A DNA stretch of 41,486 nt from the IMG/VR virus record IMGVR_UViG_3300010392_000222, positions 1-41,486 of that record. One strand, given 5' to 3'. Under the pieces are notes generated by a model. The model made no database searches. It was not told the DNA's origin and was given only the letters and a program-made list of their open reading frames with translations. Shown in pieces: positions 1 through 41,486 of the stretch. Position numbers and translations under genes: made by a program. The stretch comes from a virus. The first letter of the stretch is position 1, and every line of letters starts with the position of its first letter.

Positions 1-127
1 CGATGTCGCCGATTCTTCTTTCCGCGACGCTCGAGAAAATGCCGGATGTCCCCCGCTCCGCGCAGGTTGCGGCGAAGCGGATGGGGATTCGTCTCAAGCT
101 CGACACCAAGAAACTCGCCACAGCAAG
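1..127. repeat. Left copy of 127-bp exact terminal direct repeat
   Basis: These 127 bases are identical to the last 127 of the window (41360-41486). The giant gene that begins at 34267 stays in the same reading frame when the two copies are overlapped (41362 and 3 are both codon starts). 127 is also a usual maximum k-mer length of short-read assemblers, so the repeat is best read as the overlap of a circular assembly graph rather than as biological direct terminal repeats. The unique genome length would then be 41,359 bp. Confidence 0.95.
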
Positions 128-2000
128 CCCGGACGAAGTCAAGAAGGCGATTCACCAATACATTGTTGACGAAGTCTCCCAGGGGAATGAGTTGTTCAAC
201 ATGGTTCCCGAGGAGCTGGCGAGCTTCACTGTTGACGACATCGGGATCGTGGACGGGTTCGATATTTGGCGGAAGGTCCCACCGAAGGCGGTCAATGTCC
301 TTGCTCCCAATATCAACGGGAAACGGCAGTATTTCCAGGTGCTCGATGACAATCTCTTTCGGATCTTCACCGAGGGCGGCGAAACCGTCAACTCCATTGC
401 GAGGATCTCGGAACAGGCATTCGGGAGCACCACGCAGGGGCTCAAGAATCAGATCACACAGACATTCTCATTCACGATGCGAAACCTGTTCCGAGACTCG
501 ATGACCGCTGTTTTGTTCGGAAAAGACCCCGTCGCGTTGGTGCCGGGGTTCTATCACGCCGTCGGCGCCGTCTCCATGCTCACCAATCGAGGAGCTGACA
601 CCCTGGTATCCCCCGAGCTCTTGTCTCGCGTATTCCGGGAGGTCTCGACCGACGATTTTGCGAAGCAGAGATCGAAAACGATGGAGGTTCTCGCGGAAGG
701 TCTTGTTCCTCGAGGTTGGCGTGATATGAACATGCTTTCCAAGACACTCACCGCTCCGGGTATCGCCGTCCGGGTGCTTCTCAAGCCGCTCGAGCTCAAA
801 CAGATCCTCACCGGACAGCGTTGGCTTGCGTCAGCGATGGAGACCGCGCCACGACAAGGCGCGTACATTATGGCGAAGCGTCGGGGACTCTCCGACGAAG
901 CCGCGCAGCTCGCAGCAGACACCGTAACGGGCAACTTCTCGGAGCGCCCGCTCTCATCGTCGGCGCATTCGATCTATCGAACCGCCGGCTTCCTCAACCC
1001 CGCATTTCAAATCTTCAACCAGCAGGCGCGTTTCCTCATGGATCCGGTCCCAGCTCGCGGAGCTCTCACCGCTGCGACCCGGATGGGGAATATCGCGTTC
1101 TGGACTGGTGTTGCGTGGGCTCTAAATCGCTTGGCACAGGGTCCAGAGGATCGAAAGCGGAACATGGAGCGCACCGAGAAAGAGCGAGTTACCCACATGG
1201 ACATCCGTGGTTTGCGGATCCCGTTCGATTATGGGATTCCCGGCGGGGTCCAGAGCTACACCTGGAATATCCTCGATGAGCTCGACGGTCAGCGCGGGGT
1301 GAGTGGGGAGCAGATCGCGAGAAAGATGGTCGGCGAAGTGTTCCCGCATACATCGATCAACCCGCTCGAGTTCGCACCTATGGCTCTCAAAGCTGGGACC
1401 GAGGCGCAGATGGGATACTCGCTTTATCGCGGAGAACGCCTTGAACCGTCCTACATGGACTACATGGAGGCGCCGGATCGGTATTTCGACACAACCCCCG
1501 ATCTCTATCGCTGGGTCGGTCGCATGACAAACTCGTCGCCGATCAGAATCGGGTACTTCGCTCGGAATGGTCTTGGTGTGCAGCTCGACGACATGGTCAA
1601 GCTGCTGGATCGAATCGATGAGGGTTTCCGCGTGGACGAGCTCGCTTCTCTCCCAGAAGTCGGCCGCATGTTCTCGAGGGATCCGGTCGGGTGGAACAGC
1701 CGGTCGGTGAAGGACGCCGCGGCTCTCGCGGACCAATACGACACGCTCCGGCGCAGAGCTCAAGCGATGCAGGAATCCGGGGATGTCGATCAAGAGGCGC
1801 TCGGGGCAGTTGTCGAGGTCCTCGAGAAGCTCGAGCCAATCAAAAACGCGATGCTTGAGATCCAAGATTTGTACTCCCAGGCGAAAGAAAGCGCCAAGGG
1901 GGATCCAGAGAAGTCGAAAGAGTTGAAGCGTCGGATGGTCGAAGTTGCCCGCCGTGGGCTTATTGAAATGGATGCGCTAGACGCAGGGGAGCAGAGATGA
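1..2000 (+). CDS. Large polyvalent protein, C-terminal part (continues from 34267-41486)
   Basis: This is the C-terminal 665 or so residues of the giant protein starting at 34267; the frame enters from the left edge and an apparent ATG at 3 is internal. After about 130 residues it holds a helical region of roughly 350 residues with the look of the C-terminal 'large polyvalent protein-associated' domains (LPD38-like by recall): a membrane-like stretch around FWTGVAWALNRLA, the segment NFSERPLSSSAHSIYRTAGFLNPAF, and QIFNQQARFL. The last 150 residues are charged and helical (SQAKESAKGDPEKSKELKRR). In other phages such modules end very long proteins that are packaged in the capsid and injected. 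The stop codon overlaps the start of the next gene by four bases (ATGA, 1997-2000), which suggests coupled translation. I am sure of the reading frame and fairly sure of the family; the role of this domain is unknown. Confidence 0.85.
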   Translation, partial: MSPILLSATLEKMPDVPRSAQVAAKRMGIRLKLDTKKLATASPDEVKKAIHQYIVDEVSQGNELFNMVPEELASFTVDDIGIVDGFDIWRKVPPKAVNVLAPNINGKRQYFQVLDDNLFRIFTEGGETVNSIARISEQAFGSTTQGLKNQITQTFSFTMRNLFRDSMTAVLFGKDPVALVPGFYHAVGAVSMLTNRGADTLVSPELLSRVFREVSTDDFAKQRSKTMEVLAEGLVPRGWRDMNMLSKTLTAPGIAVRVLLKPLELKQILTGQRWLASAMETAPRQGAYIMAKRRGLSDEAAQLAADTVTGNFSERPLSSSAHSIYRTAGFLNPAFQIFNQQARFLMDPVPARGALTAATRMGNIAFWTGVAWALNRLAQGPEDRKRNMERTEKERVTHMDIRGLRIPFDYGIPGGVQSYTWNILDELDGQRGVSGEQIARKMVGEVFPHTSINPLEFAPMALKAGTEAQMGYSLYRGERLEPSYMDYMEAPDRYFDTTPDLYRWVGRMTNSSPIRIGYFARNGLGVQLDDMVKLLDRIDEGFRVDELASLPEVGRMFSRDPVGWNSRSVKDAAALADQYDTLRRRAQAMQESGDVDQEALGAVVEVLEKLEPIKNAMLEIQDLYSQAKESAKGDPEKSKELKRRMVEVARRGLIEMDALDAGEQR

Positions 2001-2380
2001 GCGAAGATCAAAAGGTCCAAGTTGCCAGCAAAGACGGGATGACATACATGAGCGCCGGCGGAAACGATGCCGGTCCGTGGTGGGCGAAACTACTCATGCA
2101 AGGGGGGTTTCTGGGTGTCCTGGTGCTGGTCCTCATTGGGGCGCATGATCTCATCAAGAACGAGCTCAAGGATGTCACCGAGCCGATCGAAAAAATCTCC
2201 GAATCCGTTGTCTTGATCGAGGCACACGCGAAACAGTCCAACGAAATCCGTGGGGTGGAAGCAGAAGCAGCCAAGACGCAGGCGAACGCGATCGATCGAT
2301 GGGTGAATCTTCAAGGTTATCGAGTCACGAGCTCGAATCCGAAACTTTATGGTCCACCTCTACAGACGCATGACCCTTGA
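1997..2380 (+). CDS. Small single-pass membrane protein, possible inner-membrane spanin or holin
   Basis: A 127-residue protein that starts inside the stop codon of the giant gene (ATGA overlap). About 30 N-terminal residues are followed by one clear membrane helix (about 33-50, ending LVLVLIGAH), then a charged, probably helical segment (about 50-100) and a short polar tail. One N-terminal membrane anchor with an alpha-helical soluble part fits an inner-membrane spanin, and the next gene encodes a small putative lipoprotein, as an outer-membrane spanin would be. A one-helix holin or a virion-associated protein would look similar. No catalytic motif is visible. The gene is secure; the spanin idea rests on topology and order only. 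Confidence 0.75.
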   Translation: MSEDQKVQVASKDGMTYMSAGGNDAGPWWAKLLMQGGFLGVLVLVLIGAHDLIKNELKDVTEPIEKISESVVLIEAHAKQSNEIRGVEAEAAKTQANAIDRWVNLQGYRVTSSNPKLYGPPLQTHDP

Positions 2381-2386
2381 TCCGTG

Positions 2387-2392
2387 TATGCT
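2387..2392 (+). promoter_or_regulatory. Candidate -10 box (TATGCT) ahead of the putative lipoprotein gene
   Basis: GTG-TATGCT lies 60 bases before the start at 2452, just after the stop of the membrane-protein gene. It resembles the -10-like boxes ahead of other transcription units here (TATGCT, TATGAT, TATACT). No convincing -35 is present. Confidence 0.35.
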
Positions 2393-2451
2393 CAACTCAT
2401 CGACCCATGTTGGGGAGTGAAAAGAGCACACCATGAACAAGGAGCCAGGAC

Positions 2452-2760
2452 ATGAAATCGACCAATGTAGTATCGTTTCTCGCGGGGATCGCGGTCGCCG
2501 CTGTAGTGATGACTTCGGGATGCCAGAAGGTCAACACCGTCAACGATCCGCTTTTCGTCCAGTCGGCGGATACTTTCGTGAATCAGACAGTCGGGCCGGA
2601 GTACGAGGAGTATGTGATGCAGGACCCCGATCTAGGTCCGGTTGGGGAGGAGACCCCCGAGCGAGAAGATCGGTTGCAGAATGTACGAGCGTTCCGGGTC
2701 GTTGTGCAGGAAGCCAGTTCCGAGCTCGAGGATGTCCGCGAGCAGATTTCCAGTCCGTGA
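2452..2760 (+). CDS. Small putative lipoprotein, possible outer-membrane spanin
   Basis: A 102-residue protein with a short basic N-terminus (MKST), a hydrophobic stretch to about residue 20 and a cysteine at 24 in the context MTSGC. This looks like a lipoprotein signal peptide, although the residue at -3 is Thr rather than the usual Leu/Val/Ile. The mature part is acidic and Pro/Glu-rich, with no motif I recognise. AAGGAG lies about 8 bases upstream of the ATG. With the membrane protein just upstream it could form a two-component spanin for disrupting the outer membrane, but the mature part is not obviously coiled-coil. A longer ORF in another frame (2433-2792) is Arg-rich and lacks a start signal, so I reject it. 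Confidence 0.7.
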   Translation: MKSTNVVSFLAGIAVAAVVMTSGCQKVNTVNDPLFVQSADTFVNQTVGPEYEEYVMQDPDLGPVGEETPEREDRLQNVRAFRVVVQEASSELEDVREQISSP

Positions 2761-2863
2761 CGCCGGCGCCGTTCGCCCGCGATCGTCACTAATAAAGTAA
2801 ATCGCTGATTTCTTTACAACGCCGTCCGATTATTCATTCCGTTTTACAAGCCAGGAGACCACC

Positions 2864-3208
2864 ATGTCATTCTCAGAGGAATCCATCAAGCAGATCGTAA
2901 GCGACTTGGTCGAGAGCACCATCAACGATGCCGTGAACACCACCGAGGGCGCTTGGGCGAATCTCACCCAAGAGCGAGCCGCAGAAGCGAAAAACGCTCT
3001 CCGCCGACTCGCAGAGAACAATCTCAACGCTCTCCGCTTCCCAAACAACGCGATCTATCCAGATGGTGCAGCTCACAACATCAACACCCTGCAAAGTCTC
3101 GCCGCTACGCAGGTCATCGAGGTTCGTCGCGAGGCCCGCGCGTTCATCGGTCGCCTGTTCGAGAAGCTGATCGATGCAGGATTCGCGGTCATCGACGCCG
3201 CTCTATGA
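2864..3208 (+). CDS. Hypothetical helical protein
   Basis: A 114-residue protein preceded by CCAGGAGACC (2851-2860), the phage's standard leader, four bases before the ATG. The sequence is almost entirely alpha-helical in character, with acidic N-terminal and mixed-charge middle segments and a hydrophobic C-terminus (KLIDAGFAVIDAAL). I see no cysteine pairs, membrane helix or catalytic motif. A terminator follows directly (3242-3274), so this gene ends the transcription unit that includes the giant protein and the two membrane-associated genes. I do not recognise the family. Confidence 0.8.
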   Translation: MSFSEESIKQIVSDLVESTINDAVNTTEGAWANLTQERAAEAKNALRRLAENNLNALRFPNNAIYPDGAAHNINTLQSLAATQVIEVRREARAFIGRLFEKLIDAGFAVIDAAL

Positions 3209-3241
3209 ATCTCCATTCGAGCCCCCAAAGCTCGTAGTTCG

Positions 3242-3274
3242 ATGCTGGGTCCTCTAAACGGGATCCAGCATTTT
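3242..3274 (+). terminator. Intrinsic terminator
   Basis: An 11-bp stem (ATGCTGGGTCC / GGATCCAGCAT, one G-T wobble) with an 8-base loop is followed by TTTT. It closes the operon ending at 3208, directly before the next leader. Confidence 0.8.
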
Positions 3275-3339
3275 CCGGCCAGGAACCCCAGCCCCATCGA
3301 GGGGCGATCCTCGCCGTCATTCAGACGAAAGGAAACGCC

Positions 3340-4083
3340 ATGTCAGACCAGGAAAATCTCGCCGCACAAAACAATCTCGAAAGCGACGACACGAAGAAGA
3401 TCCGGGAGAAGTTCGACGAGGTCACGCAAGCCGCGCAGCTCACCCCGGAGCAGAATCTCCATAATGCCCAGGCGCTTGCAACGCTCAGAACGATGCTCAC
3501 GATGCCCATGAATACCGCGCTCAGCGCATTGTGTTCGGATCTCGATCGAATCATCGACAGCGCGGACCACGCAAGATCAACCCTGCCAGCAAGCCCGAAC
3601 GCTGCGGATGTGGGGGTTTCGATGGTCGTCAAGCTCGCGGGTATCGCCAAGAACATAAAGGAGAATGTGGTCCCGCAGATCGTGGGTTCGTGCGGATCGA
3701 CCGCGTCGATCGTCGGTCTCGCTCTCGAGCAGGCCCAGAGCTCCAGCGTTCAGGCGTGCCAATCCGCCATATCAGCCCATGCCGTCAATCTGAGGATCCA
3801 TGAGATCGGCGACCAATGCCAATCTCTCAGCGGTCGCTCCGATCGACTCGAAGCGATTGTTTTGCGGATCGCGGAGAAACTCGGGATCGAGACAGAGGAG
3901 ATCAAGAACGCTATTTCGGATTCTCCGACCGACGCCGCCGGCGACACCCAGCCGATCCCTTTGAACCTCGACGATCATGGAACCCCTGCAACTGGCGCGA
4001 GTACGGAAAATAGTCCGAATACCACGCTTGCAGAGCCCGAAACGGGAGGAGAGCCCGCAGCCGAAACCACGCCACAGGCGTAG
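3340..4083 (+). CDS. Hypothetical helical protein with acidic tail
   Basis: A 247-residue protein with GAAAGGAAACGCC upstream of the ATG. Residues 1-190 look helical with scattered cysteines and hydrophobic patches (MVVKLAGIAK, TASIVGLALEQAQ). The last 50 residues are low-complexity, rich in Pro, Thr, Glu and Gly, and probably disordered. It is flanked by terminators on both sides (3242-3274 and 4156-4189), so it appears to be a one-gene transcription unit. No known domain is recognised. Neighbouring genes are accessory or DNA-metabolism-like, but this gives no function. Confidence 0.8.
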   Translation: MSDQENLAAQNNLESDDTKKIREKFDEVTQAAQLTPEQNLHNAQALATLRTMLTMPMNTALSALCSDLDRIIDSADHARSTLPASPNAADVGVSMVVKLAGIAKNIKENVVPQIVGSCGSTASIVGLALEQAQSSSVQACQSAISAHAVNLRIHEIGDQCQSLSGRSDRLEAIVLRIAEKLGIETEEIKNAISDSPTDAAGDTQPIPLNLDDHGTPATGASTENSPNTTLAEPETGGEPAAETTPQA

Positions 4084-4155
4084 AATCGGTAGCAATCCGA
4101 TAATGGCCCCCGAATATTCCTGGTCGGAAGAAACCGAGGGTCTCGGACCAGCAGA

Positions 4156-4189
4156 CGCCGAGCGACTGAACACCGCTCGGCGTTTTTTT
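4156..4189 (+). terminator. Strong intrinsic terminator
   Basis: A perfect 9-bp stem CGCCGAGCG / CGCTCGGCG with a 9-base loop is followed by seven T. It separates the gene ending at 4083 from the unit beginning at 4229. Confidence 0.92.
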
Positions 4190-4194
4190 GCGCC

Positions 4195-4220
4195 TAGAAT
4201 CATCGATCCCCGACCAGGAG
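4195..4220 (+). promoter_or_regulatory. Promoter -10 (TAGAAT) plus CGACCAGGAG leader
   Basis: TAGAAT (4195-4200) stands directly after a terminator and 11 bases before GACCAGGAG (4212-4220), which gives a Shine-Dalgarno eight bases before the ATG at 4229. The same terminator / -10 / GACCAGGAG layout recurs elsewhere in the window. No -35 match is evident. Confidence 0.6.
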
Positions 4221-4228
4221 ACAAGAAA

Positions 4229-4987
4229 ATGCACGATCCATTTAGCGCCCACTTTTCGAGCGATGTACTCGGCGCCCGCGACTTTGCGATGATGTACGGG
4301 TTCGACCGCGATGTGATTCTCAGAGTTTCACAGTTTGGTATGCACGATTGCCGAGATCCGAATCGCCCTGGGCAGAAGATCGCGAAGCCGGTTATTTACT
4401 TCGTAGAGCACAAAAACAAACCTATGTTTTTGAGCAAAACTAAGCATATTGCTTTCTTTGATCGGTTCGGAAACGAGTATTGGCTGGATTCCAACCGGGA
4501 TCGCATTCTCTACGCTCCAGTCCAGCTCATCGCGGGGAAAGAGAAGATCGGGGGGAGTCCTGGCGTTGTTGTGAATATGTGGGAGGGGCAATATCCAGAC
4601 CACACGGCGAAGATCGGGGCAGCATCCGCCGCGAAGCTCGGCGCCTTGCTCAAAGAGAAGAATATCAAGCTCGACCGGACAATCTTGAGAAACTTCGTCG
4701 CCCAGGAGCACCACGACATACTCCATATGCTCGACTCCGCCGAGGGTATGGCTGATCTACCGTGGATCTTCCGGGATGTCATCGATGAGTGCATCGACGA
4801 GATCGAATCGGATCTAAGCCGAACGCCGGCGCCAGCTCCCCCCAAACCCCCCGAGAATCCGCCAGATGATCCACCTGTCCCGCCGGCGGACTTCTCGACC
4901 CCGGAGCAACGGAAGGCCAGAGCGGGACGAGGATTCGTCGAGCATTCCAAGCAGCCACCAATAAACAGTGACGACATCCCCTTTTAG
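4229..4987 (+). CDS. Probable ssDNA-binding / replication-associated protein with SSB-like C-terminal tip
   Basis: A 252-residue protein. I choose the ATG at 4229 because the ORF to its left runs through a terminator and because GACCAGGAG lies just before it. Residues 12-117 resemble a small beta-rich phage family that I recall from recombination and replication regions: K-P-x-F-L-S-K-T-K followed by FGNEYW and a GKEKIGG turn. Residues 120-195 are helical. A Pro-rich linker (about 200-222) leads to a tail ending SDDIPF, which matches the acidic tip of bacterial single-stranded-DNA-binding proteins (DDIPF) used to recruit partner enzymes. The layout of folded domain, disordered Pro-rich linker and DDIPF tip is that of an SSB, though I cannot confirm an OB-fold. 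It may instead be a partner that mimics the SSB tail. The tip is plain in the sequence; the function is inferred. Confidence 0.75.
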   Translation: MHDPFSAHFSSDVLGARDFAMMYGFDRDVILRVSQFGMHDCRDPNRPGQKIAKPVIYFVEHKNKPMFLSKTKHIAFFDRFGNEYWLDSNRDRILYAPVQLIAGKEKIGGSPGVVVNMWEGQYPDHTAKIGAASAAKLGALLKEKNIKLDRTILRNFVAQEHHDILHMLDSAEGMADLPWIFRDVIDECIDEIESDLSRTPAPAPPKPPENPPDDPPVPPADFSTPEQRKARAGRGFVEHSKQPPINSDDIPF

Positions 4988-5001
4988 ACCAGGAGAATCC
5001 A

Positions 5002-5217
5002 GTGAAAAACAAGTTCCCGAAGATCCCGAGGGTATGGGTCCCTGCGAAATGCTGTTTCCCGTATCCGCCGGGATATGCAGTTTACAACCCCAAGAAAAAA
5101 ACCATCCTCGAATCTGGGTGTGAGTATGAGCATGTCATGGAGATATGCGCCCGAGAGAATCGATTGCTTGTTGCCGAGCGTCTCGGAAAACGCAAGGCGA
5201 GGAGGAGACGGAGATGA
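5002..5217 (+). CDS. Small basic hypothetical protein
   Basis: A 71-residue protein with a GTG start at 5002, supported by GACCAGGAG at 4987-4995, which overlaps the previous stop codon. It has an aromatic, Pro-rich N-terminal half with a Cys pair (KCCFPYPPGYAVYNP) and ends in a strongly basic tail (KRKARRRRR), which suggests nucleic-acid binding. The last codons overlap the next start (ATGA at 5214). No family is recognised. Confidence 0.75.
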   Translation: MKNKFPKIPRVWVPAKCCFPYPPGYAVYNPKKKTILESGCEYEHVMEICARENRLLVAERLGKRKARRRRR

Positions 5218-5471
5218 GCCATGAATATCTAGACATGACCGAGCCCGAGCTCGCCGAACACATGAAGGATCTCGCCGCAGCGATTGACATACTGACACCG
5301 GAAAACACGGCTTTCGTGGTGCTCACGACTCCGTTTATGTCGTCCGCGCCGGTGCAGTATGTAAGCAATGCCGACAAAGACTCGATCAAAGAAATGCTCG
5401 ATGAGATTCGATCCAGATGGGGCAACGACCCAAGCCATGTAGAAAGAAATCCGACCAGGAGAAACAAATGA
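5214..5471 (+). CDS. Hypothetical protein
   Basis: An 85-residue protein whose ATG lies in an ATGA overlap with the previous gene; GGAGGAGACGGAG precedes it. It is mostly helical and acidic (TEPELAEHMKDLAAAIDIL, DSIKEMLDEIRSRW), with a central hydrophobic strand (AFVVLTTPF). Its end overlaps the start of the next gene by four bases. No function can be assigned. It belongs to a translationally coupled chain 4229-5920. Confidence 0.75.
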   Translation: MSHEYLDMTEPELAEHMKDLAAAIDILTPENTAFVVLTTPFMSSAPVQYVSNADKDSIKEMLDEIRSRWGNDPSHVERNPTRRNK

Positions 5472-5920
5472 CCGCAGCAAAGTATCAGAGACGCAGATTC
5501 GTAGTTCGAGCTGAAATCGTCGATGGAAGCTCATCGCAAGCAAAGAGATTTGGATACACACGGAGATTCAAGAAGGGTGAAACCGGAGCAAGAAGGACCC
5601 CGGAGGAGATGATCCTGAAAATCAAGCAGGGACCCGCGAAGAAGATCAATATCGGGGATTACATTGTTTACGAAGGCGCTCGAGGGTATGTCCATTACAC
5701 ACCGACGGAGTTCAATCAGGAGTGGGAACCATTCAACGAGCGAATCGAGGCAAAGGTAGTTGACGACGCGGACCCCAAGATGATCGATAAGAATCTTGAT
5801 TTTTGCATCCTCATCGGGGATCCGAGATCGGAAACTCCAGACTTCGCATTCGTTGGCGGACCCCACGCGGCGGAGAACACCGGACGGATCGTTGAATCGC
5901 TCACCAGGCCAGACAAATAA
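5468..5920 (+). CDS. Hypothetical protein
   Basis: A 150-residue protein with start ATG at 5468, overlapping the previous stop, and GACCAGGAG at 5453-5461. The N-terminus is basic (KYQRRRFVVRAEIV), the middle looks beta-rich (INIGDYIVYEGARGYVHY) and could be a small barrel, and the rest is mixed with DFCILIGD and DFAFVGGP strands. It is the last gene before a strong terminator at 5950. I do not recognise a family. Confidence 0.75.
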   Translation: MTAAKYQRRRFVVRAEIVDGSSSQAKRFGYTRRFKKGETGARRTPEEMILKIKQGPAKKINIGDYIVYEGARGYVHYTPTEFNQEWEPFNERIEAKVVDDADPKMIDKNLDFCILIGDPRSETPDFAFVGGPHAAENTGRIVESLTRPDK

Positions 5921-5949
5921 TCTTCCCTGTCTCATGGATGGGTGAAGCC

Positions 5950-5986
5950 GGCGGATGGAGTTGCTGATGCTCCATCCGCCTTTTTT
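5950..5986 (+). terminator. Strong intrinsic terminator
   Basis: A perfect 11-bp stem GGCGGATGGAG / CTCCATCCGCC with a 9-base loop is followed by six T. It ends the 4229-5920 operon. Confidence 0.93.
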
Positions 5987-6290
5987 GTTGTCGGTTGCGA
6001 GGTGTATAACCCGTGGGAAGGTTGTCGGTGAAAATCGATTGTTGTCGATTAGGGGGTCTCGAATATCCGAACAGTATCCATCCAAAGCCCCCGATCGTTC
6101 GCGCAGTTGCCAACAGATGACACCAACCGACACAAAGCGACAGTTTTATCATGGTCGTAAGTCCGTGCTCTTTGCCAGACTTGCGACCACCATCCACAAA
6201 CCGACAGCCCCTATTACTACCACCACCAGATATATATCTATTGGGGTGTAAGAGTAAGAGCTGACGAGGGATCCAGAATCGGGGGGGAGT
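5987..6290. other. Non-coding region with repeated TGTCGGTT motif: candidate origin or operator cluster
   Basis: About 450 bases (5921-6371) lack a convincing gene. Within them GTTGTCGGTT-like words occur in the + orientation at 5987-5997, 6021-6030 and 6041-6049 (GTTGTCGAT). They occur in the inverted orientation at 6124-6133 (CAACCGACAC), 6134-6143 (AAAGCGACAG) and 6198-6207 (AAACCGACAG). An AT-only-core palindrome AGATATATATCT lies at 6228-6239. Clustered short repeats in both orientations next to an AT-rich element are what replication origins and repressor-binding regions look like. No initiator gene is recognised in the window, so either reading is open. Confidence 0.45.
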
Positions 6291-6353
6291 GTGGACAATC
6301 TCGCTCGAGGCGTGTATGTTCAGATACCCCCGCTAGAGGGCGGCCCAGCACCC

Positions 6354-6362
6354 GACCAGGAG
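6354..6362 (+). promoter_or_regulatory. GACCAGGAG leader that fixes the start at 6372
   Basis: CCGACCAGGAGACC sits nine bases before ATG 6372. The open frame extends 27 codons further up to a GTG at 6291, but that start lacks this leader and the extra residues are low-complexity. A possible -10 (TATGTT) lies about 36 bases further upstream. Confidence 0.7.
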
Positions 6363-6371
6363 ACCCAAACG

Positions 6372-7805
6372 ATGACTACCAAATCCACGAACGAACAGAA
6401 ACCGCTCGCATGGTTGCGAATCGAAGCCGCAGACGAAGCACGATGCGATTCGCTTCTGAGACTCGCGAGCGTTGAGCCCGATTGGAAGCAGGCCAAAAAA
6501 GTGATGAATGACGCGGAGGAGGCATTGCTCGAGGCGCAGACAGCAGCTCGGGAAATGTTCCCGGATTCGGCGTATGACGAAGCCACATGCAAAGCTCTCA
6601 ATCAGCGATGCGATGCGTTCGAGGGCGCCCAGCTCAAATATCGAAAGATCGACTCCCGCCGGCGGGTGTTGCTTGACGAAAGCAAGAAGTTGACCGAGAG
6701 CGAGTTGACGATGATCTCCGAAGCCCGCGAGCCCGGAATCTTCGCCGACGGATCCAAGAACGGTCCGAACGCCTGGAAATATGTCAAGCTCCGCGATCTC
6801 ACCGGCGGCCCGGATCTGACGAAGGATCTCGAAAAGCAGGTCTGGACCGCTGCCGGTCTCGAGACCCAGGGATACCACACCGTAGACGAGTTCCTCAAGG
6901 GTCGCGACCGACTTATCCCCAATCTCATCGACGATGGGGATCTCGGACGCGAAACGGTTGCGGTCGTGGATACAGCCGTCTACCGCTTCCTCGAGAAGCG
7001 GGATTTGCTCGACAAGTGGCCGAAGGGTTTGGATGCCCCTAGCGGTGAACAGATGACGATTTTGCAAGCCAGCAAAGAGCCAGAACCGAAACCGAAATCG
7101 AAGAAAGCAAAGCCAGAGCCGAAACCGAAGAAAGACAATCCGCCGACGAAGAACGACGCGCCAAAACTCAAGCTCGCAGGTAGTGATGACGATTTGATCG
7201 ATCTTCCGCGATTCACAGATTTTTACGATGCAGAAATCCAGGGAGAATCGGAGTTTAGGGACGAGCTCGAGTCCCGCGAAACCACAATCGGGATGACCTG
7301 GGCGGACCTGTTCCACGGAACACCCATGCTTGACAAGCGGCCGACGGATGAGGAGCTCGCGATCTTCAGCTCGAAGATCGCTCCGCGTTTCGGAGAGCTC
7401 TACATCGAGATCCTCAGTTTGTTGCGAGAAGGGCGAGAGCTCCCCGCCAACCCGATCACGGATGCCAGCTTTGGCGTAATGACGGATCTTGTTTGTCACT
7501 ACGCGACGAAGATGGGGGATCAGACCGGCGAGATGGTCGATGAGTGGTCCGCGTGGTTCAGCCGTCAGGTTTGCGGATTGGGCGGCGACGCGGTTCGCAA
7601 GTTGACACAGTGGAGCTCAGACATCGGCGCCATGGTCGCAGCTCACCAGGACATCGAGAGCAACAACGGTATCACGCTCGCGGATCGTTCGGAGAAGCCA
7701 GAAGCTCCGAAATCCAAGAAGAAGGCCCCGAAGTCATCCAAGAAGAAGGCAGCAAAGAAGAAGGCAGCAAAGAAGAAGGGCGGAAAGAAGAAGTCCGCCG
7801 GTTGA
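6372..7805 (+). CDS. Large protein with histone-H1-like Lys/Ala-rich tail
   Basis: A 477-residue protein starting at 6372 because of the standard leader. Residues 1-120 are helical and likely coiled-coil (KVMNDAEEALLEAQTAAREMF). A Lys/Pro linker with two copies of a PEPKPK-type segment lies near 246-275. A second globular helical region spans about 285-440. The last 40 residues are almost only Lys, Ala and Ser/Gly (AAKKKAAKKKGGKKKSAG) and resemble the tails of bacterial histone-H1-like proteins that bind DNA non-specifically. The tail is encoded by a short repetitive aagaag(a)agg tract. I see no catalytic motif. A DNA- or RNA-binding scaffold role is inferred from the tail alone. Confidence 0.8.
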   Translation: MTTKSTNEQKPLAWLRIEAADEARCDSLLRLASVEPDWKQAKKVMNDAEEALLEAQTAAREMFPDSAYDEATCKALNQRCDAFEGAQLKYRKIDSRRRVLLDESKKLTESELTMISEAREPGIFADGSKNGPNAWKYVKLRDLTGGPDLTKDLEKQVWTAAGLETQGYHTVDEFLKGRDRLIPNLIDDGDLGRETVAVVDTAVYRFLEKRDLLDKWPKGLDAPSGEQMTILQASKEPEPKPKSKKAKPEPKPKKDNPPTKNDAPKLKLAGSDDDLIDLPRFTDFYDAEIQGESEFRDELESRETTIGMTWADLFHGTPMLDKRPTDEELAIFSSKIAPRFGELYIEILSLLREGRELPANPITDASFGVMTDLVCHYATKMGDQTGEMVDEWSAWFSRQVCGLGGDAVRKLTQWSSDIGAMVAAHQDIESNNGITLADRSEKPEAPKSKKKAPKSSKKKAAKKKAAKKKGGKKKSAG

Positions 7806-7882
7806 GGAATACCCACCGAAGGCGTCACCTGCCCCGGATCAAGTGGTGAAGTGGTGGCACGGCGGGGAGGGACCCGCGCTTA

Positions 7883-7963
7883 TCCCCCCTAGCTCAAGTT
7901 GATAGAGCGTCATCACCCAGCGGGGTTCGATGGAGGGTCGAGGTTTGAATCCTCGGGGGGGAG
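7883..7963 (+). tRNA. tRNA-like RNA without a normal anticodon loop
   Basis: The sequence folds as a cloverleaf. There is a 7-bp acceptor stem (TCCCCCC at 7883-7889 with GGGGGGA at 7956-7962), TA at positions 8-9, D-stem GCTC/GAGC with loop AAGTTGATA, a five-base variable loop (AGGGT), and a perfect T-stem CGAGG/CCTCG with the seven-base loop TTTGAAT. The anticodon stem TCATC/GATGG encloses 14 bases (7915-7928) instead of 7. These can pair further as ACCC/GGGT around AGCG, so no anticodon is presented. G19 is A and C56 is T, a change on both sides that would keep the 19-56 tertiary pair. CCA is not encoded. It may be a tRNA mimic, a decoy or a decayed tRNA gene. Confidence 0.55.
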
Positions 7964-8002
7964 TTCTCGTAGTGCATCGAAGCGTGGAAGCTTCTGTTCA
8001 AC

Positions 8003-8030
8003 ACCCCCGGACGGCCATTCGGGGGTTTTT
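8003..8030 (+). terminator. Intrinsic terminator
   Basis: A perfect 7-bp stem ACCCCCG / CGGGGGT with a 10-base loop is followed by TTTT. It lies 40 bases downstream of the tRNA-like element, whose transcript it would end. Confidence 0.85.
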
Positions 8031-8035
8031 CGTGC

Positions 8036-8061
8036 TATAGTCATGCTCACCCGACCAGGAG
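8036..8061 (+). promoter_or_regulatory. Promoter -10 (TATAGT) plus GACCAGGAG leader
   Basis: TATAGT (8036-8041), or the overlapping CATGCT just after it, precedes CCGACCAGGAGACC. GACCAGGAG is at 8053-8061, seven bases before the ATG at 8068. It stands directly behind a terminator, as at 4195 and 13748. Confidence 0.55.
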
Positions 8062-8067
8062 ACCACT

Positions 8068-8562
8068 ATGGGAATCAAGAAGAAGAAGCTGCGCGAGCGG
8101 GCGCAATCGGACTATGTCCGCTTTATGAAACACGCCGAATCAGCGATCGAGTTGGCGTCGAGCTCGTTACATTCGGAGATCCGGTTACGGGTTCATCTCA
8201 TGCAAGCTCAAAGCAAGATGAACCAGATGCGAGAAGATCACGCCGATGCTATTCGCCAGGCCAAAGACGAGTCCGCGGGGAGATTTCCAATCATCGTCAA
8301 CGCTCGATCGTTCGTGACGCAGCTCGCCCAGCTCCCCCCAATCCCACCGGGAAGCCGCCCACACTTCTCGACATACGCGATTTCCGTCAGCACATCACCG
8401 GAACACACCCACGATGCTCGTCCTGGATTCAGTAGACCAAATGCCGTCGAAATGGTGACGATCCAGTTGGGAGTTTCTCAGGTCGTTGTCCCTGGAATGA
8501 GAGGTCGATCGCAGTTTGGATACAAGATCCCCGCCGGGGTCGTTCTTGTGGGGATGGACTGA
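8068..8562 (+). CDS. Hypothetical protein
   Basis: A 164-residue protein starting after the standard leader. The N-terminal 75 residues are strongly helical and basic (GIKKKKLRERAQ) with a likely coiled-coil. The C-terminal half is rich in Pro and small residues and ends in a beta-type stretch (GYKIPAGVVLVGMD). The stop shares one base with the next start (TGATG, 8560-8564), so translation is probably coupled to the zinc-ribbon gene. No family is recognised. Confidence 0.8.
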   Translation: MGIKKKKLRERAQSDYVRFMKHAESAIELASSSLHSEIRLRVHLMQAQSKMNQMREDHADAIRQAKDESAGRFPIIVNARSFVTQLAQLPPIPPGSRPHFSTYAISVSTSPEHTHDARPGFSRPNAVEMVTIQLGVSQVVVPGMRGRSQFGYKIPAGVVLVGMD

Positions 8563-8843
8563 TGAGATGCCCGAAATGCTCATCGGTTCGCAGCAGAGTT
8601 CGAGACTCGAGGGACAAGCATGATTTTCGGGTTGTATACCGCCGGCGAAGGTGCTCCGATTGCTCGCACACATACACGACATACGAGGTCCTGCATGGAG
8701 ATATGGTCCCGTACACCCAAGACACCAACCAGATCAATGACGATCTCAAGATGATCGAAGGCGGAATCGATGTTCTTCGTGAACACCGAAGCCGACTCCG
8801 AAACTTGATTCAAGCACAGAAACGAGGAAGCGATGAAGAATAA
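8562..8843 (+). CDS. NrdR-like zinc-ribbon protein without the ATP-cone
   Basis: A 93-residue protein. Its N-terminus follows the zinc-ribbon pattern of the ribonucleotide-reductase repressor NrdR: C3-P-K-C6, then RRRR, C31-S-D-C34 and HTYTTYE. In NrdR this ribbon binds the operator DNA and is followed by an ATP-cone of about 90 residues that senses nucleotides. Here the cone is missing and replaced by about 45 residues of helix (IEGGIDVLREHRSRLRNLIQ). It probably still binds nucleic acid but cannot sense ATP/dATP in the usual way. It could be a phage regulator acting on host or phage promoters, or a generic zinc-finger protein. It overlaps the next gene by 11 bases. Confidence 0.75.
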   Translation: MRCPKCSSVRSRVRDSRDKHDFRVVYRRRRCSDCSHTYTTYEVLHGDMVPYTQDTNQINDDLKMIEGGIDVLREHRSRLRNLIQAQKRGSDEE

Positions 8844-9504
8844 ATATTGTGAGTTCGATTGGAGACCGATCCGAACATTCAGCGGCCAATCGTGCCAGCA
8901 CAAAGCGAGGGCGTGGGATGGGGGATTCGACAAGACGCTCGCAGCTCTCAAAGACGAGCTCGAGCGGAACGACATCGATAGCGTCGTCGTCGAGACATTC
9001 CACAGCTTGTCGGACTACACAATGGGGAATCGTCCGAAATCAGGGATCAATCCGTCCAGGCCGTCGGTCCAGATCGTTTTTATGCTCGACGGGGTCGAAG
9101 TCTGTATTCCCAGCTCCATGTATGCGGATTGGGTCCAGAATCTAAAGGCAATCCAGATGACGCTCAGAGGTCGCAGACTGGAGCGGGAAAAGTACGGGTG
9201 CGCGACGATGGAGCAGCAGTATCGAGGACATGCACAGCTCCCCACAGGGGGAACGGCCGTCTCGGAGCTCGCAAACACGACTCCAGACACACCAATGAAA
9301 TCCGCCCGCTTGCTCATCACGCTCTCGAAGCTCGGCGGAATCGGTGAGCGGGATTTGCTCGAGAGCCCGGAGATTTTCCACAATGTCTACAAAGCCGCGA
9401 GACTCAACTCGCATCCAGACAAGGGCGCTCCAAACTCGTCGGATGAAATGTTCGACGCCGTTGAGAAGGCGCGGACTTTCATCCTGGAGTACAAAGGATG
9501 GTGA
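8833..9504 (+). CDS. J-domain (DnaJ-like) protein
   Basis: A 223-residue protein, start ATG 8833 with GAGGAAGCG just upstream. The last 65 residues carry a J-domain-type segment: a helix (IFHNVYKAARLNS), the diagnostic H194-P195-D196 followed by KG, and a second helix (EMFDAVEKARTFILEY). The HPD tripeptide is what DnaJ proteins use to stimulate the Hsp70 (DnaK) ATPase. The N-terminal 130 residues form a separate alpha/beta region with several Trp and Cys that I cannot place. Similar C-terminal HPDKG proteins occur in many phages with no proven role; recruitment of host DnaK is the obvious inference. Confidence 0.75.
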   Translation: MKNKYCEFDWRPIRTFSGQSCQHKARAWDGGFDKTLAALKDELERNDIDSVVVETFHSLSDYTMGNRPKSGINPSRPSVQIVFMLDGVEVCIPSSMYADWVQNLKAIQMTLRGRRLEREKYGCATMEQQYRGHAQLPTGGTAVSELANTTPDTPMKSARLLITLSKLGGIGERDLLESPEIFHNVYKAARLNSHPDKGAPNSSDEMFDAVEKARTFILEYKGW

Positions 9505-9833
9505 GTGAGTGGGTGACTCTCGATTTGGAATGGACGGTCGGCGCAGACTTTGCCAATGCAGATCCCCTCGATCCCGTTCGCGGAACCCACAAATCGGGAT
9601 ACAGCTCAATCGAGGGCGTTCATGTCAACTGCCGACGCCGAAACGCGACCGAGCGGGAAGCATCCAGATGGTTACGATTGATCTTCGACGACAGGGCGTT
9701 CCAGCTCTACAGGGACGAGCTCGAAACAGCGATTAGGTGCATCGAGCAGTATACAAGCCGGCGATACAAGCTCAATCTATGCAAGTATTGGGACGCGATG
9801 AAAAAAGAGACTGTTCTAGAGTTCAGAGGTTGA
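9498..9833 (+). CDS. Hypothetical protein
   Basis: A 111-residue protein starting seven bases before the end of the J-domain gene; a GTG at 9501 is an alternative start. It mixes beta (WVTLDLEWTVGADF) and helical segments (FQLYRDELETAIRCIEQYTSRRY) and is Arg- and aromatic-rich. Its stop codon overlaps the GACCAGGAG leader of the resolvase gene. No motif is recognised. Confidence 0.75.
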   Translation: MVSEWVTLDLEWTVGADFANADPLDPVRGTHKSGYSSIEGVHVNCRRRNATEREASRWLRLIFDDRAFQLYRDELETAIRCIEQYTSRRYKLNLCKYWDAMKKETVLEFRG

Positions 9834-9846
9834 CCAGGAGGCCGCA

Positions 9847-10572
9847 ATGACCGAATCCATGACATCCGAGGAGTTTCTCGCCCAGCAAGGGCAACCGAGG
9901 GAGAAGAACCCGAATCAGGTTCTCAGAGGGAAGCGGGTCCAGCGGGACGGGAAAAACTTCGAAGCGTTCATCGACCAGGCGAACGCTCATTATGAGCTAT
10001 GCGGACTGGCAAAGGTCGAAAAGCTACCCGTCGCCACTCAGCCAATGCCGAAAAAATGGCTACATCGAGATCATTGGATGAAATCGGGCATTGCTCGCAT
10101 TCTCTCAGAGCGGGCGCCGTTCGATTACTACGGAACGCTCGGAATGTGCGGACCCGCCGGCGACGAATCGCGATGGTACGGTCGAGCGGTTGCGATGGAA
10201 TGCAAATCGACCCAGGCGAACACGCGGCTTGCCGTCGGTCCCAAAGCCACTCTCAAAGAGCACCAGCTCGCAGCGTGCGCTACTTCGTGGTCCCGTTTTG
10301 GTACGGTCGCTGTCATCGTGTGGAACAATGGAGAGGAGCGGGGGGTGCTTCTCCCAAATCAGATCGTCCACGCCTGGCAGCAATACAGACTTGGATCTAG
10401 AGGGAGCAAGGGGATACCGTGGAGCAAGTTCACGCCGTACCCACTCCGGCGGATTGATGAAGGACCAACAATCGAGGACTGGTTGACCCCTGTTCTCTCA
10501 TTTATGAAGTTACATATGGAGAAAGCAGATGAAGCAGCTCGAAACAATAATCCGCGATCTCGCCGGCGTTGA
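9847..10572 (+). CDS. RecU-like Holliday junction resolvase
   Basis: A 241-residue protein with leader GACCAGGAGGCC directly upstream. It follows the pattern of RecU-type resolvases of the restriction-endonuclease fold: RGKRVQRDGKNFEAFI with E39, an N-A-H-Y segment, PFDYYG with D93, MECKST with E118 and K120 (the metal-binding E-x-K), and a conserved K-E-H139-Q140. Hydrophobic strands VAVIVW and GVLLP follow. RecU enzymes cut four-way junctions; phage versions resolve recombination intermediates before packaging. The C-terminus is basic (PRSRRR). With no phage polymerase visible, this is the clearest DNA-processing enzyme of the early region. I am confident of the nuclease fold, less of strict RecU specificity. 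Confidence 0.78.
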   Translation: MTESMTSEEFLAQQGQPREKNPNQVLRGKRVQRDGKNFEAFIDQANAHYELCGLAKVEKLPVATQPMPKKWLHRDHWMKSGIARILSERAPFDYYGTLGMCGPAGDESRWYGRAVAMECKSTQANTRLAVGPKATLKEHQLAACATSWSRFGTVAVIVWNNGEERGVLLPNQIVHAWQQYRLGSRGSKGIPWSKFTPYPLRRIDEGPTIEDWLTPVLSFMKLHMEKADEAARNNNPRSRRR

Positions 10573-11002
10573 CATCGCGGAGCTCGAAAGCGATTCGACA
10601 ATGACGACAGTTCGAAACCTTGTTCTCCAAGCTCGGGGGGTGGCTGACAAGCTCGGCCCCGAGATGCGGAGCGCGTACGAAACAGAGAAATCCGACGACT
10701 ACCAGGGCGTCTCGCAGTTTGCGATCGCGCTCGGGTATGACGGGAAGATTCACACCACGCGGCGGACCGATTGCCCAGACCACGCTCTAATCCCGCTCAT
10801 GGGAGCTCTCAAATACGAGGTTCGAAAGATGAACCGGGAGGCATCCGAGAAGATCGGGATGAACCAGGCGGACTATGACGACGCGATCGACTCGATTTCC
10901 TCGATGCTTCTCAAAGGGGAGTTCGACGCTGCGGCGTCTGGTGTCCCGCTGGATGGTTCTCGGACCGACCAACCCCCAAAACTGGTCATTCCGCGAAAAT
11001 AG
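10529..11002 (+). CDS. Hypothetical protein
   Basis: A 157-residue protein that begins 44 bases inside the resolvase gene, with GGAGAAAGCAG before the ATG. It is largely helical (QLETIIRDLAGVDIAEL, NLVLQARGVADKL), with a central segment containing KIHTTRRTDCPDHALIPL and a disordered, Pro-rich tail. The long overlap suggests it is co-translated with the resolvase. I do not recognise a family. Confidence 0.75.
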   Translation: MKQLETIIRDLAGVDIAELESDSTMTTVRNLVLQARGVADKLGPEMRSAYETEKSDDYQGVSQFAIALGYDGKIHTTRRTDCPDHALIPLMGALKYEVRKMNREASEKIGMNQADYDDAIDSISSMLLKGEFDAAASGVPLDGSRTDQPPKLVIPRK

Positions 11003-11005
11003 CTC

Positions 11006-11034
11006 TTGCAACGGATCTCGATATATGCCATGCT
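11006..11034 (+). promoter_or_regulatory. Sigma-70-like promoter
   Basis: TTGCAA (11006-11011), a 17-base spacer and CATGCT (11029-11034) lie between the gene ending at 11002 and the secreted-protein gene at 11071. This is one of the few places in the window with both elements at standard spacing. Confidence 0.5.
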
Positions 11035-11070
11035 TTCATCGGCAATACCGCCGTGAAAGGACATTACACG

Positions 11071-11730
11071 ATGAGAAACAAGGTATTTACGATAGCTGGA
11101 GCTTTTATAGCTATGAGCTCCATTGCTCTCTCCGCCGACATTTACACAGGCAACTGCGACGCGACGAATACCGATGTCAAAAGCCGTCGATCGTGCTACA
11201 CATGTTGCAACGATCAGAATGGGACTTCGACGGAGACTTCAAACTGCCAGGACAGTTGTGATAGCGTTTGGACCCGAGTAGCGGTCGATTACTTCCCCCC
11301 TCAGTTCCTCGACGCGATCCTCGCGTCTCGCGGGGACTGGAGAGCTCAAATCACATTCCTGAACGACGAAAAGCTATGGGAGTGGTTCACGGCCGACGAG
11401 CAGGTCAATATCCGCGTGATTGAGATGGTGGATTGGTTATATCAGAACGCAGCCGATGAAGCCGTCGCACGAATGGCGATCGTAACGCTCTCATGGTTGC
11501 GAGCTGAACACCAGTTCACAAGCGAAGGTGTCGAGCTCTCGAATGTCATCATGCTCGACGCTCTCGAGCATGAGAGCCCCCGCATACGGCGAGGGGCGCT
11601 GATCTCACTCCAAGAGTCACAGGCGTTTGTGGGGCATCCACGGATCAAAGTGGACATGATAAGAGCTGCGGTCATGGACCCAGACCAGAGCGTCCGAGAT
11701 ACGGGGATCCTGTTGCTTGCAAACAACTGA
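11071..11730 (+). CDS. Secreted Cys-rich protein with HEAT-like C-terminal repeats
   Basis: A 219-residue protein. I prefer ATG 11071 over an in-frame GTG at 11053 because it gives a clean Sec signal peptide: MRNK, a hydrophobic core, and ALSA before a likely cut after residue 22. AAAGGA lies upstream. The mature N-terminus holds six cysteines in about 35 residues (C29, C43, C46, C47, C60, C64), which would form disulfides outside the cytoplasm. From about residue 110 on, the sequence has helix-turn-helix repeats of HEAT/ARM type (DEAVARMAIVTLSWL, SPRIRRGALISLQES, DQSVRDTGILLLANN). Export of a binding-type protein by a phage suggests a role at the envelope, such as superinfection exclusion or virion exit, but this is inference. 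It has its own promoter and a downstream terminator. Confidence 0.75.
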   Translation: MRNKVFTIAGAFIAMSSIALSADIYTGNCDATNTDVKSRRSCYTCCNDQNGTSTETSNCQDSCDSVWTRVAVDYFPPQFLDAILASRGDWRAQITFLNDEKLWEWFTADEQVNIRVIEMVDWLYQNAADEAVARMAIVTLSWLRAEHQFTSEGVELSNVIMLDALEHESPRIRRGALISLQESQAFVGHPRIKVDMIRAAVMDPDQSVRDTGILLLANN

Positions 11731-11788
11731 TCTCAACCTCGCCGATCTTAGAGCGGACAATGCAATGACATGATCGGAGTGTAGTATG

Positions 11789-11819
11789 AACCGGCGGGAA
11801 CCAACCCCGCCGGTTTTTT
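11789..11819 (+). terminator. Strong intrinsic terminator
   Basis: A perfect 10-bp stem AACCGGCGGG / CCCGCCGGTT with a 7-base loop is followed by TTTT. It ends the unit of the secreted protein. A GTGTAGTAT sequence resembling a -10 box lies just before it. Confidence 0.92.
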
Positions 11820-11843
11820 CATTCCCGACCAGGAGACCAGACC

Positions 11844-12290
11844 ATGACGACCATAGACCTCGATCAGCTTTCCGCGTACAGCCAGGAGGAGCTCCACGAC
11901 GCCGCCGACAAGATATTTCAGGAGCTCGGGCCGTCGCAAGCGTGGGAGACGCTCACAAAGGCGTCTGAGGCGATCAAGCGGGAAGGTGGCGGGCTCGTCA
12001 TCGCCGCGAGATTCAATCCCGACAATCCGTTCCATATGGACATCATGGGGTATCAACCGGATTTTCGCAACTACGAGGAGTACAGGACCGCGAATGTCTT
12101 GCTGATGGTTCGTGCATGGATGATGATCGAGCAGCTCTTGATTTACGGTTCTGGACAGATTGGTCTCGGACCGCATGGAGCTAGAGAGCTGTTCGTCGCC
12201 ACGATTCGGAAGATGCGCGAGGATGAGGAGGCGTCGAAGTCCGACCCCGACGACGACACGCCGGGCTCATACATGTTCCCCCAAAAATAA
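11844..12290 (+). CDS. Hypothetical protein
   Basis: A 148-residue protein with GACCAGGAG (11827-11835) eight bases upstream of the ATG. The first 50 residues are helical and acidic; the middle has ARFNPDNPFHMDIMGYQPDF and then a long hydrophobic helix (ANVLLMVRAWMMIEQLLIYG) that looks buried or amphipathic rather than a clear membrane anchor. The C-terminus is acidic and disordered. It stands alone between two terminators, like the 3340 gene. I see no recognisable domain. Confidence 0.8.
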   Translation: MTTIDLDQLSAYSQEELHDAADKIFQELGPSQAWETLTKASEAIKREGGGLVIAARFNPDNPFHMDIMGYQPDFRNYEEYRTANVLLMVRAWMMIEQLLIYGSGQIGLGPHGARELFVATIRKMREDEEASKSDPDDDTPGSYMFPQK

Positions 12291-12292
12291 AA

Positions 12293-12325
12293 GCCCCCCA
12301 AGCTCTCGCTACTTGGGGGGGCGTT
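12293..12325 (+). terminator. Likely intrinsic terminator (C/G-rich stem, weak T tract)
   Basis: GCCCCCCAAG / CTTGGGGGGGC forms a 10-bp stem with one extra G and a 9-base loop, starting two bases after the stop codon of the 11844 gene. The following GTTGT is a poor T tract, while AAAAATAAAA precedes the stem, so it may work better in the opposite direction or as an mRNA-stabilising hairpin. Confidence 0.6.
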
Positions 12326-12645
12326 GTAGGCCAATGGTGAGTCAATCCATTGGTAGGAGGAAAGCCGTCGGGTTCGTTCCTAAACCCGACGACGGGGAGC
12401 CGATGCTGGGGCGCACCGGACAGAGATAAAAGATCCCCAGCCGCAATCAAGGCCGGGGATCCGTGGTCCCATTTCCGCCGAGGAGAGATCCCGGCATGGG
12501 AGGAGAGAGTCGGATGTAGTGGTCATTTCAAACATGATGATTCCTGGTCGGGTGTAGTATCTTGACACGCAATCAGATACGAATCAAGCGTAAACCATGA
12601 ACCTAAGTGTATTTGTGGTCATAAAAGAAGGCGTAGGGTCCGAGA
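12326..12645. other. Intergenic region with a row of hairpins, no convincing gene
   Basis: This region of about 320 bases holds three clear inverted repeats in sequence: CCAATGG/CCATTGG (12331-12353), a 9-bp stem CGTCGGGTT/AACCCGACG (12366-12391) and GATCCCC/GGGGATC with three further inner pairs (12432-12461). An AGGAGG at 12355-12360 has no start codon behind it. Further on are CCTGGTCGGG (12544-12553, the reverse complement of the phage's leader core), GTGTAGTAT and TTGACA (12562-12567). The ORFs here lack start signals. It could be a structured non-coding RNA or the leader of the packaging genes. Confidence 0.4.
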
Positions 12646-13308
12646 ATGCCGAGCAAGTCCACCAAAAAGCCAAAGACGACGAAAAAGAGCACCAAGAAGC
12701 CCCAGAAACAGGGTAAGAAGTCGTCGATCCAGGAACCCCCGAAGATCGCGAATCAGGGGTCGGAGCTCTTGCCAGAGCAGTATGCTCAAATGTGGGTTCT
12801 CCGCGAGGAAGGGCTCTCGCTGCGTGAAATCGGCCGTCAGGTGGGTTGTCACGCCAAGACAGTACAAAGGGAGTTCAGCAAAGATCCCGCGCGTCATGCG
12901 TCGCTTGTCCGCGCCCAGGCGGAGGAACGCGCCGCCGTGTGGAGGCAGATCGAGAATCATTCTCTCCGCGTGCTCCGCGATGTCATCGAGGACGCCGGCG
13001 AGATCCTGCGGACGCCGGCGGGTCGCAAGCGAACCAAGTTTTCCGAAGGTCAGACCCAGAAAGCGGACATGATCCGCAAGCTCATCGGACCGCTTCGAAT
13101 GGCTGCGGATTCAGCGACGAATAAGTCTCAGCTCCTCGCAGGGAAGCCCACGGAGATCGTTGGCGGAGGTGGTGGTTTAGGACTGGATCCAACCCAGATG
13201 AACGAGGACGATGTGTTGCAGCTCGCGATAGAGCACGATTTGATTCACTTGTTACCCGCAGCTCTCAGGGAGAAGGTGGAGAAAAAGCAAGGCGACAAAG
13301 ACCCATAA
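12646..13308 (+). CDS. terS: Probable small terminase subunit (DNA recognition)
   Basis: A 220-residue protein. A basic, disordered N-terminus of about 35 residues (Lys/Thr/Ser repeats) is followed by a helix-turn-helix: YAQMWVLREEGLSLREIGRQVG and CHAKTVQREFSKDP (about 45-82), the pattern of small terminases and resolvase-type HTH domains. A long helical region (about 85-150, RAAVWRQIENHSLRVLRDVI) would form the oligomerisation part, and a Gly-rich linker leads to an acidic C-terminal helix region that could contact the large subunit. The small terminase binds the packaging site and hands the DNA to the ATPase/nuclease. Position upstream of terminase and portal supports the call. The start is the ATG at 12646; its ribosome site (TAGGG) is weak. 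A different HTH regulator cannot be excluded. Confidence 0.7.
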   Translation: MPSKSTKKPKTTKKSTKKPQKQGKKSSIQEPPKIANQGSELLPEQYAQMWVLREEGLSLREIGRQVGCHAKTVQREFSKDPARHASLVRAQAEERAAVWRQIENHSLRVLRDVIEDAGEILRTPAGRKRTKFSEGQTQKADMIRKLIGPLRMAADSATNKSQLLAGKPTEIVGGGGGLGLDPTQMNEDDVLQLAIEHDLIHLLPAALREKVEKKQGDKDP

Positions 13309-13417
13309 CCCTTTATTTCACCCAGTTTCTATCTTTGGTGTTGGTCTGTGGCATGAGTGCATATTACATTCAGGTCATCGGCCGACCGGATTGCAGGTCG
13401 CTATACGGGAGAGAGTT

Positions 13418-13648
13418 ATGAGCAAACAGCACTACACCGCGATCGTGATGGGTGTCTCACCTCGAGATAGCAGCCGACATTACGAGATCGGAAGATTCAA
13501 GCAACCAAACCTATCCGATCTCTACGATCAGGTTGATTCATATTGGAAAGCTCTCGGGTGGGTGGGTCGATCGTTTGTGCGTTACATTGATCCAGACGGG
13601 AAGCAGCTCACGCATGGGCAGCTCATCGCAGCATTGGGATCTAGATAA
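13418..13648 (+). CDS. Small hypothetical protein
   Basis: A 76-residue protein, start ATG 13418 after GGGAGAGAG; a TTG nine codons upstream is possible but has no ribosome site. Sequence is alpha/beta with many Tyr and Arg (HYTAIVMGVSPRDSSRHYEIGRF, GRSFVRYIDPDGKQLTHGQL). No family is recognised. It ends before a terminator at 13706. Confidence 0.7.
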   Translation: MSKQHYTAIVMGVSPRDSSRHYEIGRFKQPNLSDLYDQVDSYWKALGWVGRSFVRYIDPDGKQLTHGQLIAALGSR

Positions 13649-13705
13649 CAGAATATCTCCACCGTTGGGACTAGAACGCATGAAACCAACTCAGCGGGAG
13701 AGGTC

Positions 13706-13741
13706 AAGAACGCTCGGGCATTCCGGGCGTTCTTTGTTTTT
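13706..13741 (+). terminator. Strong intrinsic terminator
   Basis: A 12-bp stem AAGAACGCTCGG / CCGGGCGTTCTT with one T-G wobble and a 5-base loop is followed by TTTG and a run of T. It separates the 13418 gene from the next promoter. Confidence 0.9.
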
Positions 13742-13747
13742 GGTGGG

Positions 13748-13774
13748 TATGATCCAATCAACCCCGACCAGGAG
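13748..13774 (+). promoter_or_regulatory. Promoter -10 (GGTATGAT-like) plus GACCAGGAG leader
   Basis: GGGTATGATCC holds a near-consensus -10 (13748-13753). CCCCGACCAGGAGAACCC follows (core 13766-13774), and the ATG is at 13781. It lies directly behind a terminator and is the clearest example of the repeated module. Confidence 0.65.
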
Positions 13775-13780
13775 AACCCA

Positions 13781-14134
13781 ATGCAAGAGCGACCGTCCCC
13801 GATCTATGATTTTGCGATTTCTATCATCGATGAGAAGCCCCGTACATGCTCGGAAATCACCCGGAACGCCAGCAAACACTTCAAGCGGAATATCACCGAT
13901 GGATCGATTAGTCGAGCTCTCAGGAAAGCTCAGGAGCGGGGCATCTCGAGGCGGCTTGATGATCTGAAATGGGTCAGTGTCGAGGAGTGGGAAGCCGCGC
14001 AGCGACGCAAGGCGGACCCGCAGACGATCAAGGCGACGAAGATCCCATCGACAACCAAGACGAGCTCGACAGGTCTCATACCAGCGTTGAGCAGGCCCTC
14101 GAGGTCGAACAGCGAGAGTACCGATCGAGTATGA
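13781..14134 (+). CDS. Putative winged-helix DNA-binding protein
   Basis: A 117-residue protein. Residues 5-70 look like a winged helix: a helix (IYDFAISIIDE), a turn PRTCSEITRNASKHF, a recognition-type helix TDGSISRALRKAQERG and a strand pair. It may act as a transcriptional regulator, though no partner is visible. From about residue 85 on, the sequence becomes Ser/Thr/Arg-rich and less protein-like. Over the same bases the frame of the next gene reads as a plausible charged helix (SVEQALEVEQREYRSS). The true C-terminus may therefore be elsewhere: a frameshift or sequencing error joining this gene to the next is possible. Confidence 0.65.
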   Translation: MQERPSPIYDFAISIIDEKPRTCSEITRNASKHFKRNITDGSISRALRKAQERGISRRLDDLKWVSVEEWEAAQRRKADPQTIKATKIPSTTKTSSTGLIPALSRPSRSNSESTDRV

Positions 14135-14454
14135 TCCGACGCATGGCAAGATACAACCGCAAACCACTCGGGATCGATGGGTGGCCCATTCCGAATGATG
14201 GACAGCTCCGAGTGTTCGGGCGCGAAGCTCTTGGGATGACCAATCAACAGATCAATGAGGACATCCAGGACGCACACGACACGGATATTTATCCTCGCGT
14301 GGAGCTTCATGGGTCCGAAACTCTGATTGTCGAGATCGGAACCGTTGTAATCCGCGACGATGAGGGGTTCTGGGGATCTATCTCCGAGGAGCGTCTCGCG
14401 GAGGAGTATGACGAGGACAACGGGCAGAAGTCCGCGACAGCAACCCCGCTTTAG
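14131..14454 (+). CDS. Hypothetical acidic protein (start uncertain)
   Basis: At least 107 residues from the ATG at 14131, which overlaps the previous stop as ATGA. The same frame is open back to an ATG at 13969, and the upstream part from about 14040 already looks coding. The downstream part has QINEDIQDAHDTDIYPRVELHG, then two beta strands (TLIVEIGTVVIRDDEGFW) and an acidic tail. No domain is recognised. Either the start at 14131 is right, or the gene begins further upstream, or it is fused to the 13781 gene by frameshift. Confidence 0.6.
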   Translation: MIRRMARYNRKPLGIDGWPIPNDGQLRVFGREALGMTNQQINEDIQDAHDTDIYPRVELHGSETLIVEIGTVVIRDDEGFWGSISEERLAEEYDEDNGQKSATATPL

Positions 14455-14465
14455 GAGATCAGGTC

Positions 14466-14708
14466 ATGGGCATTGACGCCATTACTCAGGTATGGGTATC
14501 GATATTTGGTCTTTCCGCGCTCTGGCTGATGATGTCCAAGAACGAGAAGCGGAGAAAGATCGGGATCATCCTGGGGCTCATCGGGCAGCCGGCTTGGTAT
14601 GCCCAGCTCACGATCAACGATCAGTGGGGTATGCTTCCAGTGTTCATCGGATATACGGCAAGCTGGATCTACGGATTCTGGACACACTGGATCAGGGAAT
14701 CACCATGA
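14466..14708 (+). CDS. Three-helix membrane protein, holin candidate
   Basis: An 80-residue protein with TAGGAGATCAGGTC upstream of the ATG. Three membrane helices are visible at about 7-24, 32-50 and 56-75, with a basic loop (KNEKRRK) after the first. The words QPAWY and DQWG match a small phage membrane family (Q-P-x-W ... x-Q-W-G) that I have seen in many genomes without a proven role; its fold may be related to PnuC-like transporters. Three helices and small size also suit a class I holin. Its stop overlaps the start of the next gene (ATGA), which may be a hydrolase. I hold the holin call at low confidence. Confidence 0.7.
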   Translation: MGIDAITQVWVSIFGLSALWLMMSKNEKRRKIGIILGLIGQPAWYAQLTINDQWGMLPVFIGYTASWIYGFWTHWIRESP

Positions 14709-15631
14709 GCATCGATATGACAGCATCGGAATCGAAGTATGGGGACAATCGCAGGTGGGACGATGACACGGAGATCGGGTCTCGGCGTCTCAGGTTGAAA
14801 TCCACCGAACGGCATCGGACGATCCTCGTTTCGAATCCCGGATCGCCGGAGTTTCAAGATCGATTTGCGGACATTATTCGCGAGGAGGGGCTCGAGGATC
14901 ATGTCGAATACTCGGTCCAGGTGGGCGCGAGACTCAACGGACGAGAGAGCTATCCAGACCGGATCGATGTCGATAAGTATGACATTCAGCGGGTTTATGA
15001 CTTGTCGATGGAGAACCAGTCGCGGAATCTCAAGAAGCCGATCGGGTTCTTCTATGACTATGAACCCGAATACAGGGACATATTCGGCATCAAACGGAGC
15101 TGGTCGGGGCGGACCAGGTACACGGCCGACGATCTCAGCTTCTTCTCGCGGGTGTTCGATGTTCTCAGGGAATCGGGGATCCCTTGCTCAAACTTCGCCG
15201 TCCCCCGCGTTCCGATCGGTAAGCGGATGAACCTGTTTCGAATCCGGGACCTGCAAACAGCGACCCCGATCGTTCAGCTCTCGGATCATGTCCAGCTCAG
15301 GATCTACCCGAGGACCCGGACGGATGCGGAGATCACGCCAGGCGCGGAGATCAATCACCGGAAAGCGGTTCGGCAGCATGTCGAGGTATATCAAAAGGCG
15401 TTCCCGTTGCACCCGATTGTCCCGATCATGTTCGCCCGTCACGCCTTTGTGGATAACTATCGATTCTTCTCGATCTACTTGGACGAGCTGGACAAGGTGC
15501 CGGAGATCGACACGATCCAGTATTGGACCAACACCCACAATCAAACGATCTTTGATTTCTGTTCAGCTCAGTTCCGCATTGTCGCACCATTGCTACGAGC
15601 TTGGGTCCATAGAGAGCTGATCCCGGCGTGA
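14705..15631 (+). CDS. Putative TIM-barrel hydrolase, endolysin candidate
   Basis: A 308-residue protein. The ATG at 14705 overlaps the stop of the membrane protein and has GGATCAGGGA upstream. The first 50 residues are polar. From there on the order of strands and helices suggests a TIM barrel: HRTILVSNPG, PIGFFYDYEPEY (an acidic D-x-E on a strand end, as in glycoside hydrolases), CSNFAVPRVP, HVQLRIYPRTR, HPIVPIMFARH and IDTIQYWTN. Placement right after a holin-like gene makes a cell-wall lysin attractive, and no other lysin is recognised in the window. I cannot name a glycosidase family and the catalytic residues are a guess. It could also be a virion or capsule-degrading enzyme. Confidence 0.6.
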   Translation: MSIDMTASESKYGDNRRWDDDTEIGSRRLRLKSTERHRTILVSNPGSPEFQDRFADIIREEGLEDHVEYSVQVGARLNGRESYPDRIDVDKYDIQRVYDLSMENQSRNLKKPIGFFYDYEPEYRDIFGIKRSWSGRTRYTADDLSFFSRVFDVLRESGIPCSNFAVPRVPIGKRMNLFRIRDLQTATPIVQLSDHVQLRIYPRTRTDAEITPGAEINHRKAVRQHVEVYQKAFPLHPIVPIMFARHAFVDNYRFFSIYLDELDKVPEIDTIQYWTNTHNQTIFDFCSAQFRIVAPLLRAWVHRELIPA

Positions 15632-15638
15632 GGTTCTC

Positions 15639-16577
15639 ATGTCCGCAGCTCTCGATCTAGATTTCAAACAGAAGCTCATTGCGCAGGCGATTATTCAGCA
15701 ATACGCCGCATCCAGACCGTGCGATGACTACGAGCCCCACGATCAGGGTCAAATACAGTTCCACGAATCGGGACACACCATCCGGGGCTTGTTTCCGGGT
15801 AACGGCTTTGGAAAGACAACCGCCGTCGCTGCGGAGTGTCATAACTGGTGTATGCACACAAACAGGTGGCAGGAGACCCCAGATCATCCGGTCCAGGTCG
15901 TTTGGTTCTGTCAGGATTACCAGCAGTTCGGGAAGCTCCGCGACCAGATCGAACGCGATGTCATCGGATCGTGTGCGAAGTGGAGAGAGACCACCGACGG
16001 CAAGTTCTACGAATACCCCGACGGTTCACGATGGTTTGTGAGCTCGGCGGACCGATCTTGGACATTCTTCCAGGGGACGAACCCGGATTTGATCGCGTTC
16101 GACGAGCAACCACCGCTCAAACTGTGGCGCGAGGCGATGATGCGGCGTCGTGGCAAGCGAAAGACGAAATATATCGTGAGTGCGACAGCTACTCAGGGGC
16201 TCTCATGGATGGCTGATGTCATATGGGGACCGTGGAAGGAGCACTATGAGAACCTCGGAATATCACATGATGCAGCTCTCATCGACCAGCCCCACCGGGA
16301 TATATGGGTGTGGGACGAGGGGGGGATCGAGGACAACCCAGGCGCGGACGAGGAGGATGTCCGTTGGTACAAATCGCAGACCTGGAGCTCGGAGAAAGAG
16401 AAGAAAGTGCGTTTGCGGGGCGGATTCGAGGACTGGACCGGAGACAGCGTCTTTGATGCGGTATCGATCGAACGGATGCGGGACGGATTGGCGGAATGGC
16501 TCAGTCGCAATCCTCAGATGCCAATAACGGGTATACTTGAACCAATCTTCCCCCCGACCAGGAGACCCAAGCGATGA
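15639..16577 (+). CDS. terL: Terminase large subunit, ATPase half (split gene)
   Basis: A 312-residue protein with the packaging-motor ATPase motifs in order: Walker A PGNGFGKTT (53-61, K59), a second region VQVVWFCQD, Walker B LIAFDEQP with D155 and E156, and the coupling motif SATAT (181-185). After TGDSVFDAVSIERMRDGLAEWL, where an intact TerL would go on to its nuclease, the frame instead runs through a -10 box and a ribosome-binding leader and stops at 16577, sharing ATGA with the next gene. The last 14 or so residues (ILEPIFPPTRRPKR) are thus encoded by regulatory DNA. The matching nuclease is at 18026-18853, 1.45 kb downstream. The ATPase alone could drive translocation; cutting needs the other half. 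Product identity is secure. Confidence 0.88.
   Translation: MSAALDLDFKQKLIAQAIIQQYAASRPCDDYEPHDQGQIQFHESGHTIRGLFPGNGFGKTTAVAAECHNWCMHTNRWQETPDHPVQVVWFCQDYQQFGKLRDQIERDVIGSCAKWRETTDGKFYEYPDGSRWFVSSADRSWTFFQGTNPDLIAFDEQPPLKLWREAMMRRRGKRKTKYIVSATATQGLSWMADVIWGPWKEHYENLGISHDAALIDQPHRDIWVWDEGGIEDNPGADEEDVRWYKSQTWSSEKEKKVRLRGGFEDWTGDSVFDAVSIERMRDGLAEWLSRNPQMPITGILEPIFPPTRRPKR
16532..16564 (+). promoter_or_regulatory. Promoter -10 (TATACT) and GACCAGGAG leader inside the 3' end of the ATPase gene
   Basis: GGGTATACT (16532-16537) and CCCCGACCAGGAGACCC (core 16556-16564) precede the ATG at 16574. They repeat the module seen behind terminators elsewhere, but here they lie inside an open frame. This marks the left edge of the DNA inserted between the terminase halves. 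Confidence 0.6.
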
Positions 16578-17695
16578 CCACCGAACCGACCAGCATGCGC
16601 CCGCGCGGCGAGAGTGGTTCATTGGACCCGCTCACATACAAGGGGATTCCGTTGATCGTCGAGGATCTCATGGGAGTCGAGGTCGTCAGGGTCGATCCAG
16701 CTTTGAAAGACATGGAGGACATGGTCGCGGCGATGAAGTTCGAACCGCTGGACGCGGATGCTCTTTCCAGTCTCACGATCACAAATCGATTCGGAACCAG
16801 AACGATCCAGCAGTTTCTCGATGCACTACCGGAGGATTGCATTAGCAACTCGAGACGAAACGAGCTCATCGAGGAGCTTCGCGCCGATCTTATGAGCATG
16901 ACCACCACACCAGGAGACCAAGAAATGAGCCCAGAAACCGTCAGGTGTCCCGTATGCACCGCCAACTACAACCCGATCACCAACTCGGATCAATGCCCAC
17001 ACCGCCAGCATTCCCACACCCTCATCGATCCGACGGAAAAATCCCCGGATCTCGGACCCGCTCCGACGAGATCGACAGTGATGGAGCTGATCCCAAAAGC
17101 GAAGATGGAACATATCCGGCCGTCTCCGGTTGCAGAAGCCAACGCCGAGAAACCGGAGATCCCCTCGCCTGGTCGGATCGTCTACATCATGCAAAAAACA
17201 GAATCGGATGATTTGAATCTATTTATCGCGCCTGCGATGGTTGTAGCGTCAAAGGGGTACACGAATCTGGAGCCGGTCCAGCATGGAACAACGGTTCTTC
17301 TCAGACGCATGGACGAACCAATCGAGGGCGAGGGGTGTCTAGACCCATTGAGCTTGTTTCAGCATATTTCGGAGATCGAATATGCCGGCGGAGTCGGATG
17401 GGACTGGATGCCATACCAGAAGGGGCAAGCGAAGAAGCTGGAGGAGGTCCAGTCGATCGAGTGGATGGGTCTCAGGACGAGCCCGAGCGTCGAGGACCTT
17501 GAAAGACGATTCACATATCACCCACCAACCACCGAGGAGAAGATCCAGGCATACCAATCGATCCGATCGAGGGCGGAGGATCTAGCGAGTCTGTTGGTTC
17601 TTTATTGTCCACCGTCTCCCGAGCTCGCATCCGCGCTAGATCACCTCGACACGGTAGTATTCAAAGCAAACGCATCCATCGCTCGGCATGGGTGA
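16574..17695 (+). CDS. Multi-domain protein with C-terminal Acb2/Tad1-type hairpin domain (putative anti-CBASS/anti-Thoeris)
   Basis: A 373-residue protein between the terminase halves. Residues 1-117 are a region of unknown type. Residues 124-144 hold a zinc-ribbon-like C125-x2-C128 ... C141-P-H143. Residues 199-283 run from PGRIVYIM to GWDWMP, the outline of a small beta-barrel phage domain that usually begins PGRIV and ends WHWP. Residues 311-373 (RRFTYHPPTTEEKIQAYQSI, then CPPSPELASALDHLDTVVFKANASIAR) match by recall the helical hairpin family of Acb2 and Tad1. Those proteins bind the cyclic nucleotides or gcADPR made by CBASS and Thoeris and so blunt host defence. Inside the frame at 16909-16916 is an exact leader (ACCAGGAG) nine bases before M118 at 16925, so a shorter 256-residue product is likely made too. 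The domain call is from pattern memory only. Confidence 0.7.
   Translation: MTTEPTSMRPRGESGSLDPLTYKGIPLIVEDLMGVEVVRVDPALKDMEDMVAAMKFEPLDADALSSLTITNRFGTRTIQQFLDALPEDCISNSRRNELIEELRADLMSMTTTPGDQEMSPETVRCPVCTANYNPITNSDQCPHRQHSHTLIDPTEKSPDLGPAPTRSTVMELIPKAKMEHIRPSPVAEANAEKPEIPSPGRIVYIMQKTESDDLNLFIAPAMVVASKGYTNLEPVQHGTTVLLRRMDEPIEGEGCLDPLSLFQHISEIEYAGGVGWDWMPYQKGQAKKLEEVQSIEWMGLRTSPSVEDLERRFTYHPPTTEEKIQAYQSIRSRAEDLASLLVLYCPPSPELASALDHLDTVVFKANASIARHG
16909..16916 (+). promoter_or_regulatory. Internal ribosome-binding leader for a start at 16925
   Basis: CACCAGGAGACCAAGAAATG carries the same sequence used before many gene starts here, inside an open frame (read as TPGDQEM). It would begin translation at residue 118 of the 373-residue ORF. 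Two genes appear to have been joined in frame with the spacer kept, or two products share a C-terminus. Confidence 0.65.
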
Positions 17696-17716
17696 CATCA
17701 AAGAAGGGAGCCGATT

Positions 17717-17944
17717 ATGGCTGAAAACACCGAGAAGCGGACCCACGGACTACTTGAAAACGCGAAGAATGCCCACGCGAGAGGGGCGTCGTCTTTCCAC
17801 GCTCGCAAGCCGAGCGACAAGGTCATACGCCAGTTGCAGGACAAGGGGTTGATCGTTGACCCCATCGAGGGAAGCCCGGATCGTGTGCTCGTTTCGTTCG
17901 AGCCCACGATTGAGTTGTTCAAGGTTGTCCAGGACACGCCATAG
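17717..17944 (+). CDS. Small hypothetical protein in the terminase cassette
   Basis: A 75-residue protein, start ATG 17717 with AAGAAGGGAGCCG upstream. It has a basic, helical N-terminus (ENTEKRTHGLLENAKNAHAR) and a strand-rich C-terminus (DRVLVSFEPTIELFKVV). It lies 21 bases after the Acb2/Tad1-like gene and directly before a terminator, so the two form one operon. No family is recognised; a partner or second anti-defence protein is possible by position only. Confidence 0.75.
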   Translation: MAENTEKRTHGLLENAKNAHARGASSFHARKPSDKVIRQLQDKGLIVDPIEGSPDRVLVSFEPTIELFKVVQDTP

Positions 17945-17970
17945 AACCAGCTCTTGATTTTGGCATCTCC

Positions 17971-18009
17971 AAGCGGTCGCGATCTCTTTGCAGTTCGCGA
18001 CCGCTTTTA
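17971..18009 (+). terminator. Strong intrinsic terminator closing the terminase cassette
   Basis: A perfect 12-bp stem AAGCGGTCGCGA / TCGCGACCGCTT with a 12-base loop is followed by TTATTT. It lies between the 75-residue gene and the terminase nuclease half, so the nuclease needs its own promoter or read-through. Confidence 0.92.
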
Positions 18010-18013
18010 TTTG

Positions 18014-18019
18014 GTAAGA
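18014..18019 (+). promoter_or_regulatory. Possible -10 box (TAAGAT) giving a nearly leaderless nuclease mRNA
   Basis: TTTGGTAAGATCCGACATG places a GG-TAAGAT box only six bases before the ATG at 18026. Compared with the standard module (GGTATGATCC...CGACCAGGAGACC-ATG) the CAGGAGACC part is absent, so the transcript would start at or near the ATG and lack a Shine-Dalgarno. Confidence 0.35.
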
Positions 18020-18025
18020 TCCGAC

Positions 18026-18853
18026 ATGCCCCCGATTCTCGATCTCAGAGCTGACGAGCTGTTGCAAGCGATCGGATTCGAGTTCCTCGAAGAATCTCAC
18101 CCAGGCGTGCGGATCTCGATCTACGAGGAGCCCAATCCAGCCCGCCAATACTGTTTGGGGGCGGACTTCGCTCTAGGCATTCAGGGGCGGGACAAGGATA
18201 CAATGTGTGTTCTCGACAACACCGACGCCAGGAAAGTGCAAGTTGCGGAGGTCGAGGGGACGCTCGGGGAGGTCTCGGACAAGCTGCTATGGGGCATGGC
18301 GATGTTCTACGGGGGGGCTTTCGTGCTCGGGGAACGACAGTTCGGACTCCCATCACTGCGAAGATTGCTCAAAGATTTTGGCTATGGATTCCAGTTCTAC
18401 GAGCGTGACGAGACCAAGAAAAACAGGCCGGTGACGGACAAGCTCGGGTATTACAAGCGGGGAAACTGGACCACGGATCCAGCATTGCGAGCTCTCAGGC
18501 GTGCGATCATCCAAGACGACATCGAGGTCCGGTCCGGGGAGTGCATAAGCCAGCTCTCCCGTCTCCAGTTCAAGACCAGAACGAGCATTGAGCCCGAGGA
18601 TTCGCTCGATGAGGACATGGTCGTCAAGCTCGCGGGCGGAGGGTCTCCCGATCTTGTCATGTCGTTGGCGTATGCTCTCCATGCGTGCAGGGAAGTCGAT
18701 CACTTCCCACAACAGCAAATCGAGTACCCGTCGGGATCAGCCGGCGACATATTGGGACACGACGAAGTGTTCGACGATGAGACGCGGAGCCCGTATAGAC
18801 CCGGAACGCCGGCGGCGAAGCGAGCTCGATCACTCGGACGCATTGGAGGTTGA
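18026..18853 (+). CDS. terL: Terminase large subunit, nuclease half (split gene)
   Basis: A 275-residue protein from ATG 18026; the open frame extends left to 17954 but only through the terminator hairpin. It has the RNase-H-fold nuclease of large terminases: a strand IYEEPNPARQYCLGADFALG with D47, VVxE-type motif VLGERQFG with E103, a GNWTT segment, and GGGSPDLVMSLAYALH with D209. These three acids bind the metals that cut concatemeric DNA. The residues before D47 (HPGVRISIYEEP) are what normally follows the ATPase domain, so this continues the gene at 15639. No Walker motif is present. The Arg-rich C-terminus is typical. The two halves must assemble as separate chains if packaging follows the usual route. 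Confidence 0.85.
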   Translation: MPPILDLRADELLQAIGFEFLEESHPGVRISIYEEPNPARQYCLGADFALGIQGRDKDTMCVLDNTDARKVQVAEVEGTLGEVSDKLLWGMAMFYGGAFVLGERQFGLPSLRRLLKDFGYGFQFYERDETKKNRPVTDKLGYYKRGNWTTDPALRALRRAIIQDDIEVRSGECISQLSRLQFKTRTSIEPEDSLDEDMVVKLAGGGSPDLVMSLAYALHACREVDHFPQQQIEYPSGSAGDILGHDEVFDDETRSPYRPGTPAAKRARSLGRIGG

Positions 18854-18854
18854 C

Positions 18855-19067
18855 ATGGCGCAGGCAACGATAAACGAGCTCTCAGCGAACAGGATCGAGA
18901 TCGAAATCGATTCGGAGTGGGTCCCGCTTGGGAAAGCAATGATCTTGCAGTACGCCGAGAACCTTGCGAGCGCGTTCACGCTCGGCGGAAGGTGGAAAGC
19001 AAGCCAATACAGCCCCACACGCAACGATCCGAGCCGGATCACCATCATGCTCACCAAAGCGGTATGA
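18855..19067 (+). CDS. Small hypothetical protein before the portal
   Basis: A 70-residue protein starting two bases after the nuclease stop, with GGAGG seven bases upstream. It looks beta-alpha-beta (RIEIEIDSEWVPLGKAMILQYAENLASAFTLGG ... RITIMLTKAV in two parts). The stop codon overlaps a TATGAT box. No family is recognised; tight spacing suggests co-expression with the nuclease half. Confidence 0.7.
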   Translation: MAQATINELSANRIEIEIDSEWVPLGKAMILQYAENLASAFTLGGRWKASQYSPTRNDPSRITIMLTKAV

Positions 19068-19090
19068 TTCACTGACCCGACCAGGTTGGA
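19063..19090 (+). promoter_or_regulatory. Promoter -10 (GGTATGAT) and altered leader before the portal gene
   Basis: CGGTATGATTC (-10 at 19063-19068) is followed by CCCGACCAGGTTGGAGC, a variant of the common leader in which the GGAG is shifted by a few bases. The ATG is at 19098. Confidence 0.55.
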
Positions 19091-19097
19091 GCTTCAA

Positions 19098-20966
19098 ATG
19101 CTGAATGTCGAACCGAATAACCTGCGGATGGAAGTCGAAAATGCGATCCATATCCGAAAGCTGCACACGGTCATATTTGATGATCTAGTCGCAAACTACG
19201 CAGGAAAGTATTTCCGCGAGGATTGGGACCCAGGACGACCGACCATCGATAAACATGAGTTCGAGTTTCTGGTGAATATCGTTCCGTCCGTCATGGCGAG
19301 CAATCCAGCGGTTTCCGTGAAGTCTCGCCGGCCGAGGGTTCAACGCGAAGTCGTGAAAGCGATGAAGCATGGATTGAATCGCTGGATCAAAGACACGAAG
19401 TTCAAACAAACGGTAGAGCCGTCGGTCATCGATGCGGTATTCAAGTTCGGCGCGATGCTCATCACGATGGAGCCAATGCCAGGGTATGAGAGCAAGGAAA
19501 CCCCCCCTCTCAGACCAGCTCTTACGCGAATCAGTCCCAAGCGATTTTTCATGGATCCGACAGCAGAACGACCGGAGCTTGCGAGATTCATGGGGCATAT
19601 ATCGATTCGGGACCGCGACGATCTAATCAACGCCAAAGACTTCGAGGGGAAGCCCAAGTATGACAAGGCAGCGATCGAAGCTCTCGGAGGCCCGGATGAT
19701 GAGATCGCATCCTCGACCCTCGCGGAGTACATCCACGATCTAGGGGTGACGGTTGACCGGGACCAGGTCATCACGGCCGAGATATTCGTCCCAGAGACCC
19801 AGATGATTTATTCGATCGGGTTCTCATCCACCAACGACGAAAAGAAGAAGGTGGGCAAGTATCTACGCAAGCCGCGCCGATACTTCGGACACCCTCGAGG
19901 ACCCTACATCCTGTTCGGATTCCACATCGTCCCGGATCAGGTCTATCCGCTCTCCCCCCTTTGCGTGACGGCGGAGATCGTTGAGGAGCTCAACGCACAC
20001 TCCGACCAGCTCCGCAGGCAGGCGGACACCCAAAGAAATCTCGTCCTGGTCGATGGAACCAATGCCCCGCTCGTCGATGCGATCAAAAATTTTGCGGATG
20101 GGACAGTCGCGTCTCTCCCAAACTTCGATCGGAATGCGTTTGCGGAGGTCTCGCTCGGCGGATCATCGGCGACCCAGCTCGATTATGTTGCGGGTTTGCG
20201 TGAACAGGTGGACAGACAATCGGGTCTCACCGACATTCAACGCGGCGTCGTCACCGGGGACGCAACTGCAACAGAGTCGAAGCTGGCAGCCGCGGCGTCG
20301 TCGGGTCGGGTCCAGTCGATGAAGGACAAGATTCGGGATTCGGTGATTCAGATCCTCGAGAATGTCGCCTATCTCATGTTCGAATCCAAAAACATCGTAT
20401 TCCCGATCAGTCAAGAGAAGTCGGAGAAGATGGTGTTCAACGGGATCGGGGCGGAATCTCCGTTTTCGATGGAGGGCGAGGATGAGGAGGATCTCTTGTT
20501 CTTCGGCGGCAAGCAGGAGGGTCAAGAGGACTTTAGTTTCTGGGATCTCGAGCTCGAGATTGAGCCGTACAGCATGGAGCAAGTCAATGAAGCGGTCTTG
20601 CAGAAGCGGATGGAAACCGCGTTCATGCTCGTCACCAAAGCCGCTCCGATGATGATGCAATACCCGTTTATCAACTGGCCCGAGTTGTTCGACGACTACT
20701 TCCAGCAGCTCAATATCAGCGACGGCCGCAAGTATGTCAATTTTGAGATGCTCATGCAGATGCTCGGGATCAAGTACGGACCCGGAGCTCTCAGCGACAT
20801 TCCTGGGATCGATGGATCTCCCCCTGTTGATCTCGCGTCGTTCTTCTCGAAAGGCGGCGGCGCTGGCGTAGATGCGGGACTCCCGACGGCGGGCGTTCCC
20901 CAGGGGCAAGCTACCGGAGAGGGTGCGGGTGAGCTCGCAGGTCTCTTAGGATCAGCGGTCGCGTGA
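19098..20966 (+). CDS. Portal (head-to-tail connector) protein
   Basis: A 622-residue protein just downstream of terminase, as expected for the portal. It forms the twelve-subunit ring at the capsid vertex through which DNA is pumped. Seen in it are an N-terminal helical region with NYAGKYFREDW and PSVMASNP, the segment ISPKRFFMDPTAE typical of podovirus and myovirus portals, a stem-like region, and the ATATESKLAAAASSGRVQSMKD block (TATE-type motif) followed by a long helix. The C-terminal 60 residues are Gly/Ala-rich and probably disordered. The start is the ATG at 19098; a TTG four codons earlier is less likely. High confidence from order and motifs. Confidence 0.85.
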   Translation: MLNVEPNNLRMEVENAIHIRKLHTVIFDDLVANYAGKYFREDWDPGRPTIDKHEFEFLVNIVPSVMASNPAVSVKSRRPRVQREVVKAMKHGLNRWIKDTKFKQTVEPSVIDAVFKFGAMLITMEPMPGYESKETPPLRPALTRISPKRFFMDPTAERPELARFMGHISIRDRDDLINAKDFEGKPKYDKAAIEALGGPDDEIASSTLAEYIHDLGVTVDRDQVITAEIFVPETQMIYSIGFSSTNDEKKKVGKYLRKPRRYFGHPRGPYILFGFHIVPDQVYPLSPLCVTAEIVEELNAHSDQLRRQADTQRNLVLVDGTNAPLVDAIKNFADGTVASLPNFDRNAFAEVSLGGSSATQLDYVAGLREQVDRQSGLTDIQRGVVTGDATATESKLAAAASSGRVQSMKDKIRDSVIQILENVAYLMFESKNIVFPISQEKSEKMVFNGIGAESPFSMEGEDEEDLLFFGGKQEGQEDFSFWDLELEIEPYSMEQVNEAVLQKRMETAFMLVTKAAPMMMQYPFINWPELFDDYFQQLNISDGRKYVNFEMLMQMLGIKYGPGALSDIPGIDGSPPVDLASFFSKGGGAGVDAGLPTAGVPQGQATGEGAGELAGLLGSAVA

Positions 20967-20996
20967 TTCGACATCGTTTGTCGAGTCTGGTATGGT
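20967..20996 (+). promoter_or_regulatory. Sigma-70-like promoter after the portal gene
   Basis: TTCGAC (20967-20972), 18 bases and TATGGT (20991-20996) precede the small basic gene at 21038. Confidence 0.45.
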
Positions 20997-21037
20997 ACAG
21001 ATGAACCGAAACACACTTTGCAGCAAAGGAGCAAGAC

Positions 21038-21181
21038 ATGGCGAACTATGAAAGCGGCGGCGGAATGGGTGGGCGACGCAAACCCAAGAGCACCAAACGG
21101 ACCACGAAGCGAGTTACCACCGTCAAAAAATCGGGTGGGCGGACTGGATCAACCGTGAAAAAGACTCGCAAATCACGATAA
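21038..21181 (+). CDS. Small, very basic protein (47 residues)
   Basis: An ORF of 47 codons with AAAGGAGCAAG six bases before the ATG. After a Gly-rich start (ESGGGMGG) about 40% of residues are Lys or Arg, with Thr, Ser and Gly in between; there is no hydrophobic core. It should be disordered and bind DNA or RNA, possibly packaged with the genome or helping capsid assembly. It has its own promoter-like sequence and a terminator directly downstream. The length is short, but signals on both sides support it. Confidence 0.7.
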   Translation: MANYESGGGMGGRRKPKSTKRTTKRVTTVKKSGGRTGSTVKKTRKSR

Positions 21182-21214
21182 TCACCCGTCAAATCAAAAT
21201 AGACCTTTGACAAG

Positions 21215-21248
21215 ACCCCCGATCAAGCATGATGCACGATCGGGGGTT
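21215..21248 (+). terminator. Intrinsic terminator
   Basis: A perfect 10-bp stem ACCCCCGATC / GATCGGGGGT with a 13-base loop is followed by TATTCTTT. The T tract is interrupted, so some read-through to the gene at 21260 is likely. Confidence 0.8.
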
Positions 21249-21259
21249 ATTCTTTGGGC

Positions 21260-21658
21260 ATGTCGATATACCCATACACAAACGCAGCCGGCGAGGAGCG
21301 GGAGATCGTCGAGCCGATGAGCAATGCCCCGCCCGAGTTTGTTCGATTCGATGATGAGGGGAACTGGATACCCGTCGATGATGAGCATTCCGAGGAGGAT
21401 GGAGTCTGGTCTCGCGTGTACGGAGCTGGGCATGTAGGTCTCAATATCCCCGATTTCGTATGCAAAGCGGGGAAAGATGGTCTCCCGGTCTCGGTCTCGT
21501 CACCAAGAAAGACGGGTGGGGTCCCGAGGAAAATCGGTCGGCATACTGTCATGGAGCACAAGGACGGCACGATCACGAATAGAGTGGGTCAGCCGATCAT
21601 CGATAGCAACGCAGCAGCCAGGAACAACGCGGCGCGAACAGGAATGGAGCTCGACTAA
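21260..21658 (+). CDS. Cys-less FmdB-like protein
   Basis: A 132-residue protein starting at ATG 21260, only 12 bases after the terminator stem; the upstream TTG at 21254 is an alternative and no strong ribosome site is seen. The layout recalls phage proteins with an FmdB-type zinc ribbon: MSIYPYT at the start, then REIVEPMSNAPP, and a C-terminal half VSVSSPRKTGGVPRKIGRHTV ... VEHKDGT-like and DSNAAARNNAA. In those relatives the first part has CxxC pairs; here they are absent (the single Cys is in FVCKAG), so zinc binding is lost. Function unknown. The stop overlaps the next start (TAATG). Confidence 0.65.
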   Translation: MSIYPYTNAAGEEREIVEPMSNAPPEFVRFDDEGNWIPVDDEHSEEDGVWSRVYGAGHVGLNIPDFVCKAGKDGLPVSVSSPRKTGGVPRKIGRHTVMEHKDGTITNRVGQPIIDSNAAARNNAARTGMELD

Positions 21659-22584
21659 TGGAAGGCCAGAAACTAATGAAGCACAGCAAGCACCTAATCA
21701 ACTGTCCCGTACATGTTACAACGATGGAGTGGGCGCGACCCGACATCCCGCGAGCTGGGATCATCACTGGATACGGAGCAAAAGAAGGGCTTTTCAATGT
21801 CGCGGTATTCTCCGATCACTCGCTCGACATCCGCATCGGCAAGTCTCCGATTCTCTATGTGAACAATGTCCTGGTCGTGGATGACGACGACGATACCCCC
21901 GTCGGCGTGCATCAGTACGCGAGGATCTATCAGCAACCAATGTCCACGCAGATTCTTCGCCATATCGACCAGCTCTACAAATCCATCGGAGCGCCGGCCG
22001 AACCCGAGCAACCCGAGGAGCTCGAGAAGGTCGAGGATGATTCAAACGACAAGGTCGAGGATGATTCAAACGACAAGGTCGAAGATGATTCAAACGACAA
22101 GGTCGAAGATGATTCAAACGAGAAGGTCGAAGATGATTCAAACGAGAAGGTCAAGGACCCGGAGGGCGACGGCAAGCATCCACCGCTTCCGGCGGGGACT
22201 CCGATCCAGAAGCTCCAAAAGAGCCCCGCATTCGAGCCGATCGCAGCAATCGAGGGGATCTTCTCCACCGAGACGGGAGATAATGAGCTCTCGATCACCA
22301 TCGATGACGATGAGAAGCCGATCGCGAGAATCACCTGGAAAGATCCGCCGGCGGGCCGTGCGCTTGTGACGGAGCCGTTTGGGTTCACGATCAAGTTTCG
22401 AGACAGCGGCGGACGATGCTCGAGGACGATGGGGCTCAATGTCCCTCGACCAGAGAAGCTCAAACCGATCCTCGAGTGTGTCGCAGGCGCGATCAAATCA
22501 GCGATGGAAGCGGATCTAGGAGACTTCGGAAGCTCCACGGAGAACATGACCGAGTGGGTCAACAAAGCCGTAGCGTTCTCATAA
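21658..22584 (+). CDS. Hypothetical protein with five 8-residue acidic repeats
   Basis: A 308-residue protein overlapping the previous stop by one base. Residues 1-120 form an alpha/beta region with a DDDDD turn; residues 124-163 are five tandem copies of KVEDDSN(D/E); residues 180-300 form a second domain, beta-rich (ELSITIDDDEKPIARITW, GFTIKFRDSGG) with a helical end. The repeat is a hinge-like acidic linker. I do not recognise either domain. Position between portal and scaffold suggests a virion or assembly role, but many phages place unrelated small genes here. Confidence 0.75.
   Translation: MEGQKLMKHSKHLINCPVHVTTMEWARPDIPRAGIITGYGAKEGLFNVAVFSDHSLDIRIGKSPILYVNNVLVVDDDDDTPVGVHQYARIYQQPMSTQILRHIDQLYKSIGAPAEPEQPEELEKVEDDSNDKVEDDSNDKVEDDSNDKVEDDSNEKVEDDSNEKVKDPEGDGKHPPLPAGTPIQKLQKSPAFEPIAAIEGIFSTETGDNELSITIDDDEKPIARITWKDPPAGRALVTEPFGFTIKFRDSGGRCSRTMGLNVPRPEKLKPILECVAGAIKSAMEADLGDFGSSTENMTEWVNKAVAFS
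22027..22146 (+). repeat. 24-bp tandem repeat, five copies
   Basis: Units start at 22027, 22051, 22075, 22099 and 22123 and encode KVEDDSND/E. The copies differ at only two positions (GAG/GAA and GAC/GAG), which shows recent expansion by slippage or recombination. Copy number may vary among relatives. Confidence 0.95.
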
Positions 22585-22597
22585 AAAAATCATCATA

Positions 22598-22627
22598 TTG
22601 GCATACCGGCGACAATCCCGATATGCT
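22598..22627 (+). promoter_or_regulatory. Sigma-70-like promoter for the capsid genes
   Basis: TTGGCA (22598-22603), an 18-base spacer and TATGCT (22622-22627) stand in the gap before the scaffold gene. This is the best two-part promoter in the window. A TTTGACCA-GTG leader fragment joins the start codon at 22688. Confidence 0.6.
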
Positions 22628-22687
22628 ATGAACGAAAGCGGAGGAGTCGGACGGTCCGATCACCCTCTCGTTTCTGGAGTTTGACCA

Positions 22688-23656
22688 GTGGCAACACCCG
22701 AAGGAACCATTGAAGAAACCAGCCAATCCGCCGATCCTGCGGCAATAGTCGCGGATGGGATGTCCATCGATGAGCGTTCATCACTTGCTTTCAAGCAACT
22801 CGAAACCGGAGCCGACCCCAAAGTCGTCAACAAGGGTTTCAACGCACCATTCAAAGATGACAAGACGGATTCAAAGGCAGACGCAACGGACACTCCCGAG
22901 GAGGCCACTGGAACCACCGACGCAGCATCAAAGCCGGATTCGAAATCCGGGGACGATCAGCGGCGGACCGATCTAGCGATCGCGCGGCGTTCCCTTTTGA
23001 GGGATGGATGGTCAGAAAAGAATCTAGACGCTCTTAGCGAGGATGCAATCCTCGAGATGGGGCCGAAGCGATCGGAAGCTCAGGCAGCGATCGATCGACG
23101 ATTCTCGGAGACTGGAAAGAAGCCAAACGACGCAGACGCCACCGAAGTATCCGAGACCGACGCCGATGACCTGTTCAACGAAGTACGCGAGTATGACGAC
23201 GAGCTGGGATCGAAGGCCGAAGCAAGATACAGGGATGTGGTGAAGGAAAGGGACAATCTCAAAAATGAGATCGTCCGGGTGAGATTCCAGGCCGTCGTTG
23301 AGCAAGCGAAATCCGAGTTCCCAGAGCTCAAGGATCAAGCGAAGCTCGACAGCGTCATCGCCAAAGCCAAGACACTCGCAGCGAGCAACGCCTATACCAC
23401 GGCGGAAGAAGCGTTCGAAGATGCGTGTAAACTTTGCTTAGGTGCTGAACGAGAACAGGCAGCCCAGCAACGACTCCTAGACAGCAACCGCTCCGAGCGA
23501 AACGGACAGATTGACAACTCGACCGACATCGACCCCGAAACGCAGCCAATGACCGAGGACCAAATCCAGTCCCTCTCATACAAGCTGCTGACGGTTCAAG
23601 GGTTGGACCCCGAGCAAGTCAATCGCCGAATCTCGAAGATCCCGAGAGCTGACTAA
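22688..23656 (+). CDS. Probable capsid scaffolding protein
   Basis: A 322-residue protein with a GTG start preceded by CTGGAG. It lies directly before the major capsid gene and has the composition of scaffolds: no Trp core, highly charged, Asp/Glu/Lys/Ala-rich. The N-terminal 100 residues are disordered (KDDKTDSKADATDTPEEATG), the middle carries a long coiled-coil (ELGSKAEARYRDVVKERDNL to VVEQAKSEFPEL), and the C-terminus has a helix pair (QIQSLSYKLLTVQG, NRRISKIPRAD) that may bind coat protein. Scaffolds guide coat assembly and then leave. No protease motif is seen. Identification rests on place and composition. Confidence 0.75.
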   Translation: MATPEGTIEETSQSADPAAIVADGMSIDERSSLAFKQLETGADPKVVNKGFNAPFKDDKTDSKADATDTPEEATGTTDAASKPDSKSGDDQRRTDLAIARRSLLRDGWSEKNLDALSEDAILEMGPKRSEAQAAIDRRFSETGKKPNDADATEVSETDADDLFNEVREYDDELGSKAEARYRDVVKERDNLKNEIVRVRFQAVVEQAKSEFPELKDQAKLDSVIAKAKTLAASNAYTTAEEAFEDACKLCLGAEREQAAQQRLLDSNRSERNGQIDNSTDIDPETQPMTEDQIQSLSYKLLTVQGLDPEQVNRRISKIPRAD

Positions 23657-23690
23657 AGCGACGCAGGGCCGCCGATACCGGAGGCCAACA

Positions 23691-24806
23691 ATGCCAGCAC
23701 TTACCACTTTCCAAGATTTTGTTATTGCGACCGATCAGAAGGTCATCACCCCATCAACCAAGATTCTCAATGAAGCCGTCAAGAACACCTATATCCTCAA
23801 ATCAGCTCAGCGCGGACGCGGAGATGATGAGTTGATGCAGGGCGGTTCTTCGCTCGTTGACATGATCCAGCTCACGGACAACGGATCTTTCCAGTTCTAT
23901 GTTCCGTACCAAGATTTGAACGCAACTGCAACCGATACCATGACCAAAATCTCGGTCCAATGGCGTTTTGCGGTCGGGTACTATGTTTGGTCGGACGAGG
24001 AGGTCGAGCTCAACGAAGGCGACCAGGAAGCCACCTACAAGAAGCTGCTCAAGTCCAAGAAACAAGCGTGCAACACTTCGACATTCAACGGTATGGAAGA
24101 TGCTGTCTGGGCATTCCCGAGCGCGTCCAATATGGAAGCGACCGCCGGGGAGGTCCCATACTCGATTCCTGCGTTCATCGATGAGATCGGGACGGATCAC
24201 CACTGGCCCGGATTCACGAATATCATGGGCGTCGATCCTGACTTGGAGGATCGTTGGAGAAACAAGATTTCCCGATACAACTCGGCGGATCCGTTCGACG
24301 AGCTCGACGGCATCGTCGCGGCGTTCGATGATATGTGGTTGAGCGTTCGATTTGAGAGCCCGGAAACCGCGTCGGACTACTTCGAAAACGACATGTTGAA
24401 CAAGATGAAAATCCTGACCAACAAAGACGGCGTCAAGAAGTACAAAGCGAATCTCCGAGCTCTGAATGACCGCACCGTCACCCCGCAGGATGCTGCGTAC
24501 AACGACCCGACCTACTCGGGTGTCCCGGTGAAGTACATTTCTACGCTGGATACGGCGCTTCTCGATCAAGAAGCAGCATCGACGACTCCGTCAGCTTGGG
24601 CCGATGGAGCTCCGCGATACTACTTCCTCAACTTCTCGTTCCTGTACCCGATCTACCACTCGAAACGGTACATGAAATCCACCAATCCGATGAACGATGT
24701 CAAGCAGCCGTTCTCCTGGGTTGTCTACAAAAACACCTACTACAACTGGTTCTGTCGCTCGCGTCAGCGTCAAGGTATCGTGACTCCTGTTGGATTCGCT
24801 GCCTAA
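23691..24806 (+). CDS. Major capsid protein
   Basis: A 371-residue protein with GGAGGCC upstream of the ATG. It follows the scaffold and precedes a decoration candidate and the tail adaptor, the standard place of the coat gene, and has the expected size and even, unbiased composition of a coat protein with HK97-type fold. There are many aromatics, helical N-terminal part (STKILNEAVKNTYILKSAQ), an E-loop-like stretch (GGSSLVDMIQLTDNGSFQFY), and a beta-rich end with YYFLNFSFLYPIYH and GIVTPVGFAA. The subfamily is not recognised. Codon usage here is the most regular of the window, consistent with high expression. Confidence 0.85.
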   Translation: MPALTTFQDFVIATDQKVITPSTKILNEAVKNTYILKSAQRGRGDDELMQGGSSLVDMIQLTDNGSFQFYVPYQDLNATATDTMTKISVQWRFAVGYYVWSDEEVELNEGDQEATYKKLLKSKKQACNTSTFNGMEDAVWAFPSASNMEATAGEVPYSIPAFIDEIGTDHHWPGFTNIMGVDPDLEDRWRNKISRYNSADPFDELDGIVAAFDDMWLSVRFESPETASDYFENDMLNKMKILTNKDGVKKYKANLRALNDRTVTPQDAAYNDPTYSGVPVKYISTLDTALLDQEAASTTPSAWADGAPRYYFLNFSFLYPIYHSKRYMKSTNPMNDVKQPFSWVVYKNTYYNWFCRSRQRQGIVTPVGFAA

Positions 24807-24825
24807 TCACCGTCCTGGTCTGGTG

Positions 24826-24857
24826 CCGGCGCGTAGGGTGTGAGCTCTACGCGCCGG
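24826..24857 (+). other. Perfect 11-bp hairpin between capsid and decoration genes
   Basis: CCGGCGCGTAG / CTACGCGCCGG with a 10-base loop lies in the 110-base gap after the major capsid gene. It has no T tract, so it is more likely to lower transcription partly or protect the capsid mRNA 3' end than to terminate. Confidence 0.6.
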
Positions 24858-24915
24858 GGCCGTTTCAACACGACTCGGGGCGGATCCGTTCGCTCCCAAC
24901 CAAAGGAAACACACA

Positions 24916-25428
24916 ATGTCAAGCAAGAATATCACTCGCGTAGGCGATTCCATCGAACGCCAAACGATCAAGGCATACAACCGCTCAGGGGCAACCCGCA
25001 AAAAGGGCGACATTCTCATGGCGGATCTTCTGATGACCGCGACCGAGACCACAAGCATCGTTCTCGGGGATGAAGCCAATGTCCTCGCGAATCTCGTCGT
25101 CCCAGCGACGGCAGGGCTCGCCACTTTCCCGATGTATGTGCTCCTCGATGACACCGTCGCGGACAACAAGATCGGTGAATGGCTCGTAAGCGGACCAATG
25201 GCGGAAATCTCGGCGCGTGACGACGATGTCGCGACCACTGATGTTGATGCCGGCGACGGTATCGCGATCCTCAATGGTCAGCACGACGCGGAGGCGTGGA
25301 CAACCGGAAACCGAGTTCTCGGGACATGGTTGGAAGATGCAGCCGCTTCCGGTTCTGATGGTGACGCAACTACCAAACGAGGGATTTGGTGGGGCGGTAT
25401 CCCTGGAGCTGGAACGATCTCCGGCTAA
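24916..25428 (+). CDS. Putative capsid decoration (cement) protein
   Basis: A 170-residue protein with AAAGGAAAC upstream. It is beta-rich with few charges: RVGDSIERQTIKAYNRSG, a central hydrophobic run (ANLVVPATAGLATFPMYVLLDD), then acidic and Gly-rich segments ending KRGIWWGGIPGAGTISG. Place directly after the coat gene and the small-residue, DxxAxG-like beta pattern match proteins that bind the outside of expanded capsids. No specific family is recognised, so this call rests mainly on order. Confidence 0.6.
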   Translation: MSSKNITRVGDSIERQTIKAYNRSGATRKKGDILMADLLMTATETTSIVLGDEANVLANLVVPATAGLATFPMYVLLDDTVADNKIGEWLVSGPMAEISARDDDVATTDVDAGDGIAILNGQHDAEAWTTGNRVLGTWLEDAAASGSDGDATTKRGIWWGGIPGAGTISG

Positions 25429-25440
25429 TCGGACAAATCC

Positions 25441-25474
25441 AAAGCACGGTCGGGGAAGCTCGATCGTGCTTTTT
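25441..25474 (+). terminator. Intrinsic terminator
   Basis: An 8-bp stem AAAGCACG / CGTGCTTT with extra TCG/CGA pairs inside is followed by TT. It ends the head-gene unit 12 bases after the decoration gene and shortly before the adaptor gene. Confidence 0.8.
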
Positions 25475-25493
25475 CGGGCAATGGAGGTAGATC

Positions 25494-26219
25494 ATGCGGA
25501 CAACTCAGGATTATCTCGACATGATGGGTCACTCGCTGGGCAAGACGCCGGATTCGAGGCACAAGCTCATCGACACGCTCAACGACGCGGGGCGGGCGCT
25601 TGTCAATGCCCATGAATGGACATGGAAAACAAGGTCTGGGAAGGTGCTCGAGCTGGTTGCGGGTCAAGACTATGTCGATCTCCCGGCGGACTTCGGGGCG
25701 GTTCTCAGCGTGACGAGCGTTGGGGGATCCCCGATCTCTATTCACTTGACGAGCATCGAGGACATAGCGATGCGGAGAGCGTGGGACAACTACGACTCCC
25801 TGAACCTGTTTATCGCGTTCGAATCTGGATCCGAGGGGTTGACGGATGAAGATGGGGTCGTCGAGAACCAAGCGCCGGTCTGGCCTACTCCAGCGTCCGC
25901 TCGATCCGATCTCCGGCTCGCATACCGGAGCAAGTGGGTTGACCTCGAATCCGAGGACCCGGACCGCGTGCCGGTCATCCCCCGCGACTGGGAGCGTTCC
26001 TTGATGCTGTTCGCAAACGCCTTTGCGTGGGACATCGAGAACAAGACGGATCCATACGAGAATCAAGCTCTGTTTGGACCGACTGGAGAGATTCAGCGAC
26101 TCATTATCCTCGATGCGGGGAAGCAGCAGAATCATGGGCGACCATCCCATAGCGTTATGGCGAGAAGCAGGACGGCGCAGGCCCGAAGGCCCTTTAGCCG
26201 TATAAATCCACCCACTTGA
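25494..26219 (+). CDS. Tail adaptor / tail tubular protein A-like (head-tail connector)
   Basis: A 241-residue protein with ATGGAGGTAG before the ATG. The pattern LIDTLNDAGRALVNAHEWTWKTRSG (short helix, then Trp-rich turn) and DYVDLPADFGAVLSV is characteristic of the T7 gp11-like adaptors that sit under the portal and join it to the nozzle. RLAYRSKW, PVIPRDWERSLMLFANAFAW and a long C-terminal helix follow; the basic end (RTAQARRPFSR) is disordered. The place upstream of the nozzle-like gene fits. This is one of the main grounds for calling the phage a podovirus. Confidence 0.75.
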   Translation: MRTTQDYLDMMGHSLGKTPDSRHKLIDTLNDAGRALVNAHEWTWKTRSGKVLELVAGQDYVDLPADFGAVLSVTSVGGSPISIHLTSIEDIAMRRAWDNYDSLNLFIAFESGSEGLTDEDGVVENQAPVWPTPASARSDLRLAYRSKWVDLESEDPDRVPVIPRDWERSLMLFANAFAWDIENKTDPYENQALFGPTGEIQRLIILDAGKQQNHGRPSHSVMARSRTAQARRPFSRINPPT

Positions 26220-26236
26220 CACCAAAGGAGATACAG

Positions 26237-26842
26237 ATGCCACACTCACTAGAAACAAAGCGACTCATCGACGGGGCGCTAAACACACCATCCCGAACCT
26301 CATGCAATGACCTGGTTCTGAATCGTTCTGGGACCGACCAGTTTGTCAGCAATGCCGAGATGAACATGATCCATACTCGGGTCGTGCTCGGTGCTGATCT
26401 CACGCTCGTCTCGTCGGTCGATAATGCGGCGAAGGGCGGGGGCGCAAAGCTGTTCGACTTCCCAGCGGGATACATTACGATCTTCAACGCTCGAATCGAG
26501 GGAACGCTCTCGACATCGGTTTCGGATCTCACATCCACAGCCGGCGAGATTGGGCTCGGAACCGTCGTCGGTACTGGTGCCGTCGCGGTGCTCGGCGGGA
26601 CATCGACATTCGAGGACATCCTCGAGGGCGCCCGACCAGCTCTCGGGAACATGACGGCGGGGAACGATCTCGCTGTCAAAGCTGGCGGAACCCTGAGAAC
26701 CGCGAGCGTCGGGACATTCTCGGCGGCGGCGTCGTGCTTCTTGAACCTCGCTTCAACCTGGGGCAATGTCGCATCGGCGGCGGATGTCGTCATCAAGAGC
26801 GGAGCTGTCATCGATATTTACTGGTCGATCGCGGAGGCGTAA
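26237..26842 (+). CDS. Beta-rich virion protein, paralogue A
   Basis: A 201-residue protein starting at ATG 26237 after GGAGATAC. Most of it is built of short Val/Thr/Ala/Gly-rich strands with no charged core, like tail or head-fibre shells. The segment GEIGLGTVVGTGAVAVLGG and following STFEDILEG recur almost unchanged in the gene at 27398. The rest of the two proteins is only loosely alike, but both share KLFDFPAG / KLLDFPAG and end with an acidic-aromatic strand. They are a duplicated pair around an unrelated gene. Function unknown; a structural part of tail or capsid is likely from position. Confidence 0.75.
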   Translation: MPHSLETKRLIDGALNTPSRTSCNDLVLNRSGTDQFVSNAEMNMIHTRVVLGADLTLVSSVDNAAKGGGAKLFDFPAGYITIFNARIEGTLSTSVSDLTSTAGEIGLGTVVGTGAVAVLGGTSTFEDILEGARPALGNMTAGNDLAVKAGGTLRTASVGTFSAAASCFLNLASTWGNVASAADVVIKSGAVIDIYWSIAEA

Positions 26843-26845
26843 ACA

Positions 26846-27385
26846 ATGGCGTCGTCCGATCGATTCGCGTCTATTGACGAGCATGTCGCCCAGGTCTCGA
26901 GACTTGGGCTTACTGCGTTATCGAATCCATCGATCGAATCTGAAACAACGCATGTCGCTGGCGGGTTCGTTCGTTCGGTGCTCACATTCACCAAAGATTT
27001 CGATCTAGCGGGACCAACGAGCGGCCGTCGCGATGTCCCAATCCCCATGATTCGACTTGGTCGGACCACAAGGGCGGTTATCAAGGCGGCGACTTTCGTT
27101 GGGAATGTTCAGCTCGAGATCCCGGCGGTGACGAGTATCTTTGGATTCTCTCTCGGTTCATCCTCGAGCTCGGTCGATGATCTTCATGCACCAAGCGAGT
27201 CACTCCTGGCAACGGGAACCGACACGCGAAGGATAATCGAGCTGTACACATATGGGGCGTCTGGGGTCGTTTCGTTCTCGACCATGTACCTCAATCTGGT
27301 TTATGTAGCACTCGCACCATCGAACGGGGCGAAGATTCTCAAAGGGACGAAGCTGGTTTTGATCTGGCTTCCAATCAACACATAG
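26846..27385 (+). CDS. Hypothetical virion protein
   Basis: A 179-residue protein starting three bases after the previous stop, with GCGGAGGCG upstream. It is beta-rich with Ser/Thr-rich loops (FGFSLGSSSSSVDDLHAP) and a hydrophobic C-terminal strand (TKLVLIWLPINT). It sits between the two paralogues 26237 and 27398, and could be their partner in one structure. No family is recognised. Confidence 0.75.
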   Translation: MASSDRFASIDEHVAQVSRLGLTALSNPSIESETTHVAGGFVRSVLTFTKDFDLAGPTSGRRDVPIPMIRLGRTTRAVIKAATFVGNVQLEIPAVTSIFGFSLGSSSSSVDDLHAPSESLLATGTDTRRIIELYTYGASGVVSFSTMYLNLVYVALAPSNGAKILKGTKLVLIWLPINT

Positions 27386-27397
27386 GAGCACTGAACA

Positions 27398-27988
27398 ATG
27401 ACAACATCAACGAACCCAGTAGATCAACGAATCGTCGATTCGGATCGGATCGGCCTGGTCAACGAAGTAGCCGAGGGGCTTGGAGCGACTGTTGAGCATG
27501 TCGCCAAAGGTGGAGTTATCCACACCAAGATCGTTCTCACATCCGACACGATCGTTATCAGCGGAGCCGCAGCCGCGGCGTCGAAGGGTGGCGGTACGAA
27601 GCTGCTCGACTTCCCCGCGGGGAAAGTTGTACCCGTCGCGTCTCGGATCGCGGGTCGATTGACGCTTTCGGATACAGCAATGACGACGACAGCCGGCGAG
27701 ATCGGTCTCGGAACCGTTGTCGGTACTGGTGCCGTCGCGGTGCTCGGAGGGACATCGACATTCGAGAACATCCTCGAGGGTGGGTCTCCGGCGCTCGGGA
27801 ACATCACGGCGGGATCGGTCCTCACATTCGCGACATATGACGACGCAAGAACACTTGTTCCGGCGTCTGGGGTGTCTGGAGCTCTGTATCTCAACGCTGC
27901 TACCGCGTTTGCGACTGGAACAACAACCAATCTCATCGCCAAAGCAGGGACCGAGATCGAACTTTGGTGGATTCACCTGGACGCATAA
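27398..27988 (+). CDS. Beta-rich virion protein, paralogue B
   Basis: A 196-residue protein with TAGGAGCACTGAACA before the ATG. It shares with paralogue A the block GEIGLGTVVGTGAVAVLGG plus the following STFE(N)ILEG, conserved at the DNA level (92 bases, five mismatches by eye, 26537-26628 against 27689-27780). N-termini differ. The last residues are strand-like (GTEIELWWIHLDA). The gene duplication suggests a hetero-oligomer or two related rings or fibres in the virion. Confidence 0.75.
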   Translation: MTTSTNPVDQRIVDSDRIGLVNEVAEGLGATVEHVAKGGVIHTKIVLTSDTIVISGAAAAASKGGGTKLLDFPAGKVVPVASRIAGRLTLSDTAMTTTAGEIGLGTVVGTGAVAVLGGTSTFENILEGGSPALGNITAGSVLTFATYDDARTLVPASGVSGALYLNAATAFATGTTTNLIAKAGTEIELWWIHLDA

Positions 27989-27993
27989 TCCAC

Positions 27994-30993
27994 ATGCCAC
28001 AGCAGACACCAAATCCGATCGAGCTCGCTTTCCCGCTCTCTGGGGTAGATCGTTCGTTGCCCGCGCGACAGCAGCTCCCGATGACGACATACGAGCTCCT
28101 CAATGTCCGCGCGTTCCCCCCGTCAAGCGATCGGCTTGGCGGGGGTTCTCGGGAGGGGTATTCGAAGCTCTTTGATACCCAGGGCGGATCCGAGGACAAT
28201 CGGCGGATTCAGGGTCTCGATGTCTTGACAGAAGCGACCTCGATTACAGATCCGAACCAGTTTGGAACCGTTGCGCTCGCTGAGGACTGGTCTACCCAAT
28301 CCACAGCGGACCCGACGGATCTTGGGGATGATTGGCATCCGGTCAGGATCAACTCGGCAGGGGATCCGTTGGATCATTCCAACTTTTCAATCAGTGGCGG
28401 GAATCTACTCCTCGACAGCGGCGACGATGACGACATGGAGCTCATCCTCTCCGCGTACCTCCTCGATAATGCGGTCGGTGTTACGGCGGTCATCACGGCG
28501 GATCGGACCGCATCGACCAGCTTGGACGGATATGGATCAGCGGGGCAGGTTTCCAATGTCGGTCCCGTCCTGGCGGTCTCGAACATCGGCGCAGTTGGTA
28601 TCTTCGCGTGCTTCATCGTCACCGGATCCAACACGATCCAGGCGAGAATCTACGAATACGACGACTTCGTCTTGACCCAGAAGGCGACGAGTAGCGATCT
28701 CACGCTCGACGGGACGGGAACCTCGAGCGACTACACCATCGCACTCACCAATGACGGGGGATCAGTTGAAGCGGTGTTCACGGCGTCGGGAGTATTGACA
28801 GCGGCCGCCGACATCAACGAGACGCTTTCATACACAACGACACTCACAGGCAGGCGCGGGGGGGTCGGGGTCAAGCCCCAGGCAACGGGGGCGGGGATCG
28901 ACAACGCGAGAACCGTCAAGAGCGTATCCCTCACCCAGCTACACCCGCCCGCCAATACGATCTTCTCATCCATCGATCCGACCGCAGCGAATCCGATCGA
29001 TGCGAACCAATATTATCTTCCGAGCTCATTCGTCGGCGTGGAGCGTGACAGCGTCGGAACACTCATCGTCACGGCTGGGGGTCCGACGAGCGCGACGGAT
29101 CCAAACTGGCTCGCGGTGGACGATAGCGGGAACACGGTTTCGGTCACAAACCCAAACCCAGGCAATGCGGCATTCCCGGAAACAAACAACTTCGCTCTAT
29201 ATAACGACACTTCACAGGGGTACGGGCTCGCTCTCAGCGCCGATCCTGCCAATGTCGCGGGGTCCAACGACATCGGATCCCCGATCTTTAGAGCGTCAAC
29301 AGACGGCCGAAACGGTCTGATTATCAAGATGAATGGGAATGTGAACGCAACGACGAAAATGGTCGTTTTTGCGGGATACCACGCTATTGCACTTGTGGAC
29401 AATGTCGCGACCCACCTCGGATCAGGGACATTCAATCATGCGTACTTTCATGCCGGCGGAAACTATCGAATCACCGATAACGGGAGCATACTTCTGGTGT
29501 ATGTGAACGGAATCCTGGTTGATACCATCGATCCGACGGCTCTGGGATCATGGACAACCGAGATCGGGACGGCTCTCGCTCAATACAACGGCGTCGGGGT
29601 CTCGGGCGGGATTGATGCGAGTGGAACCAGCTTTGTCGAGTCTTTCATCGGTCGATCCGACATTGTCCAGGGCGAAGAAGCTCCAACGATCAATGTCTCA
29701 AATGTGAAGAACAAAATGGCGGTTTATAGCGTTGACAAGGTCCAGATCGGGGACACGAACACGCTCACCCTCGTTGATGTCACCGGATCCGTACTCGTCA
29801 ACCCGCTACCGACCTCCTCGAGCTTCAATCGGAAGTTTTACGCGGTCGATGGGAATGATGAGATCATCGTCAACCCAGCAAACAACACTTCGGTAGATTG
29901 GGCGGGTCTTGTCACCGATGGGGCGCTCCCCACAGGATGCCGATTGGTCCAGTTCTTTCGAGGATCAGCGTATCTCGCAGCGACCGATTCGGATCCGTCG
30001 ATCTGGTACAAGAGTCGGACGCTCGACCCGCTTGATTGGGACTATGGAGCGGATCCGCAGGTCTCCAGCGCAGTTGCAGGAAACAACGGATCCGTGGGGC
30101 AGCCAGGCGACGCTATCACAGCTTTGATCGCGTTCGCGGACGATTATCTCTTGTTTGGCATGGCTCGCTCTCTAGGCGTGCTTGTGGGTGATCCTGGCTA
30201 TGGTGGGCAGTTCCAGATCGCAAGCAATGAAGCGGGGATCGTTGGGCCGCGTGCGTACTGCTTTGATGATCGCGGGAATCTCTACTTCGTCGGCGCCGGC
30301 GGTCTCTACACGATGCTCAAGGGCGGGTTCATGCCCGAGCCCGTTGGACCTCGCAAGCTCCGCCGAGCTCTCGAGGAGCTCGACATCGACTCCAACTTGA
30401 TCCAAATGGCGTATCGAGCATCGGATCGGACAGTCAGGATCTACGCGACCCCATCGAACGGCGAAACCCTCGGAACGCACTTCGTATACGACACTCGAAC
30501 AGACGGCTTCTTCTTCGACCAGATCCCGCTCGGGTTCGGTCCGTGGGCAATCGAGCAAACTACCGGAGTCCTGGACATCGATCGAAACCTCGTCATCGGA
30601 TGCAACGACGGCTATGTCCGGCGCCCGGACGACGCGGTCTTTAGCGACGACGGGACCGCGATCGCGTCTCATGTCGAAATCGTCGTTCCAGAAGCACAAA
30701 AGGGCGTGGCCGAAACAATCTGTCAAGAGCTCCAGTTTGTACTCGGGGATGGTGGAGACACAATCACATGGAGATGGTTCGCGGGGAGATCCCCGGAGGA
30801 AGTCCGGTTGCAAACCGTTGGATCTGAGATCGCGTCTGGGACCATCACAGGAACAGGGTTCAAGACTCCGATCGGCTTGCGAGCTGCGGGCGCGGCTCAC
30901 AAGCTCCGTCTGGAAGCGAGCTCGTCAACGGCTCAGTGGTGCATCGAGCGAGTGGTCGCGATGATGGCAATAACCACGGATCGGAGGCGATAA
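27994..30993 (+). CDS. Tail tubular protein B / nozzle-like protein
   Basis: A 999-residue protein. I use ATG 27994; a GTG ten codons upstream is inside the previous gene. Its start follows a common pattern of podovirus nozzles: FPLSGVDRS, QQLPMTTYELLNVRAF and then DRLGGGSREGYSKLF. A long insertion of about 100-330 (jelly-roll-like, Asp/Gly/Thr-rich strands) and a second domain (about 330-560) come next. The C-terminal 430 residues have beta-propeller-like blades (NKMAVYSVDKVQIG, RLVQFFRGSAYLAATD, ITALIAFADDYLLFGMARSL, GNLYFVGAGGLYTM). In T7 the equivalent gp12 forms the tail tip through which DNA leaves. Start and blade pattern support the call; the inserted domains could bind the host surface. 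Confidence 0.7.
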   Translation: MPQQTPNPIELAFPLSGVDRSLPARQQLPMTTYELLNVRAFPPSSDRLGGGSREGYSKLFDTQGGSEDNRRIQGLDVLTEATSITDPNQFGTVALAEDWSTQSTADPTDLGDDWHPVRINSAGDPLDHSNFSISGGNLLLDSGDDDDMELILSAYLLDNAVGVTAVITADRTASTSLDGYGSAGQVSNVGPVLAVSNIGAVGIFACFIVTGSNTIQARIYEYDDFVLTQKATSSDLTLDGTGTSSDYTIALTNDGGSVEAVFTASGVLTAAADINETLSYTTTLTGRRGGVGVKPQATGAGIDNARTVKSVSLTQLHPPANTIFSSIDPTAANPIDANQYYLPSSFVGVERDSVGTLIVTAGGPTSATDPNWLAVDDSGNTVSVTNPNPGNAAFPETNNFALYNDTSQGYGLALSADPANVAGSNDIGSPIFRASTDGRNGLIIKMNGNVNATTKMVVFAGYHAIALVDNVATHLGSGTFNHAYFHAGGNYRITDNGSILLVYVNGILVDTIDPTALGSWTTEIGTALAQYNGVGVSGGIDASGTSFVESFIGRSDIVQGEEAPTINVSNVKNKMAVYSVDKVQIGDTNTLTLVDVTGSVLVNPLPTSSSFNRKFYAVDGNDEIIVNPANNTSVDWAGLVTDGALPTGCRLVQFFRGSAYLAATDSDPSIWYKSRTLDPLDWDYGADPQVSSAVAGNNGSVGQPGDAITALIAFADDYLLFGMARSLGVLVGDPGYGGQFQIASNEAGIVGPRAYCFDDRGNLYFVGAGGLYTMLKGGFMPEPVGPRKLRRALEELDIDSNLIQMAYRASDRTVRIYATPSNGETLGTHFVYDTRTDGFFFDQIPLGFGPWAIEQTTGVLDIDRNLVIGCNDGYVRRPDDAVFSDDGTAIASHVEIVVPEAQKGVAETICQELQFVLGDGGDTITWRWFAGRSPEEVRLQTVGSEIASGTITGTGFKTPIGLRAAGAAHKLRLEASSSTAQWCIERVVAMMAITTDRRR

Positions 30994-31859
30994 TGGCGAT
31001 TGACAAGGGATCAGGGACACCGAATCGGAACCGTCGCCAGTTCCAGGAGCTTGCGGTGGGCGCGGGAACGCTGTTCGGGGATGGGTTGATTTACGATGTT
31101 GACGACAACTCTCTAGCTGTCAAGCTCGCGACGATCTCAGGACTCGCATTCTCATCAACCGCGCTGACCATCGATCTCCGCGACACCACCCCATGCCTCG
31201 AGCTCGTCGCAAGCGGGATCGGCGTCACGACCGCATCATCAAGCGGGCTCACGCAGACATCGACCGGATTGTCCATCGATCTCCGCGACACCAATCCATG
31301 CCTCGAGCTCGATGCAACCGGGATCGGCGCGACGGTTCAGTCATCCGGCGGACTCCAGCTCACTTCGACGGGTCTCGCGCTGGACGACGCATCAGGAACC
31401 GCGTTCCCAACGACGGGTCTCTATGTCGGAAAGGTGTTTTTTCGGACCGACCTGGTCGATTCGTTCGTCTGGGACGGGACAAGCTGGCTCGGAGAGGTGT
31501 ACACATACCACTACGGGCAGAACACATCGACCGCGTATCCGATTGGAAACTTCATCATCAGACCTGTTGGATCTGTCACAGCGGCGAGGCCCCACGGATA
31601 CCCCGTCACCGAGGATTGTAAAGTCATTGGGATGCAGTTCAAATCAGACCTCGATTGGTCTGGAGATATTGAGCTTCGGATGGGTAACACGATCCTGGCG
31701 ACGATGACACTCACAACAGAAATGACCAAGAGCGCGACTTTGAATATCGATGTCGATGCGAGCACAACGAACGGGATGAATATTACTTGTGTCCATTCGG
31801 CGGGATCATTCGCAGATGGTATCTTGTTCGTGAAGCTACGCCGACGAATCACCCCGTAA
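30993..31859 (+). CDS. Fibre- or appendage-like protein with internal repeats
   Basis: A 288-residue protein with TAATG overlap to the nozzle gene and GGAGGCG upstream. Residues 38-130 contain three copies of a 35-residue repeat of the type (S/T)STxLxIDLRDTxPCLEL-xxxGIGxT, the kind of short beta repeat seen in trimeric fibre shafts; each of the first two has one Cys. A segment GLYVGKVFFRTDLVDSFVWDGTSW marks a junction typical of phage tail proteins (the 'V-W-D-G-x-x-W' turn), followed by a beta-rich C-terminal domain that could bind the receptor. Functional assignment is inferred from repeats and location after the nozzle. Confidence 0.65.
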   Translation: MAIDKGSGTPNRNRRQFQELAVGAGTLFGDGLIYDVDDNSLAVKLATISGLAFSSTALTIDLRDTTPCLELVASGIGVTTASSSGLTQTSTGLSIDLRDTNPCLELDATGIGATVQSSGGLQLTSTGLALDDASGTAFPTTGLYVGKVFFRTDLVDSFVWDGTSWLGEVYTYHYGQNTSTAYPIGNFIIRPVGSVTAARPHGYPVTEDCKVIGMQFKSDLDWSGDIELRMGNTILATMTLTTEMTKSATLNIDVDASTTNGMNITCVHSAGSFADGILFVKLRRRITP

Positions 31860-31879
31860 AGCACAAAGGAGGGGCAGCG

Positions 31880-32608
31880 ATGACCTCAGTACAAGACATC
31901 CTCGACGAGTTGAGATCGGGGACCGATGCAGCAAACGCAGCTAACCAGGAGCGGCTCGACCAGATCCTCGCACTTCTCGAAGGAACAGGGGAGGCCGCGA
32001 AGGTGGAAGCAGGGCGAGCAAGCGCAGAGCGGACCGCGTCGGGCGATCAGTCACTCATGGATCGGGGCTTGTTCAATACGACGATTCTCGATTCGCAGCG
32101 CCGGCGCGAGGGTGAGGGGCTTGTCCGGGAACAGAACAACATTGATACCAATGTAGCTCTCCAGAAAGCCGGCGTGCTCGAGCGTGTGACGGATCTCGGT
32201 CCAGACATGAACACGATTATGGCGCTTCTGAATCAGCTTGGGCAAGGCCAAGGCGCCCAGGGTGGACGAGGGTACAACTTCGGAGGCGTGAATCGTCCAG
32301 ACGGTCCGATCGATCCGTTTGGGTCTGGAGGATTCGGGGGGAGCGCTGGCGGAGGAGGAGGATCAGGCGGAGGCGGATCCGATGTCTACAGCGTCACGAA
32401 TCCCAACGGGACGGATCCATTCGCAAATCAGAGCGTCGAGGATCTCCAGCAGGGCGCACAGGGTTCTTCGCCAAACTACTCGGAGGGCGACGACAACCTC
32501 CCACGGATCCCGAGGACAACTTGGTTTATGAACCCAAATATGCGGATCAATGGCGATTATGTATACGATACCCGCACAGGCCGATTGCTCGGGACCAAAG
32601 GCAACTAG
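31880..32608 (+). CDS. Probable internal virion protein, small
   Basis: A 242-residue protein from ATG 31880 with AAAGGAGGGG seven bases upstream. Residues 1-110 are helical and rich in Gln, Glu, Ala and Arg (SVQDILDELRSGTDAANAANQ and on), followed by a Gly-rich flexible linker (FGGSAGGGGGSGGGG) and a polar C-terminal part ending in DYVYDTRTGRLLG. Helix plus Gly-rich linker and a place between nozzle/fibre and the giant ejected protein are those of T7 gp14-type core proteins. No sequence family is recognised. Confidence 0.65.
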   Translation: MTSVQDILDELRSGTDAANAANQERLDQILALLEGTGEAAKVEAGRASAERTASGDQSLMDRGLFNTTILDSQRRREGEGLVREQNNIDTNVALQKAGVLERVTDLGPDMNTIMALLNQLGQGQGAQGGRGYNFGGVNRPDGPIDPFGSGGFGGSAGGGGGSGGGGSDVYSVTNPNGTDPFANQSVEDLQQGAQGSSPNYSEGDDNLPRIPRTTWFMNPNMRINGDYVYDTRTGRLLGTKGN

Positions 32609-32617
32609 GAGGTCGAA

Positions 32618-33811
32618 ATGCCGATTGTTCGCACATATGGAGACGCTGGAGTATTCGGTCAAGGGTCGCACGACGCGGGATTCGCGCTCGGTCGCTCCCA
32701 GCGATTGCAGCAACAACGGCAGATCGACGCCAACTTCATCGCTGATCGTCTCGCAGCTCGGGAGGAGCTCACCCGGATCCGCGCACTCGAGGACCTCGAG
32801 CGATCCAGAAGCAGGCAGAGCGGCGGTGGAGGAGGGTCTCGCGGACCAAGCCGATCCGACATCCAAGACATCATCGAGGGTTACGAGCGGGACCAGAAGG
32901 ACAAGCAGACGATCGAATCGGTTGCGGAGCGGAAACGGGTCGCAAGAGAAACCGAGTCCGCGGGGCTCTTGGCGTCGCTGGATGCTGCGTACAAAGACAA
33001 AGACAAGGATTTGACATACGAGTATGCGCGTGAGCAGTTTATGAACGGGAAAACCATCCCCGAGACGCTACTCAAAGAGATCGGGATCGTTTCACCTACA
33101 AGGACAAAAGCCGACGAAACCGACATTGAAAGCGGGTTCCAGCCCAAATCGAGCCAAGAACGATTGTTCCGTCGATCGATCGAACAGGGGAATCTCGGCG
33201 ACATCGCTGCATACCTGGATCAACAAGAATCGACCAACAAATACGGCGGTCCCAATGATGACGATCCGCTCTCGATGGACGCGCTCGCAGCGAGAACCCA
33301 GCTTGACGCGGTGGTCTCGACAATCTCGGATCGTGCGCAGCTCCGGGAGTATCGCGACGAGCTCAAGAAAGCCGGCGTCAGTGATGAGGCCGTCAGGATG
33401 ATTGACGAAAGAGATGCGGAGCTCGCGGATACCGAAATGAAGGTCAAAGCGCCTGCGGCTTTCGAATCGATCGTCTCAGCGTTTGGACCCAAGCTCCAGG
33501 CGATGCAGGACAAAGAGGGCCGAGCTCTCAACATGGGCGAGAAGCGGAAGCTACTCAGCGGGATCATCAGCACGACAGCGACTTCATACGGGCTCACCGT
33601 CGATCAGATCGGGCAGTACATCCGCGAGAACGACGAGACCCGTCGCATGTCCGAGATGCTCATCCAGAAAGCCCAGGATGCGATCATGGAGAACATGCAG
33701 AGCCAGATCCCGACCGGAGCACAACAGGAGTTCGGCGGCGAGCCGCTCCCGTCCCAATCGCAGATCAGGCGACAGCGCAGACCAGATCGAGCAGTAGATC
33801 AAGGGGGATAA
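32618..33811 (+). CDS. Probable internal virion protein, helical
   Basis: A 397-residue protein with AGGAGGTCG before the ATG. It is charged and helical throughout (QRLQQQRQIDANFIADRL, AREELTRIRALEDLERSRSR, then a Gly linker and long helices at about 85-160 and 220-370) with a basic, disordered end. Such long helical proteins in this place are usually part of the podovirus internal core or DNA ejectosome. I see no lytic transglycosylase motif. The gene is certain; the role is by analogy with T7 gp15. Confidence 0.65.
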   Translation: MPIVRTYGDAGVFGQGSHDAGFALGRSQRLQQQRQIDANFIADRLAAREELTRIRALEDLERSRSRQSGGGGGSRGPSRSDIQDIIEGYERDQKDKQTIESVAERKRVARETESAGLLASLDAAYKDKDKDLTYEYAREQFMNGKTIPETLLKEIGIVSPTRTKADETDIESGFQPKSSQERLFRRSIEQGNLGDIAAYLDQQESTNKYGGPNDDDPLSMDALAARTQLDAVVSTISDRAQLREYRDELKKAGVSDEAVRMIDERDAELADTEMKVKAPAAFESIVSAFGPKLQAMQDKEGRALNMGEKRKLLSGIISTTATSYGLTVDQIGQYIRENDETRRMSEMLIQKAQDAIMENMQSQIPTGAQQEFGGEPLPSQSQIRRQRRPDRAVDQGG

Positions 33812-33829
33812 GCCCCCGAGGAGGACATA

Positions 33830-34270
33830 ATGGCGACATTGAGCATTCACACCGTCTTTTCCGCAACGGTCGGAGGGGAGAAGGTTCGCGTTGTTCGTAA
33901 CACGACTCGCACGATCGGAGCTCAGAAGCACGATCAGATTGTCACGGTTGCAGACAACAACGGGACCGCGATCCTTTGGAGCGCTGCGACTTCACCCATC
34001 GACACATTCACAACGGCGATCATCATCGTTGACCCAGATGACACATACGCCAATGACGCGACTGTCCCGGTTGTCACGGTTGAGTTTCAGGGCTCAGGGA
34101 CGGGTATTTCATCGTTTGCTGTTCGCAGAGAGACCCCGTTTGTGCTCTCGGCCGACGACATTGGGGACTCCATCGACACGCTCGACGAGGTCATCGACAC
34201 CATCACAGCCAAAAATGAAAACGCGGACGACGCCGGCGATGTCGCTGTTCGGATTATCCTGTTCACATGA
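33830..34270 (+). CDS. Small beta-rich protein before the giant gene
   Basis: A 146-residue protein with GAGGAGGACATA upstream of the ATG. It is beta-rich (SIHTVFSATVGGEKVRVV, TFTTAIIIVDPDD, VPVVTVEFQGSG), with a helical segment DSIDTLDEVIDTIT near the end. Its stop overlaps the start of the giant gene (ATGA, 34267-34270), so translation is coupled. This may be a virion protein that accompanies the polyvalent protein. No family is recognised. Confidence 0.75.
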   Translation: MATLSIHTVFSATVGGEKVRVVRNTTRTIGAQKHDQIVTVADNNGTAILWSAATSPIDTFTTAIIIVDPDDTYANDATVPVVTVEFQGSGTGISSFAVRRETPFVLSADDIGDSIDTLDEVIDTITAKNENADDAGDVAVRIILFT

Positions 34271-37200
34271 GCCAGCAACCAACAAACTCGATCGATCTCC
34301 CAGGACTCAGCGACCCATTCGAGGATCTACTCATCGGCGCGTCACCATTGGTGCGCGGCGTTGACTTCGCGATGCGAGACCGACCCGAAGTTATCGGGAA
34401 GGACAAGCGTTCAGCGTGGAACAGATTTTCAGATTGGATCTTCGATGGGGTTCTCCCCGACACGGCGCCCAAGTATCGCGGAGAGGGCGCGACCCAGGAC
34501 GAACGGGAGGCGAAGCAGCGGGCATACGCGAAAAAGCATGGGGAGCGTGACTTTATCGACAAGAACGCTGGGAGCTCGGAGCGATTGGCCGCCGATCTTC
34601 TGGTCGGGTTTGCCGACGAGGGGCAGCTCCCAATGGCGAAGGATCCATCGGAGGATGTCGCGGACGATATTCTCATGGAAATGGCGAGAAACACGCTCGC
34701 CGACGAGAATGCGAGCCCCGAGGACCGAAGATCGGCGGTTGAGACGGTTGGCGATCGTGCATTGAGGCAGATTATCCAGAAGCAGACCGCCGAGGGGAGT
34801 CTCGCGGATGTCTCCAATGGCGACGATCTCGCGAAACGGATTGTCGAGCTTTGGGCGAACGGGAGCACCGACGAGCAAATCGGGAAAGAGCTCAATGAGG
34901 CGGGCTGGGACTACTCGAAGGCGAATAAGCAAGTCGTGGATCGTCTCGGGCAAGAGATCGAGATCCTGAACGCCGAAGGCGAGTTCGGGAAGGCGATGGG
35001 CTTGGGAATGGCTCGATTGAACATTATGAAGAATGGCGGAGCTGCGGATGTCAACACGACGCCCTACGACACGCTTCTAGACGAGTTCATTCGCGCCGAT
35101 GCTGCGAACATGACGAAATCGGATGCGTTCTCGATCGCTGGGACGGATGCGTTTTTATCCACAATCCGGGGAATCGGCCGTCTCACAGGGGTTGGGTACA
35201 CCACTCCGAAGGACAAGGACATTCTCGAGAAGATGACTCAGACCGCATACGAGGAGCATCCAGTGACATCGCTCGCCGGTTCGTTCACCGGCGGGTTTGT
35301 AGATCCAGTGTTCTTCGCGATCTCGATGGGTGTCGCAAAGGCGCCGATCACAGCATTGCAGAAGGGGAAGTATGTCGATGACCTGGTCGCTCGAGGAACA
35401 CCCGTCGCGGTCGCCGAGAAGATGGGAGCCCGCGCGACGCTCGAGACCATCGCGACCCACGGACTCAGTAAATACTTTTTGAATCAAGGTCTCTCGCTCA
35501 AAACCGCTCAGGCAGCCGGGGCGCTGGTGTGGAATACGACCGACGCAGCTCTCACCAATGGACTCGCTGAGGGGATCGTCGCAGGCGGAGAGGGCGCGTC
35601 ACCCGTTGAAATCACATCACGCGCACTCACGGGCGCGGGTACTGGTGTTGTCATGGGTGTTGCATTCGACCGCGCAGCTCGAGGTCTCGATTCAATCTCC
35701 AGAGCAATCGGCGCCCGCGTTCCAAAGGAGGCGACGAAGCAGATTGATATGGCGATCAGCTACGCAGCAGCTCAAGGATCGGATGGACAGGAGTTATCCA
35801 CAACGCTACGAAAGTTCGTGGACAGTCTCGACATGGCAGGGAAGAAGATCGGCCGAAAGCTCACCGTAGGCGAAGTCGAACAAATCGCGACGGCGCAGGG
35901 GATCGATCTTGGTGGATTGGCGGTTGCTCGAACAGCTCAGATCCAAGAGCTCAAGAATCGAAAGGCGGAGGCGAAGCAGAACAGAGGAGAGGCCCCCCAG
36001 GAGCTCTCCGACATCGAGAAAGAGGCAATCGAACGCGGAATCCTCAAGGCCCCAGAGAAGCCACTCACAGACGCAGAGAAGCAAGCCCGCGCAGAGAAGA
36101 ACAACGCCGACCAGGACGCGCGGGTCGTCGAAACCGAGCGGATCGCGAAAGAGCTGGAGTCTGTCCCCGATGAGGAGCTCCGGGAGCGATACAAGACCGC
36201 GAAGGGTGCCGAGCTCGACGCGATCGATCTTGTTCTCTCCGAGCGTGGCGCCCTTGATGCGGAAGGCAAGAAGAGAGGGATTGTCAAAGATCCCCAAAAC
36301 GAGGAGCTCACGCCCGAGCAACGCCGCCAGAAGTCCGAAAAAGCTGATAAAGAGCTTGAAGAGATGTATGGACCGAGTCTCGAGCGGGAGAGCGGCAAAG
36401 CGAGCTCGAAACCCGATTCCGAGAGGGATGATGAGATCGTCCGAACCGTCCGCCGGATGAGTCAGAAGCAGATCGATATTGGAAAGTCGAATCTCGACAA
36501 GCTCAGTCCAGAGGACGCTAAGGACATGAAACGGGTGTTCGCGCAGGTTGAGGATGAACGCCGCCGCTTGTCCAATGACTTCCCTGGTCGCGTCAGTATC
36601 GACAAGCTCGCGGAGATCGAGGCGCCCACGGCCGACGGAGGAAGCAAAGAAAACTATACGAAGTTCCAGCGCAGCAATCTGGAGAACATCGACCATCGCG
36701 GGGATGAGTTCGTCAAGGTGAGGATCCCGATCGAGGGTCTCAAGGTTCACGATAAGGTTGTAGATCCGACGCCGGTTGTTGAGAAGTACCGGGAGCAGAG
36801 CGCAGCGACACGCCCACCAATCGCAGGCGGGCCATCAGCCGACGGATCCGGGGAGTTCTTCATCGCTGACGGCGCCCGTCGGGTTCTGGCAGCTCGAGCA
36901 AACAGTGAGACGGAGATTTCCGCGTATGTCCCCGAGTGGTACGCTGAACAGGAGGGGCTCAGTAACCTACCGAAGCACTTGCGGAAGCTCGCAAAGACGG
37001 TTGACGGCGAGAAGAAGCCCAAGACCGAGATCATTGATCGAACACCCGAGGGGTTTGGTCCGGCGGAATCCAAGCCCAAAGGTGCAAGCGGAGCCCAGAA
37101 GGGGATCACTCCCGATCTGGAGGACGAAATCGCCACCAGAGAAGCGAAGATCAAACGCGCCGAGAAGTTCGCCAGGGAAAGCGGATTCGAAATGGAGTTC

Positions 37201-40200
37201 GATCCCGAAAACGGTTGGACCCAGGCGGAGGGTATGGAGGTCATCGCGAACATCATCGACGGGCTCGAGATCAACGCCCGCGAACCGATCACGCTCGAGA
37301 AGTTCTACGGATACCAGAGAGTGAATCAGGACTATATCGACATCGATAACGCTCCAGAAGTGGCAGCGATGAACGCGGAGGGTGCGCTCGAGGACATCGT
37401 TGGCGAGATGGGTATTTATCTTGACGATTTTCTACCCGAGGACATCCATTCGGAGGACTTTGCAGACGCGATCCTGGAGAGCTGGGTCGATACGGTTATC
37501 CCCAAGCTCAAGAGAGCGATCAATGAGCACAATGTCGCGATGGATGCCGACATCATCGACATACCTGGAGGACCGATCAATCTGATCCCGCTCCGCATTA
37601 GGGACAGTCAGAAGGTGCAAGAGGTGGTTCCCCGAGTCCTCGAGGCGTTCGAGGTGTCGGGCGACGGGACCAAGATCGGGAAGTGGCGGAAGATGAGAGG
37701 GGAGAGCTCGATCGATGCGCCAAAGTGGACATATCGATTCACCGCTCCGAAGAAGATGGAGAAGTCCGCCGAGATGAAGCAGCTCCGCGAGACGATGCTC
37801 GCAATCGGCGCCGGCGATCCAGAGGTGGACAAGTCTGGACGGTTGATCTTCCGAATCCCAGACCTTGACGGGACTGTCAAATCGAGCATCGAGGAGTATA
37901 ACCGGAAAGCAGCAAAGAAGCCCAAGACTCCAAAGGCCGCCAATACACCGCCAGAATCGAAAGCTGGTGGTGCGACAAATCCGAATCTCCGCGTCAACTT
38001 CACAGCGAGCCCCGAAAACTACTTCGGATCCCCATCCTTGCGACCAAAGACGGGCTCGAAGCTCGGGATTATGGGGTTCACCGGATCCGGTCGAGCTGAT
38101 CCATCGGCGGTATATGCAGACGGCGCGGAGGGTCCGATTCTGGGTCCTGGTCAGTATGTCGCTACAACGAAGTCCGCAGCGGAGGCGTATGGTCCCAATG
38201 TCAGCCGGACGAATCTCCAGCTCGACAATCCATATGTCATCGAGAACCCGAGCGACATCACGAAGATAACAGGGGCTCAGATCCCGCTCGATAACGCTTC
38301 CCGCAATGCGTATATGCGAGATTTCACCAATCAGATCAAGCAAAGGGGGCATGACGGTGTAGTCGTGCAGATCCCGATCGATACCGACATGTCGCCAAGA
38401 GGCGAGAACATCAAGCGGATCCGAGAGCTCTTTGGAGAGACTCAGGCCGTCAAGTTTGGAGGAGCCAGTGATGAAGCAACAGGATCCAGTGGACCCGCTC
38501 GCAAGCCAGCAGACCAACCAGAGTCAAACGCTCCAGGCGATCGAGCAGACGAAGGGGGCAACGCCGGCGAATCTGTTTCAAAACGAAGATCAGCAGATCC
38601 AGAGCTCGACGCCAAAAACGCAGAATATCTAGCGAAAAACTATGAGGAGGTCGAGACCGGCATGGACGACGCCCGAGTCTGGGCGAGAAAGACCAGCGAT
38701 CAGGAAAAGCCGTTGGCCCCAAAAGAGCTCCGCGCCAACCGTAAGAAGATCGGGGAGGTTGTCAAGAAGATGGAGGCAATCGCTCGAGCAAAACCATCGA
38801 AATACAAGTCTCCGAGCTTCCCAAAGAGCACCAAAATCCCGGTTATGAAACCAGCGACCAAGCCGTCTCAGGTTCTCAAGGACATCGGGAAGGTCATCGG
38901 GCAGACTGGCGGAGCTAAGGACGGAATGGTCCAGGTCTCGAAGGGCGGACAGTCCGCCGAGTTCTTAGGTGCGAGAATGGTTGTTCGGTTGGACATTGGT
39001 GCATTCGGATCGGCGGAAGCCGTCAACGGATGGGCGCCCGACGGTCTCTATGAGATCGACAAGGCATCCTCGACGCTCAAGAAAAATGACTTCGGAGGGC
39101 TCAGTGTCCCCGATTCTGAACCGTATTTCAAAGACATAAGCGGATCCGTGGTGTTTGAGGACATCGACCCTCAATCCCTGGTCGCGGCAGCCAAGAAGCT
39201 CAAGATTGTCACCGACGAATCCGACGCTGCGGCCGTGGTATTCCAGAACCCGGACGGATCTCTCGGGTTCGGCGCAATGTCCAGGGACATCGGGAGCGTC
39301 TCAATCGAAGTCGCCGACGGAGCAACTCCGATCGGGATGATCTCGCCGGAGATTCTCGAAAAATCAGCCCGCATCATGCAGAGAACCGACAATCCGACAG
39401 TCTCTCTCCAAGTGGCGAACATGGGGAGGGATGGAAAGCCAGGGATCAAGACCCCGTCGTTTTACAAGATCAGCGGGAGATGGTCCGAGGTCGTCGCGAG
39501 TGGGTTTACTCCGGGCAAAGGCCCATCGAAGCAGGCGACGGGATACGCACAGGAGTTTGTATCGCCGAAGCCCGACGCGACGAGCTCGATGAGCACCACC
39601 GGCCCACGGTCGAAGATCGTCGATCCCAATGATCGTCAGCTCTCGCTCTACACCGCGACCGAGCGAACAACCCCAGAGGGGATAACTGGACACGATCTCG
39701 ACACGGTCAAGGGTGTCCCAGGGGACCAGATGGAGCTCGACACGCACAACGCGAACCCACAATCGGGTGTGGATCCGGGCATCACGCGAAAGATCCCGCC
39801 GAAGTGGGTTACAGATTTGCCAACCACCCGAGGCGGGAAAAAGATCGTTGGTCGAATCAAGAGCGACCCGAAGGGCATGAAATACGGAGTCCGAAGCATT
39901 GCCGAGGAGCTCGGACGAGCTCTAGATCCGCTCTTGACGCGGCAAACGAAAGAGCAGCTCAGCGCGAAGAATCCAGCTCACTACCTGCCAGGCGCCCACA
40001 TGATTCGCACCAAGAGCGCCAGCGAGCCCAACTGGATGTTCCACGAACAGGGACACGCGATCAGCGCCATCGTTCGGGAGTCGAATCCGAAGTTCATCAA
40101 GGACTTCGAGGATGACTTGATTTCACTCACGGAGCTCCCTGGAAGTTTCGCGAGCTCGGTCTCGGCCGAAGAAGGATTTGCGGAGTTCATCCGTCGCTTG

Positions 40201-41486
40201 ATCGTCTCTCCCGACATGATGGATCGATGGGGTCCATCCAGGCGGATTCTCTCGGCGATGGAGAGCGCGAATCCGAAAATCTACGAATCCGTCCGCGATG
40301 CAGCTCGAGCGTTCGATGCGTACATGCAGCGACCACTGGATGCACGCTGGCGGTCATACATGAATGACACCAAGAGCACCGGAGGCCGCGCGAAACGGGT
40401 TATCGCAAACGCAATGACCGATTATGTTTCCAGAGGAAACGCTCCAGAGTTTGCGATGCGGCGGGTACTTGTCGAGGTCCGCAAGGACGCCAAGACGATG
40501 CGGGACGGGTGGAAGGCCGTCGATAAGCTCGAGAAATCGATCAAGAACACCGCTGCGGACATGATGCCGGCGTATCAATCGCTCAACCACATCCCCCAGA
40601 TGGTGAATGTCGCTCTCGAGGGACCGGGTCCAGTGAAGCCAGGGGCGCCGACCGGGATGCGGGTTCATGCGACGATCGTTCCAGAGAACCTCGCGAACAC
40701 TTCATACGATCGGCCACGCGGACACATGGATGGAACGCCAGGTCTCAGGACTGATCCGGTCATGCTCTCGAAGCTCGAGCGATCACTCCTCAAGAAAGCG
40801 GGATTCAATGTCCCGGATGAGCCCAAGAGCCACGGAGACATCGTCGTCCTCGCGGACAAATCCATTGCTGACGCGATCGAACCGATCAAAAAAGACGAGT
40901 GGGCTAGATTCGAGACTTATGCACAAATGAAGGCCACCGTTGCGAGGATCAAAGCTCGCGCGATGGAGGGGGAGTCGTTCCCGTACCAAACAAAGGGAGA
41001 GGGCGCATCCCCGATCGATCTCATCCAAGAGATCAAGAAGTCCGAGTCTGGAAACAAGCATTGGGCGGGAGTGTTCAAGGATCTCGAGGAGATTATGAAC
41101 GCAACCCTGCTTCTCGATGTCCTGTCTGGGGAGCTCAAAGTAGCCGACGCGATCAAGCTCAAAAACCGATTCGAGCACTATTTACCGCTCACCAGGCAGG
41201 GAGAGGGAGGACCCCGATCGATCAAGAGTGGGGCAACAACCGCGCCGACGGCGAATATCCGACGCTCTCGCGGATCAGTAAACCCAGCCGAACCGCTCTT
41301 GACCGCGATGTCTCGGAAGATCGACGAAGCGATCAATGCGTATTACTGGAACCGCTTTGCGATGTCGCCGATTCTTCTTTCCGCGACGCTCGAGAAAATG
41401 CCGGATGTCCCCCGCTCCGCGCAGGTTGCGGCGAAGCGGATGGGGATTCGTCTCAAGCTCGACACCAAGAAACTCGCCACAGCAAG
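34267..41486 (+). CDS. Large polyvalent protein, N-terminal and central part (continues at 1-2000)
   Basis: The frame is open from ATG 34267 to the right edge and, across the 127-base overlap, on to the stop at 2000, for about 3,030 residues. Domains in order: a charged N-terminus; Gly/Ala-rich hydrophobic stretches (near 450-480, LTGAGTGVVMGVAFDRAARG); a Lys/Glu coiled-coil region (about 530-720); a ParB-like domain (about 816-890, RIPIEGLKV then FFIADGARRVLAARA); an ADP-ribosyltransferase-like domain (about 1243-1390, with LGPGQYVATTKSAAEAYG); an unassigned beta domain (about 1530-1760); a zinc-peptidase motif H1926-E-Q-G-H1930 with downstream EEGFAEF (1968-1974); and the polyvalent C-terminus. 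Such proteins are carried in capsids and injected, where their enzyme domains may modify host proteins or counter defences. Motifs are clear, targets unknown. Confidence 0.88.
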   Translation, partial: MSQQPTNSIDLPGLSDPFEDLLIGASPLVRGVDFAMRDRPEVIGKDKRSAWNRFSDWIFDGVLPDTAPKYRGEGATQDEREAKQRAYAKKHGERDFIDKNAGSSERLAADLLVGFADEGQLPMAKDPSEDVADDILMEMARNTLADENASPEDRRSAVETVGDRALRQIIQKQTAEGSLADVSNGDDLAKRIVELWANGSTDEQIGKELNEAGWDYSKANKQVVDRLGQEIEILNAEGEFGKAMGLGMARLNIMKNGGAADVNTTPYDTLLDEFIRADAANMTKSDAFSIAGTDAFLSTIRGIGRLTGVGYTTPKDKDILEKMTQTAYEEHPVTSLAGSFTGGFVDPVFFAISMGVAKAPITALQKGKYVDDLVARGTPVAVAEKMGARATLETIATHGLSKYFLNQGLSLKTAQAAGALVWNTTDAALTNGLAEGIVAGGEGASPVEITSRALTGAGTGVVMGVAFDRAARGLDSISRAIGARVPKEATKQIDMAISYAAAQGSDGQELSTTLRKFVDSLDMAGKKIGRKLTVGEVEQIATAQGIDLGGLAVARTAQIQELKNRKAEAKQNRGEAPQELSDIEKEAIERGILKAPEKPLTDAEKQARAEKNNADQDARVVETERIAKELESVPDEELRERYKTAKGAELDAIDLVLSERGALDAEGKKRGIVKDPQNEELTPEQRRQKSEKADKELEEMYGPSLERESGKASSKPDSERDDEIVRTVRRMSQKQIDIGKSNLDKLSPEDAKDMKRVFAQVEDERRRLSNDFPGRVSIDKLAEIEAPTADGGSKENYTKFQRSNLENIDHRGDEFVKVRIPIEGLKVHDKVVDPTPVVEKYREQSAATRPPIAGGPSADGSGEFFIADGARRVLAARANSETEISAYVPEWYAEQEGLSNLPKHLRKLAKTVDGEKKPKTEIIDRTPEGFGPAESKPKGASGAQKGITPDLEDEIATREAKIKRAEKFARESGFEMEFDPENGWTQAEGMEVIANIIDGLEINAREPITLEKFYGYQRVNQDYIDIDNAPEVAAMNAEGALEDIVGEMGIYLDDFLPEDIHSEDFADAILESWVDTVIPKLKRAINEHNVAMDADIIDIPGGPINLIPLRIRDSQKVQEVVPRVLEAFEVSGDGTKIGKWRKMRGESSIDAPKWTYRFTAPKKMEKSAEMKQLRETMLAIGAGDPEVDKSGRLIFRIPDLDGTVKSSIEEYNRKAAKKPKTPKAANTPPESKAGGATNPNLRVNFTASPENYFGSPSLRPKTGSKLGIMGFTGSGRADPSAVYADGAEGPILGPGQYVATTKSAAEAYGPNVSRTNLQLDNPYVIENPSDITKITGAQIPLDNASRNAYMRDFTNQIKQRGHDGVVVQIPIDTDMSPRGENIKRIRELFGETQAVKFGGASDEATGSSGPARKPADQPESNAPGDRADEGGNAGESVSKRRSADPELDAKNAEYLAKNYEEVETGMDDARVWARKTSDQEKPLAPKELRANRKKIGEVVKKMEAIARAKPSKYKSPSFPKSTKIPVMKPATKPSQVLKDIGKVIGQTGGAKDGMVQVSKGGQSAEFLGARMVVRLDIGAFGSAEAVNGWAPDGLYEIDKASSTLKKNDFGGLSVPDSEPYFKDISGSVVFEDIDPQSLVAAAKKLKIVTDESDAAAVVFQNPDGSLGFGAMSRDIGSVSIEVADGATPIGMISPEILEKSARIMQRTDNPTVSLQVANMGRDGKPGIKTPSFYKISGRWSEVVASGFTPGKGPSKQATGYAQEFVSPKPDATSSMSTTGPRSKIVDPNDRQLSLYTATERTTPEGITGHDLDTVKGVPGDQMELDTHNANPQSGVDPGITRKIPPKWVTDLPTTRGGKKIVGRIKSDPKGMKYGVRSIAEELGRALDPLLTRQTKEQLSAKNPAHYLPGAHMIRTKSASEPNWMFHEQGHAISAIVRESNPKFIKDFEDDLISLTELPGSFASSVSAEEGFAEFIRRLIVSPDMMDRWGPSRRILSAMESANPKIYESVRDAARAFDAYMQRPLDARWRSYMNDTKSTGGRAKRVIANAMTDYVSRGNAPEFAMRRVLVEVRKDAKTMRDGWKAVDKLEKSIKNTAADMMPAYQSLNHIPQMVNVALEGPGPVKPGAPTGMRVHATIVPENLANTSYDRPRGHMDGTPGLRTDPVMLSKLERSLLKKAGFNVPDEPKSHGDIVVLADKSIADAIEPIKKDEWARFETYAQMKATVARIKARAMEGESFPYQTKGEGASPIDLIQEIKKSESGNKHWAGVFKDLEEIMNATLLLDVLSGELKVADAIKLKNRFEHYLPLTRQGEGGPRSIKSGATTAPTANIRRSRGSVNPAEPLLTAMSRKIDEAINAYYWNRFAMSPILLSATLEKMPDVPRSAQVAAKRMGIRLKLDTKKLATA
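38471..38632 (+). CDS. Possible small overlapping gene inside the giant gene
   Basis: In the second frame GGAGGAG lies six bases before an ATG at 38471 that opens a 53-codon frame rich in Gln, Ser, Thr and Pro (MKQQDPVDPLASQQTNQSQT). The main frame at the same place is a low-complexity linker after the ADP-ribosyltransferase-like domain, so there is little constraint on it. The ribosome site is stronger than that of many real genes here. It may be a chance ORF. Confidence 0.25.
   Translation: MKQQDPVDPLASQQTNQSQTLQAIEQTKGATPANLFQNEDQQIQSSTPKTQNI
41360..41486. repeat. Right copy of 127-bp exact terminal direct repeat
   Basis: Identical to positions 1-127; see the left copy. It should be counted once in the genome. 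Confidence 0.95.

Follow-up and report, generated by a model that had tools for sequence, protein, structure and literature searches.

The large terminase (TerL) is the DNA-packaging enzyme of phages and is usually a single protein that combines a motor half with a cutting half. In phage and herpesvirus packaging models, a single flexible hinge couples the ATPase to the nuclease/translocation domain. When T4 gp17 was split at the linker, both activities survived but DNA translocation was abolished (PMC3012670). Essential phage enzymes split by an inserted mobile endonuclease or intercistronic sequence include Aeh1 nrdA (mobE), the T4 topoisomerase gene 60 (mobA), and phage 25 gene 43A/43B, with chains that are thought or shown to cooperate (PMC2988022). 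Free-standing homing endonucleases split Aeh1 nrdA, and the protein still works (PMC2988022). Interrupted terL genes have also been described. Jug phages (PMC12363816) and ICP1 (PMC10448857) have terL fragments that lie apart, with homing endonucleases nearby and transcripts that are spliced to one frame; cyanophage Mic1 TerL carries two inteins within a single gene and relies on protein splicing (PMC7156551); and Parabacteroides phage phiPDS1 has TerL domains on two CDS, a single-phage case that its authors left as an assembly or genetic-code question (PMC10773633).

A phylogenetically supported, small lineage of uncultured phages with a split TerL and a variable gap between the two genes, described here, is new. 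It is exemplified by IMG/VR virus record IMGVR_UViG_3300010392_000222, the whole 41,486 nucleotides of which we refer to as the window. The initial annotation of the window had proposed separate ATPase and nuclease genes, and both ORFs are confirmed by motifs and family matches and, for the nuclease, by Foldseek matches: the two halves of one TerL are encoded 1.45 kb apart, and all catalytic TerL motifs are present across them. A tailed-phage TerL is expected to hold both domains in one polypeptide; at the DNA level the window has them on separate ORFs, and its enzyme is thus a homologous split form rather than an ordinary TerL. In contrast to Aeh1 nrdA-type splits, the broken gene here encodes the large terminase, several divergent phages share the split, and the gap holds mostly non-endonuclease cargo that varies between members. 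The halves have their own starts and stops, and no intron family was found, unlike in the Jug phages and ICP1. An intein or split intein at the break was considered and rejected, as Pfam identified no intein domain in either half, which also distinguishes the window from Mic1.

The ATPase half (312 aa; 15639..16577, + strand) contains the three motifs first attributed to it, Walker A (PGNGFGKT), Walker B (LIAFDE), and SATAT. It corresponds to the N-terminal domain of intact TerLs, with motif columns conserved between them, is 51% identical to its counterpart in a related contig (L002, see below), and matches Pfam Terminase_6N with an E-value of 8e-4, under the curated cut-off. Its stop overlaps the start of the next gene (ATGA). 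The leader CCCGACCAGGAGACCC sits within the 3′ end of the ATPase ORF, where the leader/ribosome site CCCGACCAGGAGACCCAA (16553..16570, + strand) belongs to a genome-wide repeat family, D8, with 87% agreement over 38 nt with positions 6351-6388. The leader also precedes other starts (30 matches versus 12.8 expected, with none of 100 shuffles yielding as many). A −10-like TATACT (16532..16537, + strand) lies within the end of the ATPase ORF, and similar boxes occur before the leader at 4214, 8055, and 13768; all of these are consensus resemblances only, and a promoter scan gave no excess over shuffles. The proposal that the ATPase gene reads into a −10 box and a ribosome leader is upheld for the leader, while the −10 box stands as a resemblance.

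The nuclease half (275 aa, RNase H-like; 18026..18853, + strand) is homologous to its counterparts in two related contigs (L002 and G002) and to the C-terminal parts of intact TerLs. It matches PHROG 2 (phrog_2, terL) with an E-value of 6e-5, and its AlphaFold model resembles T4 gp17 (Foldseek E 8e-10), the RB49 gp17 nuclease domain (E 1.5e-8), and the G20c nuclease domain; a comparison with annotated phages returned no match. The three acidic residues noted earlier (D47, E103, and D209) do not vary among 13 homologues. An alternative start at TTG 17954 was rejected in favor of ATG 18026, because the longer ORF would cross a terminator and because 18026 is the position to which the start in L002 aligns. 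The window and L002 nucleases resemble each other at the N-terminus (shuffle p 0.0025); the corresponding comparison with G002 was not significant, and a shared docking helix at the G002 nuclease N-terminus was discarded, that region also being modelled at low confidence. The terminator, an intrinsic-terminator-like hairpin (17971..18006, + strand) with a 12-bp perfect stem, a 12-nt loop, and a T-rich tail, bears out the perfect 12-bp structure that had been reported before the nuclease gene: it is one of five hairpin-plus-T sites on the + strand of the window, and each of ten simulated sequences had none.

Aligned with intact relatives, both halves are complete: the break falls in the linker between the domains, and nothing has been lost. 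The residues flanking the break number 39 + 41 = 80 in the window, 37 + 42 in L002, and 33 + 45 in G002, compared to 49-73 in the matching inter-domain stretch of intact relatives. The window terL is in this sense a gene in pieces, with a single break point relative to intact relatives. Under an unlikely alternative reading, the halves would be exons separated by a self-splicing, cargo-carrying intron that Rfam does not recognise, and the product would be one ordinary TerL. Spliced terL genes have precedents in the group I introns of Jug phages (PMC12363816) and in the ICP1 terminase (PMC10448857). Yet neither the window nor its relatives gave a group I or II intron match at Rfam gathering thresholds, which led us to reject an interruption by an intron of either group, and 16350-18250 gave none even at E<=5. 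The strong terminator within the gap, the overlap between the ATPase stop and the next start, the alignment of the nuclease ATG with that of L002, and the unrelated gap contents of different members also argue against splicing, as does a joined linker of 78-80 residues, which would exceed that of every intact relative compared.

A probable small terminase (TerS; 12646..13308, + strand) has HTH matches and is kin to the gene directly upstream of the G002 ATPase (phmmer E 9e-22). The portal protein (19086..20966, + strand), which we used as the marker for an independent tree, has weak head-tail/portal PHROG matches and homologues at the same place in all relatives. The initial annotation had also raised the prospect of a second intact terL; a search of the whole window found none. 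The window carries an exact terminal repeat of 127 bp and is therefore probably a complete genome.

The gap itself is a self-contained leader-to-terminator unit in the usual style of this genome, consistent with the earlier description of a two-gene unit with a recurring layout. The first cargo gene (373 aa; 16574..17695, + strand; PF24729 E 1.8e-12, phrog_1454 E 2.8e-20) encodes, in order, an N-terminal part, a CPVC zinc-ribbon-like stretch, a phage domain with a WDWMPYQKGQ motif, and a C-terminal Acb2/Tad1 hairpin. This hairpin domain (residues 314-371; 17513..17686, + strand) scores over the curated cut-off for PF24729 and is modelled as a helical hairpin with a block pLDDT of about 83-92. 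Acb2/Tad1 sponge proteins share such a C-terminal helical hairpin domain (PMC12043709), whereas in the window it forms the last 60 or so residues of a multi-domain protein, for which sponge activity is putative. Outside the C-terminus the model has low confidence, with no significant PDB match, and a structure search for the whole protein was set aside as meaningless given the poor model. A second leader copy with an in-frame ATG at 16925 (16909..16927, + strand), found in repeat and leader searches, lies within this ORF, which may consequently give two products, the shorter of 256 aa; the description of two intervening genes holds for the ORFs, with that qualification for the first. The second cargo gene (75 aa; 17717..17944, + strand) has no Pfam or PHROG family, and PADLOC returned no match for the cargo. 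As previously suggested, the hairpin protein and the 75-aa ORF look like an anti-defence-type unit, a function that we predict from the domain content. GC and GC3 of the cassette match the surroundings, which fits no recent foreign import; the cassette may still have originated within the same genome.

Three other IMG/VR contigs (L002, G002, and L040), which together with the window make up the split members, are broken in the same linker and carry cargo that is unrelated between members. The L002 gap cargo resembles late-region genes of the window at 27398 and 26216 (E 1e-13 and 6e-10). G002, read across its contig ends without an end overlap, has seven small genes in the gap. L040, whose contig shows the ATPase and the start of the nuclease gene and ends within the latter, has one gene plus a NUMOD4/HNH_3 homing endonuclease, which lies at the nuclease gene start and has a copy of that start on each side. 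The initial annotation saw no endonuclease, which is accurate for the gap of the window (Pfam, PHROG); one of the four members, the sister L040, has such a gene. The ATPases of the window, L002, L040, and G002 form one clade (98/96), and the window, L002, and G002 group together in both the nuclease (87/87) and portal (100/100) trees. A portal-based search for further members recovered L002 and G002 only. Two pattern scans of bacterial genomes, limited in reach, detected no prophage relatives, and there were no DNA-level relatives among annotated phages.

These comparisons bear on three further explanations. The initial annotation attributed the split to insertion of an anti-defence cassette, and such a recent insertion into an intact terL of the window phage alone would suit a self-contained cassette whose leader and terminator are like those of other units of the genome. 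The same break with other cargo in L002, G002, and L040, the single ATPase clade, and the GC and GC3 match make this explanation very improbable. Only a little less doubtful is a degenerate or assembly artefact, in the form of a chimeric contig or of an inactive terL backed by a helper or second terminase. The window is a metagenomic contig, and the phiPDS1 authors raised the same worry for a split TerL (PMC10773633). Against an artefact, independent contigs, from different samples, show this split as well, and the catalytic residues have survived considerable divergence (51% and 40% identity); in addition, a second TerL was looked for and not found, and the terminal repeat is exact. Finally, the split could itself be counter-defence, with two chains escaping TerL-sensing host systems such as Avs3 and the Acb2/Tad1 gene as a companion. 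The anti-defence-type cargo of the window and the solved complex of Avs3 with a phage terminase (PDB 8dgc) provide circumstantial support, while the other members contain no recognised anti-defence cargo; we consider this explanation far-fetched.

The best explanation for the window, to which we assign a probability of roughly 0.7, is an ancestral terL break, a refilled gap, and a two-chain motor at the portal. Relatives broken in the same linker have other, unrelated cargo, and all split ATPases group in one clade, so the split seems older than the present cargo. A mobile insertion of the homing-endonuclease type is the most likely agent that would have broken an ancestor's large-terminase gene at the ATPase-nuclease linker. 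Each half would have retained or acquired translation signals of its own, and the two resulting proteins would come together at the portal as a two-chain packaging motor. Presumably the gap persisted as a tolerated insertion site with cargo replaced over time, and in the window the anti-defence-type unit ends in a terminator, with the nuclease gene then starting separately. We infer this order of events and the two-chain assembly, and a cargo-first order may apply to the very first event. Since the T4 gp17 linker split lost DNA translocation, two-chain function is not a given. A more tentative extension posits an obligate two-chain motor, in which the nuclease, transcribed separately, is a subunit that binds the ATPase ring or the portal, and the gap acts as a standing accessory-gene site. 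Translocation would then proceed without the covalent hinge needed in T4, and the nuclease supply would be regulated apart from the motor.

A split-TerL lineage with a variable gap challenges the tethering requirement derived from T4, and phages that live with the hinge cut offer a natural experiment on its role. The split also gives two small proteins to mix, mutate, and recombine separately, and it reveals an essential-gene junction at which cargo has been exchanged, an Acb2/Tad1-type gene being one example. Pipelines that recognise TerL as a single full-length gene will overlook or truncate phages of this kind. A further contig, L015, which sits on a long branch in the tree and is not counted among the split members, has an ATPase stop and a nuclease ATG with an overlap of about 20 nt, so that one frameshift would be enough to fuse its halves.

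The two halves of the large terminase (TerL) lie in a packaging module that opens with a probable small terminase gene (TerS; 12646-13308) and several small genes. It continues with the ATPase half (15639-16577; Walker A, Walker B and SATAT motifs), cargo ORFs of 373 aa (16574-17695) and 75 aa (17717-17944), a terminator (17971-18006) and the nuclease half (18026-18853; three invariant acidic residues), and reaches the portal gene (19086-20966) after a further short ORF. The nuclease-half model (mean pLDDT 74.5, core mostly >85) matches the terminase nucleases of T4 gp17, RB49 and G20c in structure comparison, and a profile search for TerL across the window found nothing beyond the two halves. 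Because the first and last 127 bases of the 41,486-base record are identical, the window is probably a complete phage genome. Downstream of the portal, a 308-aa ORF carries a 24-bp tandem repeat (21999-22181, six copies) encoding acidic VEDDSNDK-type repeats.

IMG/VR searches with the window ATPase as query led to twelve loci. Both TerL domains occupy a single ORF in six distinct lineages (L006; L007-L009, apparently a single lineage; L010; L011; L012; L013), and four contigs (the window, L002, G002 and L040) are split within the same linker, the G002 and L040 contigs being broken at or near the locus. In L002, the ATPase (1188-2162) is followed by genes of 196 and 98 aa and the nuclease (3038-3886). 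The G002 ATPase lies close to an end of its contig; if the two ends are taken as joined, the nuclease follows about 3.5 kb off, after seven same-strand ORFs that include a HARE-HTH-like protein and an NrdR-type zinc ribbon; since these ends meet at a G run without overlap, this adjacency is likely rather than proven. TerS and ATPase genes adjoin each other in G002, unlike in the window, where the intervening 13391-15631 holds further cargo genes, including one for a 303-aa protein (14720-15631) of no recognised family. In another relative, L015 (5869-7564), the ATPase and nuclease ORFs lie directly next to each other in different frames and share about 20 nt, which may reflect an adjacent split, a sequencing error or a programmed frameshift.

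The interval from the end of the ATPase core to the start of the nuclease core spans 49-73 residues in intact relatives and 39+41, 37+42 and 33+45 residues in split forms. The break has cost no TerL sequence, and both halves bear additional terminal residues. Nuclease residues 1-22 are alike in the window and L002 (shuffle p 0.0025); because the corresponding likeness to G002 is not significant in the shuffle test, a docking element common to nuclease halves is only a suggestion.

The split members form one clade in the ATPase tree (98/96), and the window, L002 and G002 group together in the nuclease (87/87) and portal (100/100) trees. Identities within the group are 43-51% for the ATPase and 36-40% for the nuclease, so the split form has persisted through much sequence change with its catalytic residues kept. 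Cargo genes are unrelated from one split member to another, and an L002 cargo gene is akin to two window late-region genes (26216-26842, E 6e-10; 27398-27988, E 1e-13). Judged from these sequence comparisons, the split is ancestral and, since cargo differs among members and L002 cargo has late-region kin, the gap is a refilled site, not a scar left by the present cassette. The initial annotation suggested that the present cassette had split terL, which a single split clade with unrelated cargo contradicts. The two late-region genes also share a 146-nt stretch that is 84% identical.

L040 suggests how such a split could arise. Its ATPase is followed by one further gene and a terminator-like hairpin, after which come a truncated nuclease-start copy, a frame-disrupted NUMOD4/HNH_3 homing endonuclease gene and a second nuclease start, interrupted where the contig ends, as if the insertion had brought along a copy of the start of the downstream gene. 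The diverged copies flanking the endonuclease gene are MFARFYLSPLSWPQGRFTV (7729-7787) and VNARFYLSRVPWEQGRLSV (8263-8320). We propose that a mobile insertion, most plausibly an HNH homing endonuclease of the kind still found in L040, broke terL at the linker and left both domains unharmed; the duplicated nuclease start would show how insertion can give the downstream half its own start. Translation signals on either side of the break would have stabilised the two-gene state, the gap would then have become a tolerated location for other genes, and the ATPase and nuclease chains would have to meet as a two-protein motor.

Precedents for genes in pieces include Aeh1 NrdA, phage 25 DNA polymerase and T4 topoisomerase (PMC2988022), and the window presents this known kind of arrangement in the large terminase. 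The phiPDS1 report is the only comparable case that we found in the open-licence literature, and others may exist; there, as in the window, the TerL domains lie in two coding sequences, which its authors treat as potentially a problem of assembly or genetic code (PMC10773633). We rate the genes-in-pieces large terminase as a lineage trait to be what is new here. T4 gp17 severed at the linker retains both activities and loses translocation (PMC3012670; PMC9958956), a difficulty for a two-chain motor: either the lineage evolved a hinge-replacing interface, or some route invisible in DNA joins the halves. The chief rival is splicing, because Jug phages (PMC12363816) and ICP1 (PMC10448857) are known to splice terL, but no intron family was found here, a terminator stands within the gap, and the starts and stops resemble those of ordinary genes.

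The 3' end of the ATPase ORF reads through both a -10-like TATACT and a leader, CCCGACCAGGAGACCCAAGCGATGA, and its TGA stop and the first codon of the 373-aa ORF overlap. This leader, a ribosome-site repeat ahead of starts, recurs genome-wide (30 window matches at <=2 mismatches versus 12.8 expected), and at several copies (4155/4214, 11789/11829, 13706/13768) a terminator hairpin and TAnnnT box come before it. Five strong plus-strand terminator sites occur in the window, among them the one ahead of the nuclease; simulated sequence yielded none. Given this excess of leader repeats over expectation and of terminators over simulation, the initially described layout, with a leader repeat at the ATPase end and a strong terminator before the nuclease, is real; its promoter boxes, however, are consensus resemblances only. 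Hairpin, TAnnnT box, leader CCCGACCAGGAGACC and ATG make up a recurrent unit border (4155-4231, 8010-8070, 11789-11846, 13706-13782, 16532-16576), incomplete at some sites, that resembles a phage-wide format for cassettes of the non-structural region. The nuclease and the two cargo ORFs share one reading frame (16574-18853), in which a single TAG and then the terminator part the 75-aa ORF from the nuclease.

At its C-terminus the 373-aa protein carries an Acb2/Tad1 hairpin domain (PF24729, E 1.8e-12; phrog_1454, E 2.8e-20), from which an anti-defence function may be inferred for the cargo. In the middle of the protein lie a CPVC zinc-ribbon-like stretch and a phage domain that bears the motif WDWMPYQKGQ and occurs as small standalone proteins in IMG/VR phages. 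This ORF may also yield a shorter product, as suggested by a second leader and an ATG in frame at 16925. No relative of the 75-aa protein is known. Small Acb2/Tad1-hairpin-like genes also lie near the intact terL of distant relatives (L006 1347-1748; L004 4149-4448), the latter being Arthrobacter phage Jasmine gp9.
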